Positions 1-34,645 of a DNA stretch of 34,645 bases are shown here, piece after piece (within the stretch, counting starts at the first letter, position 1; every line of letters starts with the position of its first letter). Under the pieces are notes generated by a model, which was not told where the DNA came from, did not search any database, and saw only the letters and a program-made list of their open reading frames with translations. A program made the translations under genes and the position numbers. The stretch lies in IMG/VR virus record IMGVR_UViG_3300037540_000234, positions 1-34,645 of that record, one strand, 5' to 3'. The DNA is from a virus.

Positions 1-2
1 AC

Positions 3-362
3 CGCGCCGGGCGACCTATGGCGCAATATGCAAGGCAAGCCGCTTTCGACACGACAATGAATTATCATAATGAAGTCAATCTACAAAAGGCGAATGACTT
101 AGGCTTCAATCATTACCTATATGTAGGGGACATAATAAAAACGACCCGGCCCTTTTGTGAAACGCGCGCGGGTGGAGTATATACGCGCGGTCAAATTACT
201 TCATGGAACCGTTTTAACTGGCAAGGTAAAAGCGGTCCCGCTATGACTAATAGGGGCGGGTATAACTGTAGACACCATTGGCGACCCGTAAAGCCCGAAT
301 GGATACCGGAAGGCCGAATAGAAGTACAAAGCTTTAATTTAGAAAATCAGCAAGGCACTTAA
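3..362 (+). CDS. Phage head morphogenesis protein (Mu gpF / SPP1 gp7-like), C-terminal part
   Basis: The reading frame is open to the left edge of the window, so this is the 3' end of a larger gene; the ATG at 18 is probably internal. The visible 119 residues carry the C-terminal signature of minor head proteins of the Mu F / SPP1 gp7 family: RPFCETRAG, then VYTRGQI, a Trp-rich stretch, and GGYNCRHHWRPV near the end. Proteins of this family are minor capsid components made just before the scaffold and capsid proteins and are thought to act at the portal vertex. The position fits, because scaffold and major capsid genes follow within 1.2 kb. The N-terminal part and the portal gene should lie upstream, outside the window. 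Confidence 0.8.
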   Translation, partial: RAGRPMAQYARQAAFDTTMNYHNEVNLQKANDLGFNHYLYVGDIIKTTRPFCETRAGGVYTRGQITSWNRFNWQGKSGPAMTNRGGYNCRHHWRPVKPEWIPEGRIEVQSFNLENQQGT

Positions 363-401
363 TTAACCATTATATTTCTACAACCATTAATAGGTTATTT
401 C

Positions 402-572
402 ATGGGCGAATGTATATTAGACATAATTCGAAAAGACATTAGGAAAAAAGAAGTAGGGACATTGACTATAATACAAACACCTACAAGCGACGATAATATA
501 TTCGGCGGCTTATGGGAAAACTGGCAAGAAAAAAAAGAAAACGAAAGGGGTAGCCAATGGGAAAAAAAATAA
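402..572 (+). CDS. Small hypothetical protein (56 aa)
   Basis: A 56-residue frame starting MGECILDIIRKD and ending in a charged, Lys/Glu-rich tail. A weak TAGG-type ribosome site lies about 7 bases before the ATG. The stop codon overlaps an in-frame ATG of the next gene as TAATG, and the next gene's favoured start lies inside this one. That layout suggests translational coupling and supports this being a real gene. No known domain is recognised. It sits between the head-morphogenesis gene and a basic small protein, so a head-related accessory role is possible but only inferred. Confidence 0.5.
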   Translation: MGECILDIIRKDIRKKEVGTLTIIQTPTSDDNIFGGLWENWQEKKENERGSQWEKK

Positions 573-778
573 TGTCTAATTTTCCGTTAGGGGTCAAACT
601 AATTCCTTCAAGAAGAGTTAGCTTTAAAAGAATGGCAATAGGCCGAAGTGGTTTTCCATTACACTTTAATGTAAGAAGCTGGAACGTAGCACGCTGGGCT
701 TACCGCCCGAACTCCTTTGTAAATGGGCGTCCGCGTACAGCAAGCGCAAACGCATTAAGTAGGTTTCCCGCGCGGTAG
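557..778 (+). CDS. Small basic hypothetical protein (73 aa)
   Basis: A 73-residue, strongly basic protein with many Arg and several aromatic residues (SWNVARWAYRP near the middle). The start at 557 has a good AAAGGGG ribosome site 6 bases upstream. The alternative ATG at 572 forms a TAATG with the preceding stop. No family is recognised. The basic charge and its place next to head genes would be compatible with a nucleic-acid-binding or head accessory protein, but nothing in the sequence proves this. Confidence 0.5.
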   Translation: MGKKIMSNFPLGVKLIPSRRVSFKRMAIGRSGFPLHFNVRSWNVARWAYRPNSFVNGRPRTASANALSRFPAR

Positions 779-793
779 GTTGCGTTGCTATCA

Positions 794-976
794 ATGCCTT
801 ATATTAAAATAGAGTTAACCATTTTTGAAAAAAGCTTTGCCGAACGTGACTATAGTAAAAGCTTTATAGTCAACGGTCTTAAAACACCTTTGATAAATAG
901 AACGCTTGCTAAGAAAACGCTTTTGACTTTACTTCATGCGTTAACGGATTACAACCGAAAAAAGAAAAATGTATAA
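794..976 (+). CDS. Small hypothetical protein (60-63 aa)
   Basis: A short frame with a Lys-rich C-terminus. Two starts are possible: a TTG at 785, close behind a GGTAGGT ribosome-like site, or the ATG at 794, which I prefer for its codon. The gene overlaps the start of the following peptidase gene by 8 bases (ATGTATAA), as the tightly packed genes here commonly do. No domain is recognised. There is no signal peptide or membrane segment. Function unknown. Confidence 0.5.
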   Translation: MPYIKIELTIFEKSFAERDYSKSFIVNGLKTPLINRTLAKKTLLTLLHALTDYNRKKKNV

Positions 977-1406
977 ACCTACTTACTTTAAAATCGAAGA
1001 GTTATTAGACCCTGTTACTTATACCGCCGCGCTTGCGGCGCTGGGTCCCGATAGAATTTTTATTTTATTCGACGACCGCGTTTTACTTACCGCCGATAAC
1101 ATTAGAAAACGTTTCGGGACTTGTGTAGTAAATACATGGTCATGGAATGGAAACAATCAATATAGAGGTTATCGCGCGCCCGATTGCAGTATAGGTGCTA
1201 CATATAGTCAACACCGTTTTGCGCGCGCGTTAGATATGGTCCCTATTAAAGTTACCGCCGAAGAGATAAGACAAGACATTATAGCAAAGCCCAACGGGGC
1301 AAACTATCAATACATAACGGCTATAGAACTTGATATATCATGGTTACACTTCGACGTTAGGAACCATAATAAAAATGACTTAGGTTTATTAACCTTTAAA
1401 CCATAA
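969..1406 (+). CDS. M15-family peptidase (peptidoglycan-cleaving, endolysin candidate)
   Basis: A 145-residue protein with the zinc-site pattern of the M15 D-Ala-D-Ala carboxypeptidase/endopeptidase family. SQHRFARALD at residues 80-89 corresponds to SxHxxGxAxD, giving His82 and Asp89, and WLHFD at 125-129 supplies the third ligand His127. The usual Gly of the first motif is Ala85 here. Known relatives cut peptide cross-links of peptidoglycan and serve phages as endolysins or virion-associated hydrolases. There is no signal peptide, so export would need a holin. The gene sits between head genes and the scaffold gene, far from the membrane-protein cassette at 21-23 kb, which leaves open whether it is the lysin or a head or entry enzyme. 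Confidence 0.75.
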   Translation: MYKPTYFKIEELLDPVTYTAALAALGPDRIFILFDDRVLLTADNIRKRFGTCVVNTWSWNGNNQYRGYRAPDCSIGATYSQHRFARALDMVPIKVTAEEIRQDIIAKPNGANYQYITAIELDISWLHFDVRNHNKNDLGLLTFKP

Positions 1407-1486
1407 GTTATAGGCAAAGGGGCTACGGACGTAGCAAATGACTTAACTATATAAACGACCCCGGACGGGGCAAGGAGGCGGACGCC

Positions 1487-2371
1487 ATGCCGAAAAAGTG
1501 GAAAATAAAAGTCAGTGACGACGAACATAAGACCCCCGTATTTGCGGACGGGAAGCCAGTTTACATTGACCCCGATGGAAAAGAGGTAGCGCTTGACCCT
1601 ATCTCCATGTATCAAAAAATAATTGATCTTGGAAAGGAAAGTAAGACACATAGGGAAGCAGGCGACGCGTTAAAGGAGTCATTCAAAATTTTCGAAGGCA
1701 TAGACGACTTAGGCGAATGGAAAACCAAAGCCGACGAATCTATAAAGACCGTCGAAAATTTTAATGAAAAGGATTGGCTTAAGGCCGACAAAGTAGAGAA
1801 GTTAAAAGCAGATATGAAGGACGCTTACGACGAACAAGTAGAAGGCGTCCGCAAGTCATTCGACGTAAAAGAACTTGACTACAAAACTATCATAGGCAAA
1901 AAGGATAATCAAATCAGAACGCTTATGGTTAGTAACAAATTTGCTACTTCTCCATTTTTTAGCGGTCCCGACCCGAAAACAAATCTACCGCCCGAAATAG
2001 CTGAAACGTATTTCGGGAAGTACTTTAAAGTCGAAGAGGACAAAAAAACTTTAAAGTTAAACTTGGTTGCCTATAACGAAAGCGGCGACCAAATACTTTC
2101 ACGCGAAAACCCCGGCGACATAGCAGGCTTTAACGAAGCTATGTCTTTTATATTTGACTTATACCCCGGCAAAGATCAATTACTACGCGGGGGTAAGCCG
2201 GGAAGTGGCGGTAGTGGCGGACACGGCGGGGACGGCGGCGCTGGCGACGATGATCTTGAAAAACTACAGAAGCAGTACGCCGAAGCGCAAAAAGAAGGTG
2301 ACTCTAAAGCTATGATAGTTTTAAAAAATCGTATCTTTAAAATTCAGCAAGATAGGAAAGCGGCGGCGTAA
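1487..2371 (+). CDS. Capsid scaffolding protein
   Basis: A 294-residue, highly charged, Lys/Glu/Asp-rich protein with long predicted helices at roughly residues 40-140. A Gly-rich hinge near residues 235-255 is followed by a short charged helix at the C-terminus. This composition and its place directly before the major capsid gene are typical of phage scaffold proteins of the DUF6651 type, which shape the procapsid and are then removed. A strong AAGGAGG ribosome site precedes the ATG. I infer the function from composition and gene order, since such proteins are poorly conserved. No protease motif is visible in it. Confidence 0.75.
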   Translation: MPKKWKIKVSDDEHKTPVFADGKPVYIDPDGKEVALDPISMYQKIIDLGKESKTHREAGDALKESFKIFEGIDDLGEWKTKADESIKTVENFNEKDWLKADKVEKLKADMKDAYDEQVEGVRKSFDVKELDYKTIIGKKDNQIRTLMVSNKFATSPFFSGPDPKTNLPPEIAETYFGKYFKVEEDKKTLKLNLVAYNESGDQILSRENPGDIAGFNEAMSFIFDLYPGKDQLLRGGKPGSGGSGGHGGDGGAGDDDLEKLQKQYAEAQKEGDSKAMIVLKNRIFKIQQDRKAAA

Positions 2372-2404
2372 GGCTTTGCAAATGACTACAGGAGGAATTT
2401 TAAA

Positions 2405-3364
2405 ATGCCTAATGTAAACTTAGCCGCGACAACTTGGAATTGCCCAAACTATACGGGTGAATTATTCCTTATTGGAGCAAATCAAACCCCGTTCCTTAAC
2501 ATGATTGGTGGATTGCAAGGGGGCAACATTCGAACCGTTGCCGACTTTCAATTCCCATTGGCGCAACCGTGGGCGCTGGAAGCCGCCGCACAACCCGCCG
2601 TAACTGAGCAAGCTTCCCTAACCGCGCCTACGCCGTGGACCTACGTTCGGGACCAAGACGTTAACACCGTGCAAATTTTTCATCGAAGTGTTACCGTTTC
2701 CTATGCGAAGCAAAGCGTAGTAGGTCAAGTACTGGTTGACCCGGCGGGTCATGTAGACATTACAAACCCGCAACCCGTCCAGAACGAACGCGACTTCCAG
2801 ATAAGCGCGCACATGAGACAAATTGCGGTCAACGTTGACTACACGTTCCTTAACGGAGCGTATCAAAAGGCGACGAACGCGACGACCGCCGCGAAGTCAC
2901 GCGGCATAATTCCAGCTTGCGCGACGAATACTTTAGCGGCAAGCGGCGCGGCTTTGTCTAAACCTTTGATTGATACCATTCTACGAACAATGGCAAGTAA
3001 TGGAAGCGAGTTTGTGAACCCGGTTATATTCGTTAACGCTTTCCAGAAGCAAAAAATTTCCGACATTTACGGCTATGCGCCGCAAGACCGGAATGTAGGC
3101 GGTTACAATATCAATCAGATTGAAACCGACTTTGCTATACTGGGTATCGTTTGGTCGCCGAATGTACCCGCCGCTACTTTACTTATCGCGGACCTTTCCG
3201 TTTGCTCCCCGGTCTTCTTGCCCGTCCCCGAAAAAGGGGTACTCTTCTACGAAGAGTTAAGTAAAACCGGCGCGGCTGAGAAGGGGCAAATCTACGGTCA
3301 AGTTGGGCTTGATTATGGTCCCGAAGAGTATCACGGAACCATAACCGGGTTAGCTACTTCCTAA
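2405..3364 (+). CDS. Major capsid protein (SU10/DUF5309-like HK97 fold)
   Basis: A 319-residue protein with features of the SU10-type major capsid family: an N-terminal TPFLNMIGGLQGG segment, then RTVADFQFPLAQP, a long basic and aromatic middle, a helix with QKQKISDIYG, and a C-terminal YGQVGLDYGPEEYHG stretch. It forms the icosahedral shell. An AGGAGG site 9 bases before the ATG is among the strongest in the window, in line with high expression. Scaffold lies upstream. Downstream a large inverted repeat (3366-3408) separates it from the following gene. Length fits the family, which is usually about 300-350 residues. Confidence 0.88.
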   Translation: MPNVNLAATTWNCPNYTGELFLIGANQTPFLNMIGGLQGGNIRTVADFQFPLAQPWALEAAAQPAVTEQASLTAPTPWTYVRDQDVNTVQIFHRSVTVSYAKQSVVGQVLVDPAGHVDITNPQPVQNERDFQISAHMRQIAVNVDYTFLNGAYQKATNATTAAKSRGIIPACATNTLAASGAALSKPLIDTILRTMASNGSEFVNPVIFVNAFQKQKISDIYGYAPQDRNVGGYNINQIETDFAILGIVWSPNVPAATLLIADLSVCSPVFLPVPEKGVLFYEELSKTGAAEKGQIYGQVGLDYGPEEYHGTITGLATS

Positions 3365-3365
3365 C

Positions 3366-3408
3366 TATTACTTGCTAACGGCTTGACTACATAAGCCGTA
3401 TAGTAATA
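3366..3408 (+). promoter_or_regulatory. Large stem-loop between capsid gene and next gene
   Basis: A two-part perfect inverted repeat. The outer arms are TATTACT (3366-3372) with AGTAATA (3402-3408). The inner arms are ACGGCTT (3378-3384) with AAGCCGT (3393-3399), around an 8-base loop. It begins one base after the capsid stop codon. No T-run follows, so it is not a standard intrinsic terminator. A transcript-stabilising or attenuating hairpin that sets capsid mRNA levels is more likely. Confidence 0.6.
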
Positions 3409-3435
3409 CAAATATATAAAAGGAGGTAATTAACC

Positions 3436-3609
3436 ATGAGTCAAGCAGATCGAGATAAAATGGAAAATGCTTTAGGGCAACCGCCCTACGTTCGTCGCTG
3501 GGCGAAGGACGTAAACGAAGCAATCGAAGAGGGTACGGGCTGGTCCACAACTACAACCACAACTGTTACCACGACGACAAGCACGGTTACAACTACTACA
3601 GTTCCTTAA
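3436..3609 (+). CDS. 57-aa protein: anchor motif plus threonine tract
   Basis: A short gene with a strong AAAAGGAGG ribosome site. The first 36 residues contain PPYVRRWAKDVNEAIEEGTG. The remainder, from about residue 37, is a Thr tract with a few Val and Ser, ending VP. The first part is clearly related to the N-terminus of the beta-propeller-like protein at 17637 (PYFRRWAKDVNEAIEEGTG), which continues with the same kind of tract. The nucleotide versions differ mainly at silent positions, which indicates protein-level conservation. Lying directly after the major capsid gene, it could be a capsid decoration or an anchor for Thr-rich material. That role is inferred. Confidence 0.8.
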   Translation: MSQADRDKMENALGQPPYVRRWAKDVNEAIEEGTGWSTTTTTTVTTTTSTVTTTTVP

Positions 3610-3653
3610 GTAGTTATTAGTAACTGCTTATTCGTCGAATGGAGGGTAGTTAA

Positions 3654-4019
3654 ATGGGTAAAAAACGAAGATTTTACCGGGCCTTATTGCCTACGGTCGT
3701 TTGGAATCCGAAGACCGACACCCCGTTAGCGGAGTTCGCAAACGGTCAATTCATAACGGACGACGACGAAGTATCAAAAGTACTTATAGGCATGGGTTAT
3801 CCAGAAGTGGCGCTTGACGCAAAGTACCCGCCTGAGATAATACCCGAACCAGTACCTATAGATACACCGGACGTTAATTTGAAAACTCTTCCTAAGACCG
3901 AACAGCAAGAAGCCGTTCGTGCTAAACGCCCGGCGGCTACGGGCTTAGAAGGAGATAAGTCAAAGACCGATAGCGAACCTTCGCCGACGAAGCGAGTTAT
4001 TAAGCGGAGGAAAAAGTAA
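3654..4019 (+). CDS. Conserved-looking small head-region protein (121 aa)
   Basis: A basic N-terminus (MGKKRRFYRALLP) leads into a compact domain with VVWNPKTDTPLAEFANG and DDDEVSKVLIGMGYPEV, residues 14-52. A Pro-rich, charged and probably disordered C-terminus follows and ends in RVIKRRKK. Small proteins of this form (a short beta domain describing a value and a limit, then a disordered tail) are often found just after phage capsid genes, but I cannot name a family. Its TAA is followed directly by the ATG of the next gene. A GGAGGGTAG ribosome site lies upstream. Likely a head accessory or connector-region protein. Confidence 0.65.
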   Translation: MGKKRRFYRALLPTVVWNPKTDTPLAEFANGQFITDDDEVSKVLIGMGYPEVALDAKYPPEIIPEPVPIDTPDVNLKTLPKTEQQEAVRAKRPAATGLEGDKSKTDSEPSPTKRVIKRRKK

Positions 4020-4517
4020 ATGGCGACAACGACAACCGTTACCACGACGACAACTACTACAGTTCCGCCGATGGAACGAACCTTCTATAGTACGGACGAA
4101 GACATAGAAAAAATTCGCCCGAACATTTTAGAATTAGGCGTAAGTGATTGGTTGACCCAGCATGAAGAGTCATTCGCTATAGTCAATCGCACGCTTATAG
4201 GTAAGTGGTATATTAATGTAGCTATTGAATATGGGCTTGACTATAGGGAAGTGGAGTTCGACCCAAACCTTGTAGACATTGACCAAGTAAGGCGGTTAGC
4301 TTCTTATAAAGCCCTTGAATTAATTTACCTATATCTAATGAAGGATAGCCCCGAAGCGGACGGGTTTGAACGCGAAATGTCTTTATTTCGCAATCGCTAT
4401 AACGACGAATTACTTGACTTGTTAGCCATTGGTATAAACTACGATTGGGACGAAGACGGTATAGTAGATGCAAGTGAAAAGTACGTACCGCAAATGCGCC
4501 GTCTTCATAGGGCGTAG
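4020..4517 (+). CDS. Head-tail connector (DUF1320/gp6-like adaptor) with N-terminal Thr tract
   Basis: Residues 3-15 are almost all Thr, ending VPP; the rest is an acidic, mainly helical protein of about 148 residues. STDEDIEKIRPNILELG resembles the start of DUF1320-type head-tail adaptors, and the helices with RRLASYKALELIYLYL and the Asp-rich DEDGIVDASE near the end also fit. Such proteins form the ring below the portal. The gene starts immediately after the preceding stop and precedes completion and terminator genes, as expected. It is the only protein here whose Thr tract sits at the extreme N-terminus. Functional call from order and general sequence character. Confidence 0.65.
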   Translation: MATTTTVTTTTTTTVPPMERTFYSTDEDIEKIRPNILELGVSDWLTQHEESFAIVNRTLIGKWYINVAIEYGLDYREVEFDPNLVDIDQVRRLASYKALELIYLYLMKDSPEADGFEREMSLFRNRYNDELLDLLAIGINYDWDEDGIVDASEKYVPQMRRLHRA

Positions 4518-4520
4518 CCA

Positions 4521-4994
4521 ATGCCAAGACAAGCGATAGAAATAACAGGGCTTCCAGCCCTTGTACGTCGTTTCGAAGTAATGGGCGAAGAGTTAATAAC
4601 TAATGAGTTATTAGACGAAATCGCTTTATATGTAATTGCTTCAATTCAAATCCGAACGCAAAAGGGCGAAGACGCTAACGGTAGTCCATTTACGCCTTAC
4701 ACCCCCGCCTATAGCGCGTTTAGGCAAAGACACGGACACCCGGTAAATAAAGTCAATTTAACATTTAGCGGGACTATGATTAATTCTATGACCTTCGATA
4801 CGAGTCAATCGGAAGTTGAAATATTTTTTGCAAATACAACCGACCCGAATAACGACACGCCGACGCCTTTAAAGGCTTTTGCTCTAAACGAAGACCGCCG
4901 CTTTTTTGCGGTTAGTACCGAAGAGCAAAACGAAATCGAAGACATGGTACGCGAACATTTGGCAGAGTTAGTCAGGGGGCAACGTGGCCGATAA
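4521..4994 (+). CDS. Tail completion / virion morphogenesis protein (Mu gpG / HK97 gp10-like)
   Basis: A 157-residue protein with a central pattern of the phage virion-morphogenesis family: IQIRTQKGEDANGSPFTPYT at about residues 43-62, AYSAFRQRHGHP, then LTFSGTMINSM at about 80-90. This is the 'tool-kit' region typical of neck proteins that join head and tail. The C-terminus is Arg-rich (ELVRGQRGR). It overlaps the following gene by 11 bases. Neighbours are the connector upstream and the tail terminator downstream, which agrees with this role. Confidence 0.75.
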   Translation: MPRQAIEITGLPALVRRFEVMGEELITNELLDEIALYVIASIQIRTQKGEDANGSPFTPYTPAYSAFRQRHGHPVNKVNLTFSGTMINSMTFDTSQSEVEIFFANTTDPNNDTPTPLKAFALNEDRRFFAVSTEEQNEIEDMVREHLAELVRGQRGR

Positions 4995-5445
4995 TAGCAT
5001 AAGAGAAAAGATAATTAAAGAAGTCATTTCAAGATTGAAGACGGTAGAAGTAATTAAAATGGTTAAGCGTGCAAAGCAAACGCGCGCAAGCCTACAGGAA
5101 TTTGCCTTACCACAATTCCCTATAGCCGCCGTGGTCGGCGGTCTACCGAAACCAGTGGAGAAAAAAAGCGGTCGGCGCGTAGCGGGAGTAGATTTAATTA
5201 CTTCCCTTTTACCAGTAGAGATATATATATATGATATGTATAATGTAATCGACGACGACTTAGACGAACGCGTTAGCTTCATAGCGGACGACCTATGGCG
5301 CGTCCTTTATGCCGAACCGACTTACAACGGTTTAGCTATAGAGACATTATTGACTATACAATATGACCCCGAATACTGGGACCCCTTCTTAGGTTTTAAC
5401 TTAACTGCAAACATTAAATACATTCATACAACGGAAGGAATATAA
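4984..5445 (+). CDS. Tail terminator protein (gpU / gp17-like)
   Basis: A 153-residue protein starting at GTG (4984) behind a CAGGGGGC ribosome site within the end of the previous gene. The N-terminal helix (REKIIKEVISRLKTVEVI) is followed by a beta-rich middle with LLPVEIYIYDMYN and a DDDLDERVSFIADDLWRVLY helix, then YDPEYWDPFLGFNLTANIKY. This alternating helix/strand layout is typical of tail terminators, which cap the tail tube and join it to the head. The place between the completion gene and the tube gene is the expected one. Confidence 0.7.
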   Translation: MADNSIREKIIKEVISRLKTVEVIKMVKRAKQTRASLQEFALPQFPIAAVVGGLPKPVEKKSGRRVAGVDLITSLLPVEIYIYDMYNVIDDDLDERVSFIADDLWRVLYAEPTYNGLAIETLLTIQYDPEYWDPFLGFNLTANIKYIHTTEGI

Positions 5446-5448
5446 AAT

Positions 5449-5997
5449 ATGCCATTACCGCATGACGTAGAAAATTATGCCATAGGCAAAGGTATTCTTT
5501 ACGTTGCCGAATGGTCGGGCGGCGCGCCGGGCGCTTATCGTGATATAGGTAATTGCCCCAGCTTTGAACTCGAACCGACCCTTGAACGCTTACCCCATTA
5601 TTCAAGCCGAACTGGTTTTCGGACGAAGGATAAAAACCCCGTTATCCAAACGGAGTATACTTTAACTTTCGACCTTGACGAAATCGCGGCGGAGAATTTG
5701 AAGATATTTATTTTGGGGGACATAGCAGGCAACGTCTTAACCGCTATGACTAACGTAACGCGCGAATACGCGTTAAAGTTTATTAGCGATAACCCAGCAG
5801 GCCAAAACCAAACGTGGGAATTTTGGAAATGTACGTTGACCCCTAACGGCGCTATGCAGTTAATCGGTGAAGATTGGATGATTATGTCATTCAGCGCCGA
5901 AGGGTTAGCCGACGTTGCGAACCACGCTTCAAGCCCATACTTCAACATTACCGAAGCGACGACGACAACGACGACTACTACAACGACGACACCCTAA
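5449..5997 (+). CDS. Major tail (tube) protein with C-terminal Thr tract
   Basis: A 182-residue protein. The segments NCPSFELEPTLERLPHYSS and TEYTLTFDLDEIAAENLKIF resemble siphophage tail-tube proteins, which stack in hexamers to form the tube. The last 14 residues are a run of Thr ending in Pro, absent from usual tube proteins. Since the tube protein is present in many copies, that tail would place a Thr brush along the whole tail surface if it is exposed. Downstream come the chaperone pair and tape measure, the standard order. The tract uses mixed Thr codons. Confidence 0.78.
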   Translation: MPLPHDVENYAIGKGILYVAEWSGGAPGAYRDIGNCPSFELEPTLERLPHYSSRTGFRTKDKNPVIQTEYTLTFDLDEIAAENLKIFILGDIAGNVLTAMTNVTREYALKFISDNPAGQNQTWEFWKCTLTPNGAMQLIGEDWMIMSFSAEGLADVANHASSPYFNITEATTTTTTTTTTTP

Positions 5998-6030
5998 GCT
6001 ATTAGTCACGCAATAAGGAGAAGAGTAATT

Positions 6031-6396
6031 ATGCGTTTAAAGAAGACCTTTGAAATAGAGGGCTATGCAAAGAAGTTCGAAGTTAAAGAACTTACCGTAA
6101 AGGAAATCATAGACCTTTCAAAAGACAAGGCTGTAGATAACTTAACCGTCGAAAGCCTAAAGGAACTATTCCAAACGCGTTTACTTCCGCTTTGTAGTAA
6201 TATCGAGTTAGACGATTTGTTAGAAATGGCTCCCAGTGAGTTAATGACTATATGGCAAAACTTCGAAGAGGTAAATAAAACTTTTTTCGAATTAGCCCGC
6301 AACGCGGGCGTCGGGGAGACATTAGCGGAACTAAAGAAGGCAATTATCGCGGACTTTTCAAGCTTTGCTGTACCCTTGTCGAAGCAGGCCACGTAA
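6031..6396 (+). CDS. Tail assembly chaperone, short form (lambda gpG-like)
   Basis: A 121-residue, acidic, helical protein (MRLKKTFEIEGYAKKFEVKELTV at the start) between the tube and tape-measure genes, the normal place for the tail chaperone that coats the tape measure during assembly. An AAGGAG site lies upstream. Within codons 84-86 is the slippery heptamer T TTT TTC (6282-6288), followed by a GC hairpin. Most ribosomes should stop at 6396 and give this short form, while a minority shift to -1 and make a longer product ending at 6551. The family is too divergent for a firm sequence match, so the call rests on position and frameshift architecture. Confidence 0.75.
   Translation: MRLKKTFEIEGYAKKFEVKELTVKEIIDLSKDKAVDNLTVESLKELFQTRLLPLCSNIELDDLLEMAPSELMTIWQNFEEVNKTFFELARNAGVGETLAELKKAIIADFSSFAVPLSKQAT
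6282..6309 (+). promoter_or_regulatory. Programmed -1 ribosomal frameshift signal
   Basis: Canonical X_XXY_YYZ heptamer T TTT TTC at 6282-6288, read in frame of the upstream gene. It is followed by a 6-base spacer and a perfect GC stem, GCCCGC (6295-6300) and GCGGGC (6304-6309) with an AAC loop. Slippage by -1 enters the frame that stays open to 6551. Confidence 0.75.
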
Positions 6397-6551
6397 ACGT
6401 ATTTGACTACGGGTATTCCTTTATGATCGACGCGCTTAACGAACACCAAAAGATAGCGTTCGAAAATGAAAAGCGAATTGCTATAGCTACACGCGTCGGT
6501 AGGTTTGCAGATAAAAAGGAATGGCGTAGATACTTGAAAAGAAAAGGGTAG
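6288..6551 (+). CDS. Tail assembly chaperone extension (lambda gpT-like, made by -1 frameshift)
   Basis: The -1 frame after the slippery site is open for 87 codons and ends 3 bases before the tape-measure ATG. Joined to the first 86 codons of the upstream gene it would give a fusion of about 173 residues. The part from about 6363 looks like coding sequence: CTLVEAGHVNVFDYGYSFM, then DALNEHQKIAFENEKR and a basic tail. The GH..V..YG-SF pattern is similar in kind to chaperone T segments of other siphophages. The first 25 or so codons after the shift are Arg/Gly-rich and look less constrained, as expected where two frames overlap. An independent start at ATG 6423 is a weaker alternative because no good ribosome site precedes it. 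Confidence 0.7.
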   Translation, partial: RISPQRGRRGDISGTKEGNYRGLFKLCCTLVEAGHVNVFDYGYSFMIDALNEHQKIAFENEKRIAIATRVGRFADKKEWRRYLKRKG

Positions 6552-6553
6552 CT

Positions 6554-9184
6554 ATGCCAGCAAGTGAAACTTTAAAAATTGTAATTCAATTACGGGACGA
6601 AGCAAACCGTAACATAGCGAAACTTAATAAGTCATTAAAAACAACGCAAGTGCAAGCAACCCGAACCGCGCGCGCGTTTAAGGCTTTTCGTGGCGGTCTA
6701 TCCCGTATTAAGCAAAGTGTCTTTAATGTTAGAACGGCTTTACTTGCCGCAGGCGCGGCGTTCGCCGCGTTCGCCGCTGGGAAGAGATTTTTAAAAGCGG
6801 CGCAAACGCAAGCAAAAGCTGTAGAAGGTCTAAACACGGCGCTTAAAGCTATGGGTCGTTTCACGCCTGAGTTATCCCAAAACCTTCAAGAAGTAGCAAG
6901 CGCTATACAAGACGTTTCGAATTTCGGCGACGAAGCAGTTATAGAAGGCACAAAATTTTTAGCTACCTACCGTAACATTACCGACGAATTACTACCCCGA
7001 ACACAACGCGCTATGGCGGACCTTGCGGCGCTAACAGGCGGCGACATGGTACAGGCGGCTAACCTATTAGGCAAAGCGTCTATAGGTATGGTCGATACGC
7101 TAAGGCGGGTCGGCATTTCCGTTGACTCTAATACATTTAAAGCCGGGGGTTATGTAGCAGTATTAGCCGCAATCGAAGAGCAAGTAAGCGGACAAGCCGA
7201 AGCACAACGCCGGGCTACTGGTTCGACGATTGCTTTAGGTAATGCGTGGGGCGACGTTGAAGAGAAGTTAGGCGAAGTCCTTAAGATCGGCATTGAACCA
7301 TTTGTAACTGTATTAGTCGAAGAGGTTCAAGAGTTAAATAAATATCTACAAAATTTAAAAAAGGAAGGCAACTTAGACGAATGGGCGCGCGACATATCAA
7401 ACGCTATTTTAGATATGGTCGAAGTTGTAGTCAAAGCAGGGGCGTTAGTGGGTGACGCTTTTCGGGGCTGGAAATTTATTTGGTTAGGTCTTAAAGCGAC
7501 CTTTGCCTTACTTACGGATTACTTGTTTCGCGCTATGGCAGAGATAGCGGACGTTATAGACGACCTTCGGGCAAAGTGGCGCGATTGGTTCGGCGACGTT
7601 AGGAAGTTAGGCCGGGTCCTGCAATATGCCCCGGACATAGCTACAAGAAGTTTAGGTAAGTATCTTGTAGCACTTGAAGACGGTAACGTAAAATTAGGCG
7701 AAACCGGCGACAAGTTACGCGACCAAGCTAAATTTTGGTTCGACGTAACTAACGAAACCGCCGACCAAATAGACCTATTAGCAGAGCAAGATTTATACTA
7801 CAGCCGCGCCGACAAATGGCTACAGGGTATTAGGGACCGGACCATAGAATATACTAAGAACATAGGCAAGGCCGTTACCGAAACGGAGAAGTTAGCAAAG
7901 CCTACAGCCGCGCCCGAAGCGAGTTTACAGGCAAGGCTAAAGTCTTCGTTAGACCGCGCGCTTTCCTTAATCCAAACGGAAACGCAAGGCTTTGACCGGG
8001 CTTTCGAAGAGGGTAAAATTTCACTTGAAAAATATTATGAAGAGCGATTAAGATTAACGGAAGCCGCCGCCCTAAAAGAAATTGCAGTACTACAGCAAAC
8101 CGCCGACGTAGAGGAAGACCCCAGCAAACGACTTGCGCTTGAAGACAAAGTATTTACACGCAAACAAAAATTACTACAGGACCTTGATAAATTAGAGCAA
8201 GACAAATTTAAAGCCGAAGAGGAATTAAACCAAAAGCGTCTTGATATAGATAAGACCTTATCAGACTTACGTTTACAGTTAGCACAAAGCGGCGCGGGTA
8301 ATATACAGGAAAGGCAACGTTTAGAGTTAGAAGCATTAGAGGAAAGTCAAGCCGAACAAATTCAAATGTTAACCGACCAAAAAGCTACCGAAGACCAAAT
8401 AGAGGAAGCGTACCGTTTACACCAAATACAGCGGGACCAAGAGGTAGCGAAGCAACGCGAAGAGATTAATAAATTAACTATAGAAAATATCCAAAGCGGT
8501 TTAAGTCAATTAAGCGACGCCTTCGGGGACGCTTACGCCGCAAGTGGAAATACTATAAAGGAATTTTTCTACTTACAAAAAGCTGTAGCAATCGCACAAG
8601 CTGGAATAGCTACATACCAAAATGCAATTATGGCTTATCAACGCGGTTTAGAAATTCCATACGTGGGCGTTTACTTAGCCCCGGTCTTCGCCGCCGTAGC
8701 AGTAGCGGCGGGGCTTGCCCGAATAGCCGCCATTCGAAATCAATCAATAGCGGCTGGCGGAACGGTTGAAGGTCATTCACCTACAGATACGGCGGACAAC
8801 ATTGTAGCTAACTTAACGGCGGGTGAATTTGTGCAACCAGTTAAGACGGTAAGGCATTACGGCGCGCAAGCTATGGAAGCAATTAGGCGGCGACTTGTCC
8901 CGAAGGAATTACTACAAAACTACGCCGCGCCTAAAGTACTTCGGGGACACCAATATTATCAAGCAGGCGGAACGGTAGCGCCACGCGCCGCCGCTTCACG
9001 TACAGGCGTGCAAGGCGCGACCGCGCCCGAAGGCCAGCAAGGGCAAGCAATAAACATAAATAATATTATTGACCCGCAAATGATGGACCAATACGTAGCC
9101 ACGAAACCGGGTCAAAGAAATATAATGAATGTCTTAAGTAATAATTCTTTTCAGCTAAAGCAAATCGTTTTAGGCGAAGGATAA
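6554..9184 (+). CDS. Tail tape measure protein
   Basis: An 876-residue protein, among the longest genes here. The order is: charged helical N-terminus; Ala-rich hydrophobic stretch at about 61-76; helical part with MADLAALTGGDMVQAANLLG near 155-175, typical of tape measures; coiled coil rich in Gln, Glu and Leu at about 490-660; hydrophobic Ala/Val-rich segments at about 676-727; and a C-terminal GGTVEGHSPTDTADN...LTAGEFVQP motif common at the end of tape measures. It sets tail length and probably passes into the host envelope on infection. At about 0.15 nm per residue the tail would be near 130 nm, an estimate from length only. Confidence 0.88.
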   Translation: MPASETLKIVIQLRDEANRNIAKLNKSLKTTQVQATRTARAFKAFRGGLSRIKQSVFNVRTALLAAGAAFAAFAAGKRFLKAAQTQAKAVEGLNTALKAMGRFTPELSQNLQEVASAIQDVSNFGDEAVIEGTKFLATYRNITDELLPRTQRAMADLAALTGGDMVQAANLLGKASIGMVDTLRRVGISVDSNTFKAGGYVAVLAAIEEQVSGQAEAQRRATGSTIALGNAWGDVEEKLGEVLKIGIEPFVTVLVEEVQELNKYLQNLKKEGNLDEWARDISNAILDMVEVVVKAGALVGDAFRGWKFIWLGLKATFALLTDYLFRAMAEIADVIDDLRAKWRDWFGDVRKLGRVLQYAPDIATRSLGKYLVALEDGNVKLGETGDKLRDQAKFWFDVTNETADQIDLLAEQDLYYSRADKWLQGIRDRTIEYTKNIGKAVTETEKLAKPTAAPEASLQARLKSSLDRALSLIQTETQGFDRAFEEGKISLEKYYEERLRLTEAAALKEIAVLQQTADVEEDPSKRLALEDKVFTRKQKLLQDLDKLEQDKFKAEEELNQKRLDIDKTLSDLRLQLAQSGAGNIQERQRLELEALEESQAEQIQMLTDQKATEDQIEEAYRLHQIQRDQEVAKQREEINKLTIENIQSGLSQLSDAFGDAYAASGNTIKEFFYLQKAVAIAQAGIATYQNAIMAYQRGLEIPYVGVYLAPVFAAVAVAAGLARIAAIRNQSIAAGGTVEGHSPTDTADNIVANLTAGEFVQPVKTVRHYGAQAMEAIRRRLVPKELLQNYAAPKVLRGHQYYQAGGTVAPRAAASRTGVQGATAPEGQQGQAININNIIDPQMMDQYVATKPGQRNIMNVLSNNSFQLKQIVLGEG

Positions 9185-9190
9185 AAAATT

Positions 9191-10567
9191 ATGAGTATAG
9201 AAGACCAAGCATATCAGACCGGGCAAGTAAATCAGTTTTACGGACCTTCGGGTTTACTACAAACGTTATATAACTTTATGAAGGGGACCGAAGTAACCGG
9301 CGAAGTGTTAGCAGGCGCGGGGGTTAGCTGGGCGGGAAGCCTTGCTAATTCGCCTATAGGCTATGGTCGTCTTATAGTTGACTACCTATTTTCTACTGTA
9401 GCCTATCAAGCGACCGACGACGGCGCGGGTAACATTGTAGGTACGAACATTACAGCCGGGTCGATTGACTATGTAACCGGCGCTTATAGTATAACGTTTT
9501 CGGGAGCGCCCGACGCCGCGCCTACAGCCGATTACCTTTACGGCGAACCGGGTCAAGATTGGCGTGTACTCATGTACGAAAATACTAAAGACAATGTAGC
9601 CCCGCCCGGCGAACCTTTCGGTAGTGATTGTAAGCAAATGGTTTTACAGAATAACGGGAATAGCGGTTTAGAAAATATAATGATCGGTTTTCGTGAATGG
9701 TACTACACGCCCGAAGATCGACACGGCTGGGACTTAAACGGCTATATCTCATGGATTACAAATCAGTACTGGAACGCTAATTCAATAACTCATGGTAGGA
9801 CAAGTTATAACGCAACGCGCGAAGCATATAATCAGCATCCCGAAATAGCTTTGCTTGACGATACTATGTATTATTGGTTTTACTCTAACCGTCAACGGGT
9901 TATAGTTGTAGTCAAAGTACAAAGTAACTATGAGTCAATTTATTTAGGCTTCGGCTTTCGCTATGGCTTGCCTTCTGAATATCCCTACCCGCTTATAATC
10001 AAAGGGTCTGCTTATTCACAACAAAGATATAATGACTTAACCGGCTCGAATAGACTTTTTATTCCTTTATCGCGCTGGGGGGACGACGGCTACGCCCATT
10101 GGATAGTAGACCCGTCTAATGCCTATAGAATACCTTTTGGCGGTTCGGGTCAATATGCTATTCGGGGTACTTATACTTCGCCGCGTCAAAGCTATACTAA
10201 TACCGGCGATATTTTTGGCAAGACCCCTATCAATCAATTTGTCTTTTTACAGAATACCTATATAATTGACTCCTATAATGTAAGAGTACTAATGCAACAT
10301 GACGGCGTATACCACGCCGCAAGTGCGGACATTCAAAGCGAAGACGTTTTGCACATGGGCGGGATTAAGCATAGAATTTTTCAAAATATTTCAAGGACCG
10401 AATACTATAACTTCATGGCAGTTGAAGAGGTAGCCGGGACGACGACCACGACGACCACGACGACGACGACTACTTCGACTTCCTCTTCGACGATTACTTC
10501 GACCACTTTAACTACAACGTCTACTGTTACGCTAACGTCAACCACGACTACAACCACAATACCGTAG
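9191..10567 (+). CDS. Tail structural protein with C-terminal Thr tract (458 aa)
   Basis: A large, Tyr/Trp/Gly-rich beta protein. The N-terminal part has GPSGLLQTLYNFM and, later, DYVTGAYSITFSGAPDAAPTA, which resembles small beta domains of tail proteins. The central part has YYWFYSNRQRVIVVVKVQ and YLGFGFRYGLPSEYPYPL, a pattern seen in distal tail or receptor-region proteins. Residues from about 417 to 456 form a Thr/Ser/Val/Leu tract ending TIP. The next gene appears to be a diverged relative. It lies right after the tape measure, so a tail-tip or side-fibre attachment component is likely. Exact family not recognised. Confidence 0.65.
   Translation: MSIEDQAYQTGQVNQFYGPSGLLQTLYNFMKGTEVTGEVLAGAGVSWAGSLANSPIGYGRLIVDYLFSTVAYQATDDGAGNIVGTNITAGSIDYVTGAYSITFSGAPDAAPTADYLYGEPGQDWRVLMYENTKDNVAPPGEPFGSDCKQMVLQNNGNSGLENIMIGFREWYYTPEDRHGWDLNGYISWITNQYWNANSITHGRTSYNATREAYNQHPEIALLDDTMYYWFYSNRQRVIVVVKVQSNYESIYLGFGFRYGLPSEYPYPLIIKGSAYSQQRYNDLTGSNRLFIPLSRWGDDGYAHWIVDPSNAYRIPFGGSGQYAIRGTYTSPRQSYTNTGDIFGKTPINQFVFLQNTYIIDSYNVRVLMQHDGVYHAASADIQSEDVLHMGGIKHRIFQNISRTEYYNFMAVEEVAGTTTTTTTTTTTTSTSSSTITSTTLTTTSTVTLTSTTTTTTIP
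10439..10558 (+). repeat. Threonine-tract repeat, C-terminus of the 458-aa tail protein
   Basis: About 40 codons, mostly ACG, ACC, ACA and ACT with some Ser, Val, Leu and Ile codons. All reading frames are open across it because of the three-base period. Confidence 0.9.
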
Positions 10568-10579
10568 GAGTATAAGCAA

Positions 10580-11581
10580 ATGTCTATACCTATAGTCAAT
10601 TATCAAAAGATAGTCAATGTAAACGGCGCGCAAGGTTTACTTGCTGGCCTTCGGGCTTTTGCTATAGCGCAAGGCTGGACAAGCGAAAGCTATCTAACTA
10701 ATGTAAAGTGGTTAACTGGGTCCGGTTATGTTGCTTCGGGCGGTTACTTGGACTTCCTACAATTATTTTCTAATGGCTATGGTAATCAGCAACTTAGGTA
10801 TAGATTTGAAGCGTATCCAGATCAAGGTAGTTATCCGCAAGTAAGTTGGTTTTTTAATTGCCCTACAATCCCCGGTAATCCTACATATAATACTGCTTCG
10901 TCTACGCGGGGTTGCTATCAAGATCAATGGCAAGCGTCGCGCTGGTATGATTGGAATATGCCTAATAGTACTTTTCCCGCCGCGTGGTTTTTCGGTCATG
11001 GCAAAACGTGGTTATTTTGGGTTGCTCAAATTACCTCCGAATGGGCTATAGGCGGGGGTATAGGAACTGTATTACTACTTCCCGAATTTCAAAGCCGTGT
11101 CGATGATTGGCAAATGTATTTCGCCGGTTGTTATAGTTATTCCTTTCCTCAAAGTCATTGGTACAATATCAATAGTTATCGAACGCGTTGGGGTATGCAA
11201 TTACAACCGGCTACTAATGCCGCGGATTGGCGAATGATGTATAGCCCGGCAAGTCAATATAATCGAAGCGTATGGACCGATACAGTTCGTAGTAATTGCT
11301 ATACGGATGCAAGTTCAAACGTAGGCGGTCATTTCGGGCGGCTACACGAAGTAGTACAGTTTAATGCTTTTACTAACAAACACGTAGCGGTATTGCCTTC
11401 ATGGTTCTATAGAGATTTTGCTTCGGGCCAATGGCACGTTATAGGAACTTTGCCTATATCTATGATAAAAAATAATGGCTTCAATTTTGGTGATTCTTTA
11501 TTTTTCGGGTCCGACGAATACTTAGCTTTTCCAATACTTAGACTAAACGACGACCAAGCTTATGCTTTAAGGATAAGTTAA
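10580..11581 (+). CDS. Tail structural protein, diverged relative of the preceding gene (333 aa)
   Basis: A Trp/Tyr/Asn/Ser-rich beta protein without a Thr tract. Shared organisation with the preceding protein: an early GLL..LR-F segment (GLLAGLRAFAIAQGW), then an aromatic stretch followed by strands (WFFGHGKTWLFWVAQ, then GGGIGTVLLLPE) that aligns in kind with YWFYSNRQRVIVVVKVQ plus YLGFGFRYGLPSE upstream. This suggests an old duplication. Its stop (11579-11581) is one base from the next ATG. A TAGGAG ribosome site precedes the ATG. Likely a tail-tip or receptor-region component. No enzymatic motif seen. Confidence 0.6.
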   Translation: MSIPIVNYQKIVNVNGAQGLLAGLRAFAIAQGWTSESYLTNVKWLTGSGYVASGGYLDFLQLFSNGYGNQQLRYRFEAYPDQGSYPQVSWFFNCPTIPGNPTYNTASSTRGCYQDQWQASRWYDWNMPNSTFPAAWFFGHGKTWLFWVAQITSEWAIGGGIGTVLLLPEFQSRVDDWQMYFAGCYSYSFPQSHWYNINSYRTRWGMQLQPATNAADWRMMYSPASQYNRSVWTDTVRSNCYTDASSNVGGHFGRLHEVVQFNAFTNKHVAVLPSWFYRDFASGQWHVIGTLPISMIKNNGFNFGDSLFFGSDEYLAFPILRLNDDQAYALRIS

Positions 11582-11582
11582 A

Positions 11583-12662
11583 ATGGCGCGTAAAGGAATA
11601 ACTACATACGACGAAATATTTGAAGGATTAATACAGGGTCAAATATATTCTGAAAAGGATTCGCGTATTTTTCCTATAGACGAATTACTTATACACATTG
11701 TAACGCCCCGGTATTTGCGGGTCGCCGAAGCCCTTGAACGTGTTATAGTAATGGGCGGTTTACCGAACTATGGAGTAAAGTTGTATGACTACATTTACGA
11801 TATGTTAATGAATAGAATTTGGGTAGACCCGATAAGGATAGCGGCGGGGTTTATTACCGAAGAGCAAATACACTATATTGAAATATGGAACGCCTATTTA
11901 GAACGTGACGTAATATGGTCAAGCGTTTCAGTTATTCGGGAACCGGGAACCGATTTTGACTACCCGGCGTTACCCTTTGAAATACCACGAACGGCGGACC
12001 TTGTGCAACAAATGACTATAGAAAAAGATGGACCGCCTTTGCAAGATACTTATTATAAGTTAACTATAGACGCCGTTGAATTTATTATTTTTATTGACGG
12101 CATTAGAGTTATCCCACTTGAACCCGAAATAAATTGGATAGATAATTTAAAAAGTACTTATTCTTTTGAAACGGTTATGTATCAAACTGAATACTTCTAC
12201 GAACAAAGACGCGCGCTAATAGAAGATTGCAGGCGTGGCGCGGGTTTTAAATTGACTCTAAACCGTTTAGAAAATCATAGGTTTTTTAATCTCATTAGTT
12301 ACGCCCACGACAAAATTATAGGCGTTCCAATATTTAGCGAACAAATGTACGCTACAGCTTTGACTATAGGTAGTACTGCAATTCCTATATCTAATAGTAA
12401 TGAATTTTTATGGAACTTCCAGAACCGAACCACGTTTATTATTATTGTTGACCATGAGACAAACGAAACAGAAATAAAAGAAATGTTAAACTTTACCGAT
12501 TTTAATATTAATTTGAAATCACAAATAACCGGAACATTTAATGTTAATACTACGGTCATTTACCCTTGCCTATTCTGTACGGTTAGGGCGGCGCGGTTTA
12601 GAGAAAAGACAAGTCATATAAACGAAGCACAAATAGAAATGCAAGAATTTCAAACAGGCTAA
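11583..12662 (+). CDS. Tail-tip protein (359 aa), modular beta-domain type
   Basis: The N-terminal third is acidic and helical. The C-terminal third has the pattern common in phage tail-tip proteins: a short VPIFSEQMYAT segment, then ATALTIGSTAIPISNS, a strand-rich WNFQNRTTFIIIVDHETNETE region, and VIYPCLFCTVRAARF near the end. Proteins with such a module usually sit between tape measure and hub genes and contribute to the distal tail. The next gene is a DUF2460-like distal tail protein, which supports the call. The family is not identified with certainty. No signal peptide, no Thr tract. Confidence 0.6.
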   Translation: MARKGITTYDEIFEGLIQGQIYSEKDSRIFPIDELLIHIVTPRYLRVAEALERVIVMGGLPNYGVKLYDYIYDMLMNRIWVDPIRIAAGFITEEQIHYIEIWNAYLERDVIWSSVSVIREPGTDFDYPALPFEIPRTADLVQQMTIEKDGPPLQDTYYKLTIDAVEFIIFIDGIRVIPLEPEINWIDNLKSTYSFETVMYQTEYFYEQRRALIEDCRRGAGFKLTLNRLENHRFFNLISYAHDKIIGVPIFSEQMYATALTIGSTAIPISNSNEFLWNFQNRTTFIIIVDHETNETEIKEMLNFTDFNINLKSQITGTFNVNTTVIYPCLFCTVRAARFREKTSHINEAQIEMQEFQTG

Positions 12663-12665
12663 AAA

Positions 12666-13298
12666 ATGGCGAATGACTTTGAAGACATTGACTACCCGAA
12701 CATTCCTATATTTCCTTTGTTGCCTAACTGGGCTTCGGAACCGGGTAGCGAAATTCTTTTAGCGCGTACAATCCACGAATACCGGGGGACCGCGCAAAGG
12801 CTTATATCTTTTACCCCCGACGTACCTATTAGTTTCGACGCTTCTTTTACTACCTACAATAAGGAAGACGAATATTTACTAATAGACTTCTACAATAATA
12901 GAAAAGGAAAGAACGAACGCTTTTGGTCGTATCATCCTAAAATAGCTTTTGAGTTAAAGCAAGATATGGGTAGCGGGGCTACTGCTTTAGTCTGTTTGCC
13001 TAACTATGCCGAAGCGCAATATCAAGGCTATGAACGTATCTATATAGTAATGAACGACGGCGACATTTTAACAAGAAAAGTTAATAATGTAATCTACGAC
13101 GATTTACAAGACGAACTAAGCGTAGAGATTGCAACGGCGCTTGACCGGGACATAGACGAAGACGGCTATACACGTATAGGAAGGTTTTTACTTAGCCGCT
13201 TCGACGAAGACGAATTAAACTTAAATCACAAAACAAGTTTGACTACAGAAACAGATTTAAGATTTTATGAACTGGTACAGGAATATAATGAAATATGA
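12666..13298 (+). CDS. Distal tail protein (DUF2460-like, GTA gp12 position)
   Basis: A 210-residue acidic protein. The central FTPDVPISFDASFTTYNKED, then LIDFYNNRKGKNERFWSYHP at about residues 73-92, resembles the DUF2460/GTA distal-tail pattern, where a helix is followed by a short 'G..  FW  P' strand. The protein forms the ring connecting tube and hub in gene transfer agents and related siphophages. Its 3' end overlaps the following hub gene by four bases (ATGA), and the gene order downstream matches the GTA tail-tip series. Similarity is moderate, so the family call partly rests on order. Confidence 0.65.
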   Translation: MANDFEDIDYPNIPIFPLLPNWASEPGSEILLARTIHEYRGTAQRLISFTPDVPISFDASFTTYNKEDEYLLIDFYNNRKGKNERFWSYHPKIAFELKQDMGSGATALVCLPNYAEAQYQGYERIYIVMNDGDILTRKVNNVIYDDLQDELSVEIATALDRDIDEDGYTRIGRFLLSRFDEDELNLNHKTSLTTETDLRFYELVQEYNEI

Positions 13299-14092
13299 CT
13301 TATCAAACTGAAATAGCCGCAAAGCAACAAGAACCGTTTCCCGAATTTTATGAAATTGAGCAAGGCGGGACATACGAAAGGTATACGTCTTTTAATGAGT
13401 CATTAATATTTAGGGGTACTACCTATCAAGCCGCGCCGATTAATCGCGGGTCCTTTAGTTATGATACGCAATTTGGAAGCGTTAATGTAGACATTACCGC
13501 GCCGATTACCGACGTATTCGCGGCGTACATAGGCAACCTACCAATAGAACCAGTTAACGTAGTTATTTACAGGGCTATTAAATCGGACCTAACCGATTAT
13601 ATTATTATCTTTACGGGTACGGTCAAATCGGTAACGATTAAAAATAGAATTGCTACAGCAAAGTTAGAAGCAAATAGCGGCTGGCTATTTGCTAAGTTGC
13701 CGAATGTAATCTATCAAGCGTTTTGTAACCACGACGTATTTGACGCGGGGTGCGGACTATCTACAATTACATGGGAAGTAACCGCGACGATTACTACAAT
13801 AAGCGGTTATAATATTGAGTCCGCAACATTCGGCGCTAAACCCGACCAATATTATACAGGCGGTACGGTACAGTTCGGCGTTGACTATAGGCTAATAACG
13901 AACCATGTAGGAAACGTGTTAAGCCTACAGCTACCGTTTGACGCGCGCTTAGAGATAAACGACGACGTAATAGCGCTACCGGGTTGTGACGGCGCGCCCG
14001 AAACGTGCGTTAACAAATATAATAACTTACTTAGATTTTTGGGTATGCCTTATATACCTTCAACTAACCCGGTTGTTTGGGGCTTTCGGTAA
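13295..14092 (+). CDS. Tail hub protein, DUF2163 / phage BR0599 family, iron-sulfur type
   Basis: A 265-residue protein. The C-terminal half holds the family hallmark: CNHDVFDAGCG at residues 144-154, then PGCDGAPETCVNKYNNLLRF at about 229-248, followed by a MPYIP loop. The four Cys (144, 153, 231, 238) correspond to those that in gene transfer agent hubs are described as binding an Fe-S cluster. The N-terminal half is beta-rich and probably forms the hub ring. The start overlaps the previous stop, and its own stop overlaps the next ATG as TAATG, so the three genes are probably translated in series. A phage Fe-S hub is known in this family and not new in itself. Confidence 0.85.
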   Translation: MTYQTEIAAKQQEPFPEFYEIEQGGTYERYTSFNESLIFRGTTYQAAPINRGSFSYDTQFGSVNVDITAPITDVFAAYIGNLPIEPVNVVIYRAIKSDLTDYIIIFTGTVKSVTIKNRIATAKLEANSGWLFAKLPNVIYQAFCNHDVFDAGCGLSTITWEVTATITTISGYNIESATFGAKPDQYYTGGTVQFGVDYRLITNHVGNVLSLQLPFDARLEINDDVIALPGCDGAPETCVNKYNNLLRFLGMPYIPSTNPVVWGFR

Positions 14093-14574
14093 TGGAATAT
14101 TTTGAAGACGATAAAGCATGGAATGACTTTTTAGCTATAGTCAAGTCATGGGAAGGAACGCCTTATAGACATTTAGGTATGGTGAAAGGCGGCGGCGCTG
14201 ATTGCTCTTTATTTATTGGCGCTTGCTGGCTTGAAGCTGGAATAGTAACCGAAATAACTTATGAGTATCACGCGCGCGATTGGCATATACATAGTAAAGA
14301 CGAATATGTTTTAGAGTCATTATTTAAACACTTTGCGAGTCACGCCGCGCCGGGTTTTGAAATAAAGCAGTTAGGGAAAAAAGTAAAAAAAATTCGTGGG
14401 GACTTGTTAGGGTTTGCTACAACTTCAACGGGTGTAACGAACCACGCTTCGATATACTTAGGTGAAGGCGGTATGATGATACATTCTATTAACAGCAGGG
14501 GAGTAAGTCAATTTCCTTTTAAGGGATACTTCGAACAAAAAATAACTTCTATATTCAGAATAATGAAAAGGTAA
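14092..14574 (+). CDS. NlpC/P60 cell-wall peptidase of the tail tip
   Basis: A 160-residue protein from the ATG at 14092, which overlaps the previous stop as TAATG; a TTG 15 bases earlier is possible but less likely. The NlpC/P60 catalytic pattern is complete: GGGADCSLFIG with Cys38, VTNHASIYLG with His118, and a third polar residue, probably His131 in MIHSINSRGV. Such tail-tip peptidases locally cut peptidoglycan during DNA entry. The gene lies between the Fe-S hub and the large hub protein, exactly as in gene transfer agents. No signal peptide, in line with a virion component. Confidence 0.85.
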   Translation: MEYFEDDKAWNDFLAIVKSWEGTPYRHLGMVKGGGADCSLFIGACWLEAGIVTEITYEYHARDWHIHSKDEYVLESLFKHFASHAAPGFEIKQLGKKVKKIRGDLLGFATTSTGVTNHASIYLGEGGMMIHSINSRGVSQFPFKGYFEQKITSIFRIMKR

Positions 14575-14578
14575 TCAA

Positions 14579-16834
14579 ATGGTAGTAGGCGCAATACTTG
14601 TAGCGGCGATAATTGTAGGCGGGTTGATACTTGCAACCTTGTTAGGCAAGGGTCCCGAAAGCGCCGATATGTCCCCAGCTACATTAGATTCTTTTCAAGT
14701 AACACAAGCAAAAGAAGGGTCGGTAATTCCTTTAACATTCGGGACCGTGCGAGTAAATACTAATTTATTATGGTATGGTAATTTAAGATCGAAAGAAGTA
14801 AAAGAAGAGGTAGGCGGCAAAGGCGGCGGAAGTGAAAAGGTAACGGTAGGCTTTGAATATTACTTAGACATTTGGCACGCAATCTGTATAGGTCCGAATG
14901 TAACGCTTTTAGGCGTTTACATTCAAAGCGAAGCGCGCGGCCTAAGCGCTTTAGGTACTTATTACTTTAACGACGGGGACGACCCTTACTACCCTACAGA
15001 ACCGGGGCCTTACGCGTCGCCGCTTCGGGGCGTATCGCATTTATTTCAAGATAATTACTTCTTAGGTTTAAATGCTACAACCGTCCCGACTATTCACCTT
15101 ATAGTAAAACGAACTTCAAGCGCGGCTATAAGCAATCCGAATTTGGCTTCGGGCGTTAACCCCGCCGCTATTATCTATGACTTGTTTAGACTTGCAGGCG
15201 CGACCCACGGAGATTTTGACATAGCTTCATTTAACGAAGCCGCCGTATATTGGGCGGGTAAAAATTACGGTTTAAATATCTCATTCAGCAAGCAAGACGA
15301 ATTAAGGACACAAATTAATAAAGTCTTTACTTATGTAGACGGCGCGGTTAGCTTTACCGAAGAGAATAAAATTTACCTTAAAGCTTTTAGAGACACGGAC
15401 CCAGTAGTTGAAACAATTACTACAAGTAAGTTTCGAGAATTTCAATTTACCCGGCGTTCGTGGGAAGACGTTTTTACAGACTTTAGAGCAAACTTTATTG
15501 ACTCCGCGCAAGACTTTACAGAACGCACGGTAAGGGTAAGGAATAGCGCGGTAGCTAAGTTAATAGGTTACGATAAGCAGAAGACAATAGACTTAACTGC
15601 ATTTAATGATATTGATATAGCAAGCGAACGTACATGGGAATTAATGAAAAAACTTTCCTACCCCGAAGCGCAAATAACTTGTAAATTGGGTATGGAATAT
15701 TCGGGATTAAAAGTAGGCGACATAATAGAAATAACTAACGACGACTACGGACTTTTAGACGTTGACTTTAGAATATGGGAAGTAGATGCAAGTCAAATAG
15801 ATTCTAATGAAATCACTTTTAGATTGGTGCAAAGTCTTGAAGGTTTGTTCGACGATAACTTTCAAACGGGCGGCGGTAGTCAATGGGTTACGCCTTCCTA
15901 TGACCCCGAAAGTTTAGCCTATCAAGATTGGTTTGAATTACCTTATAATAACCAAACCGGCGAAGCCCCGGCGTTCCTAATGTTAGCGGCACGTAAGGGC
16001 GTCGAAGATGGTTTTCAATTACTATGGTCCGCTACCGGGTCCGACTATACGGCGCAAGCTGTATATACTACATTTAGTCAAAGAGGTATTGTCAACGTAA
16101 CATATCCGATTACTATAGCAATCGACGACGGCGAAGACGGTATAGTATTTACACCTTATAGGGACGACCCGCAATTTCAAAGCAATAGCCGTACTAACTT
16201 ATTCGCCGCTATGCGTTTTGCTTTAATCAATAAGCAAGAGTTAGTAGCATTTCAAACCGTAACAGCTATTAACCCGACCCAGTTTAGATTGACCGGCATT
16301 ATTCGGGGCGTTATGAATACGCCTATAGTAAGTCATACGGCGGGTCAAGTCATTTGGTTAACTTCATTCGGTAACAATGTCTTAACGGGGTTAGCGGTCA
16401 ATGACTTCTACGTAAAACTTTTGCCTACATTCGGCGGAAAAATTTTAGACGCCGGGTCCGCAACGCAAATGCACATTATAGGAACTACTAAAGCACAAAC
16501 GCCGTGGCCCGTTAGCCGAATACAAGTAGATAAAACCGGGGCAAGTAATATAGTTTCAATATTTCCTACGTCTTCGTTATTTAATGGCGCGGGTGTAGAA
16601 GCCGGGACCGTTCAATTTGACCAATGGCCCCCGGCTTTTGTTGGTGATATTCAATGGTACACAAATTATGATGGAACTATACAGACCGTAGCTTTAGGGC
16701 TTGCAGTATTTACCGTTACACGCGCTGGCGCTTTTACTCTATATGTTCGACATAGACGAAGCGGAAAATTTAGCGGGTGGAAATCTTTAAGCGTAGGGGC
16801 TTCGGATGGAACCTACATAGGACCAAGTAACTAA
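14579..16834 (+). CDS. Tail-tip central hub / host specificity protein (J or GTA gp15-like)
   Basis: A 751-residue protein. The N-terminus has a long hydrophobic Val/Ile/Ala/Gly segment (about residues 2-25), as often seen in this family, where it may enter the membrane. Next comes QVTQAKEGSVIPLTFGTVRV, a typical early segment of tail-tip J proteins, then a Gly-rich loop and YLDIWHAICIGPN. The middle has YVDGAVSFTEENKIYLKAF and the YSGLKVGDIIEITNDDYGL strand region, again typical. The C-terminal third is beta-rich and might carry receptor-binding domains. It follows hub and peptidase genes as expected. It is shorter than many J or megatron proteins (about 1000-1300 residues), so receptor domains may reside in the following genes. 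Confidence 0.8.
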   Translation: MVVGAILVAAIIVGGLILATLLGKGPESADMSPATLDSFQVTQAKEGSVIPLTFGTVRVNTNLLWYGNLRSKEVKEEVGGKGGGSEKVTVGFEYYLDIWHAICIGPNVTLLGVYIQSEARGLSALGTYYFNDGDDPYYPTEPGPYASPLRGVSHLFQDNYFLGLNATTVPTIHLIVKRTSSAAISNPNLASGVNPAAIIYDLFRLAGATHGDFDIASFNEAAVYWAGKNYGLNISFSKQDELRTQINKVFTYVDGAVSFTEENKIYLKAFRDTDPVVETITTSKFREFQFTRRSWEDVFTDFRANFIDSAQDFTERTVRVRNSAVAKLIGYDKQKTIDLTAFNDIDIASERTWELMKKLSYPEAQITCKLGMEYSGLKVGDIIEITNDDYGLLDVDFRIWEVDASQIDSNEITFRLVQSLEGLFDDNFQTGGGSQWVTPSYDPESLAYQDWFELPYNNQTGEAPAFLMLAARKGVEDGFQLLWSATGSDYTAQAVYTTFSQRGIVNVTYPITIAIDDGEDGIVFTPYRDDPQFQSNSRTNLFAAMRFALINKQELVAFQTVTAINPTQFRLTGIIRGVMNTPIVSHTAGQVIWLTSFGNNVLTGLAVNDFYVKLLPTFGGKILDAGSATQMHIIGTTKAQTPWPVSRIQVDKTGASNIVSIFPTSSLFNGAGVEAGTVQFDQWPPAFVGDIQWYTNYDGTIQTVALGLAVFTVTRAGAFTLYVRHRRSGKFSGWKSLSVGASDGTYIGPSN

Positions 16835-17118
16835 TGCCTACACTAACGCCTACACAATTAGAAAAGTTAAGATGGTCCGCGCAAAGCTGGACCGAAATAC
16901 TTGCAGAAAATATGCGAAGGCTTGAAGACACTTTGCTATATGTAACTTATATGCAAGATGTTAATGAAAGCGGGTTAGCGGACGGCGACGTTTTACAATG
17001 GAATGAAGGCGCTACCGAATGGCAAATGGAAAATTGGAAAACTATTTTTCCTTCGACGACAAGCACGACCACGACGACGGTTACGACTACGACGGTTACA
17101 ACTACAACCGTCCCATAG
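16834..17118 (+). CDS. Small tail protein, paralogue 1 of 3, with C-terminal Thr tract
   Basis: A 94-residue protein whose start overlaps the previous stop. Pattern: a TPTQLEKLRW start, then W..I...N...L...LL, DVNESGLADGDVLQWN and a closing W. Residues 75-94 form a Thr tract ending VP. The next two genes share this layout (aromatic, Asn, LL, DVN or DVD, L..GDVL), so all three come from one ancestor. GDVL followed by an aromatic and a short loop is a recurring beta-turn unit in phage fibre-type proteins. Role unknown; probably a small tail-tip or fibre-base subunit. Confidence 0.7.
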   Translation: MPTLTPTQLEKLRWSAQSWTEILAENMRRLEDTLLYVTYMQDVNESGLADGDVLQWNEGATEWQMENWKTIFPSTTSTTTTTVTTTTVTTTTVP

Positions 17119-17128
17119 GATAAATGAA

Positions 17129-17338
17129 ATGACTATACTAAACCCTACACAAATTGAAACCGCCGATTATGGAGTACCCGGCTGGGTCCATATCTTTAAT
17201 AAGAATTTTGACTTATTAAATTCTGTATTGTTAAGGATAGATCAACTTGTAGATGTTAACGACGATTACTTACCGGACGACGCGGTTTTAGTTTGGGACG
17301 CTTCGGCGGGTAAATGGAAACCAAAGGTATTTAGCTAA
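17129..17338 (+). CDS. Small tail protein, paralogue 2 of 3, no Thr tract
   Basis: A 69-residue protein. The frame is open further upstream, but that part is only the shifted reading of the previous gene's Thr tract. The ATG at 17129 follows a TAGGATAA ribosome-like site and gives MTILNPTQIE, matching the start type of its neighbours. Shared elements: WVHIFNKNF, LLNSVLLRID, DVNDDYLPDDAVLVWD, and a final Trp-Lys-Pro. Unlike the two neighbours it lacks a Thr tail. Its stop overlaps the next ATG (TAATG), so coupling is likely. Function unknown. Confidence 0.7.
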   Translation: MTILNPTQIETADYGVPGWVHIFNKNFDLLNSVLLRIDQLVDVNDDYLPDDAVLVWDASAGKWKPKVFS

Positions 17339-17625
17339 TGGCTTATACTACATTACCCAAAAGCGGTTTACGAATACCTACGACCTATGGTCAAACCGAT
17401 TGGTTAGGAACGTTTAACTATAACTTTACAAGGTTGAATAATACCTTGCTAAAGTATTCGGCGTTGCTGGACGTAGACACGGCGGGGCTTTCGAACGGGG
17501 ACGTATTACGTTATAACTCTTCGACGCAAAAGTTTGAAGTATTTACGCCGCCATACCCGGCGCAAAGTTCGACGACCACGACGACAACTACAACGGTTAC
17601 ATTTACTACAACCACAACTGTATAG
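17338..17625 (+). CDS. Small tail protein, paralogue 3 of 3, with C-terminal Thr tract
   Basis: A 95-residue protein starting in the overlap with the preceding stop. It shares with the two genes before it a WLGTFNYNFTRLNNTLLKY stretch, DVDTAGLSNGDVLRYN, and a following short strand. After PYPAQSS it runs into a Thr tract from about residue 77 with two Val and one Phe, ending in V. Codons for Thr are mixed. Downstream a TAGGAG site precedes the beta-propeller-like gene. Function unknown; a small fibre-base or spike subunit is the best guess. Confidence 0.7.
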   Translation: MAYTTLPKSGLRIPTTYGQTDWLGTFNYNFTRLNNTLLKYSALLDVDTAGLSNGDVLRYNSSTQKFEVFTPPYPAQSSTTTTTTTTVTFTTTTTV

Positions 17626-17636
17626 GAGTTAAGACA

Positions 17637-18512
17637 ATGGGACGCGAAGACCGAAACAAAGTAGAAATAGCTTTTGCTAAAGCGCCTTACTTTCGGCGTT
17701 GGGCTAAGGACGTTAACGAAGCAATAGAGGAAGGGACCGGCTTTACTTCGACCACGACGACGACGGTTACGACAACCACTTTTACTACAACTACTACAAC
17801 CATTCCCGAATATCTCACTTATGAAAATGTTTACGCGTGGAGTCAAGGCGGGGATGCCTTACGAAAGTTCGACGACTTTTCAGCAAGTCTTTTGCAGACA
17901 ATTACGGGCTGGCCTTTCCTTGCGGTTAAGTATGACTTAACGTTCGATAACGACGGTAATTTAATTTTTATGGATAAAGACATACCGCAAGCCGCGCGCT
18001 ATGTAGGCTTTAGTAAAACGCCTAATGGCTTCGTAACTAATATGCCGCCTTCGGACGGGCAAGGCATTTGTTGGAAACGTGATACAAATGACTTAATAGT
18101 TTTAGGCGTACCCGGCGTTAACAGTTATCAAATGTCAGGGTTTAGCAATACGATTGCTAATCAAATTGTAACGGCAAATATAACGGTAGCCGGTGCGCCG
18201 TATTCGGCGGCGTGGGACCATATAGAAAATAATCTTGTAGTAATTGAACCTTCGGCGGGTGACGGTATAGTATCAGTATTGAATGGCTTTAGTGAAGTAT
18301 TAGTAAATCGCTTTACTATTGGTAGTGCGGCAAGTGCGGGAATAGCAGTAGATCAAAACGGTGATTTATTAGTTATGATACCGGCGACGAATAGCGTTTA
18401 CAAACTTGCGGGACCAATATCTATAATTACTTCGCCGCAATTTGTACCCGGCAAACCTACATTTGCAGTAGGCGCGCCGCCGAATAGTTACTACATAACA
18501 GTAGGCCCATAA
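17637..18512 (+). CDS. Anchor motif + Thr linker + beta-propeller-like tail protein (291 aa)
   Basis: Three parts. Residues 1-35 have PYFRRWAKDVNEAIEEGTG, nearly the same as in the 57-residue protein at 3436. Residues about 37-57 are a Thr tract ending IP. Residues 58-291 have repeating strand units such as YDLTFDNDGNLIFMD, KRDTNDLIVLG and GIAVDQNGDLLVM, typical of NHL/SMP-30-like beta-propeller blades. The order suggests anchor, flexible stalk and binding head. A TAGGAG ribosome site precedes the ATG. Such a head might bind a host glycan or protein, but the ligand cannot be read from sequence. Confidence 0.7.
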   Translation: MGREDRNKVEIAFAKAPYFRRWAKDVNEAIEEGTGFTSTTTTTVTTTTFTTTTTTIPEYLTYENVYAWSQGGDALRKFDDFSASLLQTITGWPFLAVKYDLTFDNDGNLIFMDKDIPQAARYVGFSKTPNGFVTNMPPSDGQGICWKRDTNDLIVLGVPGVNSYQMSGFSNTIANQIVTANITVAGAPYSAAWDHIENNLVVIEPSAGDGIVSVLNGFSEVLVNRFTIGSAASAGIAVDQNGDLLVMIPATNSVYKLAGPISIITSPQFVPGKPTFAVGAPPNSYYITVGP

Positions 18513-18547
18513 TATAAACCAATAACTTGTAGTCAAAGGGAATAGTC

Positions 18548-21292
18548 ATGGCTGTAAAAAGGATAAAAAGAAAAAAAGGTAAGAAGGCGGTCAAGAAGGT
18601 TATCCGTTTAGCTAAAGGAACCTTTCAAGGTTCGCCGGGCGTGGGCGGCGGTAGAGGTAAGCTGTACCATGAGGAAGCCGGGGGGACGACCACGACCACG
18701 ACGACGGTTACGACTACGACCTTGACTACAACCAGTTCGACGCAAACCCTTACTACGTCTACGTCTACGGTAACGACCACGACTTCGACCCTTACGACCA
18801 CAACCACGCAACCGATTACTACAAGTACTTCGACAACCGTTACGACCACGACCACGCAAACGACAACCAGTTCGACACAAGCCCCGACAACCACTTCGAC
18901 CGTTACACAAACGACAACCACTTCGACCGTTACGACCACGACCGAACCAATTACTACAAGTACTTCGACAACCGTTACGACCACGACGACCCAAACGACA
19001 ACCACTTCGACGCTAACCACGACCACGCAAGCGCCGACGACGACAAGTACTTCGACAACTGTTACGACTACGACGACCCTGCAAATAACTACAACTACAT
19101 TCCCGGCTACTTGGTATAGTATATTAGATAATACGAAATGGGCCGCGCAAGTAGGACCGCCATTTACGGCAACATGGAACGGTAGCCAATGGGTATCAGC
19201 GCCTTACAGTTTTCAAGATTGGGTTTACCTTGTAGATGTTGGAACGTGGGTTAATAGCTATAGACCTTCGTGGGTCCGCGTTACTTGGTCGGGTCCGCAA
19301 TCGGCAAGTCAAATTTGGTTGAAGCTGGTTGACTCTAATGGAAGTACTATGTTCGGGGATACCTTAATAAGTAATGGTCAACCGGCTACGCTTTCCTTTA
19401 GTGAACCTTACGACATAGACAAACTGGAAATGCACGTAAGTTCAAATTGGCCCCAGCCGGTATTCGACGGGTTTTATATAGACAACATAGAATTTGGCTT
19501 CCCGCCGTCAACTACTACCAGTACTACGTCTTCGACGACGACAACCACTTCGACGGTAACGACGACGACCCTAATTACTACAACCACGCAAGCACCGACG
19601 ACCACTTCGACGGTAACGCAAACGACGACCACTTCGACGCTAACCACGACAACCACGCAAGCGCCGACGACCACTTCGACAAGCACTTCGACGACGACCA
19701 CTTCGACGCTAACCACGACAACCACGCAAGCACCGACGACCACTTCGACCGTTACCCAAACGACAACCACTTCGACGCTAACCACGACGACCACGCAAGC
19801 GCCGACGACCACGACTTCGACGGTTACTTCGACGACGACCACGACCACGCTAACCACGACGACGACCGAACCAATTACTACAAGTACTTCGACCACGCTA
19901 ACCACGACGACGACCACGACGACGGTTACTTTTACTACAACCACTACCGGGTACATTCCCGAAAGCCCCGCGTACTATGTGTTTAATGCTGGGAATGAAG
20001 GTTCACGCTGGGCGCAACCCGAATGGTTTTATGATAACGACGCGAATTATCAAACGTCGTTTGCCAGATATAGCGGGAATAGTGGAACGGCGACCTATAT
20101 TAATTTTACCGGAAACGATTGCCCCGGAACGGAGTTAGGGAAAATTACTAAAGTTGAATTAGTAGTTAAGCAAGCACAAGTCCCCGGTAACGATTTTGTA
20201 AATATGTTTCCGAAGTACAGCGGAGTAGACAACGGCGACACAATAAATCTATTATCGGCTGGGAATGGCACGCATACCTTTGACATTACCAATGATACGA
20301 ACGCGCCGGGTACTGGGAATTGGGAATGGTCGGATATAGTAAACCTTGATATAAGGTTTGACGTTAAAGGCTTCGGAACATATAATTATTACGGTTACTT
20401 TATACAAGTCAAAGTAACCTTTGAAAACTATACCACGACGACGACAAGTACTTCGACGACTTCGACCACGCAAACCCTTACAACCAGTACGGTTACGACG
20501 ACCACGTTAGCGCCGACTACTACAAGCACGACGACCCAAACGACAACCACTTCGACGCTAACCACGACCACGCAACCGATTACTACAACCACTTCAACCG
20601 TTACACAAACGACAACCACTTCGACGCTAACGACCACGACACAAGCGCCGACCACTACAACCAGTTCGACGACCCAAACGACGACAACCACTTCGACGCT
20701 AACGACGACGACCCTAATTACTACAACCACGTTAGCGCCGACCACGACGACCGTAACGCAAACCACTTCGACGACCACGACCCAAACGGAAACGACAACT
20801 ACTACAACGCTTCCTATAGGTGAAATAACCGGATACTTTAGCGGTCTTATAAGTAATTTCGGAATGGGTAATGTAGCAAATGTTTACGACGGTAACGAAA
20901 ATACTTATGGTTCGCGTTTGCCCGAAGGGACGGCGTACCCGATTTTTCGGACTCCTACAAATTCGGGCGGCGGTACTATTAGCAAAGTTGAATATAGAAT
21001 AAAAGGAAGAGATAGTAACGTAGGTACAAACTATATGGAACCGGATTACACGTTTTGCGATAATGGAAGTGGGGTAGGTAGTCAAAAGGATATAGACGAT
21101 TGGAGTTTACCCAGTGGTAGCGCGGCTTGGTCGGCATGGGAAGACATAACCGATGATACGAACGCGCCGGGTACTGGTAATTGGACATGGGCGGACGTTT
21201 TAGATATAAGAATAAAGGCATATTTGGATTGCCCGAACCCCGCCGACTTCTTTGACTTATATCAAATAGACGTTAGGGTAACTTCGGCTTAA
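18548..21292 (+). CDS. Multidomain fibre-like protein: three beta domains joined by Thr tracts (914 aa)
   Basis: The first 46 residues are strongly basic (KRIKRKKGKKAVKKVIRLAKG) then Gly-rich. Then alternate: Thr tract about 47-184; beta domain about 185-321 (jelly-roll/carbohydrate-binding appearance, WPQPVFDGFYIDNIEFG at its end); Thr tract about 322-467; beta domain about 468-627; Thr tract about 629-754; beta domain about 755-914. The second and third beta domains are related: both have DTNAPGTGNW followed by W-(S/A)-D-(I/V), then LDIR near their ends. Tracts contain Thr with Ser, Val, Leu, Gln, Pro and Glu. Probably a tail fibre or virion-surface adhesin with long extended linkers. No chaperone or autoproteolytic domain is visible. 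Confidence 0.7.
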   Translation: MAVKRIKRKKGKKAVKKVIRLAKGTFQGSPGVGGGRGKLYHEEAGGTTTTTTTVTTTTLTTTSSTQTLTTSTSTVTTTTSTLTTTTTQPITTSTSTTVTTTTTQTTTSSTQAPTTTSTVTQTTTTSTVTTTTEPITTSTSTTVTTTTTQTTTTSTLTTTTQAPTTTSTSTTVTTTTTLQITTTTFPATWYSILDNTKWAAQVGPPFTATWNGSQWVSAPYSFQDWVYLVDVGTWVNSYRPSWVRVTWSGPQSASQIWLKLVDSNGSTMFGDTLISNGQPATLSFSEPYDIDKLEMHVSSNWPQPVFDGFYIDNIEFGFPPSTTTSTTSSTTTTTSTVTTTTLITTTTQAPTTTSTVTQTTTTSTLTTTTTQAPTTTSTSTSTTTTSTLTTTTTQAPTTTSTVTQTTTTSTLTTTTTQAPTTTTSTVTSTTTTTTLTTTTTEPITTSTSTTLTTTTTTTTVTFTTTTTGYIPESPAYYVFNAGNEGSRWAQPEWFYDNDANYQTSFARYSGNSGTATYINFTGNDCPGTELGKITKVELVVKQAQVPGNDFVNMFPKYSGVDNGDTINLLSAGNGTHTFDITNDTNAPGTGNWEWSDIVNLDIRFDVKGFGTYNYYGYFIQVKVTFENYTTTTTSTSTTSTTQTLTTSTVTTTTLAPTTTSTTTQTTTTSTLTTTTQPITTTTSTVTQTTTTSTLTTTTQAPTTTTSSTTQTTTTTSTLTTTTLITTTTLAPTTTTVTQTTSTTTTQTETTTTTTLPIGEITGYFSGLISNFGMGNVANVYDGNENTYGSRLPEGTAYPIFRTPTNSGGGTISKVEYRIKGRDSNVGTNYMEPDYTFCDNGSGVGSQKDIDDWSLPSGSAAWSAWEDITDDTNAPGTGNWTWADVLDIRIKAYLDCPNPADFFDLYQIDVRVTSA
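18686..19099 (+). repeat. Threonine-tract repeat 1 of the 914-aa protein
   Basis: 138 codons, mostly Thr, with recurring sub-units such as TTSTSTTVTTTTTQ and TEPITTSTS. All four Thr codons are intermixed. Confidence 0.9.
19511..19948 (+). repeat. Threonine-tract repeat 2 of the 914-aa protein
   Basis: 146 codons. The sub-unit STLTTTTTQAPTTTSTVTQ recurs several times with silent differences. Confidence 0.9.
20432..20809 (+). repeat. Threonine-tract repeat 3 of the 914-aa protein
   Basis: 126 codons of Thr-rich sequence with LAPTTT, QPITTT and QAPTTT units, joining the second and third beta domains. Confidence 0.9.
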
Positions 21293-21296
21293 CTAT

Positions 21297-21497
21297 ATGG
21301 ACGGGCAAACGTGGATAGAGATTTTTAAATTCGCCCCAGCTATAGCGGCTTTGCTTTTTGTTATATATCTCTTGTATAAAATAATTGTAAAAAAGGACGA
21401 AACGATTAAAGACTTAGTAAAACTTTCGGAAGCAGATATAGCAAGGCAAGCTAAAATAATAACCTTATTAGAAATCCTTATAAATAAAGGAAGGTAA
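21297..21497 (+). CDS. Small single-span membrane protein (66 aa)
   Basis: One clear membrane helix at about residues 13-29 (APAIAALLFVIYLLYKI) is followed by a charged, probably coiled-coil tail with Leu/Ile repeats and a basic end. No good ribosome site is seen and the start lies 5 bases after the preceding stop, so translation may depend on the upstream gene. It opens a series of small membrane proteins. It could be a holin-type or lysis-regulating protein, or an inner-membrane anchor, but no family is recognised. Confidence 0.6.
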   Translation: MDGQTWIEIFKFAPAIAALLFVIYLLYKIIVKKDETIKDLVKLSEADIARQAKIITLLEILINKGR

Positions 21498-21501
21498 GGT
21501 A

Positions 21502-21780
21502 ATGGGTATTTTTGATATAGTAATTGCTAATGTAGGTGTTCTAAAATCACTTGTCAAAGTGGATATGGAAACCGAACAAATTACTATAAGGCAAAATAAC
21601 CAAAGGCAAGACTTAGACCGACGACTAAGCAAGGTTACTAAAGCGACTATAGATAGCGAAGACGAATGGTTTATAGAGTTAGTTAAAAAGGACCCCGATT
21701 GCGCGCTTGAAGTTATAAAGGAATGTGAGATAGAACCTATTCTAATTCCAGAAGCGACAAAGGAAAATGATGTTAAATAA
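21502..21780 (+). CDS. Hypothetical protein (92 aa)
   Basis: A soluble, charged protein. The N-terminus is mildly hydrophobic (MGIFDIVIANVGVLKSLV), followed by a Gln/Arg-rich helix (RQNNQRQDLDRRLSK) and an acidic C-terminus. AAGGTAAG precedes the ATG. The next gene starts within its end, so the two overlap by 14 bases. It lies inside the membrane-protein cluster. Function unknown. Confidence 0.55.
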   Translation: MGIFDIVIANVGVLKSLVKVDMETEQITIRQNNQRQDLDRRLSKVTKATIDSEDEWFIELVKKDPDCALEVIKECEIEPILIPEATKENDVK

Positions 21781-22141
21781 TTTACTACATGATATAGCCT
21801 TTTGGTCTTACGCCTTTAATGGCGGCGTTGCCCTATACGGTTTTATTTTATTTGCTATATGGTGGCGTAAAGTAGGCCGGGCTACAGACGTATATAAATT
21901 TTTTACTTTATTACTATTAGCTATATTTATCGTCTACGGCGGTAATGTGCATATAAGAATACTAATGGCTATAGACCCGCAAAGAGCGCTTGCCTTTAGT
22001 AATTCTATACCGTGGTATATACGGACTTGGCTTGAAGGAATTGTATTACTAATAATCATGGTTCGAATGTCTTCACGTATTGTTCGAACCTGTTTATACA
22101 GGCATGGTTTTCTTGACGATAGAAGGGAAGTCAAAGAATAA
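21767..22141 (+). CDS. Membrane protein with about three spans (124 aa)
   Basis: Hydrophobic segments at about residues 14-33 (YAFNGGVALYGFILFAIWW), 44-60 (FFTLLLLAIFIVYGG) and 85-100 (WLEGIVLLIIMVRM), with a charged C-terminus. The start overlaps the previous gene; ATGATG gives two possible starts one codon apart, with AAGG before them. Size and three spans are compatible with a class I holin, but no specific family is recognised and the neighbouring gene at 22160 looks more like a known holin form. Confidence 0.6.
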   Translation: MMLNNLLHDIAFWSYAFNGGVALYGFILFAIWWRKVGRATDVYKFFTLLLLAIFIVYGGNVHIRILMAIDPQRALAFSNSIPWYIRTWLEGIVLLIIMVRMSSRIVRTCLYRHGFLDDRREVKE

Positions 22142-22159
22142 CTATAGCCACGAAAGGGG

Positions 22160-22483
22160 GTGAATGTTATCGAAGTTTCATTCGGTCAATATGCTGTACC
22201 CGTTATACTTACGGTAGTCTTGCAAGTTGTATTTAATTTCTTTCCGGTTATAGCCGATAGATGGAAATCAATTATAGCTATTTCTTTCGGTATCGCGTTA
22301 GGGCTTGTAGCAATTCCCTATAATGCTTTGCCGTGGACGGTAGTAAACATTGTGGACCATGCTATATACGGCTTCATGCTGGGCGCAAGCGCTGTAGGCA
22401 TTTACGAATTACAGCGCGCGGTTAGAAAACCGCGTAACGGTAACGGCGGACCCGTAGCACAACCGGCGCAACCCGCGCCTTAA
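22160..22483 (+). CDS. Putative holin (107 aa)
   Basis: Hydrophobic segments at about 9-27, 34-52 and 60-80 end in an IYGFMLGASAVGIYELQRA stretch typical of small phage holins, which open the inner membrane at lysis. The C-terminus is Pro/Ala-rich. The start is uncertain: an in-frame stop at 22145 leaves only the GTG at 22160 as a usual codon, yet the AAAGGGGG ribosome site overlaps it. A rare ATC start at 22169 would have better spacing. An out-of-frame ATG at 22164 leads only to a 17-codon peptide. Confidence 0.6.
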   Translation: MNVIEVSFGQYAVPVILTVVLQVVFNFFPVIADRWKSIIAISFGIALGLVAIPYNALPWTVVNIVDHAIYGFMLGASAVGIYELQRAVRKPRNGNGGPVAQPAQPAP

Positions 22484-22517
22484 CGGGTCCATAAATATCA
22501 ATAGGAGAAAAAGACGT

Positions 22518-22892
22518 ATGAGACATTTAAAACTTTGTAGATATTTAATGGTAATCGTCTTTGCTTGTTTGCTACTTAATTCCTGTATGCACAAGCCCGG
22601 CACGCTTAAGCCTATTGGCGATATGACCCCAAAGGAAAGGGCAACCTTTTTTATGGGAGTATATAACGCGCAAGCCGAAGACTACAAGGCTATGGTAGCA
22701 AAGCCGAATTTAACCGAAGATCAAATAAAGATTTTGCACGCAAAGAAAAAGGTTTTAACCGAAGTTTACCCTTTGATTAAAACCCATAATGTCTATGTAG
22801 ACAATGGTGCAAAACCTACAGCCGAAAGCGAACAGGCAATCATGGATTTACTTAACCGTTTAACTTCAATGGCCTTTACTGCTATTGAATAG
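22518..22892 (+). CDS. Small lipoprotein, possible outer-membrane spanin subunit
   Basis: A 124-residue protein with a lipoprotein signal: basic N-terminus, hydrophobic core, then LLLNSC with the lipid-bearing Cys23. The mature part of about 100 residues is soluble and helical. A TAGGAG ribosome site precedes the ATG. Small phage lipoproteins next to holins often act as outer-membrane spanin in Gram-negative hosts. A partner with one membrane span and a coiled coil is at 23134. The family is not recognised and o-spanins are usually shorter, so the spanin role is only a proposal. Confidence 0.6.
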   Translation: MRHLKLCRYLMVIVFACLLLNSCMHKPGTLKPIGDMTPKERATFFMGVYNAQAEDYKAMVAKPNLTEDQIKILHAKKKVLTEVYPLIKTHNVYVDNGAKPTAESEQAIMDLLNRLTSMAFTAIE

Positions 22893-22927
22893 CCTATGAC
22901 TATATTAGGTTAAGGGGGTAAATAACT

Positions 22928-23134
22928 ATGCCAGTACCCATAGGTGTAATCGTCGCGGCGGCAAGTGAGTTAGCAAAAATATCTCTTCAAGGTTACTTCC
23001 AGTATGCGCGTATGTCTGGAATGACCCCCGAAGAGATTGACGCCGCCTATACTTCGGAAAAGGCGCGGTTTGAAAAGAACGCGCCTTCGACATTACCGGA
23101 ACCGCCCGACCTTCCCGGTAGTGATAACGAATAA
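22928..23134 (+). CDS. Small hypothetical protein (68 aa)
   Basis: The N-terminal 20 residues are hydrophobic to amphipathic (PIGVIVAAASELAKISL), followed by GMTPEEIDAAYTSEKARFEKN and a Pro-rich acidic tail. TAAGGGGG provides the ribosome site. Its stop overlaps the following ATG (TAATG), suggesting coupled translation with the spanin-like gene. No family recognised. It might belong to the lysis cassette. Confidence 0.6.
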   Translation: MPVPIGVIVAAASELAKISLQGYFQYARMSGMTPEEIDAAYTSEKARFEKNAPSTLPEPPDLPGSDNE

Positions 23135-23433
23135 TGACTAAGCGTATTCAAGTTATACTTGGCATTATTCTTAGCATATCATCTATAGTCGGGGGCTTAT
23201 TCGCCCTTGACTATAGATATGCTAAAGCTACGAACGTACAGCAGTTAAGTCAAAGGTTAGATATTAAAATATTGCAAGACCAATACTTTGCTATAAGACA
23301 AAGAATTTGGAAACTTGAAGATAGGTATAGAGGGCAAACGACGCCGCCCGAAATAAGGCAAGAGATATTCAACCTAAAGCAAGATTTGATAAGACTTGAA
23401 AAGGAATTAAAACGGCTTAATGGAACGAAGTAA
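23134..23433 (+). CDS. Membrane-anchored coiled-coil protein, inner-membrane spanin-like (99 aa)
   Basis: A short basic N-terminus and one membrane helix at about residues 7-25 (VILGIILSISSIVGGLFAL) are followed by a long charged helix with heptad-like Leu/Ile positions (QQLSQRLDIKILQDQ; FNLKQDLIRLEKELKRL). That topology, a membrane anchor with a periplasmic coiled coil, is the form of inner-membrane spanins, which with an outer-membrane lipoprotein fuse the two membranes at lysis. The lipoprotein at 22518 would be the partner. Similar small phage proteins of unknown role exist, so confidence is limited. Confidence 0.6.
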   Translation: MTKRIQVILGIILSISSIVGGLFALDYRYAKATNVQQLSQRLDIKILQDQYFAIRQRIWKLEDRYRGQTTPPEIRQEIFNLKQDLIRLEKELKRLNGTK

Positions 23434-23483
23434 ATTGACCGTTATACATATACAAATAATAAATAGATATAGGGGGTAGCAAA

Positions 23484-24044
23484 ATGACTACAGCGTTATA
23501 CAGGCTTAACGGCGGCGAAGTGATTAAGGTATCTTTAACCGACCAGCCATTTAGCGAAGTAAATACAACTTATTATGGCGTGCTTACAAACCCGGACCTA
23601 CCGGACGGCGCGGAAATTAGGGACCCCAGCGGAACCGCGCGGATACTGGGTTACGCGAAGTTTGCAGAACCTTCGGGGCCTACTGTTAGGAACGCGGACC
23701 AAACGGAGTTAGATAACTTCCCAGTAGCACAAGCCGAAGACGAAAACCTACAGGATTCAGCCGGGGCAAAAGATTTTTTAAATTCGCACCCACGCTGGCG
23801 CAAGCTATTAAAGGGTTTAGCGAAAGTACTTATTCAACAAATTTTAGAAGCGTCTAACGTTAAGACAAATGCAGTTATCAACCAATGGAACCAATATAAA
23901 ATTGACGTAGGCAACGCGGCAAGTTTAGCAGATATTAAAACGGCGGTAGCGGCTTTGCCTACAATCAATAGCGACTTAACCGAAACTGCTACGTTAAGTC
24001 AATTCCTAACACAAATAGAAAATCAAATAAGTGAAGACGATTAA
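23484..24044 (+). CDS. Hypothetical protein (186 aa), possible fibre-associated
   Basis: The N-terminal half is beta-rich (YRLNGGEVIKVSLTD, then DPSGTARILGYAKF). The C-terminal half is helical, with HPRWRKLLKGLAKVLIQQI and a final long helix. An AGGGGGTAG site precedes the ATG. This two-part form is reminiscent of small proteins encoded near tail fibres, where the helical end packs against a fibre, but no family is recognised. It sits just before the 150-aa gene and the giant Thr-rich protein. Confidence 0.55.
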   Translation: MTTALYRLNGGEVIKVSLTDQPFSEVNTTYYGVLTNPDLPDGAEIRDPSGTARILGYAKFAEPSGPTVRNADQTELDNFPVAQAEDENLQDSAGAKDFLNSHPRWRKLLKGLAKVLIQQILEASNVKTNAVINQWNQYKIDVGNAASLADIKTAVAALPTINSDLTETATLSQFLTQIENQISEDD

Positions 24045-24058
24045 AAGGAAAAAATAAA

Positions 24059-24511
24059 ATGTCAGAATACGACCCGCAATACCCAGTATTCGAATGTTGC
24101 ATTAACTTAGTTAATTCGGCGGACCTATCCAGCCATGAACGCAAAAAGGAAGCGGACATTATAGGAACGCGTAAACATGGTTTAGTGACGGGGGTAGGAA
24201 ATAAGGAAACGAAAGAACGTCTATGGTTGCTTGTCGAAGGTTTAGAGGAAACCGAATTGGGTTTGTTAGGAATGACTTTGATTGACCCCGACCCCGACGG
24301 CGAAGCATACGACAAACGCCGCTACTGCATAACATTAGCACGTTTACAAGAAGTATACCCCGCGCTTAATATAGCACGCTGTAGGGATTTTAACGACGCG
24401 TATCAACCCTTCTTAACTCTTGACGGGGACGACTACACTTTCCTAACAGAAGAGATTCCTTTACAAGCAAATGGTCTTATCTACGATAAATACATAGGGG
24501 AATATCTATAA
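24059..24511 (+). CDS. Hypothetical protein (150 aa)
   Basis: A soluble protein with CINLVNSADLSSHERKKEAD near the start, WLLVEGLEETELGLLGM in the middle, and an acidic end with TLDGDDYTFLTEE. The AAAAGGAA ribosome site is adequate. Its stop overlaps the start of the 1223-residue gene (TAATG), so the two may be translated together in a set ratio. That would fit a dedicated chaperone or accessory protein for the giant fibre-like protein, an inference from order only. Confidence 0.55.
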   Translation: MSEYDPQYPVFECCINLVNSADLSSHERKKEADIIGTRKHGLVTGVGNKETKERLWLLVEGLEETELGLLGMTLIDPDPDGEAYDKRRYCITLARLQEVYPALNIARCRDFNDAYQPFLTLDGDDYTFLTEEIPLQANGLIYDKYIGEYL

Positions 24512-27500
24512 TGACTACAAGTAGGCGTACAGGAACTAATGAAAATATAAATAGCTACGGCGGCGCGGGTCAAGGCCGTGATTATACTTTACTTGGAAAC
24601 TGGGAAGCCGATACGGATTATGGGCTTGTCGCCGCGACCACTTCGGAAGTAGTTGAATGTTACGCGGATAGCGCAAGCTTCGACGATTACTTAGACCGTA
24701 TAAACGGCGCGGTTACGAATAGTAGCTATTTTAGAATTGTTCGACCCGCTGGAACGCCGGGAGCCGTGGGCTGGCAAGGACACGACGGCACGCCGAACAA
24801 TGGTTTTAAGTTGGAAAGTACGGTTGACGACGACGTTTTTAATATGGACGAAGATTACTTGTCTATACAAGACATAATTGCTTCATTAGATTTAAACAGT
24901 TCTACTGCTAACGACCATTTTAAAATGGACGACGGACCTAATAATACAATGGAGTGTATAGGTTGTATTGCGGGTCCTTCGGTTAATGCCGGTTCGGGTA
25001 CTTTTTGGGGCTTTGAATGTCAATGCGACGTTGATACGGATTACTTTGTAGTTAATTGTATAGCTATTGATTGCGATAACTTCGGCTTCGAAATGGATGG
25101 ACCGGGCGACCTATATGCCTATAACTGCACGGCTGTAAATTGCGACGAAGGTTTTACAGAAAACGACGGCGTATTAACTTGTATGAATTGTCTTGCAGAT
25201 AATTCGACAAGCGCCGATTTTGTTGGTTCGCCTGCGGGTGACTATAACGCTTCGGGCGACGCTACAGCGCCGGGGGCTAATAGCCGAATAAATCAAACCT
25301 TTACTTTTAAAAATGCAGGGTCGAATGACTACCGTTTAGCTAAAACGGACGCGGGAGCAAAAGACTTCGGTAGTGATTTGTCAAGTGACGGTACATTCCC
25401 TTTCGACGACGATATAGAATTTCAACATAGACCCGGCGCGGCTACAGGCTGGGACATTGGCTTTGACGAAGTAACGACGACGACCACGACGACGACCACG
25501 ACGACGACTTCGACGACGACTACTTCTACGTCAACCGTTACCACTACTACGTTTACGACGACGACTACAACTACCGTGCCGTGGTATTTGTTAAACGATT
25601 TTCAAGTAATTACTTGTTCGGTGTCAAGCGGGACCCGCGCCGATACATGGACCGACAACGGCGTACATTTAGTATTAAACGAATGTACGGGGACCCCGGC
25701 CTTTGACTATAACTTTATCTTTAAAGACATTCCAGCCGGGGTAAATAAAATAGGTATTCGGCTGGACGGTAGGTATCAAGGCAACCCCGGACATATTGTT
25801 AAGCTAAGGGTATATAACTACAATACAACTTTATGGGATGATCTAACCGCCGAAACAAGAGATATACCCCACGAAACAACCGACCAAGACTATGTTTGGT
25901 ATTTAGATTTTGGTGCGGATTATAAAAGCGGAAATGAATTTAGATTAAAGATAATTCATACAGGCGGCGGCACTACAAGCCATGACTTATATATAGATTA
26001 CTTATGGCTTGACCAAAACTATACTACAACCACGACGACGACTTCGACGACGACCACGACTTCGACGGTTACTACAACCACGCAAGCGCCTACTACTACT
26101 ACGTCTACGACGGTTACGACCACGACGACCCAGCCGCCCACGACAACCACTTCGACGGTTACTTCGACGACAACCACTTCGACCGTAACGACCACAACCC
26201 TTTTGACTACAACCAGTTCGACGACGGTTACGACAACCACTTCGACGACGACCACGACGACCGAACCAATTACTACAACCACTTCGACGGTAACTTCGAC
26301 GACGACCACTTCGACCGTTACCACGACGACCCTAATTACTACAACCACTTCGACGACCCAAACCACGACGACGACCGTTACTTCGACGACCACAACCACG
26401 GAACCGCCGACCACGACCACGACGACCGTTACTTCGACGACCACAACTTCGACCCAAACGACAACCACTTCGACGGTAACTGAAACGACAACCACTTCGA
26501 CCGTAACGACCACGACGCTAATTACTACAACCAGTTCGACGACACAAACGACGACGACGACGACCTTTACCACGACCACGACACTTTTGACTACAACCAC
26601 TTCGACCGTTACGACGACGACCCTAACCACGACGACAAGCACTTCGACCGTTACGACGACGACCCTAACGACCACGACAACCCAGCCGATAACTACAACC
26701 ACTTCGACGGTAACGCAAACGACAACCACTTCGACGGTAACGACTACAACCCTTTTGACTACAACCAGTTCGACGACGGTTACGACCACGACCCTAACGA
26801 CCACGACGACCGTAACTGAAACGACGACCACTTCGACGGTTACAACCACGACCCAAACCACGACGACAAGTACTTCGACGGTTACGACTACAACCCAGCC
26901 GCCGACCACGACCACGACAACCGTTACCCAAACGACGACCACTTCGACCGTTACCACGACGACCGTAACTGAAACGACGACCACTTCGACGGTTACGCAA
27001 ACGACAACCACTTCGACCCAAACGACGACGACCACGGAACCGCCGACGACCACGACGACGACCGTTACCCAAACGACAACCACTTCGACCGTTACAACCA
27101 CGACCCTAATTACTACAACCAGTTCGACGACGATTACTTCGACGACCACGACGACGGTTACTTCGACGACGCTAACCACGACCACGACCCAGCCGCCCAC
27201 GACCACGACGACAACCGTAACCCAAACTACTACAACGTCTTCGACGGTTACGACCACGACCCTAATTACTACAACCAGTTCGACGACGGTTACGACCACG
27301 ACCCAAACGACAACCACTTCGACCGTTACCCAAACGACGACAACCAGTACCTTTACTACAACCACAACCGAACCAATTACTACAACGTCCACGGTAACGC
27401 AAACCACTTCGACAAGCACTTCGACGGTTACGACTACAACGCAAACGACGACCACGACCCAGCCGCCCACGACCACGACGACAACCGTTACCCAAACGAC

Positions 27501-28182
27501 AAGCACTTCGACGACGACTTCGACGACCGTTACCGAAACGACCACGACGACAACCGTTACCCAAACGACAACCACTTCGACGGTAACGACCACAACCGAA
27601 CCAATTACTACAACGTCCACGGTAACGCAAACCACGACCACGACGACCGTAACCCAAACGACCACGACGACCCAAACTGAAACGACAACCACTTCGACGG
27701 TTACGACTACGACCCAAACCCAAACGACCACGACGACCGAACAAATAACTACAACCACTTCGACCGTTACCCAAACGACAAGCACTTCGACGGTAACGAC
27801 GACAACCCTTTTGACTACAACCACGCAAACGCAAACGACGACCACGACCCAAACCCAAACCACTACAACCAGTACAGTTACGCAAACGACAAGCACGACG
27901 CTAACGACCACGACCACGCAAACCCTTACCACTTCTACGGTTACGACCACGACCCAGCCGCCGACGACCACTTCGACGACCGTAACCCAAACTACTACAA
28001 CGTCTTCGACCGTTACCACGACGACGCTTTCGACGACTTCAAGTTCTACGGTTACGACGACGACAATAACTTTTACTACAACCACGACCTTTCCTTATAC
28101 GGTCGCTTCCTTAATTATTAGGGCAAAGAAAAAAGTTACAATCGTTAGGGTAAAACAAAAAATTACTAATAGCGGAGGGTAA
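24511..28182 (+). CDS. Giant beta-helix and poly-threonine surface protein (1223 aa)
   Basis: Order: domain of about 320 residues with a right-handed beta-helix look, seen as a Cys/Ala ladder (ECIGCIAG, FECQCDV, VNCIAIDCDNFGFEM, YNCTAVNCDEGF, LTCMNCLADN); Thr tract about 322-355; beta-sandwich domain about 357-503 ending LYIDYLWLDQNY; a Thr tract about 505-1193; then a short hydrophobic and basic end (VASLIIRAKKKVTIVRVKQK). Thr dominates the long tract, with Ser, Val, Leu, Gln, Glu and Pro. The composition is mucin-like and would be extended. It is probably a virion-surface fibre; the beta-helix could bind or cut polysaccharide, but no catalytic residues are identified. The basic end may anchor it. 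Confidence 0.72.
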   Translation: MTTSRRTGTNENINSYGGAGQGRDYTLLGNWEADTDYGLVAATTSEVVECYADSASFDDYLDRINGAVTNSSYFRIVRPAGTPGAVGWQGHDGTPNNGFKLESTVDDDVFNMDEDYLSIQDIIASLDLNSSTANDHFKMDDGPNNTMECIGCIAGPSVNAGSGTFWGFECQCDVDTDYFVVNCIAIDCDNFGFEMDGPGDLYAYNCTAVNCDEGFTENDGVLTCMNCLADNSTSADFVGSPAGDYNASGDATAPGANSRINQTFTFKNAGSNDYRLAKTDAGAKDFGSDLSSDGTFPFDDDIEFQHRPGAATGWDIGFDEVTTTTTTTTTTTTSTTTTSTSTVTTTTFTTTTTTTVPWYLLNDFQVITCSVSSGTRADTWTDNGVHLVLNECTGTPAFDYNFIFKDIPAGVNKIGIRLDGRYQGNPGHIVKLRVYNYNTTLWDDLTAETRDIPHETTDQDYVWYLDFGADYKSGNEFRLKIIHTGGGTTSHDLYIDYLWLDQNYTTTTTTTSTTTTTSTVTTTTQAPTTTTSTTVTTTTTQPPTTTTSTVTSTTTTSTVTTTTLLTTTSSTTVTTTTSTTTTTTEPITTTTSTVTSTTTTSTVTTTTLITTTTSTTQTTTTTVTSTTTTTEPPTTTTTTVTSTTTTSTQTTTTSTVTETTTTSTVTTTTLITTTSSTTQTTTTTTFTTTTTLLTTTTSTVTTTTLTTTTSTSTVTTTTLTTTTTQPITTTTSTVTQTTTTSTVTTTTLLTTTSSTTVTTTTLTTTTTVTETTTTSTVTTTTQTTTTSTSTVTTTTQPPTTTTTTVTQTTTTSTVTTTTVTETTTTSTVTQTTTTSTQTTTTTEPPTTTTTTVTQTTTTSTVTTTTLITTTSSTTITSTTTTTVTSTTLTTTTTQPPTTTTTTVTQTTTTSSTVTTTTLITTTSSTTVTTTTQTTTTSTVTQTTTTSTFTTTTTEPITTTSTVTQTTSTSTSTVTTTTQTTTTTQPPTTTTTTVTQTTSTSTTTSTTVTETTTTTTVTQTTTTSTVTTTTEPITTTSTVTQTTTTTTVTQTTTTTQTETTTTSTVTTTTQTQTTTTTEQITTTTSTVTQTTSTSTVTTTTLLTTTTQTQTTTTTQTQTTTTSTVTQTTSTTLTTTTTQTLTTSTVTTTTQPPTTTSTTVTQTTTTSSTVTTTTLSTTSSSTVTTTTITFTTTTTFPYTVASLIIRAKKKVTIVRVKQKITNSGG
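25474..25575 (+). repeat. Short threonine tract joining beta-helix and beta-sandwich
   Basis: 34 codons, mainly ACG/ACC/ACT/ACA with Ser, Val and Phe, followed by VP and the next domain. Confidence 0.9.
26023..28089 (+). repeat. Very long threonine-tract repeat (about 689 codons)
   Basis: About 2.07 kb of Thr-rich coding sequence built from varying units such as TTTTSTVTQTTTTSTVTTTT followed by LITTTSSTT, QPPTTT or EPITTT. Units are imperfect and silent differences are frequent, so it is not a recent simple expansion. The regular three-base period keeps all six frames largely open. Confidence 0.95.
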
Positions 28183-28187
28183 AGAAA

Positions 28188-28529
28188 TTGCCAATTAGAA
28201 TTAGAAGCCGAAAGCAAAGTTTTGAACGCTACTATATCGCGGGTAGCATTATAGGGGTACAGCAAGACCCGGCTGAAAAAATTGTACTGGGAAGTAGCAT
28301 AGTATCAGCTATAGACAATGCCGGGGACGACGCGTCAACCGTGATTCTAAACCAAGCTTCAAAAAGACTTGACTCGGACCCAAAAGCGGAGTATACAAGC
28401 AATATGCTTTCAATCCAAGTCATTGACGGGGACCCGGAAAAATCCCCGTATCAAGTTACCTTTCGAATGGAAACCAATTACGGGAACCGCTTCGAAGCAG
28501 ATATGCGCGTAGGAGTAAACGAAATTTGA
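28188..28529 (+). CDS. Small beta-rich phage protein (113 aa), TTG start
   Basis: Starts at TTG behind a CGGAGGG ribosome site, 5 bases after the giant gene's stop. Basic N-terminus (PIRIRSRKQSFERYY), a helix with EKIVLGSSIVSAIDNAG, then a strand-rich end with LSIQVIDGDPEKSPYQVTFRM and an acidic finish. No membrane segment or signal peptide. Compact proteins of this form occur near phage tail genes, but I cannot name a family. It overlaps the start of the cytochrome-like gene by 4 bases (TTGA), linking the fibre and cytochrome genes in one transcript. Confidence 0.6.
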   Translation: MPIRIRSRKQSFERYYIAGSIIGVQQDPAEKIVLGSSIVSAIDNAGDDASTVILNQASKRLDSDPKAEYTSNMLSIQVIDGDPEKSPYQVTFRMETNYGNRFEADMRVGVNEI

Positions 28530-28786
28530 AATCCCTTTTAGTTATTGTCTCAATCCTATTACTTATAGACATAGCCGTAAACGCTGGGCCTAACTGGACC
28601 CGCGCGAATGGCGAAAATGTTTTTTATGGTTGCGTCGATTGCCATAACAAAGGGACCTATAAAAAGGTATGGTCCCGCTTAGGTTCGGAACGCTTACACG
28701 TTAGGCACGAAGCATTAAACGCGGAGTGCTTTTTTTGTCATTCCTACGAACGCTTTGACTTTAAAGTATTGGAGGTATTAAAATGA
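28526..28786 (+). CDS. Exported dihaem c-type cytochrome-like protein (86 aa)
   Basis: Starts at TTG overlapping the previous stop. Residues 1-20 form a signal peptide (LLVIVSILLLIDIAVNA, probable cut after Ala20). The mature part of about 66 residues has two CxxCH haem-attachment motifs: CVDCH at 36-40 and CFFCH at 68-72. Between them is RLHVRH, giving His58 and His61, arranged as H..H......C..CH, the spacing common in multihaem cytochromes where those His are distal haem ligands. So each of two haems could have two His ligands. Haem attachment would need the host periplasmic maturation system. The next gene starts inside its end (ATGA) and is also exported. A zinc-binding role is possible but fits the signal peptide and motif spacing less well. 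Confidence 0.75.
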   Translation: MKSLLVIVSILLLIDIAVNAGPNWTRANGENVFYGCVDCHNKGTYKKVWSRLGSERLHVRHEALNAECFFCHSYERFDFKVLEVLK

Positions 28787-29478
28787 AAAAATTTCTAATT
28801 CCTTTTTTGTTCACGCTTTTGATTTTTCCTTTTACTTCATTCGGCGGCGAATGGCCTTTAGATTTAGAATGGGATAGCTACGAACAGCAAGCAGAAGCTA
28901 CCCATTTTGAATTACACGAAGCCGCAAACGCCGGGGGTCCTTATGACGATAGTACTATAGTCATGCCTAATATAAGCCCTTCGTCTTTGACTACAATTAC
29001 GTACACTTCGACGAAGCCCGACGGCGTAGCAACTACAACCCATTTTATTTTAAAAGCTGTAGGCACGAACGGCGAAAAGTCGGACCCTTCTAACGAAGTC
29101 CCGTTTACTTATGACTTCGCGCCGATAGTCCCGGCGACCGCCTTTACAGCAACGTTAGACGGCGACGACGTACAGTTTACATGGACACAAGCGGACATTG
29201 ACCGCGTTTTAAAATGGGTCCTGTATCAAAGCGAAACGCAAGGCGTTGACTATATCGAATTGGGCGACATTATTTATACGGGTCAACCGGGTCCCCAGTA
29301 TTCGACCATTGAAACTATGAGCGTCCCCGAAGGCGAAATGAAGACGTTCTATTTTGTCTTAGTTACCTTTACAAAGTTCAATGTCTTTAGTCAAAACTCT
29401 ATGGAAGTTTCGGTAACGATAGACAAGAGAAAACCCGCGCCGGTTTATAACTTGCGGATTAAAGTAACCACGCAATAA
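28783..29478 (+). CDS. Exported protein with fibronectin type III-like domains (231 aa)
   Basis: A signal peptide covers about residues 1-21 (KKFLIPFLFTLLIFPFTSFG). Two beta-sandwich repeats of FN3 type follow: about 23-112, ending in FILKAVGTNGEKSDPSNEV, and about 115-215, with VQFTWTQADIDRVLKWVLYQS and FYFVLVTFTKFNVFSQNS. The tail is basic (KRKPAPVYNLRIKV). The gene is coupled to the cytochrome-like gene by a 4-base ATGA overlap and its stop overlaps the next ATG, with a TTGGAGGTAT ribosome site. Most virion proteins are made without signal peptides, so this pair is more likely to act in the envelope of the infected cell. Function unknown. Confidence 0.7.
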   Translation: MKKFLIPFLFTLLIFPFTSFGGEWPLDLEWDSYEQQAEATHFELHEAANAGGPYDDSTIVMPNISPSSLTTITYTSTKPDGVATTTHFILKAVGTNGEKSDPSNEVPFTYDFAPIVPATAFTATLDGDDVQFTWTQADIDRVLKWVLYQSETQGVDYIELGDIIYTGQPGPQYSTIETMSVPEGEMKTFYFVLVTFTKFNVFSQNSMEVSVTIDKRKPAPVYNLRIKVTTQ

Positions 29479-29954
29479 TGTTTGACGAAGTAAAAGAACT
29501 TCTTTTTGAAATTATTACTACAGGCGAAAACGCCGAACAAAGTATCAAAGCCGTTCAACAGTTAGGCGTTTCGATTACTAATGCTGTAGCTAAGAACGGC
29601 GTCAATATTATACAACTACAAAACGTAGTTCAAACCAAAGTAATTAAGAACGCCGTCAAATGCCTACAATTAATGGACGGTTACAAACAGACTTACCCGG
29701 CGTTACCTATGGAACGCCGCACGCCGATAATAGTAGGCAATCAAAGCGAAGAGGTTTTGAAACCGGACGAAGCATTTAAAAATTTCGTTCGTGCCGACCT
29801 TAACGACCAATTAACTTTAGAACAATTTTTAAATAGAGTAATCAAAATATATTTGACTCATGCTTTAGAGAAGTACGGCGACAAGCAAATAGCCGCCGAA
29901 AAAATTGGCATTAAAGTAAACACATTTGACCGGCTTCATAACGAAGCAAAATAA
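29478..29954 (+). CDS. Fis-type helix-turn-helix protein (158 aa)
   Basis: The N-terminal 110 residues are helical and unrecognised. The C-terminus has the Fis/HTH_8 form: TLEQFLNRVIKIYLTHALEK, then YGDKQIAAEKIGIKVNTFDR, matching the pattern helix, '.gn...AA..LGI...T..r'. Such domains bind DNA in Fis and in sigma-54 activators. There is no ATPase domain, so it is not a full activator. It starts in the stop of the FN3 gene (TAATG) and precedes the glycan locus, so it could regulate late or host genes, or organise DNA. That is inference. Confidence 0.65.
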   Translation: MFDEVKELLFEIITTGENAEQSIKAVQQLGVSITNAVAKNGVNIIQLQNVVQTKVIKNAVKCLQLMDGYKQTYPALPMERRTPIIVGNQSEEVLKPDEAFKNFVRADLNDQLTLEQFLNRVIKIYLTHALEKYGDKQIAAEKIGIKVNTFDRLHNEAK

Positions 29955-30008
29955 ATTTCATAAACGCCGCCCGGCCTACGGGTAAAGGCATTGAAAGGAG
30001 TTAGCAAA

Positions 30009-31280
30009 ATGAATGTAGCTATACTTACCAACTTTCAAGATTTTAATCCCGGCTATTCCTTAACTTCAATCGTTCAAGATCAAATCGAAATGTTAACCCG
30101 GCATGGAAACGAAGTACACTTGTTTGTATGCGAAGTCTACAACCCAGCGTATGACCCGAAGTGGCCTAAAGGCATGGTCATGCACAAGCTAACCCCCTTC
30201 GGCGAATTGATTGACTACAAAACAAAGAATGACATAACTAAAGATCATTATGCCTTAGCCGAAAAAACAAGGGACGTTCTAAATGCAAAGTTTGCCGAAC
30301 TGAATATAGACATAGCATTTACCCATGATTGGATTTTTACCGGCTGGAACTTGCCCTATGCGCGCGGTATTGCTATGTCTTCGCCGACCTTGCGCGACAT
30401 TCGCTGGCTTCATTGGGTCCATTCTGTACCAAGTCAAAAATACGATTGGTGGAATATAAAGGAATACGGTCGGCAACATAAAATAGTATTCCCTAATTCG
30501 ACCGATGCGCTTAGAGTAGCCGAAGCATACAAAGGCGAATTAGAAGACATTAGAGTAATCCCGCACATTAAAGACCTTCGAAGCTTCTACGAATTTGACG
30601 ACGAAACCCGGCGCTTTATAGACGACCATCCCGCCGTAATGCAAGCCGACTTTATTCAAGTGTACCCAGCTTCAAGCGATAGACTACAAGCAAAGGGTAT
30701 AGATATTTTGTGCGATATATTCGGCGCGGTTAAGGAACGTAACTTGAAAGTTTGTTTAGTGATTGCTAACCAGTGGGCTACAGGCAAAGAGCAAAAGCAA
30801 CGGTTAGACAAATACTATAAACTTGCGGCGCGTAAGGGTTTAAGCCGGGACGACGAATTTATTTTTACTTCGGAATGGGACAAAAAATACGAAACAGGAA
30901 TACCCCGTAAGATACTTCGGGAATTACTGCTTTGTTCTAATGTCTTCATTTTTCCAACTACCGAAGAGTCATTCGGTTTGGTCGGTCCCGAAGCGGCGTT
31001 AGCTGGTAACTTCATGGTTTTGAATTACTCACTTTATATGATGCGCGAAGTATTCGGCGGCATAGGGCTTTACCATGACTTCGGGTCTTTTCATAATGCC
31101 TTTACGCCGCCGCATAAAGACTACTACAAAGACTTAGCTACAATCATCTTAGGACGTATGTATAATAATGAAGCAATTCGGACGAAGACGTTTTGCCGTA
31201 AGGCGTATAACATGGACGCCTTATATTTACATATCTACGAACCTTTAATGATGGAGTCTGAAACATGGGCGGACAAATAG
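30009..31280 (+). CDS. Glycosyltransferase, GT-B fold, family 4-like (423 aa)
   Basis: I choose the ATG at 30009 because an AAAGGAG site lies 8 bases before it; the TTG at 29991 would place that site inside the gene. The N-terminal domain starts MNVAILTNFQDFNPGYSLTS and includes FTHDWIFTGWNLPYARG. The C-terminal domain has FIFPTTEESFGLVGPEAALAG, with the EX7E pattern of GT4-type retaining enzymes that bind the sugar nucleotide. No signal or membrane segment, so it acts in the cytoplasm. It begins the glycan locus. Acceptor unknown: candidates are host surface polysaccharide or the phage's own Thr-rich proteins. It overlaps the next gene by 16 bases. Confidence 0.8.
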   Translation: MNVAILTNFQDFNPGYSLTSIVQDQIEMLTRHGNEVHLFVCEVYNPAYDPKWPKGMVMHKLTPFGELIDYKTKNDITKDHYALAEKTRDVLNAKFAELNIDIAFTHDWIFTGWNLPYARGIAMSSPTLRDIRWLHWVHSVPSQKYDWWNIKEYGRQHKIVFPNSTDALRVAEAYKGELEDIRVIPHIKDLRSFYEFDDETRRFIDDHPAVMQADFIQVYPASSDRLQAKGIDILCDIFGAVKERNLKVCLVIANQWATGKEQKQRLDKYYKLAARKGLSRDDEFIFTSEWDKKYETGIPRKILRELLLCSNVFIFPTTEESFGLVGPEAALAGNFMVLNYSLYMMREVFGGIGLYHDFGSFHNAFTPPHKDYYKDLATIILGRMYNNEAIRTKTFCRKAYNMDALYLHIYEPLMMESETWADK

Positions 31281-31771
31281 AATTAGGTCATAGTGTAGTA
31301 GTAGGCAATCGTACCCGCTTCGGAAATTTTATAGTTGTCGAAGACGGGGTAAAGATCGGTAACAATGTAGTTATCGAAAACTTTGTCGAAATTATGGAAG
31401 GGTCCATAATTGGTGATAACTGCTTAATCCGTTCGTTTACTCGCATAGGTCCCGGTAACGTTATAGGCAAAAACGTTATCGTAAAGTGTAGCGCCATTAC
31501 AGGACCGGAAGTCGAAATAGCGGATAACTGCTTTATAGGTCCGCAAGCAATTTTCTTTTCGGACCTTACAAGCAAAGTTTCCCAAACCTTTATAGACATT
31601 GGGGCCTTTATTGGCGGGGGTTCGCGGGTAATGCCGGGCTTACATTTAGGTAAAGACATATTTGTAGGCGCGGCTTCATTCGTTAATAAAGACATTCCAG
31701 ACGGCGAACTATGGATAGGCAATCCAGCGAAGAGGAAAGGCAAAAATGAGTATAAACAGTTTTGGCTATAA
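31265..31771 (+). CDS. Left-handed beta-helix (hexapeptide) acyltransferase 1
   Basis: A 168-residue protein made almost wholly of hexapeptide repeats ([IV]-G-x-x-x-x): VVVGNRTRFG, VKIGNNVVI, SIIGDNCLI, NVIGKNVIV, VEIADNCFIG. The closing IPDGELWIGNPAKRKG is typical of sugar acetyltransferases of the WbpD/WbbJ type. Such trimeric enzymes transfer acetyl or other acyl groups to amino sugars or glycans. It overlaps the genes on both sides, and the next gene is of the same fold. The exact substrate cannot be read from sequence. Confidence 0.8.
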   Translation: MGGQIELGHSVVVGNRTRFGNFIVVEDGVKIGNNVVIENFVEIMEGSIIGDNCLIRSFTRIGPGNVIGKNVIVKCSAITGPEVEIADNCFIGPQAIFFSDLTSKVSQTFIDIGAFIGGGSRVMPGLHLGKDIFVGAASFVNKDIPDGELWIGNPAKRKGKNEYKQFWL

Positions 31772-32306
31772 AGGTATTAGTCCCTATTGCTTTGTCTATG
31801 ATGATAAGGCAATAGGGCAAGGCACGAAGATCGAACACGGCGCTATAGTTGAACCGGGCGCGCTTGTAGGAAAGAATTGCTTTATAGGTTACTATACAGT
31901 TATTAGGCCGGGCGTTGTCTTAGCTGATAACTCGCAAGTTAGGTATAGCTGTTACGTAGCCGAAGGCGCGCAAATAGGAGAACATACCCATATTTTTCAA
32001 TATAGTAATATCGGTAAAGATACAATTATTGAAGACAAGGTATGGATAGGTGCTAAGGTAATGATTACTAACACCCCGAACATAGCGCACCTACGCCCAT
32101 TTGCTACAAAAATATTCCCGCCTATAATCAAGTACGGCGCGCGTATTGCTTCTTGTGCAATCATAAACCCCGGCGTAACTATAGGGCGTAACGCTTCAAT
32201 AGGTTCGGGGGCTGTAGTTACTAAGGACATTCCAGACGGCGAAGTATGGTTCGGCAACCCGGCAAAGTTTATAAGGAAAGTAAAAGCTAACGAAGTCATT
32301 GACTAA
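31746..32306 (+). CDS. Left-handed beta-helix (hexapeptide) acyltransferase 2
   Basis: A 186-residue hexapeptide-repeat protein (KAIGQGTKIEHGAIV, ALVGKNCFIG, AQIGEHTHI, NIGKDTIIEDKVWIGAKVMI, VTIGRNASIGSGAVV), ending KDIPDGEVWFGNPAKF. It starts inside the preceding acyltransferase gene. His-containing GEHTHIFQYSNIG near residues 79-91 may include the catalytic base, by analogy with LpxA/WbpD-like enzymes. The two adjacent enzymes probably acylate different positions or sugars. Followed by a TAGGAGG site and the second glycosyltransferase. Confidence 0.8.
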   Translation: MSINSFGYKGISPYCFVYDDKAIGQGTKIEHGAIVEPGALVGKNCFIGYYTVIRPGVVLADNSQVRYSCYVAEGAQIGEHTHIFQYSNIGKDTIIEDKVWIGAKVMITNTPNIAHLRPFATKIFPPIIKYGARIASCAIINPGVTIGRNASIGSGAVVTKDIPDGEVWFGNPAKFIRKVKANEVID

Positions 32307-32322
32307 TAGGAGGTAACAAAAA

Positions 32323-33258
32323 ATGAGAATACTATTTTTAAGTCCTAACCAAAGTCATAGATGGAATAGGGGACACCAATTATTTAGGGACGAAATAGCC
32401 CGTCAACATGAAGTCATTTTCGTAGGCGAAGGCTACGACCAAGTAGGCGAATTGAAGCCGCCTTACGACGTACCCGAACTTTTGGAATTACTACAAGACT
32501 TAGATTTTGATTTTATCTTTACCTATGGCTTGAAGTATACCTACCCCTATCACGGTCTTGACAAGATTAACATTCCTAAAGTGCAATTCATTTGTGATTT
32601 TGTCCCGGCTGTACCCGGCTATCAAGGGACCATTGACCCGTACTGTAATTTTTTTAAACGCGACAAGTACGACGTTTACTTCTCATTGTCGGTAGGAGTC
32701 ATGCGAAGCCTTGAACACCGGGGCTTCGGGAAGGAAGGCGAAAACGTTTTTTTCCTACCGTTCGGGGTAGATACTAATTTACACTTCGACCAAGAGAAGC
32801 CCCGACCTATTGACGTTATGACAAGCAGTAGTAAACATGATGCTATATACCCACTAAGGAATAAGCTTGAAATTGCTACAAAGGAATTAGGGGTCAACCA
32901 CTTCGGGCAAAGGGTCTTCGGGGACACGTTCATAGATAAAATGAATGAAGCAAAAATAGGAGTTAACGCCCTAAGCATTTATGAAAGAATGAATATGAAA
33001 ATACCCGAAGTCATGGCGTGCGGGGCTTTATGCTTTACTGATTACCCCGAAGAGTTTAACCGGCTGGGTTTTAAAGATGAAAAGCATTTAGTCATTTACG
33101 AAAATATAAATGACTATAAAGAAAAAATTATATGGTATCTTGAAGAGGAAGACAAACTAACCAAGATAGCTAAGGCCGGTCAAAAGTATGTAACCCGTTA
33201 TCATTCAAACGAAGTCCGCGTAAAGGAAATGACCAAATGTCTTCAAGCTTGGATATAA
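32323..33258 (+). CDS. Glycosyltransferase, GT-B, CgeB / Glyco_trans_1_2-like (311 aa)
   Basis: Strong AGGAGG site. It starts MRILFLSPNQSHRWNRGHQ, has FDFIFTYGLKYTYPYHG and VQFICDFVPAVPGYQG in the first half, FFLPFGVDTNLH near the domain boundary, and MNMKIPEVMACGALCFTDYPEEF in the second half, the usual nucleotide-sugar end of this family. The final helix is IKE-type and charged. Cytoplasmic. The gene overlaps the next one by 22 bases. Together with its neighbours it probably builds a short glycan; sugar and acceptor unknown. Confidence 0.75.
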   Translation: MRILFLSPNQSHRWNRGHQLFRDEIARQHEVIFVGEGYDQVGELKPPYDVPELLELLQDLDFDFIFTYGLKYTYPYHGLDKINIPKVQFICDFVPAVPGYQGTIDPYCNFFKRDKYDVYFSLSVGVMRSLEHRGFGKEGENVFFLPFGVDTNLHFDQEKPRPIDVMTSSSKHDAIYPLRNKLEIATKELGVNHFGQRVFGDTFIDKMNEAKIGVNALSIYERMNMKIPEVMACGALCFTDYPEEFNRLGFKDEKHLVIYENINDYKEKIIWYLEEEDKLTKIAKAGQKYVTRYHSNEVRVKEMTKCLQAWI

Positions 33259-34001
33259 CTACAACGGCGACGCTTCGGCCTAAGCTATTACTTAGGACGC
33301 TGGAAAGCTTTCATTTAGGAATGTTAACGGGGGTTAGCTGTAGACATATTATAAATGTTGATCTAATAGGCGACGACCACTACAGCGCGTGGGACGTTAT
33401 AAATATTTCTAAAAGATATTTTGATAATGTTGACTTTAGTATAAACGCGCAACCCCACTTTGCAAAAGCCTTCCTAACGGTTTGGAACCAAGTTGATACA
33501 GACTATTTTTTCCATCTTGAAGACGATTGGAAATTACTTAAGTCAATCGACCTATCTGAAATGATTAAGACAATGGAGTTAATACCGGACTTAGCTATAT
33601 TGCGTTTACCCTTTATGGACGCTAAGGAAAAAGAAGCGTTACAATGGAATAGATACTTTCCTTATAACGGGTCCTTTATGGAATGTCCCTTAGAATTGCG
33701 CGGGGCTATTGGCTATAGTGGACACCCCAGCTTAATTAAAAGGGCGTGGCTTAAGCAAGTACTTCCTTTACTTAACGCGGACGGTTGCCCCGAAAAGCAA
33801 ATCAAGGGACATAACCCGGTCATGCTAAACGTGCTAAACCAGTGGCGTTACGGCGTTTGGCAAAAGCCATTAGAGAAAAAAGCTATTGTAGATATTGGTC
33901 GAAAGTGGCGCGAAGATTTTGGGTTTATAAAAAACGGCGCATACGGTTTTACTAACTGGAAGAGGAAAAAAGATAATGGCGCGACAATCGTTAGCCCATA
34001 G
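33237..34001 (+). CDS. Glycosyltransferase, GT-A-like with EDD motif (254 aa)
   Basis: Early segment LDITTTATLRPKLLLRTLESF resembles the start of family 2-type transferases (a short strand then a helix). WNQVDTDYFFHLEDDWKLL places a metal-binding acidic motif at Glu95-Asp96-Asp97. The ILRLPFMDA, SFMECPLELRGA and GYSGHPSLIKRAWL parts form the acceptor half. Length is that of a single catalytic domain. No membrane anchor. It begins inside the preceding gene and overlaps the following methyltransferase. Family assignment is tentative but the glycosyltransferase fold is likely. Confidence 0.7.
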   Translation: MSSSLDITTTATLRPKLLLRTLESFHLGMLTGVSCRHIINVDLIGDDHYSAWDVINISKRYFDNVDFSINAQPHFAKAFLTVWNQVDTDYFFHLEDDWKLLKSIDLSEMIKTMELIPDLAILRLPFMDAKEKEALQWNRYFPYNGSFMECPLELRGAIGYSGHPSLIKRAWLKQVLPLLNADGCPEKQIKGHNPVMLNVLNQWRYGVWQKPLEKKAIVDIGRKWREDFGFIKNGAYGFTNWKRKKDNGATIVSP

Positions 34002-34512
34002 GTTCGAAGGTAAAAACGGCGGCGTATTCATAATGAAGCACGAACAAAAAGCCGTTAAGGAATGTATTGAAGTCATTCAAGAAATGCAAGTAGATTTAAT
34101 CATAGAGTTAGGCACGTATAGGGGCGGCTTTACAAAGCTTTTAAATGAAGCTATTCCTAATGCTGAAATACATACGTTTGACTTGGCTAACGAAACCAAT
34201 GCTGTTAGAAAATTTTTTAGTGGTAATGTAGTATTCCATAATGAAGACGTTTTAGAAAAATGTTTGCCATTAATGCACTTATTGAGTAGGCAAGAAAAAA
34301 AATTACTATATTGTGATAACGGGAAAAAGCGAAAAGAAGTAGCTATGTATTCGTGGCAATTAAACCCGCTTGATTATATAGGCGTCCATGATTGGCGGTT
34401 TGAAATATTCCCGAAAGACGTTGACGATTATTTACTACACTGGAAAAACTTTAACCATAACCGTTTAGCTATAAGCGGGTCTACGTCCCGCTTTTGGCAG
34501 AAGCCAAGATAA
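33976..34512 (+). CDS. SAM-dependent methyltransferase (178 aa)
   Basis: The glycine-rich SAM loop is visible as DLIIELGTYRGGFTKLL, and an acidic residue at the end of the second strand in AEIHTFDLANE. Later elements are LLYCDNGKKRKEV and DYIGVHDWRFE, similar to the small methyltransferase/cephalosporin-hydroxylase-like class in sugar clusters. The start at 33976 overlaps the previous gene and has a purine-rich AGAGGAAAA site. ATG 34033 is an alternative that would drop 19 residues. It probably methylates a sugar of the glycan made by this locus. Confidence 0.75.
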   Translation: MARQSLAHRFEGKNGGVFIMKHEQKAVKECIEVIQEMQVDLIIELGTYRGGFTKLLNEAIPNAEIHTFDLANETNAVRKFFSGNVVFHNEDVLEKCLPLMHLLSRQEKKLLYCDNGKKRKEVAMYSWQLNPLDYIGVHDWRFEIFPKDVDDYLLHWKNFNHNRLAISGSTSRFWQKPR

Positions 34513-34525
34513 GGAATAATTGAAA

Positions 34526-34645
34526 ATGGAATTGTCGGTAGTAATTCCTTATGTTAACGAATGGCCCCAAATCGCGTTTACTATAAGGGCTGTAGCCGAA
34601 GACTTAATAGGCCGGGTCGATTTTGAAATTATAGCTGTAGATAAC
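34526..34645 (+). CDS. Glycosyltransferase family 2, N-terminal fragment (cut by window end)
   Basis: Forty codons from an ATG behind AAGGAATAAT. MELSVVIPYVNEW and IRAVAEDL, then FEIIAVDN, match the first strands and helix of GT-A family 2 transferases, where the last Asp belongs to the nucleotide-sugar site. The rest of the gene lies beyond the window, so the glycan locus continues. Confidence 0.75.
   Translation, partial: MELSVVIPYVNEWPQIAFTIRAVAEDLIGRVDFEIIAVDN

Follow-up and report, generated by a model that had tools for sequence, protein, structure and literature searches.

What a gene for a small, apparently exported protein with two haem-attachment motifs could be doing in a phage genome is the question raised by positions 28526–28786 of the DNA analysed here. 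The whole stretch (the window) is a 34,645-base virus record, IMGVR_UViG_3300037540_000234 of IMG/VR. It belongs to a tailed phage: its capsid protein matches the SU10-type Pfam profile, and the window also encodes tape measure, tail assembly and central tail proteins (PHROG matches). An earlier note had reported at this position, on the plus strand, a reading frame for 86 residues with a signal peptide, two CxxCH motifs and two more His residues; all of these features were confirmed.

Gene Neighbourhood and Expression Signals

The genes of the window that bear on this question are the following.

969–1406, endolysin-like gene
22160–22483, holin-like gene
24511–28182, fibre-like gene
28188–28529, plus strand, gene for a 113-aa protein, upstream of the candidate gene and overlapping its start
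28526–28786, plus strand, candidate gene for a putative exported dihaem c-type cytochrome (86 aa, TTG start)
28783–29478, plus strand, gene for a 231-aa protein, downstream of the candidate gene and coupled to it

The TTG start of the candidate gene overlaps the stop codon of the 113-aa gene (TTGA), and a Shine-Dalgarno-like AGGAG lies 10 nt upstream of it. At the other end, the stop codon overlaps the ATG of the next gene (ATGA), which is preceded by GGAGG. Over positions 28526–28786 there is a single open frame only, with a codon score of 0.118 (0.01–0.18 in the other genes of the window). That the gene is expressed is suggested by its place in the operon and its codon usage; judged from the DNA itself, it is an intact and tightly packed gene of the late operon.

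The gene had been placed in a late operon between a fibre gene and an FN3 gene. The late operon holds, but the gene does not directly follow the fibre-like gene, since the 113-aa gene intervenes; distant homologues of the latter adjoin fibre-like genes in two related loci (L134 and L016). The FN3 label of the downstream gene is not borne out, as its 231-aa product has no match in Pfam or PHROG and none above cut-off in NCBIfam. This product has a signal-peptide-like N-terminus and homologues in L127 and L097.

Further downstream, at 29478–29954, a 158-aa protein is encoded, the C-terminus of which weakly resembles the HTH end of RtcR/PspF-like regulators (PADLOC, E 0.0002); no relative of it was found in IMG/VR. 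It is followed by a cluster of glycosyltransferases, hexapeptide acyltransferases and a methyltransferase-like gene (29991–34512), which is partly common to the phage records G009, G014, G019 and G022. Thr-rich stretches (TTTTTTVTTTT), mostly terminal, occur in at least nine proteins of the window (3436–3609, 4020–4517, 5449–5997, 9191–10567, 16834–17118, 17338–17625, 17637–18512, 18548–21292 and 24511–28182). Taken together with the downstream glycan genes, they suggest glycosylated, mucin-like virion proteins. The fibre-like genes of L016 and L134 have Ser-rich stretches in place of the Thr-rich ones. An N-terminal segment, RRWAKDVNEAIEEGTG, is common to the genes at 3436–3609 and 17637–18512, one of which directly follows the capsid gene.

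Among 395 genomes of one bacterial phylum, the capsid gene pointed to a single possible host, a Desulfovibrio MAG. The related capsid gene lies at a contig end of this MAG, and therefore a Desulfovibrio-type host is only hinted at.

Layout of the Encoded Protein

The full protein is MKSLLVIVSILLLIDIAVNA-GPNWTRANGENVFYGCVDCHNKGTYKKVWSRLGSERLHVRHEALNAECFFCHSYERFDFKVLEVLK. Its features are listed below.

28526–28585, plus strand, putative signal peptide, residues 1–20 (cut placed after VNA by hydropathy and the −3/−1 rule)
28631–28645, plus strand, first CxxCH, C36VDCH40
28697–28708, plus strand, HVRH with H58 and H61, the sole spare His residues and proposed distal haem ligands
28727–28741, plus strand, second CxxCH, C68FFCH72

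Export, a property of c-type cytochromes, is predicted by hydropathy and the cut-site rule. The N-terminus MKSLLVIVSILLLIDIAVNA, followed by GP, looks like a signal peptide, with V-x-A just ahead of the predicted cut, and 15-residue hydropathy peaks at 3.1 at residue 4 and does not exceed 0.3 in the mature part. The mature part contains exactly four Cys and four His residues, arranged as CxxCH-x17-HxxH-x6-CxxCH. Both haem-attachment motifs (C36–H40 and C68–H72) are complete, and the two spare His residues, placed as in real cytochromes, could serve as distal ligands. Chance alone would give about 0.7 occurrences of a single CxxCH in the window, so only the combination of motifs counts. The chance value for two CxxCH in the shuffled mature sequence is 2.1e-5; at the DNA level the window has one occurrence of the full pattern, and 100 shuffles gave none.

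Haem or Zinc Binding

Cys and His residues so arranged could also belong to an exported zinc-binding protein, the two CxxC(H) and the HxxH holding one or two zinc ions. Zinc ribbons typically contain CxxC pairs, and weak matches were obtained with zf-CHY (E 0.28; 12.1 bits, cut-off 31.3) and zinc_ribbon_6 (E 0.40; 11.1 bits, cut-off 27). These families are, however, outscored in Pfam by cytochrome c7 (PF14522, E 0.002) and class III cytochrome c (PF02085, E 0.019). The profile search proposed earlier thus ranks cytochrome families at the top, but below their curated cut-offs (18.3 vs 24.8 bits and 15.8 vs 22.9 bits, respectively), and the two CxxCH fall short of the three or four haem sites of these families. 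No HNH match was found in Pfam, and no family match above curated cut-off in Pfam or NCBIfam. An exported dihaem c-type cytochrome, as claimed in the earlier note, is still the best reading of the sequence; membership of a named family is not supported at a best Pfam E of 0.002, below cut-off.

A profile of the dihaem module, built from the window protein and a second phage protein (L162, described below), matched 25 distinct sequences of solved structures (E up to 10), the best being an MtrC-type decahaem protein (E 0.018). All 25 are haem-c proteins, an outcome partly to be expected, as the motif dominates the profile. AlphaFold2 run without a deep alignment gave a mean pLDDT of 46, and neither the prediction nor the fold search was informative. 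The most independent test of haem binding is the spacing itself. Of the 395 genomes from the Desulfovibrio MAG's phylum, 13 contain the exact layout, always in frame and within cytochromes having 6–12 CxxCH, and a reversed control pattern occurs in none. This layout is therefore used by real multihaem cytochromes.

The His residue after both CxxC pairs, together with exactly two further His, also speaks against a zinc protein, and in cells with a maturation system an exported CxxCH protein tends to be given haem. Bacterial CcsBA links haem even to short CXXCH peptides (PMC8112865), so attachment requires hardly more than the motif. The haem reading is well supported by these comparisons, and the 86-aa protein is very probably a dihaem c-type cytochrome. 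Zinc binding is the less likely of the two and, taken as an explanation of the gene as a whole, decidedly unlikely.

Distribution among Related Phages and Bacteria

Related phages are numerous, with the capsid gene matching at least 80 IMG/VR loci. In four long records (G009, G014, G019 and G022) the capsid is 75–84% identical, and the tail genes and the first glycosyltransferase are common to all. According to tblastn, a lipoprotein is present in three of these four relatives and the exported gene downstream of the candidate gene in two. The candidate gene itself is absent from all four of these syntenic relatives. Beyond the homologue of the 113-aa gene, gene content varies among relatives; in G012 another small exported protein comes next. 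No contig of a closer relative spanning the region was found. Owing to its absence from the four relatives and the variable gene content at this site, the candidate gene looks like an accessory insertion, one that phages of this group can do without.

Neither peptide patterns nor tblastn revealed a close homologue in IMG/VR, GenBank phages, plasmids, GTDB genomes or 50 related phage records. The neighbouring genes, used as bait in IMG/VR, likewise yielded nothing, and the candidate protein had no match to defence families. Of the features expected of a phage auxiliary (moron) gene, two are present, namely the location within a phage genome (capsid, tail genes, overlapping neighbours) and accessory status. 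The third, a clear host homologue, is lacking: nothing similar beyond the motif was found in bacterial genome contigs or the 395 genomes. Descent from a particular bacterial cytochrome was considered and is not supported, as similarity does not rise above that of shuffles once the motif positions are left out. The C-terminal part of L151 resembles the candidate protein, but this is a lead only.

In about 1.8 Mb of related phage DNA (partly redundant), one other ORF with two or more CxxCH was found, a low-complexity Cys-rich repeat. The Cys-rich repeat protein (CHDCHNCHDC...), with many CxxCH, is encoded in relative G019 (L103, 5058–5600, minus strand), and a repeat of similar kind occurs in L169; these show no evident export signal and are probably not cytochromes. 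In relative G009 an exported gene sits in the position of the window's gene downstream of the candidate gene and is followed by a gene for a Cys-cluster protein (CVRCGWCC; L089, 9587–10000, plus strand), which we take to resemble YkgJ-type proteins.

A Second Phage Protein of the Same Design

The exact layout was found in six stretches of IMG/VR, among which the only convincing protein is an exported one of 136 aa. It is encoded on two contigs, nearly identical and 201 and 183 kb long (L162 and L164), directly after an endolysin gene, and comprises a Pro-rich linker and a C-terminal dihaem module. Its best profile matches, too, are cytochrome c7 and class III cytochrome c. By its predicted features, a second phage lineage thus has an exported protein of the same dihaem design. 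A stand-alone exported dihaem cytochrome was found neither in PHROG families nor in GenBank phages, which, together with this single further protein of exact layout in IMG/VR, supports the rarity of the gene type in phages proposed before. In a looser motif scan of IMG/VR no further convincing case was present among the matches listed, and an alignment-based search with the L162 protein confirmed none of 75 pattern matches; more phage cases may exist in IMG/VR. The same type of protein is undescribed in the open-licence literature searched, and an earlier report is possible.

Kinship of the two phage proteins was not upheld. A BLASTP E of 7e-6 between them reflects mostly the motif by which L162 was chosen, and motif residues common to both are no evidence of descent for the same reason. 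The two proteins are not significantly similar outside the motif (p 0.18), nor does the similarity without the motif positions exceed that of shuffles, so descent from L162 is not supported.

Possible Role in Infected Cells

The best explanation, put forward tentatively, is a periplasmic bis-His dihaem cytochrome that is matured by the host and carries electrons in infected cells. The protein would be a c-type cytochrome reduced to the minimum, exported and carrying two bis-His haems, equivalent to a single dihaem module as present inside larger multihaem cytochromes. Haem could be attached to both CxxCH in the periplasm by the host's own cytochrome c maturation system, with H58 and H61 as distal ligands. 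Late in infection, the mature protein of 66 residues could then carry electrons from one host redox partner to another, and the accessory (moron) gene would sustain respiration or redox balance until lysis. If the protein is granted to be a dihaem cytochrome, an electron-carrier role is somewhat favoured by analogy.

The same haem protein could act at the envelope instead, where it would mimic or bind multihaem receptor cytochromes of the host and thereby block superinfection, or else condition the envelope jointly with the exported gene next to it. The candidate gene adjoins this exported gene and lies near the fibre-like gene, the second phage gene directly follows an endolysin gene, and a surface cytochrome, OmcA, is reported to be required by one phage that infects Shewanella (Grenfell et al. 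2023, as cited in PMC12977616). However, neither a lipoprotein signal nor a surface anchor is seen in the 86-aa protein, and this role is judged unlikely. Very improbable is a decoy, that is, an abundant exported CxxCH protein that loads the cytochrome c maturation of the host or sequesters haem and so lowers respiration. CXXCH peptides do inhibit cytochrome c synthases in vitro (PMC8112865), and the protein is scarcely more than motif and linkers, but two well-placed spare His in a real bis-His layout would be needless for this purpose and the gain for the phage is not evident. The least probable reading is a chance or passing acquisition without a role and in the course of being lost. The lack of the gene in the four syntenic relatives would fit it; the gene's own ribosome-binding site, the overlaps with both neighbours, its phage-like codon usage and the lack of a close bacterial source do not, and give it a settled rather than a recent look.

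The candidate gene is filed here as a putative accessory phage electron-transfer gene. As an electron carrier, it may be a case in which a virus supplies the electron wiring of the infected cell or hijacks it. An intact exported dihaem protein would mean either that phages directly contribute a periplasmic electron carrier or that they engage the cytochrome machinery of respiring bacteria. It is conceivable, if doubtful, that more than one phage lineage encodes a minimal, exported dihaem cytochrome that stands alone, by which periplasmic electron transport of the host is rewired or exploited; the window phage and the L162/L164 phage would then be two independent cases.

Comparison with Known Systems

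Cytochrome c7 and class III cytochromes c (PF14522, PF02085, PF14537) resemble the window protein in being small and exported, with CxxCH and HxxH-type His residues and bis-His ligation, which is presumed here. They differ in having three or four haems instead of two, and the window protein scores below their cut-offs. Dihaem modules of bacterial multihaem cytochromes (L288–L300) have the identical spacing CxxCH-x17-HxxH-x6-CxxCH; these are, however, parts of proteins with 6–12 CxxCH, whereas the window protein stands alone and has no significant similarity to them outside the motif. The 136-aa protein of L162/L164 is likewise the product of a phage gene with an export signal and the same dihaem layout, but it has an extra N-terminal region, a Pro-rich linker and an endolysin neighbour and belongs to a different phage.

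Phage genes feeding electron transport are known from photosynthesis. Sulphur oxidation provides another example (PMC8190135), and in a survey of virus genes in oxygen-poor waters no cytochrome electron carriers were reported in phages (PMC8115048). Among phage-borne c-type cytochrome genes, the closest precedent that was found is soxD, interpreted as an auxiliary metabolic gene. Its product is an enzyme subunit of sulphur oxidation with host homologues; the second cytochrome motif is missing from both phage copies, and the first from one of them (PMC8190135). Unlike phage soxD, for which host homologues exist, the window gene has none that could be found, and its protein has both motifs intact.
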